Source: an uncultured Granulosicoccaceae bacterium
GTDB lineage: Bacteria; Pseudomonadota; Gammaproteobacteria; Granulosicoccales; Granulosicoccaceae
Assembly (NCBI GenBank): GCA_937931165.1
Contig: CALHCI010000099.1
Span: 1-47,394, forward strand
Direction: 5' to 3'
Length of the DNA stretch: 47,394 nucleotides
Position numbers and translations under genes: made by a program. Below the pieces are notes generated by a model, which was not told the origin of the DNA, ran no database searches, and worked only from the letters and a program-made list of their open reading frames with translations. Positions 1 to 47,394 of the stretch are shown piece by piece. Every line of letters starts with the position of its first letter. The first letter of the stretch is position 1.

Positions 1-689
1 AGATCAGCGGGCTCCTGCAGATCAAGTGGCAATAGCGGCAGCCGCGTACCGGTTGGCGCTGCATTGCTATTTTTTTGCGGTGTCTTGCGTTGTAGCCCCT
101 GTGGAAGTTGCATGGCGTTATGCATCTGTGCAGCCGGCCAGTTATTTTGCTGTACATAGTCGATCGCCATGTCAGTAGCGTCATAACCCCAGAACATTTC
201 ACTGCCACATTCTATGGAAGGCACACCAAACACACCGCGTTGCGTGGCGTCGGTACCGTTTTTCAATAGTGTTGACTTTATGTCAGGATGGTTAAGCGCA
301 GTGCTGTCTGTGTTGAATTCAGACAACAGTTGTTCAAACGCTTCGCCTTCCGGAAGGTTGCGCTCGACCCAGACATAGCGAAACAGCCGTTGAACAATGG
401 CCGGTTCATTGCCAAGTACAATGCTGAGTCGGAGTAAAGGTAACGGATTGAACGGATGGTGCGCAGGTAGTTTGAACGGGATATTGTCACGATGGGCGAG
501 ATAACTGACACGTTTAAAGGTCCAGTCGCGTTTCGGGTTTATCTCGGCCGGGCCCACGTTCTCCCAATGGTTCAGCAGGCCGGCGAACAGAACCGGCACG
601 CATTCTACGGGTTCAACGGCCGCGAGTTGTTCAAGCTGTGTGCTTTGCAGGTAAGCGTATGGAGAGATAAAGTCGAAGTACCAGCGCAT
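1..689 (-). CDS. 2-hydroxychromene-2-carboxylate isomerase-like DsbA-fold protein, partial at left edge
   Basis: The minus strand is open from an ATG at 689 to the window edge (229 codons), with an in-frame TAG nine codons upstream, so this ATG is the only plausible start. The protein opens with the family's N-terminal pattern (YFDFISPYAY, residues 4-13). Here Ser9-Pro10 takes the place of the thioredoxin CXXC, as in HCCA isomerases and related GST-kappa proteins. A later block around residues 140-165 (TQRGVFGVPSIE, then MFWGYD) matches the conserved cis-Pro region and the C-terminal substrate-site region. Characterised members act on glutathione-dependent isomerisation in naphthalene-type aromatic catabolism, but many homologues have unknown substrates. 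The C-terminal part after about residue 185 looks like a proline- and lysine-rich tail, and its end is outside the window. The family call is confident; the substrate is unknown. Confidence 0.85.
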   Translation of the reverse strand, partial: MRWYFDFISPYAYLQSTQLEQLAAVEPVECVPVLFAGLLNHWENVGPAEINPKRDWTFKRVSYLAHRDNIPFKLPAHHPFNPLPLLRLSIVLGNEPAIVQRLFRYVWVERNLPEGEAFEQLLSEFNTDSTALNHPDIKSTLLKNGTDATQRGVFGVPSIECGSEMFWGYDATDMAIDYVQQNNWPAAQMHNAMQLPQGLQRKTPQKNSNAAPTGTRLPLLPLDLQEPAD

Positions 690-804
690 TGGTTCGATCC
701 GTGTGGGACAGCGCTATGGTAACCAATATTTTGCGTCATGGGTGTTGTTGTCACCCACGGGTATCAATGCCTTTAGTGTTCTGTGCTACATTCTTCCAGG
801 AAGG

Positions 805-1140
805 CTAATGACTGGTATCGTCCCGTACCACGTATATATCGTTTCTTCGAACGAACATTTCATCAATTAGCGGATGCCGCAGCGGTTCTTCGGAGTCATC
901 TGGCAACAGATTTTGCTCAGACACATAGGCCACGTATTCAGTGTCTTCATTTTCTGCATACAGATGGTAAAACGGCTGATCTTTGCGTGGCCGCGACTCG
1001 GCGGGAATGGATTCATACCATTCATCGGTGTTCGCAAACTCAGGGTCGACGTCAAAAATCACCCCCCTGAACGGGTAGATACGGTGCTTGACTATCTGCC
1101 CGATGTTAAATTTTGCGTGGTGAATCATAGGTGGTGTCAT
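805..1140 (-). CDS. hspQ: HspQ / YccV-type hemimethylated-DNA-binding-like protein
   Basis: A 111-residue protein with the HspQ/YccV core: KFNIGQIVKHR, then YPFRGVIFDVDPEF, a WYESIP segment, DQPFYHLYAE and YVAYVSEQNL, ending with a GEPLRHP-like motif. In E. coli, HspQ is a small heat-shock protein that modulates Lon substrates and has been reported to bind hemimethylated DNA. The Trp/Pro-rich insert between the first strands marks the longer alpha/gamma-proteobacterial form. The ATG at 1140 is taken, but the second ATG at 1128 aligns better with the E. coli N terminus, and neither has a clear Shine-Dalgarno. It is divergent from the nucleoside hydrolase across about 40 bp, so the two genes must share a compact promoter region. 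The function is well supported at family level; the start is uncertain by four codons. Confidence 0.9.
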   Translation of the reverse strand: MTPPMIHHAKFNIGQIVKHRIYPFRGVIFDVDPEFANTDEWYESIPAESRPRKDQPFYHLYAENEDTEYVAYVSEQNLLPDDSEEPLRHPLIDEMFVRRNDIYVVRDDTSH

Positions 1141-1182
1141 GACTAATAACTTCGTTACAGTGTATCAAAACGGGCAGCGATA

Positions 1183-2127
1183 GTGGCAAAGAGAATCATC
1201 CTTGATTGTGACCCCGGTCATGACGATGCGGTAGCAATTCTGCTGGCGCTGGCATCCACTGAAGAAATTGAGTTGTTGGGGCTGACTGTTGTCGGAGGCA
1301 ACGTACCGCTTCACTCGACGCTGCTAAACGCGAGGAAGGTAGTCACGCTCGCGCAGCGGGAGTGTAAAGTGTTTGCTGGCTGCCCGCGTCCAATGATGCG
1401 GGATATCGTCACGGCTGAGCACGTTCACGGAGAAACCGGCCTGGACAGTGGCAGTGGTCAGCCATTGGGCGAACCGACCGTCGGAGTTGAGCCCGACCAT
1501 GCGGCAAATTTTATCGTTGACACCATTCGCGCGGAGCCAGAGCAGTCGGTAACGCTGGTGGCTATCGGGCCACTCACCAATATTGCGATAGCCTTTGCCA
1601 TGGCGCCCGACATCATTCCGCGGGTTCGCGAGCTGGTCATTATGGGCGGTGCCGGCTTTGAGCCCGGCAATATCACACCTGCCGCCGAATTTAATATCTA
1701 TGTTGATCCGCAGGCTGCTCGCGCCGTGTTCGAAAGCGGTGTGAATCTGACGATGTTCGGTCTTGATCTGACCCACCAGATGCTGATCACACCGGATCGT
1801 CTGGCCAAAATAAACGCTGACGGCGGGCGCGTTGGAAAGGTAGTTGGCGATTTACTGGATTTTTTTAATCAGTACGACATCAGCAAATACGGCTGGGAGG
1901 GTGCGCCATTGCACGACCCCTGCACAATTGCCTATCTGATCGAGCCTGCAATATTCGACATGAAAAAAATGCACGTGGTGGTCGATACCACTGACGGTCC
2001 GTCTTTGGGACGCACAGTCACCGACTGGTGGGCGGCAACCGATGAAACACCCAATGTACTTGTGGCAACGCGTGGCGACGCCGATCGATTCTTCGCACTA
2101 ATTACAGAACGCCTAAGCCTGCTCTAA
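1183..2127 (+). CDS. Inosine-uridine-preferring nucleoside hydrolase family protein
   Basis: This 314-residue protein belongs to the IUNH family, which hydrolyses the N-glycosidic bond of ribonucleosides to free base and ribose in the cytosol. The calcium/ribose-binding signature DCDPGHDDAVA is at residues 8-18. Further family landmarks are the LVAIGPLTNIA segment, the VIMGGAGFEPGNITPAAEFNIYVDP block (around residues 150-175) and an HDP near the C terminus (HDPCTIAY). The start is a GTG at 1183. Length is normal for the family. The gene stands alone, divergent from hspQ and about 200 bp from the convergent small membrane protein gene. Purine versus pyrimidine preference cannot be read from the sequence. 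Release of free nucleobases would suit the molybdenum hydroxylase operon that begins 3 kb downstream, but this link is inference. Confidence 0.92.
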   Translation: MAKRIILDCDPGHDDAVAILLALASTEEIELLGLTVVGGNVPLHSTLLNARKVVTLAQRECKVFAGCPRPMMRDIVTAEHVHGETGLDSGSGQPLGEPTVGVEPDHAANFIVDTIRAEPEQSVTLVAIGPLTNIAIAFAMAPDIIPRVRELVIMGGAGFEPGNITPAAEFNIYVDPQAARAVFESGVNLTMFGLDLTHQMLITPDRLAKINADGGRVGKVVGDLLDFFNQYDISKYGWEGAPLHDPCTIAYLIEPAIFDMKKMHVVVDTTDGPSLGRTVTDWWAATDETPNVLVATRGDADRFFALITERLSLL

Positions 2128-2166
2128 AACCCGTACGTACCGGCACCACAGACGGCTATAACCGCA

Positions 2167-2280
2167 CGATATCACCCTTCCGCTTGCGGGAGGGTCAGCG
2201 TCTACGCGCCGGGAGGGTTTCTGCCGAGACTTGTACTCGTTTCAGGCTAAGCCCAAAATCTCCAAAAATAGTTACTACAC
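2167..2280 (+). repeat. Dispersed intergenic repeat, copy A
   Basis: This non-coding stretch aligns by eye, with small gaps, to 16776-16902. Shared blocks in the same order are an opening cgatat-accct, the core gtcagcgtcta, gaggg, a tact-gtttca block and a closing actacac. It begins about 40 bp after the nucleoside hydrolase stop. It contains a near-perfect hairpin at 2174-2195 (accct..ccg / cgg.agggt), and a small GCG-TCTA-CGC hairpin in the core. The rest of the gap (2128-2323) shows nothing else. Confidence 0.6.
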
Positions 2281-2323
2281 GGCCCCCCGATAAAAGGCAA
2301 TCGTTCACGCAAATACCCGAGAT

Positions 2324-2638
2324 CTACCTGCCAAAGCCACCAGTCAGGTCGCGGAACCAGGTCGCACCGTCCGGCAGGATACCCTGCACCACAGGGTGGC
2401 TAAGTACCCAGAACAACAGTGAGGCCAGCAGCGACAAAATACCTGCAGCGACCAACGTCGCCAGCAGAATTTTGAAAATCAGCCATACCAGTTGAAAAAA
2501 TGGAATGTCCATGTCGATGACATTAACAAACGCCACCGGGTCTTCTCCCTCATCGTAGTCGGAGTCGTACGAACGCGGCTGCCGGTCGTCGTAAATCGGG
2601 TCGTAGCGGTCTTCCGGGTAATCCCGTTGGTCTCTCAT
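2324..2638 (-). CDS. Small membrane protein with acidic, Tyr/Arg/Asp-rich N terminus
   Basis: A 104-residue protein of unknown function. Residues 1-34 are a highly charged region rich in Asp, Tyr and Arg. A conserved-looking VNVIDMDIPFFQLVW segment comes next, and then one long or two short membrane segments (about residues 50-80, LIFKILLATLVAAGILSLLASLLFW). The C-terminal tail (SHPVVQGILPDGATWFRDLTGGFGR) is probably amphipathic. The composition suggests an inner-membrane protein with a disordered cytosolic head. It starts at an ATG at 2638, divergent from the RND exporter gene, with which it shares an upstream region of about 210 bp. The open frame, membrane pattern and codon usage support a real gene; I do not recognise the family. 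Confidence 0.7.
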   Translation of the reverse strand: MRDQRDYPEDRYDPIYDDRQPRSYDSDYDEGEDPVAFVNVIDMDIPFFQLVWLIFKILLATLVAAGILSLLASLLFWVLSHPVVQGILPDGATWFRDLTGGFGR

Positions 2639-2852
2639 GTTTTAATGCACCTGATTGCCGGTTTTTTTGATCGGTGGAATGATAGCAGAATTCAAGATTC
2701 GCCTTTAGCAAAAGGGGACTCCCGAAAGCCTGAAATGGAAGCCTGAATTATTCTGATTCGTATGTCTGTCCGTGCAGGTTCGCGTACAATCTGAGCCACA
2801 GCCAGGCCGACATCGGCGACCCCGAAGTTCCAGCACACCAGATGGACCCACT

Positions 2853-5168
2853 GTGGCTTTGCAATCTCAGACAGCATCTTCAAACGCACTTCTACAACGA
2901 TATGCTACCTGGCTTGTCGAGCACGCCAGATCGATCTTTCTGATTTCTCTGGTTATGGCGCTGATCTCAGCAGCGGGTATGGCGCGTCTCAGCAATGACC
3001 CGGACAACCGCGTGTTTTTTGCCGAAGACGATCCGAAACTGATCGCACTCGAACAACTTGAGGACACCTACACCAAGTCCGATAACATCTTCATTGCGCT
3101 GGCGCCGGATTCCGGTTCGGTGTTTACCGTTGATGCGCTCGCTGCGATTATCGAACTGACAGATCAGGCATGGCAAATACCCTATTCAAGCCGTGTCGAT
3201 TCATTGTCGAACTATCAGCACACGCAGGCGGATGGCGATGATCTGATTGTTGCAGATCTGTTCGATACCGAATCCATACTGGCTGAAGCGGCGCCGGAGC
3301 GGATAAAGCAAACTGCCTTAAGCAAGGAGTTTCTGGTTAATCGGTTATTGTCTTCTGATGGTGCAGTAACCGGTCTTAATATCACGGTGCAAAAGCCACC
3401 AGACAACGACAACGCTATTTTTGAAATAGTGCAAACGGTTGACCAGATTGTTGAGCAGTTCGAACAAAAATACCCTGCAATAAAGGTCTATGTCACCGGT
3501 GGGGTTATGTTTGATGTTGCCTTTGCTGAATTGCCTGCACAGGAAAATCAGTTACTGGTGCCGCTGATGTTCGGGCTTATCCTGATCATAGTGGGCGTTT
3601 CGCTTAAGACCGTCTGGGCAACTGCTTCGGTGATTATTTTAATCGCGTTGTCAGTGGGCGTTGCGATGGGTTTATGTGGCTGGTTCGGGACGGTGCTGAA
3701 TGCAGGTACCACCGGTGCACCGGTGATCATTCCAACGCTGGCTGTCGCGCATTGTGTGCATATGCTGGTGACCACCCGTCAGAAAATGGCGCTTGGCTTA
3801 TCGCAGAAAGAAGCGATTGTCGAATCAATGCGAATCAACATCGCACCGATTTTTATTACTTGTGCCACTACCGCGATCGGGTTTTTAAGCCTGAATTTCT
3901 CGGAAGCGCCGCCTTTCAGGTTACTGGGAAACATTGTGGCGCTTGGTGTGATGGTCAGTTTTGTTCTTTCAGTGACCATGCTGCCGGCGTTTCTTTCATT
4001 AGTAAAACTTAAGCCCGCCGCCGGTCGTTCGCCATTGCAGGCAGGGCTTGGTCAACTGGCAGATGTCGTCATTCGCTATTACCGACAGCTGTCACTCATT
4101 CTACCGGTGGTGGTCGTAGCACTGGCACTTGGTACCACGCAAATTGAACTGGATGACAACTTTATCGAGTACTTTAGCGATAAGTTTGAGTTGCGGCGTG
4201 ATACAGACTTTGTCGAAAATAACCTGACCGGACTCAATGCGATCGATTTTTCTATACCCGCAGCCGGTGAGGGAGGCATAAGTGAACCGGCCTACCTTAA
4301 GGGTATTGACGAATTTGCCGAATGGCTTAAGCAACAACCGAAAGTGACTAATGTCGGCGCATTGTCAATAACCATGAAGGACCTCAACAAAAGCATGCAC
4401 GGTGACGACCCCGCGTATTATCGTGTGCCGGAAAGTCGAGAGCTCGCTGCGCAGTATTTACTGTTGTATGAAATGTCTTTGCCATACGGGCTCGACCTCA
4501 ACAACTCAATTGATGTGAGTAAGTCGCAAAGCCGGGTGTTTGCCATTGTGCAGCAAGCCAGTTCCGGAGATATGCGAGAGCTAACAGCCCGTGCAGAGGC
4601 CTGGCTTAAAGCCAATCACGAAGAACTTTATGCCGAAGGTAACGGCTTGTCGATGGCGTTTGCCTATGTGTCAGAACGCAACATACGCTCAATGCTGTTC
4701 GGTTCTTTGCTGGCACTGCTGTCTATTTCACTGATACTGATTGTGGCGTTAAAAAGTGTTCGCACCGGGCTGATCAGCCTGGTGCCGAATCTGGTGCCGG
4801 CGGCGATGGCGCTGGGCATCTGGGGGTATCTGGTCGGGGAGGTTGGGTTGTCTGTAGCGGTTGTGGTGGCGGTGACGCTCGGTATTGTTGTCGACGATAC
4901 CGTGCATTTTCTGACGAAATATCTGAAGGCAAGACGAGAGCGCGGTATGACCGTAGAAGCGGCCATTAAGGAGACAATGCAAACTGTCGGCGTGGCATTG
5001 TGGATCACATCGCTGGCGCTGACGGCGGGTTTTGGTGTGTTGTTTCTGTCCGGCTTTAAAGTGAATGCCGAGATGGGGATGCTCAGTGCGGTGACCATTA
5101 TGATCGCACTAATCGCAGACTATCTGCTGCTGCCATCGATATTGATGCGGTTTGACCGTAATCGATAA
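2853..5168 (+). CDS. RND superfamily (MMPL-type) exporter
   Basis: A 771-residue, 12-TM protein with the duplicated RND layout. TM1 (IFLISLVMALISAAGMA) is followed by a periplasmic loop of about 200 residues, TM2-6, a second TM7 region (LSLILPVVVVALALGTTQIELDDNF), another large periplasmic loop and TM8-12. The membrane segment VTLGIVVDDTVHFLTKY carries paired aspartates typical of the proton relay in this 'predicted exporter of the RND superfamily' group. These proteins move lipids or other hydrophobic compounds and often work without a dedicated TolC partner. No membrane-fusion protein is adjacent. The frame stays open to a GTG at 2772, but the first 27 codons look like low-complexity Arg/Pro sequence, so the GTG at 2853 is preferred. 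No strong Shine-Dalgarno decides it. The substrate is unknown. Confidence 0.88.
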   Translation: MALQSQTASSNALLQRYATWLVEHARSIFLISLVMALISAAGMARLSNDPDNRVFFAEDDPKLIALEQLEDTYTKSDNIFIALAPDSGSVFTVDALAAIIELTDQAWQIPYSSRVDSLSNYQHTQADGDDLIVADLFDTESILAEAAPERIKQTALSKEFLVNRLLSSDGAVTGLNITVQKPPDNDNAIFEIVQTVDQIVEQFEQKYPAIKVYVTGGVMFDVAFAELPAQENQLLVPLMFGLILIIVGVSLKTVWATASVIILIALSVGVAMGLCGWFGTVLNAGTTGAPVIIPTLAVAHCVHMLVTTRQKMALGLSQKEAIVESMRINIAPIFITCATTAIGFLSLNFSEAPPFRLLGNIVALGVMVSFVLSVTMLPAFLSLVKLKPAAGRSPLQAGLGQLADVVIRYYRQLSLILPVVVVALALGTTQIELDDNFIEYFSDKFELRRDTDFVENNLTGLNAIDFSIPAAGEGGISEPAYLKGIDEFAEWLKQQPKVTNVGALSITMKDLNKSMHGDDPAYYRVPESRELAAQYLLLYEMSLPYGLDLNNSIDVSKSQSRVFAIVQQASSGDMRELTARAEAWLKANHEELYAEGNGLSMAFAYVSERNIRSMLFGSLLALLSISLILIVALKSVRTGLISLVPNLVPAAMALGIWGYLVGEVGLSVAVVVAVTLGIVVDDTVHFLTKYLKARRERGMTVEAAIKETMQTVGVALWITSLALTAGFGVLFLSGFKVNAEMGMLSAVTIMIALIADYLLLPSILMRFDRNR

Positions 5169-5251
5169 ATGCAGCCGCTATTCAATTGCGGGCGGTAGCA
5201 CGTTACTATGGAACCCTGCCATATCGGTAGTTTTTGCGGAGACAACCACGC

Positions 5252-6091
5252 TTGAATTTTTCCAGACCGGCCAGGCTTGAGCAGGCGCTTGAGCAGTTGT
5301 GTGACAACGACTGGACAATTCTTGCCGGTGGCACAGACTACTACCCGGCGCTTCGCAGTGAAGCACCACGCGGGGCTGTGCTCGATATTACTGCTATTGA
5401 GACGCTTCGTGGTATAGAAACCACTGCCAGCGGGGTGCGGATTGGTGCGCTCACCACGTGGACTGACATCGTTAACGCAGAGTTACCGCCGGCATTTCTG
5501 GCGTTACAGCAGGCGGCTGTTGAAGTCGGGTCAGTGCAAATACAGAATCGTGCAACGATTGCCGGCAATCTTTGCAATGCATCGCCGGCGGCTGACGGTG
5601 TACCGCCGCTACTGGTATTGGACGCGAGTGTAGAGCTGCAATCTCAGGCGGGCACCCGCACCGTGCCCCTTCACGAATTTATCCAGGGCAATCGCCGCAC
5701 CGTAAGAAATCCTCAGGAGCTGGTCAGTGCTATTGTCGTCTCTGCCGATTCGTGTCACGGCAGCAGTGCGTTCAACAAGCTCGGCGCGCGCAAATATCTG
5801 GTGATCTCTATTGGTATGGTGGCAGTGCGCGCTGTCTGTAGTGCTGATCACATTGAACAAATAAGCGTTGCTGTCGGTTCCTGCTCGGAGGTGGCGCAAC
5901 GCTTGCGGTCAGTGGAATCGCTGCTTGCAGGCAAGCCTTCAAACAGTCAAACGGTAGCATTGATTGATCACCGACACTTGTCTGAACTTAAGCCGATTGA
6001 CGACATACGCGCTACGGCTAAGTACCGGCGTGATGCGGCATTGCAGATCATCAAAAGAACGGTCGCTACCAGTATTGGTGTACAGCAATGA
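5252..6091 (+). CDS. Molybdenum hydroxylase FAD-binding subunit (CoxM/XdhB type)
   Basis: A 279-residue medium subunit of the xanthine dehydrogenase/CO dehydrogenase family. It carries the FAD-binding motifs AGGTDYYPALR (around residues 24-34) and TIAGNLCNASPAAD (around 104-117), followed by the CO_deh_flav_C domain. The role is transfer of electrons from the FeS clusters of the partner subunit to an acceptor. The preferred start is a TTG at 5252, because GGAG at 5238-5241 lies ten bases upstream; a TTG at 5234 would place the start before that site. Its stop overlaps the next gene's ATG by four bases, so the two are translationally coupled. It is the first gene of the six-gene operon, about 80 bp after the RND exporter. 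Confidence 0.9.
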   Translation: MNFSRPARLEQALEQLCDNDWTILAGGTDYYPALRSEAPRGAVLDITAIETLRGIETTASGVRIGALTTWTDIVNAELPPAFLALQQAAVEVGSVQIQNRATIAGNLCNASPAADGVPPLLVLDASVELQSQAGTRTVPLHEFIQGNRRTVRNPQELVSAIVVSADSCHGSSAFNKLGARKYLVISIGMVAVRAVCSADHIEQISVAVGSCSEVAQRLRSVESLLAGKPSNSQTVALIDHRHLSELKPIDDIRATAKYRRDAALQIIKRTVATSIGVQQ

Positions 6092-8820
6092 CCAGCGGAC
6101 AAATCACACTGCAGGTCAACGGTAAGTCACAAACACTTTCTGCGCAGCCGCTTGAGCGATTATCAAATGTGTTGCGTCACCACGGCTACACTGGCACTAA
6201 AACCGGTTGTGACGCCGGAGACTGCGGTGCCTGTTCAGTGATGATCGACGGTGAGCTGGCTTGTGCCTGTCTGGTGCCTGTGGCACAGGTAGCGGGCAGT
6301 AATATTGAAACGGTTGAAGGGCTGGCTGATCAATCACAGTTGTCTACGTTGCAAAATGCTTTTGCACAACACGGTGCTGCACAGTGTGGCATCTGCACGC
6401 CGGGTATGCTGATCGCGGCGACGCGACTTTTACAAGACACATCGTCACCATCCCGAACACAGGTTGAAGATGCACTTGGTGGTGTTTTGTGTCGCTGCAC
6501 CGGGTACCGCAAAATTGTAGATGCGGTGTTAAGCGCTGGTCAGTCTGTCGACGCGCCGGCACCTGCCGTCGGGTCAGCAATCGGGGCACGTGTCGAAAGG
6601 CTTGACGGAATAGCCAAAATCAATGGAAGTGATTTGTTTGGTGCAGATGTTATTCCGCCAGATGCATTAAGACTGCGACTAATTCGAAGCCCGATGCACA
6701 GTGCAGCCTTTGAATTTGGGGACATAGACGCATGGGTCAGTCAGCAACCGGGGGTTGAGGCAGTATTCACCAGTGCAGACATTCCCGGTCGCAACTGCTT
6801 CGGGGTGATTCCACCGTTTGCTGATCAGGTTGTGTTTGCAGAATCTTTTACCCGCTTTAAAGGCGAGGCGGTTGCCGCTGTGGTGGGTGCCGCAGCAGAG
6901 ATTCAGTCGCTTGATCTCTCAACTTTTCCAGTGAACTGGCAAGCGCGCAATGAAGTGTTAACACCACAGACAGCAATGCAACCCGATGCCACTTTGGTGC
7001 ATGAGTTCCGCAGTGGTAATCTACTAATAGAAGGGCTGGTGCAAACCGGCAACGCAAAAGATCAGATAACCGCAAGTAAGTACGCCGCAACTGGTCACTA
7101 CACCACGCCGTTTATTGAACATGCGTATATAGAACCCGAGGCTGGCCTTGCCACCCGGGTTGGTGATCGAATTGAGATTCACACCTGTACACAGACTGCC
7201 GGCATGGCGCAGGAAGATCTGGCTGCCATTATGGATTTACCGCTGTCTGCTATTCGTGTTCTGCCAACGTCGGTGGGAGGCGGGTTTGGCTCAAAGCTCG
7301 ACTTATCAATTCAACCTTTTCTGTGTCTTGCTGCATGGTCTTTAAACAAGCCGGTTGCCGGTGTCTACAGCCGTATCGAGTCAATGCAAACGACTACCAA
7401 GCGACATCCATCGGATATACATATCAATGTAGCTTGCGATGATAAAGGGAAATTAACGGCGATTGATTTTGAAGGTGTGTTCAATACCGGTGCGTACGCG
7501 AGCTGGGGTCCGACAGTGGCTAACAGAGTACCCATTCATGCATCAGGGCCTTACTATGTACCAAACTATCGGGCACACTCTGTCGCAGTACATACAAATA
7601 CAGCGCCCGCCGGTGCATTCCGCGGATTCGGCGTACCTCAAGCGGCGATTGCGCTTGAGTGTGTACTGGATAAACTGGCAGACGCTGCACAGATTGACAG
7701 ACTACAGTTTCGTTTAACTAATGCACTAAACAATAACCAGCCAACCGTCACCGGGCAGGTGTTTAAACAGGGGGTCGGGATAAGCGAGTGTCTTAAAGCG
7801 CTTGAGCCAGCATGGCTGCGCGCCGGTGAAAATGCCAGCACCTATAACCAAAGCGCCGGGCGTTACCGTAAAGGTTGTGGGCTGGGCACTTGTTGGTACG
7901 GCTGTGGTAATACTTCTCTACCTAATCCGTCTACTATTAAAATCGCTGTCGATAGTGAGGCCAATGTCGTGTTGCACCAGGGAGCCATAGACATAGGGCA
8001 GGGTGCCAATACCGTCATGGCACAGATAGCTGCTGACACGATGGGTGTAGCTCTGAGCAGCATTGTATTGGTAGGGCCGGATACTGATATTACGCCTGAT
8101 GCCGGCAAGACATCCGCGTCAAGGCAAACGTTTGTCACAGGCAATGCAGTTGTGCTTGCAGCAACTGCATTGCGTGAAACCATTCTGCGTGAAGTCAATG
8201 CGTCAGCAGATTCCAGGCTGGAGATGCATGATGGTCAAATCACCATAGACGATGGACAGCAAAACCACCGCATACCACTGACCGGACGCGAGTGTGACGG
8301 TCATGGTTATGTGTTCACTGCTATTGAAACCTACGATCCGCCAACCTCTGATCTTGATGAAAACGGGCAGGGTGAGCCTTACGCGCAGTACGGCTATGGC
8401 GCACAACTGGTTGAGCTGACAGTCGATATGGAACTTGGCACCGTGAAGCTTGATAAACTCACCAGTGCACACGATGTTGGCCGTGCGATTAATCCGCTGC
8501 TTATTGAAGGGCAGATTGAGGGCGGTGCAACGCAGGGCATTGGGATGGCATTGATGGAAGAGTTCATTCCCGGTGTTGCAGAAAATCTGCACGACTACCT
8601 GATACCGACCATTGGTGATATCCCCGAGTTTGAGCATCACATCATTGAGGTAGAAGACGCCGAAGGTCCCTACGGTGCCAAAGGCCTGGGTGAGCATGTA
8701 CTTATACCAACAGCACCAGCCATCCTCAATGCAATCAGGGATGCCAGCGGTGCCGAGATCTGTGATCTGCCGGCAACCCCTGACAAGGTGCTGGCGGCAA
8801 TTCAAGCAGTGAACCGTTAA
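6088..8820 (+). CDS. Molybdenum hydroxylase, fused [2Fe-2S] and molybdopterin subunit (aldehyde oxidoreductase/nicotinate dehydrogenase type)
   Basis: A 910-residue fusion. Residues 1-75 are a plant-type [2Fe-2S] domain (Cys41, 46, 49, 61). Residues 76-150 are the second [2Fe-2S] domain (Cys100, 103, 135, 137). From about 165 onward come the two Mo-pyranopterin domains, with SVGGGFGSK, GAFRGFG and the catalytic-loop motif GAKGLGE, in which Glu869 is the expected base. The order and length closely resemble Desulfovibrio aldehyde oxidoreductase (about 907 residues), but here a separate FAD subunit precedes it. Such enzymes hydroxylate aldehydes or electron-poor C-H bonds in N-heterocycles using water. 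Because the next gene is 6-hydroxynicotinate-reductase-like, a nicotinate-type or purine/pyrimidine-type ring is a reasonable substrate guess. That is inference; the family call is firm. Confidence 0.92.
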   Translation: MTSGQITLQVNGKSQTLSAQPLERLSNVLRHHGYTGTKTGCDAGDCGACSVMIDGELACACLVPVAQVAGSNIETVEGLADQSQLSTLQNAFAQHGAAQCGICTPGMLIAATRLLQDTSSPSRTQVEDALGGVLCRCTGYRKIVDAVLSAGQSVDAPAPAVGSAIGARVERLDGIAKINGSDLFGADVIPPDALRLRLIRSPMHSAAFEFGDIDAWVSQQPGVEAVFTSADIPGRNCFGVIPPFADQVVFAESFTRFKGEAVAAVVGAAAEIQSLDLSTFPVNWQARNEVLTPQTAMQPDATLVHEFRSGNLLIEGLVQTGNAKDQITASKYAATGHYTTPFIEHAYIEPEAGLATRVGDRIEIHTCTQTAGMAQEDLAAIMDLPLSAIRVLPTSVGGGFGSKLDLSIQPFLCLAAWSLNKPVAGVYSRIESMQTTTKRHPSDIHINVACDDKGKLTAIDFEGVFNTGAYASWGPTVANRVPIHASGPYYVPNYRAHSVAVHTNTAPAGAFRGFGVPQAAIALECVLDKLADAAQIDRLQFRLTNALNNNQPTVTGQVFKQGVGISECLKALEPAWLRAGENASTYNQSAGRYRKGCGLGTCWYGCGNTSLPNPSTIKIAVDSEANVVLHQGAIDIGQGANTVMAQIAADTMGVALSSIVLVGPDTDITPDAGKTSASRQTFVTGNAVVLAATALRETILREVNASADSRLEMHDGQITIDDGQQNHRIPLTGRECDGHGYVFTAIETYDPPTSDLDENGQGEPYAQYGYGAQLVELTVDMELGTVKLDKLTSAHDVGRAINPLLIEGQIEGGATQGIGMALMEEFIPGVAENLHDYLIPTIGDIPEFEHHIIEVEDAEGPYGAKGLGEHVLIPTAPAILNAIRDASGAEICDLPATPDKVLAAIQAVNR

Positions 8821-8822
8821 TC

Positions 8823-10343
8823 ATGCCTGTAACGAAAGACGACAAAATTCGCTGTGATGCCTGCCCGGTGATGTGCTACATCGCCGATGGAAAATCCGGT
8901 GCCTGTGATCGTTACGCTAATCATGATGGTGCACTCATCAGAACAGACCCGCATCGTGTGTTAAGCAATGCGCTCGAAGACGGCACTAATAAGTCAGAGT
9001 TTCAGGTGGTGAAGTTTACGTCATCAGATGATGTGTGGGACGGGGACCTGTTGCACAGCGATAAAACTTTCGTGACTGCCATTGGCGCAGGTACCACCTA
9101 CCCGGATTATAAGCCTGCCCCGTTTATTGTCAGTCAGGAGGTAGAGGGCGTTGATATGGTGACGGTTGTCACCGAAGGTATCTACAGTTACTGCGGTGTT
9201 AAGGTAAAGATTGATACCGATCGACATATCGGTGCAGAACAAAGCGCGGTTCGAGCGCAGGGCGAAGTGATCGGGCATGTGACTACTGGCGAGTACGGTT
9301 CGCAGATGTTATCGATTGGTGGAGTGAATCATCTTACAGGCGGTTCAAAAAAAGAAGGGCGCGTTACCTGCGATTCTATGCTTAAGTTGTGTAACCGTGA
9401 ACCGGTGGAGCTAACGATTGATAATGGCTTGTCACTGGTAGTGCAGTCCGGTGCTGCCCCTGTTATTGATGGTGTAAAAGAAGAAAAAATGCGTGTTGGT
9501 TGTGGCTCTGCGACTATCGGTATGTTTGCCTCGCAATGGCAGGGTCTGGTCGATGAAGTTGTCGTGGTAGACGACCATATTACCGGTGTGGTGTCTGAAC
9601 ATCAGGCTGGCAAAGTCATTGACTGGCAGCCCACAGGCATTAAAGTTATTGGCCGCAAATCAACACCCGGCCGTTACTTTCAGGTAGCAGAGCCCGGAAC
9701 AGGCTGGGGCGGTACGAATGTCGATGATCCGTTAACCATACTCGGGCCATTCAACAAAAAAAATGCAAGTCCCGGTTTAACCCTGTTGATGGTGTCGACC
9801 ACCGGTGAGCAGTATGCGTACTATGTGCTCGATGACAATCTTCAACCCGTCTTAAAACATCTACCTGAATCACTAATGCAATCGGTCGAGCGTATTGCCG
9901 AGAACTGTGAGCCTGCATTGTGTTCTGTATTGTTCATGGGCGGAGCAGGTGGTTCATTGCGTGCCGGTGTCACCGAAAACCCGGTAAAGCTTACTCGCTC
10001 GGTTAAGCAGGCACTGACCCGGGTTACCTGTGGTGGTGCACCGGCCTATGTGTGGCCCGGGGGCGGCATTACCATTATGGTCGATGTCAATCGCATGCCG
10101 GAAAACTCTTTTGGCTATGTACCGACACCTGCACTGGTAGCGCCGGTTGAGTTTACGATGCGTCGTGCCGACTATGAAGCGCTTGGTGGTCATGCAGAAC
10201 ACATCACGGCAGTAGAGAAAATTCTGGGCGGCACGGTGCCATCACAGAACGATCATGTGCTCGCCGGGCGTCAGCATCTGCAAAACACCAACAGCAATCC
10301 ATGGCCACTGGACCGTCATCACTACTCGTGGTTTGATCAGTGA
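8823..10343 (+). CDS. 6-hydroxynicotinate reductase-like iron-sulfur flavoprotein
   Basis: A 506-residue protein that I recognise as the family annotated after 6-hydroxynicotinate reductase (Hnr) of Eubacterium barkeri. That enzyme reduces 6-hydroxynicotinate to 1,4,5,6-tetrahydro-6-oxonicotinate in nicotinate fermentation. Visible features are an N-terminal cysteine cluster, Cys11-X2-Cys14-X3-Cys18-X9-Cys28, that could bind a [4Fe-4S] centre. Several further Gly/Cys-rich stretches follow (EGIYSYCG, MRVGCGSATIG, FMGGAGGSLRAGV and TCGGAPAYVWPGGG). The ATG lies two bases after the preceding stop, and its own stop overlaps the next gene by four bases. Finding it in an apparently respiring gammaproteobacterium next to a molybdenum hydroxylase suggests an oxidise-then-reduce ring route. 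The actual substrate is not known and many family members may not act on nicotinate. Confidence 0.75.
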   Translation: MPVTKDDKIRCDACPVMCYIADGKSGACDRYANHDGALIRTDPHRVLSNALEDGTNKSEFQVVKFTSSDDVWDGDLLHSDKTFVTAIGAGTTYPDYKPAPFIVSQEVEGVDMVTVVTEGIYSYCGVKVKIDTDRHIGAEQSAVRAQGEVIGHVTTGEYGSQMLSIGGVNHLTGGSKKEGRVTCDSMLKLCNREPVELTIDNGLSLVVQSGAAPVIDGVKEEKMRVGCGSATIGMFASQWQGLVDEVVVVDDHITGVVSEHQAGKVIDWQPTGIKVIGRKSTPGRYFQVAEPGTGWGGTNVDDPLTILGPFNKKNASPGLTLLMVSTTGEQYAYYVLDDNLQPVLKHLPESLMQSVERIAENCEPALCSVLFMGGAGGSLRAGVTENPVKLTRSVKQALTRVTCGGAPAYVWPGGGITIMVDVNRMPENSFGYVPTPALVAPVEFTMRRADYEALGGHAEHITAVEKILGGTVPSQNDHVLAGRQHLQNTNSNPWPLDRHHYSWFDQ

Positions 10344-11242
10344 TCGCCGCTAAGATGATCAACAACGGTCGCAGGCTGCACCTGCAGCATGGCCCTATAG
10401 ATCTGATTATTGAGGCACACGGAAAGAACAGCGCAACTGCCTATAACGCAGCGGTTGTGCGTTTTGAAACGTTGTTGGAAGAGCTGGTTGAAGAGTTGCC
10501 ATTGCTGCGTTCAGTGACAAGCTGTGTCAATAATCAGCTGACGGGGCCGGTAGCAACGCGTATGCACTGTGCCGCAAGTTTATTTGCCGAAAAATTTACA
10601 ACACCCAAATTTACAACACCGATGATTGCCGTGGCAGGCAGTGTTGCCGATGAAATACTGAATACCATGCTCAGCAGTACCGAACTTGAAAAAGTTTATG
10701 TGAACAATGGCGGCGATATCGCATTGCATCTGAGCACAGGCCAAAGTTATAAAGCAGGCGTTGTCAGTAATCCTCAGAATACGGAAATGCCCGCAACAAT
10801 TACCGTACAATCTACCGATGGTATTGGCGGCATCGCAACCAGTGGCAGGCATGGTCGCAGCCTGAGTCTGGGCATTGCTGACTCTGTTACGGTGATGGCA
10901 GCCAGTGCGTCGGTAGCTGATGCCGCTGCCACACTCATCGCAAACGAAGTTACACTTCCTGGCAATGATGCGATTGTGCGCGTGCCAGCTGAGCAGCTTG
11001 ATCCCGATACTGATCTTTACGGGCAGGCAGTGACTGTCGAGGTGAATACACTCACTCAACATGAAAAAGACCTGGCCCTGGCCAACGGCCTGAATTACGC
11101 GCGTAAGTTAGTTAACCGACAATTGATCAGTGGTGCATTCCTGACGTTGCAGGGGTCATCACGAAGCGTTTACGGCGCATCCGAAAGTTTGGCGGAAGCG
11201 CATACTATTGATACAGACAAGAGAGCACTCTGTAATGCCTGA
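10340..11242 (+). CDS. UPF0280 family protein (ApbE-like fold)
   Basis: A 300-residue protein matching the UPF0280 family, which is structurally related to the ApbE flavin transferases. Diagnostic stretches are an N-terminal GPIDLIIEAHG, the central VAGSVADEILNTML and VYVNNGGDIALHL, and GGIATSGRHGRSLSLGIADSVTVMA with a following Ala-rich helix. This last part resembles the ApbE region that binds the flavin donor. The start is a GTG at 10340 overlapping the upstream stop (an ATG at 10355 is the alternative), and the stop overlaps the next start by eight bases. The biochemical role is not established. Given tight coupling to a flavin/FeS reductase, a role in flavin attachment or maturation of that reductase is a testable guess, not an observation. 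Confidence 0.8.
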   Translation: MIAAKMINNGRRLHLQHGPIDLIIEAHGKNSATAYNAAVVRFETLLEELVEELPLLRSVTSCVNNQLTGPVATRMHCAASLFAEKFTTPKFTTPMIAVAGSVADEILNTMLSSTELEKVYVNNGGDIALHLSTGQSYKAGVVSNPQNTEMPATITVQSTDGIGGIATSGRHGRSLSLGIADSVTVMAASASVADAAATLIANEVTLPGNDAIVRVPAEQLDPDTDLYGQAVTVEVNTLTQHEKDLALANGLNYARKLVNRQLISGAFLTLQGSSRSVYGASESLAEAHTIDTDKRALCNA

Positions 11243-11819
11243 AATTAAACTGAGAAAAATGATTGTGTCTGTTGAAGAGACATTCCACGAAGGCGGGCCC
11301 GTAGCTGATTCTCCATTGCGCAAGGCAGCAATTCTGGCGGTGATCGAAAATCCGTATGCCGGACGCTATGAAGAAGACATTGCCGGTTTCATGGATGATC
11401 TGAAACCACTGGGTGTGGAGATGGCTAACAAACTCATTGAGGCGCTTGGAGGTAAGGCAGAAGACATTAAGGGTTACGGTAAAGGTGCGATTGTTGGAGA
11501 GGCCGGTGAAATTGAACACGGTGCACTGTGGCATGTGCCTGGCGGCTACTCCATGCGTGAGTCGATTGCAGAAAGTATGGCTATTGTACCGTCGACAAAA
11601 AAGGTTGGTGCACCCGGTACACGTTTGGATATTCCACTCACGCACACCAATGCGTCTTACGTGCGTTCTCACTTCGACTCAATGGAAGTCGGTGTTAATG
11701 ATGCGCCGAGGGCCAATGAAATGATTGTTGCACTGACGATGTCGACAGGGGCACGCGTGCATAACAGGGCCGGCGGGTTGGCCGCTGAAGAGGTCAAAGG
11801 CGAAGACGGGTTGCGATAG
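11235..11819 (+). CDS. DUF1185 ('amino acid synthesis' family) protein, paralogue 1
   Basis: A 194-residue protein of the DUF1185/AA_synth family, which has known folds but no settled function. Conserved blocks are an N-terminal MIVSVEETFHEGG, VIENPYAGRY, the GYGKGAIVGEAGEIEHG segment (around residues 76-92), VPSTKKVG, SYVRSHFD, DAPRANEM and a terminal GEDGLR. The ATG at 11235 is chosen over an upstream in-frame TTG at 11208: it has a purine-rich aagagag about ten bases upstream and overlaps the UPF0280 stop by eight bases, as expected for coupling. The next gene, three bases downstream, is a diverged copy. Cytosolic; no signal or membrane segment. An enzyme of ring or amide hydrolysis is conceivable from context only. 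Confidence 0.85.
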   Translation: MPEIKLRKMIVSVEETFHEGGPVADSPLRKAAILAVIENPYAGRYEEDIAGFMDDLKPLGVEMANKLIEALGGKAEDIKGYGKGAIVGEAGEIEHGALWHVPGGYSMRESIAESMAIVPSTKKVGAPGTRLDIPLTHTNASYVRSHFDSMEVGVNDAPRANEMIVALTMSTGARVHNRAGGLAAEEVKGEDGLR

Positions 11820-11822
11820 ATC

Positions 11823-12401
11823 GTGCGTATAAGAAAAATTATCACGAGTGTTGAAAACACTCATATCGAGATGCAAAAACCTATCGAGCCTGCCACCAGA
11901 AAGGCGGTTGCGGCCGCGGTCATCGAGAATCCTTTTGCTGGTCAGTATGTCGATAATCTGGATGAATTAATGACTGCCGGTGAGACGCTCGGTCAGTTAC
12001 TTGGCGAGAAGGCCGTAGCCGCACTGGGAGTGTCACCGGCGCAGTGCGAAAGCTATGGCAAAGCCGCCATGGTTGGCAGCAACGGCGAGCTTGAGCATGC
12101 GGCAGCACTGCTGCATCCAAAGCTGGGTGCACCATTACGTAAAGCGGTTGAAAAAGGGGCGGCACTGGTGCCTTCGAGTAAAAAAATGGGTGGCTGCGGG
12201 CAACCGCTGGATGTGCCACTGGGGCACAAAGATGCTGCTTATGTTCGCAGTCATTTCGATGGTATTGAAATAAGAGTCGCCGACGCCCCGCGTGCTAACG
12301 AAATACTGATTGCCGTGGCAGTCACTGATTCCGGCCGGCCGCTACCCAGAGTGGGCGGCTTAACCCATGAGGATGCTATTGGGGAGGACGGTTTACGTTA
12401 G
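11823..12401 (+). CDS. DUF1185 ('amino acid synthesis' family) protein, paralogue 2
   Basis: A 192-residue second copy of the preceding gene's family, starting at a GTG three bases after its stop. The two share VIENP, SYGKAAMVG/GYGKGAIVG, GE.EH, VPS.KK.G, YVRSHFD, DAPRANE and the terminal GEDGLR, but differ widely elsewhere, including a Cys in the GGCGQPLDVPLGHKD stretch. This pattern of conserved pocket motifs on a diverged scaffold suggests an old duplication, with the two products possibly forming a hetero-oligomer. It is the last gene of the six-gene operon; about 35 bp of sequence without an obvious terminator separates it from the SprT-like gene. Function unknown. Confidence 0.85.
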   Translation: MRIRKIITSVENTHIEMQKPIEPATRKAVAAAVIENPFAGQYVDNLDELMTAGETLGQLLGEKAVAALGVSPAQCESYGKAAMVGSNGELEHAAALLHPKLGAPLRKAVEKGAALVPSSKKMGGCGQPLDVPLGHKDAAYVRSHFDGIEIRVADAPRANEILIAVAVTDSGRPLPRVGGLTHEDAIGEDGLR

Positions 12402-12435
12402 TGTGGTCCTGCACAACATAGACAATTAACTGGTT

Positions 12436-13320
12436 ATGAATCCGAATCGCGCACTGGAACAATTACAAGCATCGATTGATCACCATAATCTGACCGGCTG
12501 GAGTGGCGGGCTGGATACTGCGGTGAAGCGATTCGGTGTGTGCAACATCAGTAAAAAACACATCAGTCTCAGCAGAAAGCTCTGCGAACTGAACTCTGAT
12601 GAAGAAGTCACCGACACCATTCTGCATGAAATTGCTCATGCGCTGGCGTTCGAAAGGCACGGTGAAAATTGCGGTCATGACCATCGCTGGAAGTCGATCT
12701 GTGTAGAGATTGGCGCCAGGCCGGAAGCCTGTTATGACAATAACGTGGTGCAACCGGATGCCCCGTGGCAACTGGTACACAAGACCACCGGTGAGGTGTT
12801 TCGAAGCTACTATAAAAAACCCCGTCGCAAGTGGGGGCAGGTCTGGATTCGTGGTCGCAAACAAGAGACTTACGGGCAATTGACTATTCGTGCCAGCAAT
12901 AACATGTCGTCACCCGCCAGCGAACAGTCTGAATCAGTCGCCGCATTCACTCCACAGACAGTACTGGATGTGCAGGAGGGACTGGTTGCCGTTGTTAAGG
13001 AATATGCTAAAGCGCACGGTTTACAATTGAGCGGTGCGCGCAGTAAATACAGCAGCCATCAATGCGACTTAACGTTGTCTCTGACTGTGCCGGAAACCGA
13101 AGCAACAAAAGATCATGAGAAATATGAGTTCGAGGCGCTGGCACCGCTGTTTGATTTAACCGGTAATGATTACCTTAAGCCATTCTCATTGAATGGTCGT
13201 CGCTTTACGCTGGTTGGTCTTAAACCGAATAATCGCAAATATCCGATTATTGGTGCAGATGAGACGGGGCGACGCTTTAAATTCACACTGGATGTTATTG
13301 AGCAGTTTCATACTGCCTGA
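12436..13320 (+). CDS. SprT-like zinc metalloprotease-domain protein with extra C-terminal domain
   Basis: A 294-residue protein. The N-terminal half is SprT-like, with the zinc motif His64-Glu65-Ile-Ala-His68 (HEIAH) and a likely third ligand in the following GHDHRW. SprT/Spartan-type proteins cleave proteins on DNA in eukaryotes; bacterial SprT functions are poorly known. After a Ser/Glu-rich linker (about residues 155-175) comes a second domain with FDLTGNDYLKPFSLNGRRFTLVGLKPNNRKYPIIG. This GLKP..RKYPI hairpin is a pattern I associate with small domains found in phage and nucleic-acid-linked proteins, but I cannot name it. The ATG at 12436 lacks a strong Shine-Dalgarno. Downstream of the six-gene operon in the same direction; probably not functionally part of it. 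Confidence 0.8.
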   Translation: MNPNRALEQLQASIDHHNLTGWSGGLDTAVKRFGVCNISKKHISLSRKLCELNSDEEVTDTILHEIAHALAFERHGENCGHDHRWKSICVEIGARPEACYDNNVVQPDAPWQLVHKTTGEVFRSYYKKPRRKWGQVWIRGRKQETYGQLTIRASNNMSSPASEQSESVAAFTPQTVLDVQEGLVAVVKEYAKAHGLQLSGARSKYSSHQCDLTLSLTVPETEATKDHEKYEFEALAPLFDLTGNDYLKPFSLNGRRFTLVGLKPNNRKYPIIGADETGRRFKFTLDVIEQFHTA

Positions 13321-13322
13321 AC

Positions 13323-13345
13323 TTGCGGTTTGTCACCCGCAATTT
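13323..13345 (+). terminator. Possible weak rho-independent terminator after SprT-like gene
   Basis: TTGCGG at 13323-13328 pairs with CCGCAA at 13337-13342 across an eight-base loop and is followed by only TTT. It sits three bases past the stop codon, but both stem and U-tract are short, so this is tentative. Confidence 0.3.
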
Positions 13346-13383
13346 ACGACCAGTTGCCTATCACCAACCGTAGCAGTTAGACA

Positions 13384-14424
13384 ATGAATACACCCGATGC
13401 CAAACAGTTGGTACGTGAGTACCACAGTGCACTCGACAATGCCGATTCCGCCACCGTTGAATCTGTATTATCAACATACACAAGCGATGACTGGCACTGG
13501 CGGGGTATGCATCCGTTTCATGAGCAATATGGTGCGGCCGATGTTGCCACGAGCTTCTTTAAGCCACTACTGACATCGTTTTCAAGTCTCAGGCGTCGTG
13601 CGGATATGTTCCTTGCTAACCAGAACTCACTGACTGGAGAACCCGGTATCTGGGTCGCCTCAATGGGGCACTTTATCGGATTGTTTGATCAGGAATTTCT
13701 GGGTATACCGGCTACTCGGAAGATTATCATGCTGCGCTACGCCGAGTTTAACCGGGTGCTGGATAATCAAATTGTAGAGACCGGTATGTTCTTCGATCTT
13801 ATACACCTGATGCACCAGGCCGGACTGCAGCCACTGCCACCACAAACCGGTGCACACCTGGTACAGCCGGGACCGGCAACGCATGACGGCTTGCTGTATG
13901 AAGAGCAAAATCCGGATGAAGGACGCATTACGCTGGACCTGATTAACCGCATGATTGGTGACATTGCCGCCAACTCAAATGCCGATGATGTTGATGCGCC
14001 GCAGGATGCAACGCCACAGCAGGAGCTGCAGCGGTGCTGGCATGATGACATGTTGTGGTGGGGCCCCGATGGGATCGGTGCGACTTACACGATTGATCGT
14101 TATGTCGATCAACACCAGAAACCGTTTCGAGCCCAGCTCGGCTCAAGAGTATTCAACGGTCATATCGCAAGAATTGCAGAAGGTAACTACGGTGGGTTTT
14201 TCGGATGGCCAAACCTGTCGTTAACACCACTTGGGGGCTACATGGGATTACCGAAAGGCCCTCGCGCAGACATGCGTGTGGTAGATATGTACCGGCGCGA
14301 CGGTGACAAACTTGCCGAAAACTGGATTTTTATCGATGTGCTGCACTTTTTGAATATGCAGGGGCTGGATGTGCTGCAGCGATTGCAGGATTCAAAGCGG
14401 CCTGCAACCTTTCAGGGCACATGA
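13384..14424 (+). CDS. Protein with two SnoaL-like (NTF2-fold) domains
   Basis: A 346-residue protein that reads as two SnoaL-like alpha+beta-barrel domains in tandem. The first (residues 1-150) starts VREYHSALDNADSATVESVLSTYTSDDWHWRGMHPFHEQYG and contains the ester- or ring-binding pocket style segment MLRYAEFNRVLDNQIVETGMFFDLIHLMHQAG. The second (about 200-340) has LQRCWHDDMLWWGPDGIGATYTIDRYV and MRVVDMYRRDGDKLAENWIFIDVLHFLNMQGLDVL. SnoaL is an aldol-condensing polyketide cyclase, but most bacterial homologues of this kind are uncharacterised and act on small molecules or are only binding proteins. There are no polyketide genes nearby. Convergent with ytoQ (14 bp apart). The duplication is seen directly; the function is unknown. 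Confidence 0.78.
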   Translation: MNTPDAKQLVREYHSALDNADSATVESVLSTYTSDDWHWRGMHPFHEQYGAADVATSFFKPLLTSFSSLRRRADMFLANQNSLTGEPGIWVASMGHFIGLFDQEFLGIPATRKIIMLRYAEFNRVLDNQIVETGMFFDLIHLMHQAGLQPLPPQTGAHLVQPGPATHDGLLYEEQNPDEGRITLDLINRMIGDIAANSNADDVDAPQDATPQQELQRCWHDDMLWWGPDGIGATYTIDRYVDQHQKPFRAQLGSRVFNGHIARIAEGNYGGFFGWPNLSLTPLGGYMGLPKGPRADMRVVDMYRRDGDKLAENWIFIDVLHFLNMQGLDVLQRLQDSKRPATFQGT

Positions 14425-14438
14425 CGTGCGGCTGCAGA

Positions 14439-14879
14439 TCACGCAGTAGTCACATACCGCAGTATTTCCACCACCTGTTCCGGTGTAGTCGCCCAGGCCA
14501 TTGCTGCAGCATCGACTTCTTTCAGCGGGTGAATAATGCTTTCATCGTGCAGGGTAACGTAAGGGGTGCCAAGAGCAGCCAGCTGTCCGGCATCAAAAGC
14601 GGCATTCCATTGTTTGTATTTATCGCCAAATCGCACCACGGCAATATCACACTGACTAATCAGGTTTTTGGTGCGAATGGTATTGACCTTGGATGATTTG
14701 TGGTCACGCCAGAACTGGCGGTCTTCGGCACCCAGTACATCACCGGCGGCATCGCTGGCGTCGTGGTCGGTAACTGCAGAGCAGAATGACACTGGCAGTT
14801 GATGTTTTTCTGCGCCGTTGGCAATTTGCAGGCGCCAGTCGGTATGGATTTCCCCGGACAGGTAAACAAGCCAGTTCAT
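14439..14879 (-). CDS. ytoQ: YtoQ family protein
   Basis: A 146-residue protein starting MNWLVYLSGEIHTDWRLQI, the characteristic opening of the YtoQ family. It continues through FCSAVTDHDASDAAGDVLG and the IRTKNLISQCDIAVVRFGDKYKQWNAAFDAGQLAALGTPYVTLHDESIIHPLKEVD segment. The fold is nucleoside 2-deoxyribosyltransferase-like, with the NAAFDAG region in the place of that family's active-site loop. No specific activity is known to me. The ATG at 14879 is preferred to a TTG six bases upstream because GGGAGAT precedes it at a good distance. Convergent with the SnoaL-like gene and divergent from the dehydratase. Confidence 0.88.
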   Translation of the reverse strand: MNWLVYLSGEIHTDWRLQIANGAEKHQLPVSFCSAVTDHDASDAAGDVLGAEDRQFWRDHKSSKVNTIRTKNLISQCDIAVVRFGDKYKQWNAAFDAGQLAALGTPYVTLHDESIIHPLKEVDAAAMAWATTPEQVVEILRYVTTA

Positions 14880-15010
14880 TGTCAATCTCCCGATAATCGG
14901 TCAGTCAAAACACCAGTGTAGCGGAAAAATAATCGAATTTGGATTATACGGTCGCCGCTTTCGGTTAATATCAGCGGCAGGACACCCACCACAGCCCTGG
15001 ACAGACTGAT

Positions 15011-16744
15011 ATGGCGAAAGTATCACCGGAAGCGTTGCGCAGTTATCGCTGGTTAGGCGAAGATGACTTGCGCTCGTCGTCACACCGATCGCGTTTTATG
15101 CAGATGGGGTATAGCGAGGAAGACTGGGGCAAGCGCCCGTTGATTGCAATTGTCAATACGTGGTCTGACATCAATCAGTGTCATTCTCATTTTAAACACC
15201 GCGTAGATGATGTAAAACGCGGCGTGCTGCAGGCGGGTGGCATGCCGATCGAGTTACCGGCAATTTCGTTGTCAGAACCCATCGTCAAACCATCGACCAT
15301 GCTGTATCGAAACTTTTTGGCGATGGAGTGCGAAGAACTGCTGCGCAGCCATCCGGTAGACGGTGCGGTTTTGATGGGTGGTTGTGACAAAACCACGCCG
15401 GCACTATTGATGGGCGCTATCAGTATGGACATTCCCGCCATCTATGTACCGGCAGGCCCAATGCTGCGCGGGCACTGGCGTGGGCAGACACTCGGTTCAG
15501 GCTCGGATTCATGGAAATACTGGGATGACCTTCGCGCCGGTGTCATTGATCGTGATGACTGGAATGAAGTGATGGGGGGCATCGCACGCTCCTACGGTAC
15601 CTGTATGACCATGGGTACTGCTGCCACGATGATGTCTATTGCCGACAGTATTGGTATGTGTCTGAACGGTGCCAGCTCTATACCGGCTGCAGACTCCAAC
15701 CACATCCGAATGTGCAGTGCATCGGGGCGCCGGATAGTTGAAATGGTATGGGACGATTTTAAACCTTCCGATATTCTCAATCGCAAAGCCTATGAAAACG
15801 GTGTTGCGGCAGCAATGGCCATGGGGTGTTCCACTAATGCGATTATTCATCTGATTGCGATGGCACGCCGCAGCGGTGTAGACCTGGGGCTTGACGACTT
15901 TGAAAGTAAAAGCCGCACGGTACCGGTGATTGCCAATGTCAGGCCCAGTGGAGACACTTACCTGATGGAGGACTTTTTCTACGCGGGCGGGCTGCCGGCG
16001 ATGTTGTCTCGCATCGAAAAGGAGTTGCATACCGACTGTATTACCGTGTCAGGTAAAACCATTGGTGATGTGATAGCGAAGGCCAGTGTTTACAACGATG
16101 ATGTTATTCGTACTACAGATAATCCAATCTATCAGGAAGGTGCGCTGGCAGTGCTGAAAGGTTCGCTTGCACCGGACGGGTGTGTGATAAAACCTTCTGC
16201 CTGTGAAGAACGTTTTTTAAAGCACGAAGGTCCGGCACTGGTTTTTGATTCCTACCAGGAAATGAAAGACAACATCGACGACCCTGATCTTGATGTCACC
16301 GCAGATACGGTACTGGTATTACGCAACGCAGGGCCCAAAGGCGGTCCGGGTATGCCGGAGTGGGGTATGTTGCCGATACCGCAAAAGCTGCTGAAGCAGG
16401 GTGTGCGTGACATGGTGCGAATATCAGATGCACGTATGAGCGGCACCAGCTACGGTGCATGCATCCTGCACGTAGCGCCGGAATCGTATGTTGGCGGGCC
16501 ATTGGCACTGGTTAAAACCGGTGATGTTATCGCACTGGATGTACTGGCGCGTACTATTGATCTGAACGTTGATGCAGCCGAACTTAACGCAAGAAAAGCC
16601 ACGTGGCAGCCACCTGAGGTTAGGTATGAAAGAGGTTATGGCTGGATGTTCTCAAGGCATATTCTGCAAGCTGACAGCGGTTGTGACTTTGACTTTTTAG
16701 AGACCAGTTATGGTAAACCGGTAGATGAGCCGGCAATTTTTTAG
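15011..16744 (+). CDS. IlvD/Edd family dehydratase (sugar-acid, L-arabinonate-type)
   Basis: A 577-residue FeS dehydratase. Landmarks are VNTWSDINQCHSHFK (Cys ligand), MGGCDKTTPALLMGA (Cys ligand), the GTCMTMGTAATM block with the third Cys region, ADSNHIRMCSASG, a carbamylatable-Lys region and the C-terminal RISDARMSGTSYGACILHVAPES. IlvD/Edd enzymes dehydrate 2,3-dihydroxy acids; the opening RSYRWLGEDDLRSSSHRSR and the length place it with pentonate dehydratases such as L-arabinonate dehydratase rather than with IlvD itself. That would yield a 2-keto-3-deoxy acid for oxidation or aldol cleavage, consistent with the Udh-like and aldehyde dehydrogenase genes elsewhere in the window. Substrate is inferred from general resemblance only. 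It stands alone and is followed by repeat copy B. Confidence 0.88.
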   Translation: MAKVSPEALRSYRWLGEDDLRSSSHRSRFMQMGYSEEDWGKRPLIAIVNTWSDINQCHSHFKHRVDDVKRGVLQAGGMPIELPAISLSEPIVKPSTMLYRNFLAMECEELLRSHPVDGAVLMGGCDKTTPALLMGAISMDIPAIYVPAGPMLRGHWRGQTLGSGSDSWKYWDDLRAGVIDRDDWNEVMGGIARSYGTCMTMGTAATMMSIADSIGMCLNGASSIPAADSNHIRMCSASGRRIVEMVWDDFKPSDILNRKAYENGVAAAMAMGCSTNAIIHLIAMARRSGVDLGLDDFESKSRTVPVIANVRPSGDTYLMEDFFYAGGLPAMLSRIEKELHTDCITVSGKTIGDVIAKASVYNDDVIRTTDNPIYQEGALAVLKGSLAPDGCVIKPSACEERFLKHEGPALVFDSYQEMKDNIDDPDLDVTADTVLVLRNAGPKGGPGMPEWGMLPIPQKLLKQGVRDMVRISDARMSGTSYGACILHVAPESYVGGPLALVKTGDVIALDVLARTIDLNVDAAELNARKATWQPPEVRYERGYGWMFSRHILQADSGCDFDFLETSYGKPVDEPAIF

Positions 16745-16775
16745 CGGCGGATAAGCCAGGGCTGCTCAAAACGCT

Positions 16776-16902
16776 CGATATTACCCTGCCCACTTGTGCC
16801 TACTTGTGGAAGTGTCAGCGTCTAAGCGCTGAGGAGGGTGCTCCGGCGTGTTTGGTACTAGTTTCAAACTTGGTCTCCACCAGTGGCAATAGCGCACTAC
16901 AC
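16776..16902 (+). repeat. Dispersed intergenic repeat, copy B
   Basis: The counterpart of 2167-2280. It begins about 32 bp after the dehydratase stop, in the same orientation relative to the upstream gene as copy A. It shares the opening cgatat-accct, the core gtcagcgtcta, gaggg, tact-gtttca and the closing actacac. The core can form CAGCG/CGCTG at 16815-16830, and the flanking cacttgtg repeats give another weak stem. The remainder of the 16745-16996 gap shows nothing recognisable. Confidence 0.6.
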
Positions 16903-16996
16903 ATTGGTGGATTCGCCTGAGGCTTATGCGACCCTGCGACTTGGGTTTGTTTGAAATTGCGGTATCGCGGGTGGTGGAAAAATACCCCGCACAGCG

Positions 16997-17353
16997 CTAC
17001 TCCTGGTGCAGCAGGTGAATAATATTACCTGGTCCGGCAACCCAGAACCCTTCAATGTTGGCAGGTAACGGCTCCAACGATTCGCGTGTCTGCACACCTT
17101 TTGATTGCAGCTCGGCACGCGCGGCTTCTATATTGTCGGTTTTTATTTCAAGCCATATTTCGGACTGACTGAGTGTGGTTACCCGGTCTATCCAAAGGAT
17201 GTTACTACCGAACTTAACAGCGACACTGGTGGCGGTGTCAGTGTAGTCAAAGGCATCTTCAAAGCCGAGAATTTCCCGGTAGAACTTAACCGTCTCATGA
17301 AACTCGTGATCGGGTACTTTCAGCGCGATGTTCTTGCCCGCGGAATAACTCAT
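16997..17353 (-). CDS. VOC superfamily (glyoxalase/bleomycin resistance-fold) protein
   Basis: A 118-residue single-domain VOC protein: ALKVPDHEFHETVKFYREILGFEDAFDY, then VAVKFGSNILWIDRV, EIWLEIKTDNIEAARAELQSKGV and a C-terminal EGFWVAGPGNIIHLLHQE with a potential metal ligand region. VOC proteins include glyoxalases, dioxygenases, epimerases and binding proteins. The classical His/Glu metal set is only partly evident, so the activity is open. It lies 22 bases after the HyuB stop on the same strand and may be the last gene of the CoA-transferase/hydantoinase operon. A short in-frame region with no clear terminator follows. Confidence 0.8.
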   Translation of the reverse strand: MSYSAGKNIALKVPDHEFHETVKFYREILGFEDAFDYTDTATSVAVKFGSNILWIDRVTTLSQSEIWLEIKTDNIEAARAELQSKGVQTRESLEPLPANIEGFWVAGPGNIIHLLHQE

Positions 17354-17374
17354 TGTAACTGCACTCCAGAAGCG

Positions 17375-19075
17375 TTAATTCAATTTAACGCCATAACTTT
17401 CTTCTAATTGCTGAACGGTGTAGTAGCCGTTGTCGAGATCAGATTGTATTTTCTCGATTGAGCGATTCTTCGGGTTGCCGAATCCACCGCCGCCGGGTGT
17501 GCCCACTTCAACACGATCACCTGCGGTAATGGCAATGCCCTGATCTTTAGATAAATGCAACGGTATGTACTGCTCACCATTGCGCCAAACGGTTACTGAA
17601 TTCGGCATGCCGTCTTTACCACCCAGCACACCCTGAGGGCCCACTCTACCATGGTCCATCACAAAAGAGGCCGTTGCTTCGCCTCTGCGCAATTCGATAC
17701 TGTATCTTATTCCAAAGCCGCCACGGAATTCACCGGCACCGCCGGAGCCTTCGCGCAACGCGTATTCACGATAGAGCACCGGAAAGTATTGCTCCATCAC
17801 TTCAACCGGTGGCGACTTTGATATGCCAATAGTAGAGCAGCCGTTGGTTAAGCCATCATGGTCATGCGTACCACCATAGCCTCCGCCGGAAAGTTGATAC
17901 ATCACAAATGACTGACCGCGTTGCGGATCGGTGCCGCCCAGTGCGAAGTTGCCACTGGTGCCGGCAGGCGCTGCACTAACGCGTTCCGGCAGCGCGGGTA
18001 CCAGTGCTGCGAATACCGCTTCTGCAATACGTTGTGAAACTTCTGCGGCACATCCGGATACCGGCCGCGGATATTCTGCATACAAAAACGTACCCTTCGG
18101 ATCTTTAATATGCAGTGGTTCAAATGCGCCGGCATTGATTGGCACGTCGGGGAAGATATGTCGCATCGCCAGGTATACGGATGACTGTGTTGTCGCCAGT
18201 ACGGAATTCATAGGTCCGGCGCACGGCGGGCTGCTGCCATCAAAATCTATATGCAGGTTGTTGTCTTTTTTGTTGATGTTGACTTGTATTGTTAATGGTT
18301 CATCCACAACGCCGTCTGAATCTACGATCGCGGTGCCGGTATATTGACCATCATCAATCGAACTAAGTCTCTGACGCATTTGCAGCGCTGCACGGCGGCG
18401 CAGTTCTGCAATAGCCTCTTTAAGTACCGGTGCGGAATATTTACTGACCAGCTGATCGAGCCGTTCTCGTCCAACTAAAAGTGCGGCAGATTGTGCTTTC
18501 ACATCACCGATGCGTTGATCGGCCACGCGTATGTTTGAACAGATGATTGAATAGATTTCGTTGTCGAGTTCACCGCGCTTAAACAGTTTCACCGGTGGCA
18601 GGCGCAGGCCTTCCTGTTCAACGGCGGTAGCATTGGCCGAAAACCCGCCGGGCACCGCGCCACCGATATCCGGCCAGTGACCTGTGTTAGATAACCAGCA
18701 GAAAATCTCATCGTTGTGGTAATACGGCATCGCAAAGCGCACATCCATCAGATGAGTGCCACCGAGGTAGGGATCATTGACGATGTAAATGTCACCGGGT
18801 TCGGGGGCTGCGATCTTTTCATCATTGATCATCTCAATCAGCACACGGGTGGAAAACTGCATGGTGCCGACAAACACAGGTAACCCGAGTGCGCCCTGTG
18901 CGATCAGCTCGCCGTTGTCTGCCGAATAAATGCCGTCTGAGCGATCATTGGCTTCGGCAATGATAGGTGAGAACGCAGCGCGCGAGAAACTTAAGTCCAT
19001 CTCGTCGCAGACCTGTTGCAAACTCGATTGAATCACCGCGAGCGTGATCGGATCTTGTGTGATGTCTTTAGTCAT
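17375..19075 (-). CDS. hyuB: Hydantoinase B / oxoprolinase family protein
   Basis: A 566-residue HyuB-type subunit. Family marks are EANDRSDGIYSADNGELIAQG near the start, NDPYLGGTHLMDVRFAMPYYH, the SNTGHWPDIGGAVPGGFSANA stretch and, at the C terminus, LREGSGGAGEFRGGFGIRY and GDRVEVGTPGGGGFGNP. With HyuA it forms an ATP-dependent enzyme that opens cyclic amides (N-methylhydantoin, 5-oxoproline) or, in the related acetone/acetophenone carboxylases, carboxylates ketones. The ATG at 19075 overlaps the HyuA stop by eight bases. The specific substrate cannot be read from the sequence. Confidence 0.92.
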   Translation of the reverse strand: MTKDITQDPITLAVIQSSLQQVCDEMDLSFSRAAFSPIIAEANDRSDGIYSADNGELIAQGALGLPVFVGTMQFSTRVLIEMINDEKIAAPEPGDIYIVNDPYLGGTHLMDVRFAMPYYHNDEIFCWLSNTGHWPDIGGAVPGGFSANATAVEQEGLRLPPVKLFKRGELDNEIYSIICSNIRVADQRIGDVKAQSAALLVGRERLDQLVSKYSAPVLKEAIAELRRRAALQMRQRLSSIDDGQYTGTAIVDSDGVVDEPLTIQVNINKKDNNLHIDFDGSSPPCAGPMNSVLATTQSSVYLAMRHIFPDVPINAGAFEPLHIKDPKGTFLYAEYPRPVSGCAAEVSQRIAEAVFAALVPALPERVSAAPAGTSGNFALGGTDPQRGQSFVMYQLSGGGYGGTHDHDGLTNGCSTIGISKSPPVEVMEQYFPVLYREYALREGSGGAGEFRGGFGIRYSIELRRGEATASFVMDHGRVGPQGVLGGKDGMPNSVTVWRNGEQYIPLHLSKDQGIAITAGDRVEVGTPGGGGFGNPKNRSIEKIQSDLDNGYYTVQQLEESYGVKLN

Positions 19076-21134
19076 GCGCAACCTCGATAATCAGATTGCC
19101 ATCTGCATCACCTGTGGCGGTACAGTCTGGTTCGATAATGATGGTGGTATCCATCTGTTCGAGCACGGCAGGGCCTGTAAAGCGTGCATCTGCAGGTATG
19201 TGATCACGACGGTAAACCGGTGTGTCGTGCCACTGGTTATTGAACCAGACCGGGCGCGTTGTTATTAGCGCTTCGTTCAGTGTTGGCTTGCGCTGGCTTT
19301 TGTCAATTAACGCGCTAAGATCAAGCGGTGCACGGTTACCGATGACCGTAGTATTCAGGTTGACCAGACTCGCGCGTATTTCTTTAAGTTCTACATGGAA
19401 GCGACTGAGATAGGCTTGCTCGAACAGTTGTTGCAGTGTGTCAGTGGTAACGTTTGTCGATGGGAGTGGCACATTGAGTAGATGTGTCTGCCCGATGAAC
19501 TGCATATCTGCCGAGTAACGACACTCTATCTGTTCGACTGCCACCGCCTCCGCTTCAACCAGCGCCCGACCTCTTGCGGTTTGTTGTTCTAACGTCTGGT
19601 TTATCTGCAGTGCATCAATTGTGTCCAGCGGACGGTTAATCGTATTGACGAAATCGTGGCGCACATCGGCCACCACACAACCCAGTGCGTTAGTGATCCC
19701 CGGTCTTGCGGGAATCAGTACGTTCGGAATCCCGAGTTCACGGGCAATGGCCACGGCGTGTAACGGCCCGGCACCACCGAACGCAAACAGTGCAAAGTCC
19801 CGCGGGTCGTGACCGCGACTCAGCGACACCATGCGCACAGCCCCCGCCATCTTGTTGTTGGCGATAGTCAGAATAGCGCCGGCGGCAGCATCGATAGATA
19901 AACCCAGTGGCTGCGCAATGTGTTGATCAACCGCGTCACGCACCTGCTGCATGGAGATTTTGTTGTCCACAGAAAACAAAGTGTCCGGGTTGAGTCTGCC
20001 GAGTACCAGGTTGGCATCTGAAATGGTCACACTGGTGCCACCTCTGCCGTAGCAGATTGGCCCGGGTGTGGCACCGGCGCTTTCAGGGCCTACCCTGAGG
20101 AGACCGGCGTCATCAATGGATGCAATTGATCCGCCCCCGGAACCAATGGTGCGTACATCGACCATTGGCACGTGGATTGGCATTGCGTATTCCACTTCGA
20201 GTTCATGACTGACACTGGGAATCGCGTCAAGTATCAGTGCTACATCAGATGAAGTGCCGCCCATATCGTAGGTGATAATATCCCTGATACCAGCGCGCTT
20301 CGCCGTGTAGGCAGCGGCCATCACACCGGAAGCCGGACCTGACATCACGGTTTTAGCGGCTTCTTTGGCTACCATGGAAGCGGACACCATACCGCCGTTG
20401 CCGTTCATCACCAGCAGCTCGTTGGCGTAGCCGTTGGCGGCGAGTTCGCTCTGCAGTCTGTCGATGTAGTTGTCCAGGATGGGTTGCACCGCAGCATTGA
20501 CACTGGCAGTTACGCCGCGCTCGTACTCGCGATACTCTGACAACAATGAATGACCGGTGGTGATGTAGGCGTTTGGCCACAACTGTGCGGCAATTTCTGC
20601 GGCGCGCTGCTCATGGGCAGGGTTGGCATAGGCGTGCAGAAAGTGTATTACCAGTGATTCGCAGTTTTGATCAAGTAATTGTTTGATTGCCTGTTTAAGT
20701 TCTGCTTCGTCGAGTACGGTCAACACATTACCGCTTGAATCCATGCGTTCACTGACTTCCAGTCGCAAGGCTCTCGGTATGATTGGTGTGAACTGGCCAA
20801 ACATGCCGTAGGGCTGAGGCCGCGTGCGACGACCGAGTTCTATGATGTCGCGAAACCCCCTTGTGGTGATCATGCCGGTGCGTGCAAGTTTACGTTCGAG
20901 CACTGCGTTGGTCGTGGTGGTTGTGCCGTTCACAATGGTATCGATGTCGGAAATCGCTACGTCACTTTGCGACAGTGCGTTCATGACCCCGAAGGCCTGG
21001 TTGTCTATGGTGGTAGGCGTTTTTGCAAAGCTGATTGATCCCTGTGAATCGAACACCAGCATATCGGTAAATGTGCCACCGACATCGACACCTGTAATTA
21101 CGCCGGAGCTTCTGTTTCCAGAACTTTTATTCAT
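19068..21134 (-). CDS. hyuA: Hydantoinase A / oxoprolinase family protein
   Basis: A 688-residue HyuA-type subunit with an actin/HSP70-like ATPase fold. Residues around 15-25 give GVDVGGTFTDMLVFD (the P-loop-like phosphate motif). Further on are ITYDMGGTSSDVALI, TIGSGGGSIASIDD, SLSRGHDPRDFALFAFGGAGPLHAVAIARELGI and a C-terminal domain with VLEQMDTTIIIEPDCTATGD. The start ATG at 21134 overlaps the CoA-transferase stop (ATGA type), and its own stop overlaps hyuB. This subunit activates the amide or ketone substrate with ATP. All key ATPase motifs seem intact. The adjacency of a family III CoA-transferase is less common than a permease or racemase and may help in identifying the pathway. Confidence 0.92.
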   Translation of the reverse strand: MNKSSGNRSSGVITGVDVGGTFTDMLVFDSQGSISFAKTPTTIDNQAFGVMNALSQSDVAISDIDTIVNGTTTTTNAVLERKLARTGMITTRGFRDIIELGRRTRPQPYGMFGQFTPIIPRALRLEVSERMDSSGNVLTVLDEAELKQAIKQLLDQNCESLVIHFLHAYANPAHEQRAAEIAAQLWPNAYITTGHSLLSEYREYERGVTASVNAAVQPILDNYIDRLQSELAANGYANELLVMNGNGGMVSASMVAKEAAKTVMSGPASGVMAAAYTAKRAGIRDIITYDMGGTSSDVALILDAIPSVSHELEVEYAMPIHVPMVDVRTIGSGGGSIASIDDAGLLRVGPESAGATPGPICYGRGGTSVTISDANLVLGRLNPDTLFSVDNKISMQQVRDAVDQHIAQPLGLSIDAAAGAILTIANNKMAGAVRMVSLSRGHDPRDFALFAFGGAGPLHAVAIARELGIPNVLIPARPGITNALGCVVADVRHDFVNTINRPLDTIDALQINQTLEQQTARGRALVEAEAVAVEQIECRYSADMQFIGQTHLLNVPLPSTNVTTDTLQQLFEQAYLSRFHVELKEIRASLVNLNTTVIGNRAPLDLSALIDKSQRKPTLNEALITTRPVWFNNQWHDTPVYRRDHIPADARFTGPAVLEQMDTTIIIEPDCTATGDADGNLIIEVAHD

Positions 21135-22405
21135 CGGGTCAGATCTGTTGATGGAAACGCACAGACACCTGCTTCGGCAAGTTCTGCAGTCCGGGTGTCG
21201 GAGAGTTGCAGCAGATCTTGCAGCACCTCAAGGGTATGTTCGCCGAGTACGGGTGGGGCACTGCGATATTGCGGCGGTGTGTCAGACAGGTGCAACGGTG
21301 ATGCAACACCCGGTGCTGCGCTGGTCTGGCCAGGTATGTTGGCGGGCTGGTCGATTCGCATTCCGCGTGCGACCACCTGAGGATCATTAAAGACGTCCTG
21401 CAAATCATTGATAGGTCCACAGGGTACTTTGGCAACGCCCAGCTCAGAGATCCAGTGCGCTGTGGTGTTAGTGACGGTAAGTTCCTTTAGCGCGGTGACC
21501 AGCGGTTCGCGGTGGGCAACGCGAAGCTTGTTGGTTTTGTAGTTCGGGTCACTTGAAAGTTGCGGTTTACCGAGGACCTCACAGAGACTTTGGAACTGCC
21601 GGTCATTGCCAACAGTGATAATCAAATGGCCGTCTGCCGTCGGAAACACCTGATACGGTACGATGTTGGGGTGGGCATTACCCATACGCTGCGGTGCGTT
21701 ACCGCTAACCAGAAAGTTGAGCGCCTGGTTTGCCATGGCAGCGACTGAGACATCCATCAGGCTCATATCAATATGTTGCCCGAGACCGGTTTTATCGCGG
21801 TGGGTCAGGGCGGTCAGAATACCAATGCACGCATACAGTCCGGTCAGTATGTCAGTGAGGGCAACGCCGATTTTCATCGGCTCATCACCCGCTGTACCCG
21901 GCGCCTGACCGGTTACGCTCATTAGGCCGCTCATCGCCTGAATGATAAAGTCGTAGCCTGCGCGCTCGGCGTAAGGACCGGTTTGTCCAAAGCCTGTGAT
22001 AGAGCAGTAGATAAGTCCCGGGTTGATCTCTTTTAACGACGCGTAGTCGAGTCCGTATTTGGCCAGCCCGCCCACTTTGTAGTTTTCAATGAATACATCG
22101 CTGCCGGCAACCAGTTCTTTCAACAGTTTGGCGCCTTCAGGATTGGCAAAGTCCAGTGCCAGCGATTTTTTGTTGCGATTAGCAGTGCAAAAGTAAGCGG
22201 AAAGCGCTTCATTGCCGGTGCCCCTGGGCTCAATAAACGGAGGCCCCCAGGCACGTGTGTCATCTCCTCCTTCGGGGCGTTCGATCTTGATGACCTCTGC
22301 GCCAAGATCGGCCAGTGTCTGGGTCGCCCAGGGACCTGCCAAAATTCGGGTGAGGTCGAGTACGCGCAGGTGGCCAAGCGCTGATGTGTTGATGTGTTCT
22401 GTCAA
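21131..22405 (-). CDS. Family III CoA-transferase (CaiB/BaiF type)
   Basis: About 424 residues from the preferred start. It shows the CaiB/BaiF opening LRVLDLTRILAGPWATQTLADLGAEVIKIERP, the segment YFCTANRNKKSLALDF, FIENYKVGGLAKYGLDYASLKEINPGLIYCSITGFGQTGPYAERAGYD, and the catalytic-Asp region (GVALTDILTGLYA followed by GQHIDMSLMD). These enzymes transfer CoA between carboxylic acids such as succinate or formate. The frame stays open to an ATG at 22561, but the first 52 codons show no family similarity, so a TTG at 22405 is favoured; its Shine-Dalgarno is weak and the start remains uncertain. It is the first gene of a coupled unit with hyuA and hyuB, and divergent from the ferredoxin gene. 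Confidence 0.88.
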   Translation of the reverse strand: MTEHINTSALGHLRVLDLTRILAGPWATQTLADLGAEVIKIERPEGGDDTRAWGPPFIEPRGTGNEALSAYFCTANRNKKSLALDFANPEGAKLLKELVAGSDVFIENYKVGGLAKYGLDYASLKEINPGLIYCSITGFGQTGPYAERAGYDFIIQAMSGLMSVTGQAPGTAGDEPMKIGVALTDILTGLYACIGILTALTHRDKTGLGQHIDMSLMDVSVAAMANQALNFLVSGNAPQRMGNAHPNIVPYQVFPTADGHLIITVGNDRQFQSLCEVLGKPQLSSDPNYKTNKLRVAHREPLVTALKELTVTNTTAHWISELGVAKVPCGPINDLQDVFNDPQVVARGMRIDQPANIPGQTSAAPGVASPLHLSDTPPQYRSAPPVLGEHTLEVLQDLLQLSDTRTAELAEAGVCAFPSTDLTR

Positions 22406-22652
22406 TTGACCGCAACCATGATAAAAGTTCGACAACCTGATGTCGGCGTCTGGTGTTGCCAGTATAACTAATGCCCTGCGAACCGGACGTACATTCTGCC
22501 GCAGTGCAGCGCGTGGCGGAAGGTCGCGCTTGTTGCCGCCCTTAGTTGTATTGGTTACCATACTACCGTGCGTGTAACGCGCTTTGATCCCGCTGTTACC
22601 ATCGGTGTTCCGGCGGGCTGATCATTCCCCAATTCTTTCGCGAGAGGCTCCC

Positions 22653-22985
22653 GTGACGTACGTCGTCCTTGAAAGCTGTATTAAGTGCAAACATATGGAC
22701 TGTGTAGAAGTCTGCCCCGTCGATTGCTTCTATGAAGGGGAGAATATGCTGGTAATCCATCCGGATGAGTGCATCGATTGTGGCGTCTGTGAACCGGAGT
22801 GCCCGGTTGATGCGATTGTCGATGATACGGTCGATGGCATCGAAAGCATGCTCGAACTCAACGCGAAGTACGCTGAGTTGTGGCCGAATATCACTGAAAT
22901 CGGCAAAGTGCCGGAAGACGCTGAAGAATGGAAAGATGTCAAAGACAAGATGCAGTATTTCTCTGACAAGCCCGGTGGTGAATAG
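22653..22985 (+). CDS. fdxA: 7Fe ferredoxin, FdxA type ([3Fe-4S]/[4Fe-4S])
   Basis: A 110-residue ferredoxin. Using the preferred start, Cys9, Cys17 and Cys50 would hold the [3Fe-4S] cluster, and Cys21, Cys40, Cys43 and Cys46 the [4Fe-4S] cluster, matching the Azotobacter FdI pattern. The C-terminal half carries the [15 protein letters not shown] segment usual in FdxA. The GTG at 22653 is preferred over an upstream in-frame ATG (22584) because GAGAGG lies five bases before it and the resulting MTYVV start matches the family. It stands alone as a soluble electron carrier. Between 22985 and the next gene there are only two short inverted repeats. Confidence 0.93.
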
Positions 22986-23003
22986 TAACCACGGTAGGGC
23001 ATT

Positions 23004-23029
23004 GCCAGGTTTCTGAAATCTGACCTGGC
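23004..23029. other. Short inverted repeat after ferredoxin gene
   Basis: GCCAGGT at 23004-23010 pairs with ACCTGGC at 23023-23029, giving a seven-base-pair stem with a 12-base loop about 20 bases past the fdxA stop. No T-tract follows, so a terminator is possible but weakly supported. Confidence 0.3.
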
Positions 23030-23082
23030 GGCTGTTTCAAACACTTCTGGTCAAACAAAAGCGCAGCCGCAACCGCGCATCC

Positions 23083-23114
23083 CTGCACACAGCCCTTGCA
23101 GATTGCTTGTGTGC
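23083..23114. other. Inverted repeat in the 22986-23379 non-coding gap
   Basis: TGCACACA at 23083-23090 is the exact reverse complement of TGTGTGCA at 23107-23114 with 16 bases between. This could be an operator half-site pair or a hairpin. The surrounding roughly 390-base gap between fdxA and the GGDEF-EAL gene holds no open frame I can support and no recognisable promoter. Confidence 0.35.
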
Positions 23115-23379
23115 ACATCTTAGGCAGCAAATCCCTGTTGCCTCTTATCGATAATTGTGAGCGCCTTCAAGCGAGAAACGCGCACAACTCTTCACTTTTA
23201 AAACGGTATTGGTACGGCTGCCCTGAAGTGCGTGTACCTCATTAAAGCGGCGTATGTCCCAGCCGTAACTCTGACTGTAAAAATCTGTTAAGAAACGCAA
23301 TGCTCGTGTCAGTTTGAGAGAGCACTCAAACGACGATCAAAGGAACGGATCGCCGACTTCTCACTCACAGAGAACAGTT

Positions 23380-25668
23380 ATGGGCCATTCCAAGCCAGAT
23401 CACTCGGGTTCAATGAGAGCCATCCAGAACGAGCTGTTGTACAACGGAGTTAAGTACTCAAGCTTTGGTTCTGTCGCTGCGGCAGTCGTACTGACCCTCA
23501 CATTTTGGTCAGAGGTCAATCAGAACGTTCTGCTCATGTGGATGCTGATGACCTGCAGTGTCTACTTTTGCCGCTGGCTGGATTCACGTGCATTTGCCAG
23601 GCGTAAAGCTGACCAGACCGGTAAAGACATTTCACACTGGCATCGTCGCTTTAACTTCGGGGCGACAATAGCATCCATAGTGTGGGCATCCAGTATCTGG
23701 CTGTTGTTTCCGGCAGATCACGGCTATCAGGTCATGCTGGTGCTGACGCTGGTGGGTGTGGCAGGTGGAGCGATCGCGTCACTGCCATATGATCACCGCA
23801 TCATGTGTACTTTTCAGTTGATCATTATCCTGGCAGCTCTGAGCCGGCTGGTCGTTGCAGCTGATCCCTTTGCGTTGAAATTCGCGTTATTCAACGTATT
23901 TATTTTCGGTTTCATGATGAGCTGCGGTAAGGAAGTCAGCCGCAACTATGCCCAGCAACTGAAGTTAAAGCAGGATTCTGAGCGCCACAATCTCTCGATG
24001 ATCAAGATCACAGAGCAGGTTGCCCGCATAGGGTACTGGCACTGGGATACTCACTCAGAGAAAATCCACCTGTCCGACAATCTGGCAAAAATGTGGGATG
24101 TAGACGAGTTGCAGATCAGTATTGCCGACTGGATGGATCTGGTACACGTTGACGACATCGGCCGGCTAAAAAAGGTGCTTGCATCAGACCACGGCGATAC
24201 CGGTGAAAGCGCAGTCGAGTTTCGCATGGTCGGCGGTGGTCAGAACCTTTATCGGGATATGAATCAGATAACCAAAAGTGTTGTCGATTCGGATAATCAT
24301 CAGTTTCTGCTTGGCACCGTGCAGGACATCTCCGCCATCAAGTCTGCGGAGAAGAAAATTTATCGTATGGCATTCTTTGACGATCTGACCGGACTTTCAA
24401 ATCGTGGTAATTTTCACGAGCAACTGAAAAACCAGATCGTTATGGCGCAGCGCTTCGAGAAAAACCTTGCATTAATGTACATCGATCTTGACGATTTTAA
24501 AGAAGTTAATGACTCTTACGGTCATGAGATTGGCGATAATTATCTCCGGATATTTGCAGATCATATCAAGGCAACCGTAAGAGCAAGTGATGTTACGGCG
24601 CGTCTCGGTGGTGATGAGTTTTGTGTCGTGCTAACCGGTGTCAGAAACCGTGACGAAGTGCGGCTGATCTCGGATAAGCTGTTTGAGTTCTGCAATCGTG
24701 TGCTTGAGATAGGCAATCATCGTATTCAGCCAAAACTCAGTGTCGGGCTATCAATGTACCCGCACGATGGCACCGATGCCGATGAGTTACTGAAGTCAGC
24801 TGATCTGGCCATGTACGCCGTTAAGCAGAATGGCAAGCACGGTTATCAGTTTTTTGAACAACGCATGCTTTGCGAAACCACCGATCGGGTTGAGCTTGAG
24901 GCCTCGTTGCGACAAGCCATCGACAATTTCCAGTTTGAACTCTGGTATCAGCCTAAAGTTGATATGCGAGTACAGCGGATCACCGGTGTGGAAGCATTAA
25001 TTCGCTGGCGTCATCCGGAAAAGGGAATTGTCCCGCCAGATGTGTTTATCTCCACTGCAGAACGCGTAGGCATGATCAACGAGATTGGTGAGTGGGTACT
25101 TGAAACAGCCTGCGAGCAGTTGCGTGACTGGCGTGCGCAGGGTATCGATCTGCAAATGGCGATCAATATTTCAGGGGGGCATTTCATTAGCGAAGGTTTT
25201 TGCCAGCGGGTGATCGATAGTGTCGAACGAAACAACCTGCCACCGAGTAGTCTGGAAGTAGAAATTACCGAGAGCATGACCAGAGATCCTGAGCAGCACA
25301 GTCGAATCTGTCATCAGATGCGTGATGCGGGAGTGCGTATTGCTATTGATGATTTCGGCACCGGGTACTCGTCGCTTTCTGTGCTCGACAAACTGGAAGT
25401 CGATACTTTAAAAATTGACAAATCCTTTATTGAGGGGCTGCCTCACGATAATGCATCAATTCTTCTGGTTAAAGCCATTATGGAGCTGTCTCTGGGGCTG
25501 GGATACGATGTTGTAGCCGAAGGTGTTGAGAATCACGAACAGCTAGAGCATCTGGATTCACTTGGTTGTCCTTACATTCAGGGGTATTTGTTCAGCAAAC
25601 CGGTGCAGTCGCAGGAAATACCGCAGTTAATCAAACAGCATTTCGGACCCATGGATCAGGCTGCGTGA
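23380..25668 (+). CDS. Membrane-anchored PAS-GGDEF-EAL cyclic-di-GMP enzyme
   Basis: About 762 residues. An N-terminal hydrophobic region (roughly residues 25-180) with several TM helices anchors it in the inner membrane. A PAS-like fold (around 205-310, IGYWHWDTHSEKIHLS) follows, then a GGDEF domain with an intact GGDEF at residues 410-414 and an RxxD inhibitory site (RASD) just upstream, and an EAL domain beginning at residue 538 (EALIRW). The EAL domain has the later metal- and substrate-site motifs ITESMTRDP, IDDFGTGYSSL and VVAEGVE. Both diguanylate cyclase and phosphodiesterase sites look complete. The start is uncertain: a TTG at 23314 extends the frame, but the ATG at 23380 (MGHSKPDHSG) is taken. 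No partner gene is visible. Confidence 0.9.
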   Translation: MGHSKPDHSGSMRAIQNELLYNGVKYSSFGSVAAAVVLTLTFWSEVNQNVLLMWMLMTCSVYFCRWLDSRAFARRKADQTGKDISHWHRRFNFGATIASIVWASSIWLLFPADHGYQVMLVLTLVGVAGGAIASLPYDHRIMCTFQLIIILAALSRLVVAADPFALKFALFNVFIFGFMMSCGKEVSRNYAQQLKLKQDSERHNLSMIKITEQVARIGYWHWDTHSEKIHLSDNLAKMWDVDELQISIADWMDLVHVDDIGRLKKVLASDHGDTGESAVEFRMVGGGQNLYRDMNQITKSVVDSDNHQFLLGTVQDISAIKSAEKKIYRMAFFDDLTGLSNRGNFHEQLKNQIVMAQRFEKNLALMYIDLDDFKEVNDSYGHEIGDNYLRIFADHIKATVRASDVTARLGGDEFCVVLTGVRNRDEVRLISDKLFEFCNRVLEIGNHRIQPKLSVGLSMYPHDGTDADELLKSADLAMYAVKQNGKHGYQFFEQRMLCETTDRVELEASLRQAIDNFQFELWYQPKVDMRVQRITGVEALIRWRHPEKGIVPPDVFISTAERVGMINEIGEWVLETACEQLRDWRAQGIDLQMAINISGGHFISEGFCQRVIDSVERNNLPPSSLEVEITESMTRDPEQHSRICHQMRDAGVRIAIDDFGTGYSSLSVLDKLEVDTLKIDKSFIEGLPHDNASILLVKAIMELSLGLGYDVVAEGVENHEQLEHLDSLGCPYIQGYLFSKPVQSQEIPQLIKQHFGPMDQAA

Positions 25669-25683
25669 GAATGCGCAAGCGGT

Positions 25684-25696
25684 TGATACAGTATCA
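25684..25696. promoter_or_regulatory. Perfect short palindrome upstream of radical SAM gene
   Basis: TGATAC-A-GTATCA is a perfect 6+1+6 palindrome in the 176-base gap between the GGDEF-EAL gene and the radical SAM gene. It is about 150 bases before the latter's start. The size and AT-rich nature would suit an operator; the regulator is unknown. Confidence 0.3.
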
Positions 25697-25844
25697 TTAG
25701 ATAAGTCGTTGAATTTTTTATTTCAAAGAGATGGCAAACCCGCAGGAATATGTTGTACCATTTTGAATGCGGCCAGAGAATTACAGCCCCTCGCAAGAGC
25801 GCAACACATGAAAGGAGATTAAATCAACAGCTGAGGATCAAGCC

Positions 25845-27353
25845 ATGTCCGTCTCGGAAACAATAACGGGTGCAAAAAGCACTCAGTCAACCGACTCAAG
25901 TATTCACTCCGCCAGCGAAGTCAAATCATTCATTGACCGCGAGAGCGTGAGGCGGCAGTCCAACAAGGTGCTACATGGCCATCCTTCTCCGATGTACTGG
26001 AAACAGCTTCCGGAATCGGTGGAGACATTGCTTGAGAAGCGTCTCGACTTTGCAAAACACCAGGATTTCGGTGTAAACCTCTACGTCGGTACGCCATTTT
26101 GCCTTAAAACCAAACCTGCACGATGCGGGTTTTGTTTGTTTCCCAGTGAAGACTATCGCGGCAATGCCGGTGTGGAAGACTACATTGATATTCTGCAGAA
26201 AGAGTTTGATTTCTATAAACCGTACTACGGTAATGACAAACTCTCGAGTATTTACTTTGGCGGGGGCACACCTAATCTTTACCATCCGGAACACTATGGC
26301 AGACTAATGTCGTTTGTCGATCAGCTGTATGGTGGTATACCGGACAATATAGAAATCACACTGGAAGGCATACCGCAGCTTTTTAATGAAGAAAAGCTAA
26401 CCGCTATAAAAAATGCCGGTTTCAATCGCATTAGCATGGGGGTTCAGCAGTTAAACGAACAACTGGTGAAATACAGCGGTCGAAAGCAAAACAATATGCA
26501 AGTGTTCCGCGCGCTCGAGATCAGTCAGAAACTCGATCTTGCTTCCAGCATCGATCTGATCTACGGGTGGCCTGAGCAAACCATGGAAGATATGCTCAAT
26601 GATTTGAAAGTTGCTGTAGAGGCGGGTGTCCATCACCTGACGCACTATGAATTAAACGTGGCAGGCAGGAGCGATTTTGCGTCACGTCAGAAACGTGCGT
26701 TGTTGCCGTCTATTCAGACCAACATTGAGATGTACCATCGAGCCAATGACTACCTTCGTTCACAGGGCTTCGAACAGGTTACCGTGTATGACTGGAAAAA
26801 AATCGAGTCATCAACGCAGAAAGAGCGCCTGGGTCGGTATGACTATGAGCACAATATGCATCACTTTGTCGATCATGACGAAGGAGCGGTAAACCATACG
26901 CAGCAGGTGTGCGGGATAGGTTTTGCGGCAGTTAATTTTCATGTGAATGGTGTAGCTGCCGACGATGAAAGCTGGATCTACATGAATCATACTTCACTCG
27001 AGAAATACGCGAAGAAGGTTTCAGAAGGCAGATTTCCGGTTGAGCGGGGTTTTAAATACAATCACCGGGATGTCAAACTGGCGTGGCTGTTTCAGTCTAT
27101 GCAGACAATGAAGATTAATCATCTGGATTACCGGAAGATATTTAATGAAAACCTTCTCGAGCGTTATGGTGCGGTCTGGGAAGAGCTGGACAAGCGAAAC
27201 TGGATTCGCCTCAGTGAAGCTCATGTCGAGTTTGTTGGCGAAGGTCAATACTACATGCCAATGCTTCAGGCACTGATCGCGAGCAAACGGCTGGCTGAGA
27301 TTCGAGCTGCTAAAAAGGATGATCTCGCGTCAATTGCAGTGTCCATTGAGTAG
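25845..27353 (+). CDS. HemW/coproporphyrinogen III oxidase-like radical SAM protein with CX7CX2C cluster motif
   Basis: A 502-residue radical SAM protein of the HemN/HemW-like superfamily. The cluster motif has Cys86, Cys94 and Cys97, giving CX7CX2C instead of the usual CX3CX2C. Further motifs are SSIYFGGGTPNLY (the GGE-like SAM site), FNRISMGVQQLNEQ and ASSIDLIYGWPEQT, followed by a HemN C-terminal-like region. The reaction is unknown: HemW is a heme chaperone, HemN a coproporphyrinogen oxidase, and relatives methylate or cleave heme. The ATG at 25845 has GAGGA ten bases upstream. A stronger AAAGGAG at 25811-25817 sits inside a four-codon mini-ORF (25808-25822). The alpha/beta hydrolase follows after 16 bases and is probably cotranscribed. 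Confidence 0.88.
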   Translation: MSVSETITGAKSTQSTDSSIHSASEVKSFIDRESVRRQSNKVLHGHPSPMYWKQLPESVETLLEKRLDFAKHQDFGVNLYVGTPFCLKTKPARCGFCLFPSEDYRGNAGVEDYIDILQKEFDFYKPYYGNDKLSSIYFGGGTPNLYHPEHYGRLMSFVDQLYGGIPDNIEITLEGIPQLFNEEKLTAIKNAGFNRISMGVQQLNEQLVKYSGRKQNNMQVFRALEISQKLDLASSIDLIYGWPEQTMEDMLNDLKVAVEAGVHHLTHYELNVAGRSDFASRQKRALLPSIQTNIEMYHRANDYLRSQGFEQVTVYDWKKIESSTQKERLGRYDYEHNMHHFVDHDEGAVNHTQQVCGIGFAAVNFHVNGVAADDESWIYMNHTSLEKYAKKVSEGRFPVERGFKYNHRDVKLAWLFQSMQTMKINHLDYRKIFNENLLERYGAVWEELDKRNWIRLSEAHVEFVGEGQYYMPMLQALIASKRLAEIRAAKKDDLASIAVSIE

Positions 27354-27369
27354 CGGGTTCATCTCTTAG

Positions 27370-28272
27370 TTGAACAGGCACTTTACTCTAAACAGCGCCG
27401 GAACGAGATTATGTCTTCACGAAATTGCTCCGGTGGCAGTTGTGGCAACAGACAACGCAAGGCCCGCTGACGCAAAAGGCAATATTGTGCTTAATCACGG
27501 CACATTCTCTAACTATCGGTCAGTGCGTGGCATTGCCGGTTTTTTGAGTGAACGCGGCTATCATTGCTGGATTCTTGATTGTCAGGGGCATGGTGACAGT
27601 GACGAACCATCAGTTGTTCCTGACTTTGAAGGCATGTATCTGGATGATGCAGCAGCGGCGCTTGAGTATGTGAGTGAACGGTCAATAAAGCCGGTGTGGT
27701 GGGTGGGTCACAGTGGTGGGGGCCTGGCCATATTAATGTTGTTGACCAGAAAGCCCGATTTACAAAAAAAGCTTGCAGGGTTAGTGACCGTCGCCAGTCA
27801 AACTACGGACGCGGGTCAGGGGTTATTGAAACGAATGTGCTGGCTTGGCGCGATCCTGTTGACAAAGGTTATCGGTTTTACGCCTGGCCGATTAGTCAGG
27901 ATAGGGCCGGAAAACGAGTTTGGTCAGGTAATGCTTCAGTGGTTTCGCTGGAGTTTACGAGGTAAGTGGGTTGGTGCTGATCAGTTTGATTATCTTGAGC
28001 ATCTACAAGCGATAACTATTCCAGCCCTTACCATTGCGGCGGGTGGTGATCATGTGATTGCGCCCGCCAGTGGCTGCGAAAAAATTCATCAGGCACTCGG
28101 ATCTTCTCAGAAACAATACACATTGGCATCGACTGCTAACGGGTTTCTGGAAAACTACAATCATGCCAGAGTAATCAGTTCCCGCAATGCATCAAAAGAT
28201 GTATGGCCACTGGTGTCAGACTGGATCGAAACACATAGCCAGGACGTTTTTAACAGCAAGCTTCCAGCGTAA
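27370..28272 (+). CDS. Alpha/beta hydrolase (lysophospholipase-like)
   Basis: A 300-residue alpha/beta hydrolase. It has NHGTFSNYRSVRGIAGFLSERGYHCWILDCQGHGDS (oxyanion and first turn region), the nucleophile elbow GHSGGG with Ser115, an acidic residue region (AAGGDHVI, Asp) and a likely catalytic His in the ENYNHARVIS segment. Together these give a plausible Ser-Asp-His triad. The start is a TTG at 27370 with no strong Shine-Dalgarno, but the first residues form a typical initial strand, so it is kept. It lies 16 bases after the radical SAM gene, and its function may be linked to that gene's product. The substrate, an ester, thioester or lipid, is not predictable. Confidence 0.82.
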   Translation: MNRHFTLNSAGTRLCLHEIAPVAVVATDNARPADAKGNIVLNHGTFSNYRSVRGIAGFLSERGYHCWILDCQGHGDSDEPSVVPDFEGMYLDDAAAALEYVSERSIKPVWWVGHSGGGLAILMLLTRKPDLQKKLAGLVTVASQTTDAGQGLLKRMCWLGAILLTKVIGFTPGRLVRIGPENEFGQVMLQWFRWSLRGKWVGADQFDYLEHLQAITIPALTIAAGGDHVIAPASGCEKIHQALGSSQKQYTLASTANGFLENYNHARVISSRNASKDVWPLVSDWIETHSQDVFNSKLPA

Positions 28273-28280
28273 TTGCCGGA

Positions 28281-28781
28281 TTAGCGACCATTACTGTTAG
28301 TCTCAAACATTAATTCGGGGGCGCTTGAGACCAGAATATGTATCAGTAATAGCGGCGCAAGCGAATAAGCCGACAACCGATGTAAAAGGCTAATGGTTCC
28401 ATACTGCAACGGGTCGATATAAAACGGGGCGGCAATTTGTAAGCCGAGAAAACTGATTGAAGCGCCCTGTGACCACGGTAGAAAATAGCCGCTTACCACC
28501 AGCACTATTATCATGACCATGAATGTATAGATAGCAACGCGTGCGACCATAGTTCTGGGATCGTCACTTACCGCAACTCGTGGCAATCCGCGGGATAATC
28601 GAAAGAATACGCGGATCAGCAACAAAAGCCCGATAAACGGCCCTGCAGCTACGTGGATGCGAGGCAGTATGCTTTCAGCGCCGCCCGCATGACTAACGAA
28701 CATGGCAATAAGTAACAGTCCACTGAGCCAGTGAATGATTACGCTGAACCTGGTATAACCCGCTGAAATGTCGTTTGTCAT
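28281..28781 (-). CDS. Cytochrome b561 family protein
   Basis: A 166-residue, four-TM protein of the prokaryotic cytochrome b561 group. Potential heme ligands are the histidines in VIIHWLSG, LPRIHVAAGP, ISLLHRLSAYS and LLLIHILV, one in each of the four helices as in the family. It would shuttle electrons between quinol and periplasmic or membrane partners. An ATG at 28781 follows GGGAG at a sensible distance. It ends nine bases from the convergent alpha/beta hydrolase stop. The only close minus-strand neighbour, the SH3 protein, is likely independent. Confidence 0.85.
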   Translation of the reverse strand: MTNDISAGYTRFSVIIHWLSGLLLIAMFVSHAGGAESILPRIHVAAGPFIGLLLLIRVFFRLSRGLPRVAVSDDPRTMVARVAIYTFMVMIIVLVVSGYFLPWSQGASISFLGLQIAAPFYIDPLQYGTISLLHRLSAYSLAPLLLIHILVSSAPELMFETNSNGR

Positions 28782-28876
28782 TCTTCAGGTATCTCCCTGT
28801 TATCACAGTTGGTTCCGCCATATTTGTTTGTTTTTATCTTTCCTGGTTTTTATTGTTTTTTTATTTTGACAACGCC

Positions 28877-29971
28877 TTATTTGAGCGTGCTTTGATGCAT
28901 AAAGCCCTGAATCGCTCTGTCATCGGCAGTTACAATTTCGTACCACGTACCTGACTGACCGATGATCTGCACTTCGCTTCCACTGGCAATCGACGTGAGA
29001 ATTGCCCCTGACATACCAGGCTCGGTTCTGATGTTGCTCCACTGTCTGGCAACACGCATGCGATCACTAGTGGGCTCTACTACATTGACCGTGCTGACAA
29101 TCTCGGGTACATCAGGCTGAATACTTCTTGCCGGTATTTCCATCACTGCCTTAGGGTCGGGGGTAGCTTCGTTTTTCTTTTGCGTCATTGCCAGTGACTC
29201 TTTGAAACAGGCGCTTAAAGAGTCGCAACCATCTCCTATTTCCAGATCAAGAGCCCATTCCGGTTGTTGTTGCCCTTCATAGGAATCCATACTGACAATG
29301 TCGTACGCGGTCACATCGGGTTTTGTCGAGAGCACGACGAGCACGCCGAACGCAAAGAACAGGGTTACAGCAGCAACCTTAGCGAACTTTTTTCCCGTAT
29401 AGCGAGATAGCGGATTAACACCTACATCGCGCAGATCGTCGTGGCTGAGTCGTATACCGCTGCCACCTGACTCTGCCGGCCCTGCAAACTGCGGGTCTGT
29501 CCGGTAGTCGGTGTCTTCGTCATAGTATCTGTCTTGCATGACACGTGTAAGGCGGTAGTCTGGTTGCGGTTCCCGGTGTCCATCTGCAATGTCGGGGTCG
29601 ATTTCCCAGTCATCGTAATCGCGGCTGTCTTGTACATAGACGTCGCTTTCTTCATAGAAATTGCCTTCACGAGATTCCTGGAAATCGCCTTCACGAGATT
29701 CTTGGTGCCATTCCTGTTCGTGCCAGTCGGGCGCGTATTCAGCATGATCATGGTGTTCATGTCTGTTGTAATCAGAGTCGGCATGCTGTTCGAAGGGCTC
29801 GGGAGCGCGATGCTCAGCCCTTTCGGCATAGCGATCCGAATACGGTTCATCCTGTCGGGGATGGTCATATTCGTGAGGAATGTAGCCTCTGTTGTGTTCG
29901 TCTTGGTAATTCATGTCAACCGTCTCCGCAACAGCCGGGTTGGCCGTACTTCTTTTATTTTTTCGTGCCAC
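28877..29971 (-). CDS. Membrane protein with His/Asp/Glu-rich N-terminal region and C-terminal bacterial SH3 domain
   Basis: About 364 residues. The first 170 or so are strongly charged and rich in His, Asp, Glu, Tyr and Arg, with no predicted fold. A TM helix lies at about residues 195-217 (FAKVAAVTLFFAFGVLVVLS). The C terminus is a bacterial SH3 (YgiM/SH3_3-like) domain (RVARQWSNIRTEPGMSGAILTSIASGSEVQIIGQSGTWYEIV), which probably faces the periplasm and may bind peptidoglycan. A GTG at 29971 (starting MARKNKRS) is chosen; an ATG at 29992 would add seven residues. The charged region contains a 24-base tandem duplication. The function is unknown; an envelope-linked role is inferred from the SH3 domain. 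Confidence 0.75.
   Translation of the reverse strand: MARKNKRSTANPAVAETVDMNYQDEHNRGYIPHEYDHPRQDEPYSDRYAERAEHRAPEPFEQHADSDYNRHEHHDHAEYAPDWHEQEWHQESREGDFQESREGNFYEESDVYVQDSRDYDDWEIDPDIADGHREPQPDYRLTRVMQDRYYDEDTDYRTDPQFAGPAESGGSGIRLSHDDLRDVGVNPLSRYTGKKFAKVAAVTLFFAFGVLVVLSTKPDVTAYDIVSMDSYEGQQQPEWALDLEIGDGCDSLSACFKESLAMTQKKNEATPDPKAVMEIPARSIQPDVPEIVSTVNVVEPTSDRMRVARQWSNIRTEPGMSGAILTSIASGSEVQIIGQSGTWYEIVTADDRAIQGFMHQSTLK
29657..29704 (-). repeat. 24-bp tandem duplication in the charged region of the SH3 protein
   Basis: Two adjacent 24-base units (29657-29680 and 29681-29704) differ at two positions only. They encode the repeated peptide QESREG(D/N)F in the N-terminal charged region, so this is a recent in-frame slippage event. 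Confidence 0.85.
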
Positions 29972-30159
29972 TGGCAAACCACCAATCAGCATCGATTTAT
30001 TGTTTGAAGTGTCGGGGCTCTATATCGACTCGTGTATGCGGGAGCTTTAAGTAACTGACCGTTAGGGGGCTTAGGTTTGCGCCAAACTGTGCACAAATTG
30101 GCAGCAGGTCTGTTTGAAAGTCGTAAAAAGTGTGAAATGACGCAAGTTTTGAACCATGG

Positions 30160-30191
30160 CAGCCACCGTTTTCAGCAGAAAACGGTGGCTG
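30160..30191. other. Perfect 14-bp hairpin between GST and SH3-protein genes
   Basis: The arm at 30160-30173 is the exact reverse complement of 30178-30191, with a four-base loop (AGCA). It lies about 70 bases past the end of the GST gene and about 190 bases before the SH3-protein start, both on the minus strand. There is no T-tract on either side. A second small hairpin, GGCGC-AAA-GCGCC, sits near 30223-30235. The 268-base gap (29972-30260) holds no supported gene. Confidence 0.7.
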
Positions 30192-30260
30192 TTGAGCTAA
30201 CTTGCCGGGTGCTTGCCGGGTCTGGCGCAAAGCGCCGGTGGGAAAACTACCGCAGATTGA

Positions 30261-31130
30261 CTAAGTTTCCAGTTTGTCCTGGGTGCGATGCTCGAAATCA
30301 GACGCATCATGGCGCTCGTGTAGTTGTTGCTCGGGCGGCCCGGAGGTGCGGTTAACCATCCGGCCGCGCTGAACGGCCGGTCTTGCCTGCACTTCCTCTG
30401 CCCAGCGCATCACATTGGTGTAGGTATGTGCTTCAAGAAAATCCGCCGCATTGTATACATGGCCTAACACCACAGCGCCGTACCAGGGCCATACGGCGAT
30501 ATCCGCGATGGTGTAGTCGTCTCCGACCAGGTAGCGATGATCGGCGAGGCGGCGGTCCAGCACATCAAGTTGGCGTTTGGTTTCCATGGTGAATCGGTCT
30601 ATGCAGTATTCGATCTTAACCGGTGCATAAACGTAGAAGTGACCGAAGCCTCCACCAAGGTAGGGTGCGCTGCCCATTTGCCAGAATAACCATGAAAGAC
30701 ATTCGGTCCGCTTTGCAGGGTCTTGCGGCAGAAACGCATCGAACTTCTCTGCCAGATACAGCAGAATTGCGCCGGACTCGAACACACGAGTCGGGGTCGC
30801 GGTGCTGTGATCCATCAGGGCCGGTATTTTTGAATTTGGATTGATGTCGACGAATCCGTTGCCGAACTGATCACCATCACCAATTTTTATCAAGTGAGCG
30901 TCGTACTCTGCACCGCTCTCACCAGTTGCGAGTAACTCTTCCAGCATCACCGTAACTTTTACACCATTAGGTGTGGCCAGCGAATATAACTGCAGCGGAT
31001 GCCTGCCGACTGGTAGTTTCTTGTCGTGAGTGGGGCCGGCAATTGGACGGTTGATGCTGGCCCAGTTGCCACCGCTGTCGTTCTGCCATTTCCAGACTTC
31101 CGGCACGGTGTAGTCATCACTTTCACTCAT
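30261..31130 (-). CDS. yghU: Glutathione S-transferase family protein, YghU type
   Basis: About 289 residues, closely matching the YghU group of disulfide-bond oxidoreductase GSTs. It has the long N-terminal extension (VPEVWKWQNDSGGNWASINRPIAGPTHDKKLPVGRHPLQLYSLATPNGVKV), the GSH-site region IPALMD..ATPTRVFESGAILLYLAEKF, and the C-terminal SAPYLGGGFGHFYVYAPVKIEYCIDRFTMETKRQLDVLDRRL. The E. coli member reduces disulfides such as 2-hydroxyethyl disulfide with glutathione. The ATG at 31130 is preferred over a TTG at 31139 because of the GAAGA just upstream. A monocistronic unit, divergent from a DMT transporter. Confidence 0.93.
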   Translation of the reverse strand: MSESDDYTVPEVWKWQNDSGGNWASINRPIAGPTHDKKLPVGRHPLQLYSLATPNGVKVTVMLEELLATGESGAEYDAHLIKIGDGDQFGNGFVDINPNSKIPALMDHSTATPTRVFESGAILLYLAEKFDAFLPQDPAKRTECLSWLFWQMGSAPYLGGGFGHFYVYAPVKIEYCIDRFTMETKRQLDVLDRRLADHRYLVGDDYTIADIAVWPWYGAVVLGHVYNAADFLEAHTYTNVMRWAEEVQARPAVQRGRMVNRTSGPPEQQLHERHDASDFEHRTQDKLET

Positions 31131-31237
31131 ATTCTTCAACTCTTGTAAGATACAGTCATGATATCAGATCACATGGCGATTCTCAGTGCATCACTGCGGC
31201 ACCGCTCTCTATGCATAGCACCTGCTGCACACGTCAG

Positions 31238-32119
31238 ATGACAGAAGCACTAAAAGCACATGCTGCGATGGTAGTCTTTGCCGCGGTGATATCCGGGTCT
31301 TTTACACTGGGTGATCTGGCGGCACCACATATTGATCCCGCCGTATTGACTGCGTTGCGTTTTTTGACCGCGGCAGTTGTTTTATCGGTGTTGTCGTTGC
31401 CACAACTGACCAGGCAAGCACTACAAAGTTCATGGCGGTACTTTATAGTTGGCGGGTTGATTGCCGGCTACTTCATTCTAATGTTTGAAGCGCTGCTACT
31501 GACTGACCCGGTTTCGACTAGCGCAATTTTTACGTTAACACCAATCATGAGTGCGATATTCGGTTATGTGCTAATGCGGCAGATATCCAGTGCAGTAACA
31601 GTCAGCGTATTGATGCTTGCCGGACTTGGTGCGATCTGGGTTATATTTCGTGGTGATATTGAAGCGATCATTGGATTGCGTTTCGGGGCGGGAGAACAGC
31701 TGTTTTTTATCGGCTGCGCCATGCATGCGTTGTATACGCCGGTAGGCAGGTTACTTAATCGTGGCGAGCCCGTCGTTGTGTATAGTTTTCTAAGTGTTTG
31801 TGGCGGGCTGTGTGTAACGACTGTCTATGCGTATTCCAGTCTGCTGTCCACACCATGGAGCACGCTTCCTCCAGTCGCCTGGAGTGCCGTTGTTTATCTG
31901 GGTGTGTTTGCAACAGCTGGTACCGTCTTTCTGGTGCAGTTCGCAACGTTGCGGCTGCCATCAGGTAAAGTCATGGCTTACGGTTATCTGGTGCCAGTGT
32001 TTGTCATACTGTGGGAGGGGCTGCTCGGACACGGCTGGATTGCACTGCGGGTACTGCCTGGCGTAATTGCTATTATCTTTGCGTTAGTCGTACTGATACG
32101 TGAGACACAACAGTCTTAG
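31238..32119 (+). CDS. DMT superfamily transporter (EamA type) 1
   Basis: About 293 residues with ten TM helices in two EamA repeats. The first opens at HAAMVVFAAVISGSFTLGDL, and the second half contains FIGCAMHALYTPVGRLLNRGEP and SAVVYLGVFATAGTVFLVQFATLRLPSGKVMAYGYLVPVFVI. The family exports metabolites such as amino acids, cysteine derivatives or drugs. The ATG at 31238 is taken (upstream in-frame ATG at 31211); neither has a good Shine-Dalgarno. Convergent with a second DMT transporter 42 bases away. Confidence 0.85.
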   Translation: MTEALKAHAAMVVFAAVISGSFTLGDLAAPHIDPAVLTALRFLTAAVVLSVLSLPQLTRQALQSSWRYFIVGGLIAGYFILMFEALLLTDPVSTSAIFTLTPIMSAIFGYVLMRQISSAVTVSVLMLAGLGAIWVIFRGDIEAIIGLRFGAGEQLFFIGCAMHALYTPVGRLLNRGEPVVVYSFLSVCGGLCVTTVYAYSSLLSTPWSTLPPVAWSAVVYLGVFATAGTVFLVQFATLRLPSGKVMAYGYLVPVFVILWEGLLGHGWIALRVLPGVIAIIFALVVLIRETQQS

Positions 32120-32160
32120 CTCAGCTGTATATTCAGGAGTTCGTTGAAAGCAAAGCTCAA

Positions 32161-33036
32161 TCAATTCTTAAGTACGATAGCGACACCAGCCACGCAGAGC
32201 AACATACCGGCGATAGAAATGCTGGTCATTTGTTCGTTAAACAGTAACCATGCTTCGACTGCTGCGAACGGTGGAACCAGATAAAAAAGACTGGCTACCT
32301 GACCTGCATCTCCGCGTTGAATTAGCCACATCAATAACATCACTGCGCCCAGCGATAGAATGATGACCAGCCAGCTCAGTGCAAAAATAAACTCACCTGT
32401 CCATTGAATTTGCATGGTTTCAAACTTCAGACACAGCAGTAATAGAAAAATCACATTGGCGGTGTACTGAATACAAACGCCGGGCAGCAATGCAATACCG
32501 GTACAATAACGTTTTTGGTAAATAGTGCCGATTGATATCCCTATTAAAGAGAATACGCAAAAAAGTAACCCTAACGGTGCGGAATCAGCAGCGCTTATTC
32601 CTCTGCCGTACAACACCAGAAACACACCAGTAAAGCCTGCCGCTATACCCGCTGTTTTTGCTTTAGTGACCGGCTCAGAAAGTAGCACGGCTGCCAGAAT
32701 GACAGTGATCAACGGCTGCAGGCTGACAATCAGTGCACTCATGCCAGCGTCCACCCCGCGTGAGATCGCAAAGAATACCCCGCCAAGGTAGACACCGTGA
32801 ATCAGTACACCCACCAGTGCCACGTTGAAATAGTCCCGCAGTTTTACCGGCCATGTCTGGCGCAGTAATATTGCGACTATGAACAGCAGACTTGCGGCGA
32901 TCAGCATGCGCACAAATAGAAAGGTAAACGGCTCGGCGTAGGGCAGCCCGTATTTTGCGCCGATAAAACCAGTGCTCCACAGGAAGACAAACAGTAAGGG
33001 AATCAGGTATTTTATGGAGAGCGTGTCGGACGTCAT
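32161..33036 (-). CDS. DMT superfamily transporter (EamA type) 2
   Basis: A 291-residue DMT transporter with ten TM helices. It opens with YLIPLLFVFLWSTGFIGAKYGLPYAEPFTFLFVRM (a conserved EamA motif), and has SRGVDAGMSALIVSLQPLITVILAAVLLSEP and the matching second-half segment SLGAVMLLMWLIQRGDAGQVASLFYLVPPFAAVEAWLLFNEQM. It is not closely similar to the neighbouring DMT gene, so the pair is not a recent tandem duplication. The ATG at 33036 is taken without a strong Shine-Dalgarno. The substrate is unknown. Confidence 0.88.
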   Translation of the reverse strand: MTSDTLSIKYLIPLLFVFLWSTGFIGAKYGLPYAEPFTFLFVRMLIAASLLFIVAILLRQTWPVKLRDYFNVALVGVLIHGVYLGGVFFAISRGVDAGMSALIVSLQPLITVILAAVLLSEPVTKAKTAGIAAGFTGVFLVLYGRGISAADSAPLGLLFCVFSLIGISIGTIYQKRYCTGIALLPGVCIQYTANVIFLLLLCLKFETMQIQWTGEFIFALSWLVIILSLGAVMLLMWLIQRGDAGQVASLFYLVPPFAAVEAWLLFNEQMTSISIAGMLLCVAGVAIVLKN

Positions 33037-33191
33037 TGAGTTGTTCTGGTGTCGGAGGTGCGCAGGTTTGGTGCTGGCTGATAGCGCAACAAATTACTGT
33101 ATTATCGGATCGCAAGGCACCTGTAGCCGGATTATGTCATTGTTAGTTGTATGCATTTCGACTTTTCACCGATTTTATTCGAGGTTTCAGT

Positions 33192-34652
33192 ATGACAGCA
33201 CTGGCTAACCTGCCGTTTAACCCCGAACACTGCTTTATTGACGGCACGTGGCGCACCGGCCATTGCAACAAGCGTCTGACCTTAATCAACCCGTCAACCG
33301 GCACTGCGCTGTGTCGCATCGCACGGGGAGATGAAACTGACATTGATGAGGCAGTTGCCGCGGCAGCCGGCGCTCTCAATGGTGAGTGGGGCAAATCTAC
33401 CGCGCTCGAGCGTGGTCGGATGCTGGCCGCACTTGGAGATCTTGTCAGACAACATGCCGAACAACTGGCACAAATTGAGTCATTGGATGTAGGCAAACCA
33501 CTAACCCAGTCCCGGGCAGATGCAATGGCATTGGCGCGCTATCTGGAATTCTACTCCGGTGCAGCAGACAAAATTCACGGTGAAACGCTTCCCTATCTCA
33601 GTGGATATACCGTGTACACATTAAGAGAACCGCACGGTGTTACCGGTCATATTGTGCCCTGGAACTATCCGATGCAGATTATCGGCCGGTCTGTAGGTGC
33701 GGCACTTACCATGGGTAATGCCTGCGTATTGAAGCCGGCTGAAGATGCGTGTCTGACTGCATTATTGTTTGCCGAGCTTGCGCGACAAGCGGGCCTGCCA
33801 CCGGGTGTGCTCAACGTAGTACCCGGTATTGGCAAAGAGGCGGGCGCTGCACTTGCGGCGCATTCAGGGGTAAACCATCTATCGTTTACCGGATCAGTGG
33901 CGGTAGGTGCTGCAATTCAGGCAAGCGCTGCAACGAATATTGTACCGGTGACGCTTGAACTCGGTGGCAAGTCACCTCAACTGGTGTTTGATGATGCAGA
34001 CCTTGACGCTGCACTGCCTTTTTTGTTGAACGCAGGGATACAAAACGCCGGGCAGACGTGTTCGGCATCGTCGCGTCTTTTGGTCCAACGCGGTATCTAC
34101 AATGAGCTGGTTGAAAGAATGTCTGAGAATTATAGGCAGCTGCGGGTCGGGCCGGCGGTTGATGACCTTGCCATCGGACCATTGATTTCCGCCGTGCAGA
34201 AACAAAGCGTAGAGCAGTACTTGTCTCAGGCGGCCGATCTGACTGCTCCGGTACGTGGCAGCGTGATAGACACTGCGCCTGACAATGGTTTTTACCTCGC
34301 ACCGGCACTGTTCCATGACGTGCCGGCCAACCATGTGCTGGCACAGCAGGAAATTTTCGGGCCGGTACAGGTCATCATTCCGTTTGACGATGAAGCGCAG
34401 GCGGTGTCGTTAGCCAACGGTACTGACTTTGGTTTGGTGGCCTCGGTCTGGACACGCGACGGCGCCAGGCAAATGCGACTGGCCAAAGCGTTAAAAGCCG
34501 GGCAGATCTTTATTAACAACTACGGCGCCGGTGGTGGTGTGGAACTGCCGTTCGGTGGTGTCGGGAAATCCGGTCACGGTCGTGAAAAAGGTTTTGAAGC
34601 GCTGTACGGTTTTTCTGTTTTGAAAACTGTCGCTGCCCACCATGGAGTGTAG
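33192..34652 (+). CDS. NAD(P)-dependent aldehyde dehydrogenase
   Basis: A 486-residue ALDH. The coenzyme region includes VPWNYPMQIIGRSVGAALTMGNACVLKPAEDA and SFTGSVAVGAAIQASAA. The general base Glu256 lies in the ELGGKSPQLVF stretch and the nucleophile Cys290 in GQTCSASSR. The GAGG Shine-Dalgarno just before the ATG at 33192 fixes the start; an earlier in-frame start (33147) would lie upstream of it. The P1-family peptidase starts three bases after the stop, so the two are probably one operon, joining amide hydrolysis and aldehyde oxidation. Substrates may be aminoaldehydes or short aldehydes; this is inference. Confidence 0.92.
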   Translation: MTALANLPFNPEHCFIDGTWRTGHCNKRLTLINPSTGTALCRIARGDETDIDEAVAAAAGALNGEWGKSTALERGRMLAALGDLVRQHAEQLAQIESLDVGKPLTQSRADAMALARYLEFYSGAADKIHGETLPYLSGYTVYTLREPHGVTGHIVPWNYPMQIIGRSVGAALTMGNACVLKPAEDACLTALLFAELARQAGLPPGVLNVVPGIGKEAGAALAAHSGVNHLSFTGSVAVGAAIQASAATNIVPVTLELGGKSPQLVFDDADLDAALPFLLNAGIQNAGQTCSASSRLLVQRGIYNELVERMSENYRQLRVGPAVDDLAIGPLISAVQKQSVEQYLSQAADLTAPVRGSVIDTAPDNGFYLAPALFHDVPANHVLAQQEIFGPVQVIIPFDDEAQAVSLANGTDFGLVASVWTRDGARQMRLAKALKAGQIFINNYGAGGGVELPFGGVGKSGHGREKGFEALYGFSVLKTVAAHHGV

Positions 34653-34655
34653 CCA

Positions 34656-35678
34656 ATGTTAATTGCAGGTAAGCGCAACCTGATTACTGATGTCGGCGGC
34701 CTGCAGGTCGGCAACAGTCAAACAGATGTTATTAAAAGCGGCACCACGGTACTCACCGCAGACAAACCTTTTACCGCAGCCGTTGATATCAGAGGTGGTG
34801 CACCCGGCACACGTGAAACCGACTTACTTGCACCGGATAAATCCGTAGAACAAATTGATGCGATTGTATTGTCCGGTGGATCGGCTTTCGGTTTAGACGC
34901 TGCTTCCGGTGTGATGGATGCAATGGCGTCACAGGGTCGAGGGTTTGCCGTAGGGCCGGTGCGTGTGCCGATTGTCAGTGCGGCCATCCTGTTTGATCTG
35001 CTTAACGGCGGTGAAAAGTCATGGACAACAAACCCCTATCGTGAGCTTGGCATTGATGCTCTGCGAAATACCGGCACCAGCTTTGAGCTTGGTACCGTTG
35101 GCGCAGGCACAGGCGCTAATTGTGCCGACTTCAAAGGTGGACTTGGCTCGGCATCGCTACAGTGCCCGTCCGGTTTTACCGTCGGTGCCCTGGTTGCTGT
35201 GAATCCCCGCGGCGGTGTTTGTTTGCCAGGCAGTAGAAATTTCTGGGCAGCACCGTTTGAGATTGATACCGAATACGGTGCCGCCGGCTGGGGTGATGCC
35301 ATGCCGGCACTGCAACTGAATGATCCACGGCTGGCGCAAATTGACGCCGATACCGATGCCAACCCGCGTGCCAATACAACGATCGCTATTGTCGCCACTG
35401 ACGCGGATCTGTCAGTGTCTCGACTGCAACGACTGGCAGTAGCCGCACACGACGGGATCGCCCGCGCTATTGTGCCATCGCATACGCCACTCGACGGCGA
35501 TACGGTTTTTTCTGTCAGTACTGGTAACAAGCCCCTGAAAGCACCCGTCGCAGAGCAGACCGAGCTGAGCCACGCCGCCTCGGTTTGTCTGGCCAGAGCC
35601 ATCGCCAGAGGGGTTTACCACGCAACTCCCGCGAAAAATGACCTGATGCCGTGCTGGCAGGCAAAACCGGAGAATTAA
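34656..35678 (+). CDS. P1 family peptidase (DmpA/NylC type, peptidase S58-like)
   Basis: A 340-residue self-processing N-terminal-nucleophile hydrolase. The autocleavage site is expected at Asn240-Thr241 within ANTTIAIVATDA, giving Thr241 as catalytic nucleophile of the small chain, as in NylC-type members (DmpA uses Ser). Other family marks are the opening NLITDVGGLQVGN and VDIRGGAPGTRETDLL, LSGGSAFGLDAASGVM and GTGANCADFKGGLGSAS. Members are beta-aminopeptidases, D-aminopeptidases or nylon-oligomer hydrolases. Coupled to the aldehyde dehydrogenase upstream and followed after about 115 bases by the peptide-import operon, so a role in use of imported peptides or amides is plausible. Confidence 0.9.
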   Translation: MLIAGKRNLITDVGGLQVGNSQTDVIKSGTTVLTADKPFTAAVDIRGGAPGTRETDLLAPDKSVEQIDAIVLSGGSAFGLDAASGVMDAMASQGRGFAVGPVRVPIVSAAILFDLLNGGEKSWTTNPYRELGIDALRNTGTSFELGTVGAGTGANCADFKGGLGSASLQCPSGFTVGALVAVNPRGGVCLPGSRNFWAAPFEIDTEYGAAGWGDAMPALQLNDPRLAQIDADTDANPRANTTIAIVATDADLSVSRLQRLAVAAHDGIARAIVPSHTPLDGDTVFSVSTGNKPLKAPVAEQTELSHAASVCLARAIARGVYHATPAKNDLMPCWQAKPEN

Positions 35679-35795
35679 TTGCTTTATCAGCCAGTGACGG
35701 CGGGTTTAGGCCAGTAAACCTGACCAGTGATCTTAATATGCACCCTAAGATATGATTGGCTGCTAAACTAGAATAAAAAGAAAGGGTTGAATCCT

Positions 35796-37628
35796 ATGAG
35801 CTTATTTAAATCACTTAAATATGTGGTTGTCGGGTCGTCTTTGCTGTTCGGCCTGCACACTGCGGTATCTGCCGAAAATACCATCACCTGGTCCATGGCT
35901 GAGTTTGGTGAGCCTCTGTATAAGGACGGCATCGAGCACTGGCCTTATGTCAACCCCGACGCCCCCAAAGGTGGCAGCATTGTGCTAAGCGCTTTCGGCA
36001 GCTACGACAGTCTGAACGACTATATTTTGAAGGGTGAATTCCCGCGCAGTCTGGGTCTGGTTGACGACAGCCTGATGGCTGGTTCAGCAGATGAATTGTC
36101 TTCTGCCTATGGACTCATCGCTGAAACAGCAGAATTTCCGGAAGATAAAAGCTGGATCATTTTTAACCTCAGACCGGAAGCAAAATACAACGATGGTGAG
36201 CCGATTACTGCAAAGGATTTTGTGTTCTCATTCAATACCATTCGCGAGCATGGCAGACCTTTTCTGAAATCGTTTTACGATGAGGTAGAGACTGTCGAAG
36301 CACTGTCTGATCATCAGGTAAAGTTTTCATTTAATACCACCGACAACATGAAACCGCTTTTGAAAGTGGCAGGCATTAGTCCGTTGGCAACGCACTACTG
36401 GGAAGACGGTGAAAACGACATCAGCGATACCTATCTGACTCCCGGGCCGACCAGTGGTCCATACTTTATCTCTAAAGTTGATGCTGGTAATTCTATTACT
36501 TACCAACGCGTTGACGACTACTGGGGCAAAGATCTTGATGTCAACATCGGAACCAGTAACATCGATACCATTCGCTACGATTACTACAGTGATTTTGAAG
36601 TAATGGTAGAAGCGTTCAAGGCAGGGGAAGTGGACTTCCGATCTGAAAACAGCTCTAAACGTTGGGCGACAGCATATAAAATTGATCAGGTCGACAACGG
36701 CGAAATAGTACTGGCCACACCACCGGACAATCAACCACAGGGCATACAGGCGTTTTTCTTTAATATGCGCAGACCACCATTTGATGATCAGCGTGTTCGT
36801 AAGGCCTTTAGTTATCTGTATGACTTTGAAACCACAAAACGCACTATTTTGTACAATCAGTATGATCGTATGAACAGCTATTTCGTTAACTCGGAATATG
36901 GTGCCAGTGGTAAACCGAGTGCAGAAGAACTCGCCATCCTTGAACCTTACAGAGACAAGCTGCCTCCTGAGGTTTTTACCGACGAGTACCAACAGCCGGT
37001 CACTGATGGCAGTGGTCGTAATCGCAAAGAAATACGTGAAGCCATCAAGCTGTTTACAGAAGCCGGCTGGACTTTTGAGAACGGTAAGCTCATGAAAGAT
37101 GGAAAGCAGCTCACAATAGAGCTGTTATTAGTACAGCCTGATCAGCAGCGCGTCAGTGCGATATTTGTACAGAACATGAAGAAGGTGGGCATTGATGCGG
37201 AGTTCCGTGTCGTAGACAGCGCCCAGTACCAGGTGCGTGTAGATGAATTCGACTTCGATATGATCACCGTCAAGCTAAACTTCTTTCCACCACCGGGGCC
37301 GGAGTTGCGTTCCTACTACGGCAGTGCGGCCGCAGATGAGCAGGGTTCCGCCAATATGGGTGGCATTAAAAACGAAGTAGTTGATGAGCTTATCGAAAAA
37401 ATTATCAACGCGCCTACGCTGGAAGAACTGCAGGTCACCAGTCGGGCGATGGATCGGGTACTGTTATGGAACGATTACGTTATTCCACAGTTCTATAATT
37501 CAATTTTCCGACTCGCCTACTGGAATCGCTTCGGTCAGCCGGAAACCAAACCGAAGTACGGCACCGGCTTTCCAAATGCCTGGTGGATCGATGAAACGCT
37601 GGACGCGAAACTCGACCTTGCTCGCTAG
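35796..37628 (+). CDS. yejA: Periplasmic peptide-binding protein, YejA type
   Basis: A 610-residue SBP_bac_5 solute-binding protein. The signal peptide runs to about Ala26 (AVSA then ENT). The mature part opens with ITWSMAEFGEPLYKDGIEHWPYVNPDAPKGG, where the VNPDAPKGG block is typical of YejA. Large-domain motifs include WIIFNLRPEAKYNDGEPITAKDFVFSF, TPGPTSGPYFI and DDQRVRKAFSYLYDFE. It would capture oligopeptides for the permeases. The ATG at 35796 has GAAAGGG nine bases upstream, so it is preferred to the TTG at 35787. First gene of a four-gene operon. Confidence 0.93.
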   Translation: MSLFKSLKYVVVGSSLLFGLHTAVSAENTITWSMAEFGEPLYKDGIEHWPYVNPDAPKGGSIVLSAFGSYDSLNDYILKGEFPRSLGLVDDSLMAGSADELSSAYGLIAETAEFPEDKSWIIFNLRPEAKYNDGEPITAKDFVFSFNTIREHGRPFLKSFYDEVETVEALSDHQVKFSFNTTDNMKPLLKVAGISPLATHYWEDGENDISDTYLTPGPTSGPYFISKVDAGNSITYQRVDDYWGKDLDVNIGTSNIDTIRYDYYSDFEVMVEAFKAGEVDFRSENSSKRWATAYKIDQVDNGEIVLATPPDNQPQGIQAFFFNMRRPPFDDQRVRKAFSYLYDFETTKRTILYNQYDRMNSYFVNSEYGASGKPSAEELAILEPYRDKLPPEVFTDEYQQPVTDGSGRNRKEIREAIKLFTEAGWTFENGKLMKDGKQLTIELLLVQPDQQRVSAIFVQNMKKVGIDAEFRVVDSAQYQVRVDEFDFDMITVKLNFFPPPGPELRSYYGSAAADEQGSANMGGIKNEVVDELIEKIINAPTLEELQVTSRAMDRVLLWNDYVIPQFYNSIFRLAYWNRFGQPETKPKYGTGFPNAWWIDETLDAKLDLAR

Positions 37629-37648
37629 TCTGTAAGAAGACGCGTTAA

Positions 37649-38764
37649 ATGTTCGCGTACATCCTGCGGCGGCTGCTGCTGATCGTGCCCACGTTAGTGG
37701 GCATTATGATCATTAACTTTATCGTCATTCAGTTTGCACCCGGTGGCCCGGTAGAGCAGCTCATTGCCGAGATGCGTGGTACTGCCACAGATGCAACGGC
37801 GGCATTTGCAGGGCAGCAAGGTGACTTTCAATCATCAGGGCAGAACGCTGGTGCATACACCAACTCCGGCTCCGGCGAGAGTAAATATCGTGGTGCGCAA
37901 GGGTTGCACCCGGATATCATCAAAGATATTGAAAAACAGTTTGGTTTTGATAAGCCAATGCACGTGCGTTTCTTTACCATGCTTTGGGACTATGCACGCT
38001 TTGACTTTGGCGAGAGCTTCTTTCGCGGTGAGCGTGTTGTCGATCTGGTGCTGGATAAAATGCCTGTGTCGATCTCCCTGGGCGTATGGACAACACTGCT
38101 GGTTTACCTGATTTCCATTCCGCTCGGTATTAAAAAGGCGGTATCTGACGGGTCACGGTTTGATGTCTGGAGTAGCGGGGCGATCGTCGTTGGTTATGCG
38201 ATTCCCGGGTTTCTTTTTGCGATATTATTGATTGTGGTGTTTGCCGGCGGCCGTTACCTTGACTGGTTTCCGCTTCGCGGGCTCACTTCTCCTGATTTTT
38301 CAGAGATGGGCACTTTTCAAAAGATTATCGATTATCTCTGGCATATCACGTTACCGGTCGTAGCCATGGTCATCAGCGGTTTTGCCAGTCTGACCATGCT
38401 GACAAAAAATTCCTTCCTTGATCAAATCAACATGCAATACGTGCAGACTGCCAGAGCCAAAGGGTTAAATGAAAACCAGGTGCTCTATGGTCACGTGTTC
38501 CGCAATGCGATGCTGATTGTGATTGCCGGTTTCCCCAGTGCATTCATCAGTGTGCTGTTTACCGGCTCTATATTAATTGAAGTCATTTTTTCACTGGATG
38601 GGCTGGGGCGTCTCGGATGGGAGGCAACCATTAATCGCGATTACCCGGTCATGTTTGCAACGCTGTATTTTTTCACGCTGCTCGGGTTAATACTGCAACT
38701 GATTGGTGATGTGATGTATCACCTGATCGACCCGCGTATTGACTTTGAAAGTCGGGATTTCTAA
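37649..38764 (+). CDS. yejB: Peptide ABC transporter permease, YejB type
   Basis: A 371-residue BPD_transp_1 permease. It opens with [34 protein letters not shown], the YejB/OppB/DppB start, followed by a family-typical Gly/Ser-rich periplasmic insert (about residues 45-85). The EAA-type loop lies in [23 protein letters not shown], which couples to the ATPase. The stop TAA shares its final base with the next gene's ATG, so yejB and yejE are tightly coupled. Confidence 0.94.
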
Positions 38765-39804
38765 TGGCGTTAAGCAAACTCAATCAGCGCAGGCTGCAAA
38801 CGCTAAAACGAAATCGGCGTGGCTACTGGTCACTATGGTTCTTTTCAATTCTGTTTGTGTTGTCATTGTTTGCCGAGTTTATTGCCAACGATAAACCGTT
38901 GGTGGTCAACTACGACGGCGGCACGTACTTCCCGATTTTTAAAGTCTACCCCGAGACAGTGTTCGGTGGTGAATTCGATGCAGAAGCTGACTATACCGAT
39001 CCGTATATTCATGACCTGATCAATGAAAAGGGCTCAATAGTGTGGCCGTTAATCCGGTTCTCCTACGATACAATCGATTTTAACGTCGAAGGTTCACCAC
39101 CTACGCCACCCTCGCGTCATCACTTACTGGGTACAGATGATCAGGGCAGGGATGTGCTGGCCCGGGTGATTTACGGTTTCCGTATATCCGTGGTGTTTGG
39201 CCTGTTGTTAACCATGCTCAGCACGGTCATTGGTGTGGCTTCCGGTGCCGTTCAGGGGTACTTCGGTGGGTTGCTGGATTTACTCGCACAACGTTTGATA
39301 GAAATCTGGCAGGGATTGCCGGTGCTGTACTTGTTGATCATTATGGCAAGTGTCATCAAACCCAGTTTCTTTACGCTGTTATTTCTAATGACTCTATTCA
39401 GCTGGACGGCATTAGTCGGTGTTGTGCGCGCCGAGTTTTTACGCGCCAGAAACTTCGAATACATACGCGCAGCGAAAGCGCTCGGTGTAAATGACATGAC
39501 CATTATGGTCAGGCACACATTGCCAAATGCGATGGTTGCCACGGTAACTTTCATGCCTTTCATACTCAGTGGCTCGGTAACCACACTCACTGGTCTGGAT
39601 TTCCTTGGTCTCGGGCTGCCACCCGGTTCTCCGTCGCTGGGGGAGCTGTTGAAGCAGGGCAGAGATAATCTGCATGCACCGTGGCTCGGGTTAACCGCCT
39701 TTTTTGTACTGGCCATCATGCTGAGTCTGCTGGTGTTTGTGGGCGAGGCCGTGCGCGATGCGCTCGACCCGCGTAAAACGTTCAATCAGCAGTCAATAGC
39801 GTAG
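38764..39804 (+). CDS. yejE: Peptide ABC transporter permease, YejE type
   Basis: A 346-residue second permease with the YejE-type start LNQRRLQTLKRNRRGYWSLWFFSILFVLSLFAEFIANDKPLVV. A periplasmic segment is followed by HHLLGTDDQGRDVLARVIYGFRIS and the EAA-type coupling loop AAKALGVNDMTIMVRHTLPNAMVATVTFMPFILSGSV. The C-terminal FVGEAVRDALDPRKTF is the usual end of the family. It pairs with YejB to form the pore for oligopeptide entry. It ends three bases before the ATPase gene. Confidence 0.94.
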   Translation: MALSKLNQRRLQTLKRNRRGYWSLWFFSILFVLSLFAEFIANDKPLVVNYDGGTYFPIFKVYPETVFGGEFDAEADYTDPYIHDLINEKGSIVWPLIRFSYDTIDFNVEGSPPTPPSRHHLLGTDDQGRDVLARVIYGFRISVVFGLLLTMLSTVIGVASGAVQGYFGGLLDLLAQRLIEIWQGLPVLYLLIIMASVIKPSFFTLLFLMTLFSWTALVGVVRAEFLRARNFEYIRAAKALGVNDMTIMVRHTLPNAMVATVTFMPFILSGSVTTLTGLDFLGLGLPPGSPSLGELLKQGRDNLHAPWLGLTAFFVLAIMLSLLVFVGEAVRDALDPRKTFNQQSIA

Positions 39805-39807
39805 CGT

Positions 39808-41430
39808 ATGTCAGCGTCTAACCTGCCAGCTCTTCTTGATATCAATGATCTTAGTGTCTCATTCGGGCGTGGGGGGGCCGAAGTCAGGGCGGTTAAAAAT
39901 CTGACTTTGTCGGTAGGCAAAGGAGAAACGGTCGCGCTCGTCGGTGGCAGTGGTTCGGGTAAGTCGGTAACAGCGTTGTCTGTTATCCAGTTACTGCCGT
40001 ATCCGTTTGCACATCATCCTTCAGGCAGTATTCTTTACAACGGTGAACAACTGCTTGGCGCCGGTCCGTCCGTGCTGAGAGCAGTACGTGGCAATGAAAT
40101 CAGTATGATCTTTCAGGAGCCAATGACCTCGCTAAACCCGTTGCATACGATTGAGAAACAGATTGCCGAGTCATTAAAACTGCACAAAGGACTAAGCGGT
40201 GGGGCCGCAAAAGATCGCATACTCGAATTACTTGATCTGGTCGGTATTCGTAACGCAGCGCAACGGCTAACCGCTTATCCGCATGAACTGTCAGGGGGGC
40301 AGCGACAGCGCGTGATGATAGCAATGGCGCTGGCCAATGAACCGGAGATGCTTATTGCGGACGAACCGACTACTGCACTGGATGTCACTATTCAAGCACA
40401 GATTCTAGAGTTACTGAACGAATTAAAACAGCGACTCGGTATGAGTCTGTTGCTTATCACACATGATCTGGGTGTGGTACGCAGAATGGCTGATCGAGTG
40501 TATGTGATGGAACTCGGAGAAGTAGTTGAACAAGCGCCCACTGAGCAGATTTTTACCTCACCGCAACATCGTTACACACAACATTTACTGCAGGCAGAGC
40601 CCTCGCCGAAGACCGAGAGGCCTGAAGGTTCCACGCATGAAGTGATTGTCGGCAAAGACATTAAAGTGTGGTATCCGATTAAAAAAGGTTTTTTTGGCGG
40701 AGTCAGTAGTTACGTCAAGGCCTGTGATGGTATTGATGTAAAGGTATGTGCTGGTCGCACGGTTGGTGTCGTTGGTGAGTCAGGTTCTGGAAAAACCACG
40801 CTCGGACTGGCGTTGCTCAGGCTAATCAAAAGTGAAGGTGAGATCACATTCCGCGAGCATCTGATCAGCAGTTATAACACGTCGCAAATGCGGGATCTTC
40901 GCGAACGCATGCAGATTGTATTTCAAGATCCGTTTGGCAGTTTGAGTCCGCGCATGTCTATTCTCCAAATCGTGGAAGAAGGGCTTAAAGTTCATCAGAC
41001 CAATCTAACCGAAGACGAGCGGCTTAATGCGGTTGTTGTCGCGTTGCAGGAAGTCGGACTGGATGATTCCATTCTGCACCGTTTTCCACACGAATTTTCC
41101 GGTGGCCAGCGGCAGCGCATAGCCATTGCCAGAGCGCTGGTGTTAAAGCCGGAGCTGATTGTCCTTGATGAACCGACTTCAGCATTAGATATGTCTGTGC
41201 AGGCGCAGATTGTCGATTTATTAAGAGAGTTGCAGCAACGCTATCAGCTCGCTTATCTGTTTATCAGTCACGATTTAAAAGTCGTCAGAGCCCTTAGTGA
41301 TGAGATTATCGTGATGAAAGCCGGTAAGGTGGTCGAACACGGAGAGGCAGAACAGATTGTCAGCCAGCCTCAGCAGGAATACACACGTAAGTTAATGTCA
41401 GCTGCATTTGATCTGCACGTGGGCGACTAA
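39808..41430 (+). CDS. yejF: Peptide ABC transporter dual ATPase, YejF type
   Basis: A 540-residue protein with two complete ABC nucleotide-binding domains. In the first, Walker A is GGSGSGKSV, the signature [15 protein letters not shown] and Walker [13 protein letters not shown]. In the second, Walker A is [15 protein letters not shown], the signature [15 protein letters not shown] and Walker [13 protein letters not shown]. Each half is followed by an oligopeptide-type C-terminal region. YejF combines the tasks of OppD and OppF in one chain. Last gene of the operon. Confidence 0.95.
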
Positions 41431-41462
41431 TACCCTGTCTGTGGACCGCCACCCTGACTTGC

Positions 41463-42668
41463 CTATTCCTGTAGCCCGGCGTTTTTTCGACCTGACCAGA
41501 AATACCCGATGATCGCAGCGCCCAGGCAGATCGCAGCCGAGAGTAAACACAATTCCAGTATCGCGGTGCCGTTGTAGATTAATCCGAACAACAATGTGCC
41601 AGCGCTCAGGCTCAGGTAGGTCACACAGCTGTATAACCCCATCACACTGCCTCGCCGGGTATCGTCCGCTGCATTCAGTGCGGCCACCAGTACATTAAGC
41701 GCAAGATGATTCACCAGACCCCACAATGCCGCAGCCGGTATAAGCAATACAAAACTGGCTGATACCAGGCCGAGTATCAGATACACCAACACCAGCCCCA
41801 ATAGTGCGATCATTGGAAAGTACTGTGGTCTTATCACGCCTGAAACATCTTTAGCGCTGGACGCGGCTAAACGATCCAGCATTGATGCGAACGACGCGGC
41901 AAACCCGAAGCCGAGCCCGTAGGCAACGGTAAGCCAGGCATTGGCGCTGATTGATTTATTCAGGGCAGTGACTACGTAATCGCCAACGAAATTATAGACA
42001 CCGTAAAATGCGACCATGTAGCACACCACCAGAAACAGCAGCATGGGTACGCCCGGTGCACTCAGTGCGGTCAACGGATTGTCTACTGATTTATGCGACC
42101 GCTGATCGGGCAGTGAGCTGCGGCTCGTACCAAACCAGGTCAGTCCGGATAAAACCGCCAGCAGCCAGTAAACGGTGCGCCAGTCAGCGTGGTCTGCGAT
42201 TAACGCGGCAAGGCCGACGCCGGCAACCATGCTGACCGTCCAGCCCGCAAGCACCATCCCGAGAATTCGGTTCTGCTGCCCGGGTGGTGCGATGGCGGCG
42301 GCACCTGCGTAGCAGCAGGGCAACGCGACACCTGCGGCAATACCCGCCGACAACTGGGCCAGTGACAACCACACAGCCGTCGCTGCTAAAGCGCTTGCCA
42401 TCATTGACACGCAAAGCAATCCGCTGGCCCGGACCAGAGTGATGCGAACACCAAGACGATCAATGTATCTGGCCAGGAAAAATGCACTGAAAGCAGTACC
42501 GATTCCATATGCCGCTGATGCTCGCAACACCTCTTGTACGGAGCTGTCTGTCCCTACTGCCACATCAGGCGCGATGGGGCCAAGTGACAGAGAATTTGAG
42601 CCGACAACAGCCACAGTAACCAACAGTAGGGTCACGGATGCACGCAGCGTCGCTGGTTCTTGAAGCAT
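41463..42668 (-). CDS. MFS transporter
   Basis: About 401 residues with twelve TM helices. It starts LRASVTLLLVTVAVVGSNSLSLGPIAPDVA, has the loop-2 motif IDRLGVRITLVRASGLL (an MFS signature A-type DxxGRR equivalent, here diverged), and a repeated second half (GLVNHLALNVLVAALNAADDTRRGSVMGLYSCVTYLSLSAG). The frame runs open to 43052, but that start would overlap the divergent GH12 gene, so the ATG at 42668 is chosen. There is no strong Shine-Dalgarno. The substrate is unknown. The gap between this start and the GH12 start (209 bases) holds an inverted repeat, GGCAGC at 42750-42755 with GCTGCC at 42776-42781. Confidence 0.83.
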   Translation of the reverse strand: MLQEPATLRASVTLLLVTVAVVGSNSLSLGPIAPDVAVGTDSSVQEVLRASAAYGIGTAFSAFFLARYIDRLGVRITLVRASGLLCVSMMASALAATAVWLSLAQLSAGIAAGVALPCCYAGAAAIAPPGQQNRILGMVLAGWTVSMVAGVGLAALIADHADWRTVYWLLAVLSGLTWFGTSRSSLPDQRSHKSVDNPLTALSAPGVPMLLFLVVCYMVAFYGVYNFVGDYVVTALNKSISANAWLTVAYGLGFGFAASFASMLDRLAASSAKDVSGVIRPQYFPMIALLGLVLVYLILGLVSASFVLLIPAAALWGLVNHLALNVLVAALNAADDTRRGSVMGLYSCVTYLSLSAGTLLFGLIYNGTAILELCLLSAAICLGAAIIGYFWSGRKNAGLQE

Positions 42669-42877
42669 AGGGGGATAGCAGGTTGGTTGAACTAATTCAT
42701 AGCTAAAACAGCTGTTTGCACTGACAGTGACAAGCAATTCGCAACTTCTGGCAGCAGGTTTCAGTTTGACATATCGCTGCCGAAAAAACCTCAGACAAGA
42801 CGAAACCGTCCCTGACATGCGAATTGCGTATGGCCGGAACGGCTCAATGCGCAAAATTATTGGTCTGAGAGAAAAGA

Positions 42878-43912
42878 ATGAATTACAAATTATCGATAGC
42901 GGTAGCCCTGCTGCCGATGCTTGTTGCATGTGGAGGCGGCGGCGGTGACGACAGCGGTACAGGCAACGTAAACGTCGATCCTGATCGCGACAACAACGGC
43001 TCAACGATTCTGACCGAGGATCGTACCCGACCTGCTGCCGGTACTTACACAACTTCTACAGCGCCGATCAAAGACAACGGTGCCAACCCTTACGCTAATG
43101 AGGGTCCTCAGGAAGTAAACATTGATCGCGTGGCAAGCTGGCCAGGACTCCGTTTTGGTGACTTCTATGTGATCAACAATCCCTGGAATGCAAGTGCTGC
43201 TGCTTACGAAGATTGGTATCAGACCATTTCACTGAATCCGCAGGGCACTGATGTACAGGCAGTATTCGATTGGGACTGGGGTGGTTCTATTGATAACAAT
43301 GCCAATGCGGGTGACACAAAGTCATACCCCGAAGTAATTTACGGTACTAAATCAGCTGGTGAACGGTCTGGTACTTTTGCTGAAACCGGATTGCCGGTTG
43401 AGCACTATGACATGCCAACCTGGACTATTGAATACGACTACTGGTTTGAAGGTCGCCGATCTGCTTCACCAAACATTGGTGGTTCAGATTCAGATTTTAA
43501 TATTGCACTTGAATCGTTCTACCATGAAAGCTGTGATATTAAGCGTACTGGTAATGCTGCGACAGACAACCAGGTAATGGAAGTCATGGTCTGGTTGAAG
43601 GTTGATAATTTTCTGCCTTCCGGTCAGGCGCCACATCCGACTCCGTTTACGACGTCTGACGGTCGGGTTTATGATGTTTACGCCAAAAATAATAACTTCG
43701 GTTACTTAGCGTATGTTGCCCGCGAAGAACGCAGTAGCGGTACAGTAATGTACAGCGAAATTCTTAACGATGCCAAAGACAATGCAGCCACCTACGGTGC
43801 CTATGAAATCAAAGACACTGATTGTCTTGCTAATATCCTGATGGGCACAGAGATCTGGCACGGTGCAGGTACATTTACCTTGTCTAACTACAAGATCAAT
43901 CGTACCTACTAA
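42878..43912 (+). CDS. Lipoprotein with glycoside hydrolase family 12-like catalytic domain
   Basis: A 344-residue outer-envelope lipoprotein: a signal peptide with a lipobox ending LVAC, Cys18 being the lipidated residue, then a Gly/Asp-rich linker and a GH12-like beta-jelly-roll domain. Support comes from the FYVINNPWN opening, KSYPEVIYG, the nucleophile region MEVMVWL (Glu235, as in the EIMIW motif of GH12) and the acid/base region GTEIWHGAGTFTLSNYKI (Glu325, as in the GTEPF motif). GH12 enzymes are endo-beta-1,4-glucanases or xyloglucanases. The call comes from pattern recognition without a search, so the substrate is open. It is followed by a strong terminator. Confidence 0.8.
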   Translation: MNYKLSIAVALLPMLVACGGGGGDDSGTGNVNVDPDRDNNGSTILTEDRTRPAAGTYTTSTAPIKDNGANPYANEGPQEVNIDRVASWPGLRFGDFYVINNPWNASAAAYEDWYQTISLNPQGTDVQAVFDWDWGGSIDNNANAGDTKSYPEVIYGTKSAGERSGTFAETGLPVEHYDMPTWTIEYDYWFEGRRSASPNIGGSDSDFNIALESFYHESCDIKRTGNAATDNQVMEVMVWLKVDNFLPSGQAPHPTPFTTSDGRVYDVYAKNNNFGYLAYVAREERSSGTVMYSEILNDAKDNAATYGAYEIKDTDCLANILMGTEIWHGAGTFTLSNYKINRTY

Positions 43913-43943
43913 AGTAGATCATGTAGTACTGCGGTATCCCGAA

Positions 43944-43970
43944 AGCCCATCGACATCGATGGGCTTTTTT
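43944..43970 (+). terminator. Rho-independent terminator of the GH12 lipoprotein gene
   Basis: Perfect ten-base stem 43944-43953 with 43956-43965, two-base loop, then a T-run to 43970; 32 bases past the stop of the + strand gene. Confidence 0.9.
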
Positions 43971-43993
43971 GGTTCTTATTAACAAGTTTAATT

Positions 43994-44022
43994 AAAAAAA
44001 AGCCCGTCAATCGACGGGCTTT
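43994..44022 (-). terminator. Rho-independent terminator of the second GH12 gene
   Basis: Perfect stem 43999-44008 with 44013-44022, four-base loop, and an A-run (43994-44001) that reads as a U-tract on the minus strand. It serves the convergent minus-strand gene; the two terminators lie back to back. Confidence 0.9.
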
Positions 44023-44069
44023 GGTTGCTTACTTGTGGTTAGCGTATAGACGATAACAAATGGCAGGGA

Positions 44070-45470
44070 TCACTGACGACGTACTTTGAACTCGTTCAGG
44101 GTAAATGTACCTGAACCCCAGAAAGTTTCAGTGCCCAGTTCTATCGCACCCATACAGGCGTTGCTTACCATTGACGGTACACCGAAGGCCGGGCCTTCAA
44201 ACCGCGACCATTCAACAAACGCGTTCCAGTCGAGTGTGCCACGGTTAAATGGTGTGGTTGCAACAAAGGCCACATAGGCCCAGCCAAGTGCCGGGTTCAC
44301 GTACACATCCCACTCATAACCGCTCAGATTAACGGTGGTCAGTTTGGTGCCGGGGGTACGAATAGTTGGTACACCTACCCAAACCATCATTTCGTATTGC
44401 TTGTTGTAATTCTCTGCATCACAACTGGTGTGAAAGAAAGACTCCAGAGCCACGTTTCTTTCCATAATGCCGGTTTCGGAAAAATCAAAGTCTACCCAGA
44501 ATTGCTGGAGGTTGTTGACGCTGGCAGGTAATCCTGTTTCTGCGACAGTGCCGGAAAGGTTGTAACGGTTTTTGCGACCGTAGTAGACCTGAGGGTAAGA
44601 CTTGACTGCAAACTCGTTACCTTCGGTTCTGTCCAGCCAGTTATAGTCCCACTTGGCGACGTAGTTGCCGGCAGATCCTGTTAGTTCTATGCACTGAGAC
44701 CAGGTGTCGTAGTAAACATCTGAATCATTCCAGGTATTGTTTTGCAGTCGGTAATTGCCATAGCCAATCTCAAGCCATGGAATGCATGACCGCTGATTCA
44801 ACAACGGGTTTGAGCGAGTTGCAGTGACACCGTTTACCACGACACAGGTTTGCCCGTCTTCATAACCAAAGCCATCGTTGCCGGCATCGCTTGTATCGGT
44901 CAGGCAAATCGGCTGGCCGTTGCTGTAACCGGCGTTTGCCGCTGCAACAGGTGGCGGTGCAAGCGTTGAGGGTATGCCTTGCACCGACGTAGTGTTACTG
45001 GTAGCGCTGGTAACGATACATGATTCACCGTTTTCAAAACCCCAGCCATCTCCGTTATCGTCAGAGGCGGTGGTTGTGCATACCGGAGTGCCGTTACTGG
45101 TGGTAGCGGGTTGTGTTGAGGTGTCGGTATCAACCTGAGCGGAATTGCTGTTATTCGAGTTGCCGGTGCTGGATGAAGTCACACGACAACTCGCGTTGTT
45201 TTCCCAGCCCCAGCCGTCGCCATCCGGGTCAGAGTTGCTGCTGGAGCAATCCGGTGTGCCGTTAGACTGAACTGTATTCGACTGGCTGGTATTGGTTGAG
45301 CCTGAGACAACACAACTTTGGTTGTTTTCCCAGCCCCAGCCATCGCCATCGACATCGGACTGCGAGGAAGCGCAGTTCGGTGCGGCAGCATGTGCAGTAT
45401 TTGCCGGCGTCAGTGAAGTAGTTGAAAGAACAAAAAGTGCGGTGAAAAGATATGATGTGCGGAAATTCAT
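44070..45470 (-). CDS. Secreted GH12-like glucanase with four N-terminal CBM10-like repeats
   Basis: A 466-residue secreted protein. A signal peptide (to about Ala29) is followed by four repeats at residues 31-55, 73-97, 129-151 and 187-209, each with two Cys and a SD.DGDGWGWEN..SC-type core. The GWGWEN..SC signature recalls CBM10 cellulose-binding modules, although the usual CNWYG opening is missing. Ser/Thr/Asn-rich linkers join them. From about residue 220 comes a GH12-like catalytic domain paralogous to the neighbouring lipoprotein: YRLQNNTWN, VKSYPQVYYGRK, nucleophile region YEMMVWVG (Glu360) and acid/base region LGTETFWGSGTFTLNEFKV (Glu448). AAGG precedes the ATG. Probably a secreted beta-glucanase that docks on polysaccharide. 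Confidence 0.82.
   Translation of the reverse strand: MNFRTSYLFTALFVLSTTSLTPANTAHAAAPNCASSQSDVDGDGWGWENNQSCVVSGSTNTSQSNTVQSNGTPDCSSSNSDPDGDGWGWENNASCRVTSSSTGNSNNSNSAQVDTDTSTQPATTSNGTPVCTTTASDDNGDGWGFENGESCIVTSATSNTTSVQGIPSTLAPPPVAAANAGYSNGQPICLTDTSDAGNDGFGYEDGQTCVVVNGVTATRSNPLLNQRSCIPWLEIGYGNYRLQNNTWNDSDVYYDTWSQCIELTGSAGNYVAKWDYNWLDRTEGNEFAVKSYPQVYYGRKNRYNLSGTVAETGLPASVNNLQQFWVDFDFSETGIMERNVALESFFHTSCDAENYNKQYEMMVWVGVPTIRTPGTKLTTVNLSGYEWDVYVNPALGWAYVAFVATTPFNRGTLDWNAFVEWSRFEGPAFGVPSMVSNACMGAIELGTETFWGSGTFTLNEFKVRRQ
44844..45380 (-). repeat. Four degenerate CBM10-like coding repeats
   Basis: Repeat units at 45380-45306, 45254-45186, 45086-45018 and 44912-44844 encode the Cys-SD.DGDGWGWEN-Cys modules of the GH12-like gene. 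The first two are closest in sequence (both DGDGWGWENN); the third has WGFENG and the fourth FGYEDG, suggesting stepwise divergence after duplication. Confidence 0.8.
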
Positions 45471-45797
45471 AAAACCTTATCTGTTTTGAACACAGGGTGA
45501 AATGTAGACCGGTATCTGAGGCTGTCAGCGATCTCAACGTTAAAAGTTGGCCATCAAGTTCTGGCCTAAATTCTTAACGGGCGGAAGAGTGCGCGACGCA
45601 TCAGTCTGTACGTGAGATCGGCATCTTGCGACGATAGGAGAGTTTTCGTGCTTACCAATTGTTAATGTCATACCGGTAGCCGACGTATGTGATTCATAGG
45701 AAGCTCTTTTGATGTGGTTGAATCCTGTATAGCGTCAAGACATTTAAACTATGTGTATTGAAAAATTAACACCTATTAAGATATCGATGACAAACGA
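45471..45797. other. Non-coding gap between the second GH12 gene and the enoyl-CoA hydratase gene
   Basis: About 327 bases that must hold promoters for the two divergent genes. I find no supported open frame, no RNA gene, no strong hairpin and no clear promoter motif in it. Confidence 0.5.
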
Positions 45798-46580
45798 ATG
45801 AATGAATCCACGACGGTGAAAACCGAGATCATGGGCAGTCGCGCATTAATCACGTTGAACCGGCCGGATGCGTTGAACGCGTTTAATGCAGCGCAAAGAA
45901 ATGAATTGCTGGCAGCAGTAGAGTTGGTAAACAACAATAGTAGTGTGCGCGTCGTTGTGCTCACTGGCGCTGGCAGAGGGTTCAGCGCAGGTGCTGATCT
46001 GGCCGAAAAACTACCGGCTGATCAAACCGTAGAACAGCGCATAAATCAGCAGTACAAACCAATACTTCTGGGCATTGCAGAATCCTCTAAAAGCTGGATT
46101 GCTGCAGTCAATGGTGCGGCTGCCGGCATGGGGGCATCACTGGCGCTTGCCTGCGATATGATTGTGATGGCACAGAGTGGTTATTTCTATCAGGCGTTTT
46201 CAGCCGTAGGGTTAATTCCCGATGGTGGTTTGAGTTTACATTTGCAGCGACAGCTGGGAGCGAAAAAGGCTTTTGAGGTGATCGCGCTCGCAAAAAAAAT
46301 CGGTTGTGATGAGTGTTTGGATTATGGCCTGGTCAACATGGTGTGTGACAACAATAAACTCATGCAAACGACTGACAAACTTGCCGATGATTTATTAAGC
46401 AAAGCACCATTATCATTACGTTATGCCAAAGAGGCGTTGCGGCATGCATCGCAACAAACATTGTCAGACACCATTTCTATGGAAGCGCGGCTTCAGCTGA
46501 TTGCTAATCAAAGTGACGATCACAAAGAAGGCAAGCGCGCATTTCTTGAGAAGCGCAAACCGGTATGGACTGGCAAGTAG
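45798..46580 (+). CDS. Enoyl-CoA hydratase/isomerase family protein
   Basis: A 260-residue crotonase-fold protein. It opens with a first strand followed by ITLNRPDALNAFNAAQRNEL, has the oxyanion-hole segment GRGFSAGADL and the second oxyanion segment AVNGAAAGMGASLALACDMIV, and then FSAVGLIPDGGLSLHLQRQLGAKKAFE. The second catalytic Glu of classical hydratases (usually in an E.GL or GIPEGG motif) is replaced by Asp in GLIPDGG, so the reaction may be isomerase- or hydrolase-like. The position (62 bases before the Udh-like gene) suggests a shared transcript, but the link is unclear. Normal length. Confidence 0.88.
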   Translation: MNESTTVKTEIMGSRALITLNRPDALNAFNAAQRNELLAAVELVNNNSSVRVVVLTGAGRGFSAGADLAEKLPADQTVEQRINQQYKPILLGIAESSKSWIAAVNGAAAGMGASLALACDMIVMAQSGYFYQAFSAVGLIPDGGLSLHLQRQLGAKKAFEVIALAKKIGCDECLDYGLVNMVCDNNKLMQTTDKLADDLLSKAPLSLRYAKEALRHASQQTLSDTISMEARLQLIANQSDDHKEGKRAFLEKRKPVWTGK

Positions 46581-46642
46581 TCGTTTCCTGTGGTGGTCAG
46601 TACTATTCGTTTTTAACCTTCAACCATTAAGGGTCTGTGTCC

Positions 46643-47394
46643 ATGCAAACGATTGTTATTACCGGTGCTGCCGGTTCCGTTGGTAGTTATCTGCGTGGCA
46701 CTATGCCGTCACACTATCATTTGCGATTATCCGATGTTAAAGAGATAGCCGATCTTGCAGACAACGAGTCTTTTGTTGCTGCCGACGTCAGCAATGAAAA
46801 GGAAATGTTGTCACTCACTAAAGATGCCTACGGCATAATTCATATGGGTGGCATTGCCAAAGAAGATAATTGGCCGGCCATTCAGAAAATCAATATTGGT
46901 GGCACCATCAATATTTATGAAGCAGCCAGAATCAACCGGGTTCAGCGTATGGTAATCCCAAGCAGCAATCACGCTGTGGGTTTTTACCCACGTACAAAAA
47001 AACTCAAAAACGAAGTACTGTTGCGGCCTGACTCCCGCTACGGGGTCAGTAAAGGCTTTGCTGAACTGACCGGCAGTTTGTATGCAGACAAATACGGTAT
47101 CAAAACACTGGCGATCCGCCTGGGTAACGTGGCCGATAAACCGATCGATCGACGCCGGCTTTCTCTGTGGCTGAGCCCGCGTGATTTACAACAGCAGGTT
47201 GATATCGGTCTGCAGCACCCTGATCTTCACTTCGCAGTGATCTATGGTGTCTCAGGAAATACCCGCAGCTGGTATGACGACGAAACCGCCGCGCAACTTG
47301 GCTATGTGCCACTGGATAACTCAGAAAACTATAGCGAAGAAATCCTGGCCAACTCGCCACCGCTGAATAAAGATTCGCTATCTGATCAGCTGCA
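46643..47394 (+). CDS. Uronate dehydrogenase-like SDR/NAD-epimerase family protein, partial at right edge
   Basis: The + strand is open from an ATG at 46643 to the window end (250 codons and two bases). It has the NAD-binding motif GAAGSVGSYLR near the start, the VAADVSNEKEM acidic end of the second strand, IHMGGIAKEDNW, SSNHAVGFYP with the active-site region SRYGVSK (Tyr-X3-Lys) and RLGN. The combination SSNHAVGFYP plus RPDSRYGVSK resembles uronate dehydrogenase (Udh), which oxidises galacturonate or glucuronate to the aldaric acid lactone. AAGGG precedes the ATG. Known Udh proteins have about 265-270 residues, so only the tail is missing. It would work with sugar-acid enzymes such as the IlvD/Edd dehydratase. 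Confidence 0.85.
   Translation, partial: MQTIVITGAAGSVGSYLRGTMPSHYHLRLSDVKEIADLADNESFVAADVSNEKEMLSLTKDAYGIIHMGGIAKEDNWPAIQKINIGGTINIYEAARINRVQRMVIPSSNHAVGFYPRTKKLKNEVLLRPDSRYGVSKGFAELTGSLYADKYGIKTLAIRLGNVADKPIDRRRLSLWLSPRDLQQQVDIGLQHPDLHFAVIYGVSGNTRSWYDDETAAQLGYVPLDNSENYSEEILANSPPLNKDSLSDQL

Follow-up and report, generated by a model that had tools for sequence, protein, structure and literature searches.

The nicotinate fermentation cluster of Eubacterium barkeri encodes a molybdenum hydroxylase and 6-hydroxynicotinate reductase (Hnr), followed by lactam opening. The solved entries 3hrd and 2vun presumably belong with this cluster, in which the hydroxylase is a four-subunit dehydrogenase and the ring opener an enamidase. 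The E. barkeri Hnr is said to carry a covalent flavin. The product of the enamidase is reportedly 2-formylglutarate, and the later steps reportedly run via methyleneglutarate. The accessible part of PMC3511419 describes, for Azorhizobium caulinodans and for Bradyrhizobiaceae, a nicotinate cluster in which a nicotinate hydroxylase and Hnr are accompanied by two unknown proteins. The trigonelline (tgn) clusters, which carry TgnF and are mentioned in the accessible part of PMC7913881, also join a DUF1185 protein to an opened pyridine ring.

We analyzed a window of 47,394 nucleotides, which is the whole stretch studied, from an uncultured Granulosicoccaceae bacterium (assembly of 4.86 Mb, 94.9% complete). 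We judge its six-gene block to be a genuine operon, conserved in relatives, that probably serves a known route in which parts have been swapped, and not a new kind of system. The block shares with the A. caulinodans cluster, as far as the accessible part of PMC3511419 describes it, a probable nicotinate hydroxylase, an Hnr-like protein and two further kinds of protein. In the Bradyrhizobium loci L138, L143 and L148, UPF0280 and DUF1185 fit the place of the two unknown proteins named there. Against the same partial description, the present locus differs in having an FAD-Mo hydroxylase instead of NicAB, two DUF1185 genes instead of one, no enamidase match, and no cluster transporter or regulator in the window. 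The sequence-only reading had known of no described pathway with this gene set; the cluster in PMC3511419 corrects that statement. In a literature search limited to open-access papers, none was found that names UPF0280, and DUF1185 and 6-hydroxynicotinate reductase were not found together.

Organization of the locus

The six genes lie on the plus strand. The FAD subunit of the molybdenum hydroxylase (5252..6091; PF00941 and PF03450 over the cut-off) starts at 5252 with the codon TTG, which is closely preceded by GGAG. It is followed by the molybdenum hydroxylase proper, in which the [2Fe-2S] and molybdopterin parts are fused in one chain (6088..8820; Fer2, Fer2_2, MoCoBD_1, MoCoBD_2), and by an Hnr-like ring reductase (8823..10343), an Fe-S flavoprotein by relation. 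Then come an ApbE-like UPF0280 protein (10340..11242; NF003322, 340.7 bits against a cut-off of 290) and two copies of DUF1185 (PF06684, cut-off 27), D1 (11235..11819; 241 bits) and D2 (11823..12401; 243 bits). Measured by ORF ends, the spacing is in order an overlap of 4, a gap of 2, overlaps of 4 and 8, and a gap of 3 nucleotides. These ORF ends and the domain searches bear out the earlier call of six tightly spaced genes on one strand. Scans for promoters (6 promoter-like sites, 7.2 expected) and terminators (12 terminator-like sites, 7.5 ± 3.2 expected) were uninformative.

Some 5 kb downstream, on the minus strand, lie genes for a HyuB-type subunit (17375..19081; PF02538) and a HyuA-type lactamase subunit (19068..21134; PF01968), which may be ring-opening partners, and for a family III CoA-transferase (21131..22561; PF02515), possibly acting on glutarate. 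The boundaries 5252-12401 given earlier are thus right for the six genes; they omit the HyuAB genes at 17375-21134, which are possibly part of the route.

Genes for SprT, SnoaL and IlvD/Edd proteins stand between the operon and HyuAB. They are not favoured as pathway members, being found in none of 109 other loci. A near relative (G004, locus L289) has all three, arranged as here, in the stretch from D2 to HyuB, and IlvD adjoins HyuB in relatives G001 and G010, both without Hnr; they therefore look like local backbone. The IlvD/Edd protein itself (15011-16744) scores 1040.8 bits against the NCBIfam cut-off of 882 for L-arabinonate dehydratase. The upstream nucleoside hydrolase and MMPL genes were also rejected as members, with one other locus (L079) having them. 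Elsewhere in the window there are genes for a radical SAM protein and, next to it, an alpha/beta hydrolase (25845-28272), a row of aldehyde dehydrogenase, peptidase family S58 and dipeptide-type ABC transporter genes that is possibly an uptake and breakdown operon (33147-41430), and a cellulase-like family 12 glycosyl hydrolase that contains three stretches of CBM_10 (44070-45470).

Conservation of the block

Hnr is present in 36 of 192 relatives, the own genome counted; a 37th (G090) was dropped from the tally because its match spans 38 residues. Among 398 sampled genomes of the phylum, 32 have Hnr, and the identical 32 have NF003322 over the cut-off, with two more genomes below it. The edges of the Hnr and UPF0280 hits are separated by 15-111 nt in 30 of these genomes; in the remaining two the distances are 367 and 552 nt. 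DUF1185 occurs in 59 of the 398, including 31 of the 32 with Hnr (the exception is G323). Thirty loci from the search with Hnr, counting that of the window, have UPF0280 after Hnr without exception, and 28 of them have DUF1185 within the short flank.

A wider survey took the best 80 of at least 593 Hnr loci. UPF0280 was found in 78 and DUF1185 in 74 of the 80, and Mo hydroxylase, Hnr, UPF0280 and DUF1185 are consecutive on one strand in 49. These best 80 are 66-73% identical to the query and thus speak for proteobacterial relatives only. As to the loci lacking a member, L116 is cut by a contig end just after Hnr. In L117, UPF0280 was not found in 21 kb of sequence and Hnr is followed directly by DUF1185. 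No DUF1185 was found in L085, L086, L110, L123 and L134, which are uncut at that side. The D1+D2 pair occurs in 42 of the best 80 loci, D2 alone in 18, D1 alone in 14 and neither in 6, which suggests that one copy of either type may suffice. In locus L010 (relative G007), only D2 follows UPF0280, preceded by a 29-residue piece matching the C-terminus of D1, as if D1 had recently been lost. Failure of the genes to co-occur elsewhere would have spoken against a joint pathway; in the genomes surveyed the homologues do co-occur.

Annotated relatives point the same way. In six of nine plasmid loci the annotation reads 6-hydroxynicotinate reductase, UPF0280 family protein and amino acid synthesis family protein; in the other three the last two genes bear the label hypothetical protein or peptide synthetase. 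The nine vary in what else they carry: ferredoxin--NADP reductase (six loci), an amidohydrolase (three) or a hydantoinase- or acetophenone-carboxylase-type A/B pair (six), an ABC transporter, and a regulator, MarR or NicR. In the window, nothing matches the MarR, substrate-binding, permease and ferredoxin reductase proteins of the cluster at L164, and the best match to the L164 substrate-binding protein anywhere in the genome is 23% identical.

Exchange of the hydroxylase and of the ring opener

A molybdenum hydroxylase stands beside hnr, as expected for reductive nicotinate degradation clusters. The best solved relative of its FAD subunit is 3hrd_C, the FAD subunit of nicotinate dehydrogenase (E 7e-29), and solved relatives of the Mo hydroxylase include 1dgj, 1rm6 and 3hrd. 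Together with the conserved block, this agrees with the sequence-only reading of one pathway that hydroxylates an N-heterocycle and then reduces the ring.

Among 110 Hnr loci, 75 have the FAD-Mo form and 25 have NicB. For 92 of them we built a quick Hnr tree, after dropping 18 that were too short or in which Hnr was not readable in one piece. The tree has 89 different rows and 25 weak branches among 86 inner ones, and some loci are the same contig twice. What is new is a twofold exclusive exchange across these 92 loci, of NicAB against FAD-Mo as the hydroxylase and of enamidase against caprolactamase-like HyuAB as the ring opener. FAD-Mo is found in 62 loci and NicB in 23; 7 have neither hydroxylase and none has both. 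Enamidase is found in 46 and HyuA in 20; 26 have neither opener and none has both. Hydroxylase and opener each switch at least five times on the tree, and all four combinations occur (30, 14, 10 and 7 loci). In the 63 long loci among the best 80 of at least 593, Fisher values that ignore kinship are 3e-4 for the ring opener and 3e-11 for the hydroxylase. The HyuA thresholds differ between the 80-locus survey and the 92-locus tree. Two exclusive exchanges in all four combinations argue for the same intermediates. The simplest reading is that the members of each pair do the same job, which argues that the FAD-Mo enzyme makes 6-hydroxynicotinate.

The enamidase query gave no match at E<=1e-3 in the own genome (94.9% complete). 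The same query has matches in 34 of the 192 relatives and hence works; the amidohydrolase of L172, which is enamidase-like, matches solved enamidase 2vun at E 2e-105 over 385 of 388 residues. Of the 36 Hnr genomes of the family and its near kin, 30 have enamidase and none of these has a HyuA orthologue, and five of the six without enamidase, the own genome among them, have one (72% or more identity). The sixth, G046, has neither opener and is 63% complete. Within the own genus, one event may account for the split. Enamidase is further present in four relatives that lack Hnr (G002, G019, G040 and G044).

The window's HyuB is 73% and its HyuA 64% identical to the corresponding proteins of an hnr operon, and the other three HyuA matches in the genome are at 33-34%. 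The best NCBIfam matches of the HyuAB pair are caprolactamase alpha for HyuA and beta for HyuB, at 542.5 and 316.3 bits and so below the cut-offs of 1000. The pair is accordingly related to caprolactamase CapAB of the hydantoinase/oxoprolinase family, below the equivalog cut-offs. The neighboring CoA-transferase has succinate--glutarate CoA-transferase as its best NCBIfam match, at 529.7 bits and below the equivalog cut-off of 750. As a fixed member of the pathway it is a weak candidate: among 109 other loci, 2 have it in the neighborhood of hnr.

The putative ring reductase and UPF0280

The Hnr-like protein is named through 26 plasmid-borne relatives, to which it is 60-80% identical; 17 of these are annotated as 6-hydroxynicotinate reductase. 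No Pfam or NCBIfam family was matched at E<=1e-3 by the protein itself; a weak Pfam match to GCV_T_C was seen in 15 of 16 members (best E 5.5e-4). The motif CxxCPxxC-C is present in 94 of 94 Hnr rows from two overlapping alignments. Eight cysteines are invariant across 52 rows, and a degenerate, inactive paralogue is rejected on these grounds. The predicted structure is middling (pLDDT 73.9, pTM 0.68). It gave no Foldseek match at E<=1e-3, and a search for solved sequence relatives found none (best E 0.15).

UPF0280 has no Pfam family match at E<=10, and its model is good (pLDDT 91.3). After its own relative 2o34, all Foldseek matches at ranks 3-41 are ApbE, Ftp or FmnB proteins (probability 0.98-1.00, E 1e-5 to 4e-3, TMq 0.33-0.50). 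ApbE proteins bind the nucleotide and Mg2+ through the motifs GGD and ADxxAT and modify the partner protein at a DxxSGAT-like target motif. Across UPF0280, an NNGGD-type motif is kept in 53 of 54 rows, D194 is invariant and T198 is present in 90% or more; the narrow form ADAxAT is found in 33 of 54. The usual target motif was found in none of the 94 Hnr rows of the two overlapping alignments, so the flavin site, if there is one, would be new. An R-x-G-V/I/A-T stretch around Hnr T384, kept in 93 of 94 rows, is no more than one possible candidate.

The ApbE-like fold, the kept GGD and Asp-Thr pair and the co-occurrence make flavin loading onto Hnr the best guess. Judged by its modeled fold, UPF0280 is probably a flavin transferase or maturation factor for Hnr. 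The earlier proposal that it matures the flavin reductase is therefore upheld in part: the fold and the shared 32 genomes support it, and the missing ApbE target motif in Hnr does not.

The DUF1185 proteins

D1 and D2 are 44% identical. D2 matches the solved protein SPO0826 (2qtp) at E 7e-92 and 3byq at E 8e-31. The authors of the SPO0826 structure, in the accessible part of PMC2954203, inferred a role in amino-acid metabolism from the fold and neighboring transporter genes. Alignment of 26 DUF1185 proteins of both kinds shows 15 invariant residues, including K82, E91, E93, H94, R107 and R173 (numbered on D1 without the first Met).

DUF1185 away from Hnr was surveyed in 19 of the 28 Hnr-less genomes that have it, one locus each, and in a third copy in the own genome, which gives 20 loci. 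A luciferase-like monooxygenase cluster is present in 14 of the 20 and an aldehyde dehydrogenase cluster in 16, where one or two members of each protein cluster were identified by Pfam; a flavin reductase and a hydrolase are often present. We take this make-up to be that of trigonelline-type clusters. Such clusters differ from the present operon in their luciferase-type oxygenase and flavin reductase, and no Hnr was seen in the 19 genomes examined. The third DUF1185 gene of the own genome (L259:10040-14417, contig C155) has genes for a LysR regulator, a flavin reductase and a luciferase-like monooxygenase as its neighbors, and the locus is possibly a trigonelline-type cluster in the same genome.

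The occurrence of DUF1185 in trigonelline-type clusters as well suggests a shared step after ring opening. The reductive nicotinate and trigonelline routes must both lose CO2 after ring opening to reach the semialdehyde, and from this need comes the reaction that we propose for DUF1185. TgnF is stated to aid the oxidation of succinate semialdehyde, as cited in the accessible part of PMC7913881, which fits the proposal. In the same part of that source, the authors' tests showed no effect of HcdD, which is a DUF1185 member from a coumarin pathway; this counts against the proposal. Action of the DUF1185 pair on the reduced-ring product, as first suggested, stays plausible.

Proposed pathway and alternatives

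To judge from the sequences, the operon probably encodes the front half of reductive nicotinate breakdown, with FAD-Mo, Hnr, UPF0280, opener and DUF1185 steps. We infer the substrate and every reaction of the route from gene content, conserved linkage, fold and the exchanges. The FAD-Mo hydroxylase would convert nicotinate, or a close pyridine carboxylate, to the 6-hydroxy form, and the Hnr-like Fe-S flavoprotein would reduce the 6-hydroxy ring to the enamide lactam THON. UPF0280 would load or attach the flavin of Hnr. The lactam would be opened by enamidase in many relatives and here perhaps by the HyuAB pair. In a further step towards glutarate, DUF1185 may release CO2 from the opened product, 2-(aminomethylene)- or 2-formylglutarate, and so yield glutarate semialdehyde; this chemistry is put forward tentatively, and we would not count on it.

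The FAD-Mo form might instead act on trigonelline, homarine (N-methylpicolinate) or another ring, with nicotinate left to the NicAB clusters. Rieske oxygenase genes, possible N-demethylases, lie near the block in 17 of the 110 loci (L078-L081, L083, L084, L092, L093, L095, L098, L101, L123, L125, L136, L164, L168 and L171), 16 with FAD-Mo, none with NicB and one (L092) with neither, which leaves room for an N-methylated substrate, and homarine catabolism is mentioned in the accessible part of PMC13390433. We nevertheless think it unlikely, because the clusters with FAD-Mo and those with NicB have Hnr and either opener in common and switch on one Hnr tree, and the nearest solved FAD subunit belongs to a nicotinate dehydrogenase. 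The ring opener is less settled. HyuAB at 17375-21134 may serve another pathway, the real opener being missing from the assembly or not recognized. The CoA-transferase adjoins HyuA in 8 of 8 relatives examined, with or without Hnr, and HyuA orthologues (74-85% identical) occur with HyuB and the CoA-transferase in four relatives without Hnr (G001, G009, G010 and G017; 80-91% complete); HyuAB may thus have another job here. The incomplete assembly and the more distant HyuA paralogues (41-44%) in some enamidase genomes fit this as well. It is a serious alternative, if a somewhat doubtful one, since the HyuA orthologue is confined among the 36 Hnr genomes to those without enamidase and hyuAB directly follows DUF1185 in other lineages. 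We lean slightly towards HyuAB as the opener in the own genome.

That the DUF1185 proteins themselves open the lactam or lactone ring would agree with their presence in clusters with a lactam (THON), in trigonelline-type clusters and, in the accessible part of PMC7913881, with the lactone dihydrocoumarin. It is improbable in view of the 66 of 92 loci that already have enamidase or HyuA, 65 of which have DUF1185 too. UPF0280, for its part, might be a bound subunit or an FAD-handling helper of the Hnr complex and no flavin transferase. Its exact co-occurrence and adjacency with Hnr fit such a role equally, as do the missing target motif in Hnr and its lower conservation (mean column identity 46% against 68% for Hnr). 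Set against the run of ApbE, Ftp and FmnB folds and the kept NNGGD-type, D194 and T198 positions, this is doubtful, and the flavin transferase or maturation factor is preferred. A bolder combination would have UPF0280 act as a dedicated transferase that flavinylates Hnr at a site unlike the known ApbE motif, DUF1185, as a new type of enzyme, deaminate or decarboxylate 2-formyl dicarboxylates in both routes, and an ATP-dependent lactamase replace enamidase several times; taken whole, we consider it rather unlikely.

The exchange of enamidase and HyuAB offers a way to recognize the pathway where a genome seems to lack part of it. Two families without known function, DUF1185 and the NF003322 form of UPF0280, are tied here to testable jobs. 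If UPF0280 flavinylates Hnr, flavin attachment would extend past the ApbE targets known so far. Should DUF1185 act downstream of ring opening in both of these dissimilar pyridine routes, a gap would be closed in the breakdown of vitamin B3 and of alkaloids.
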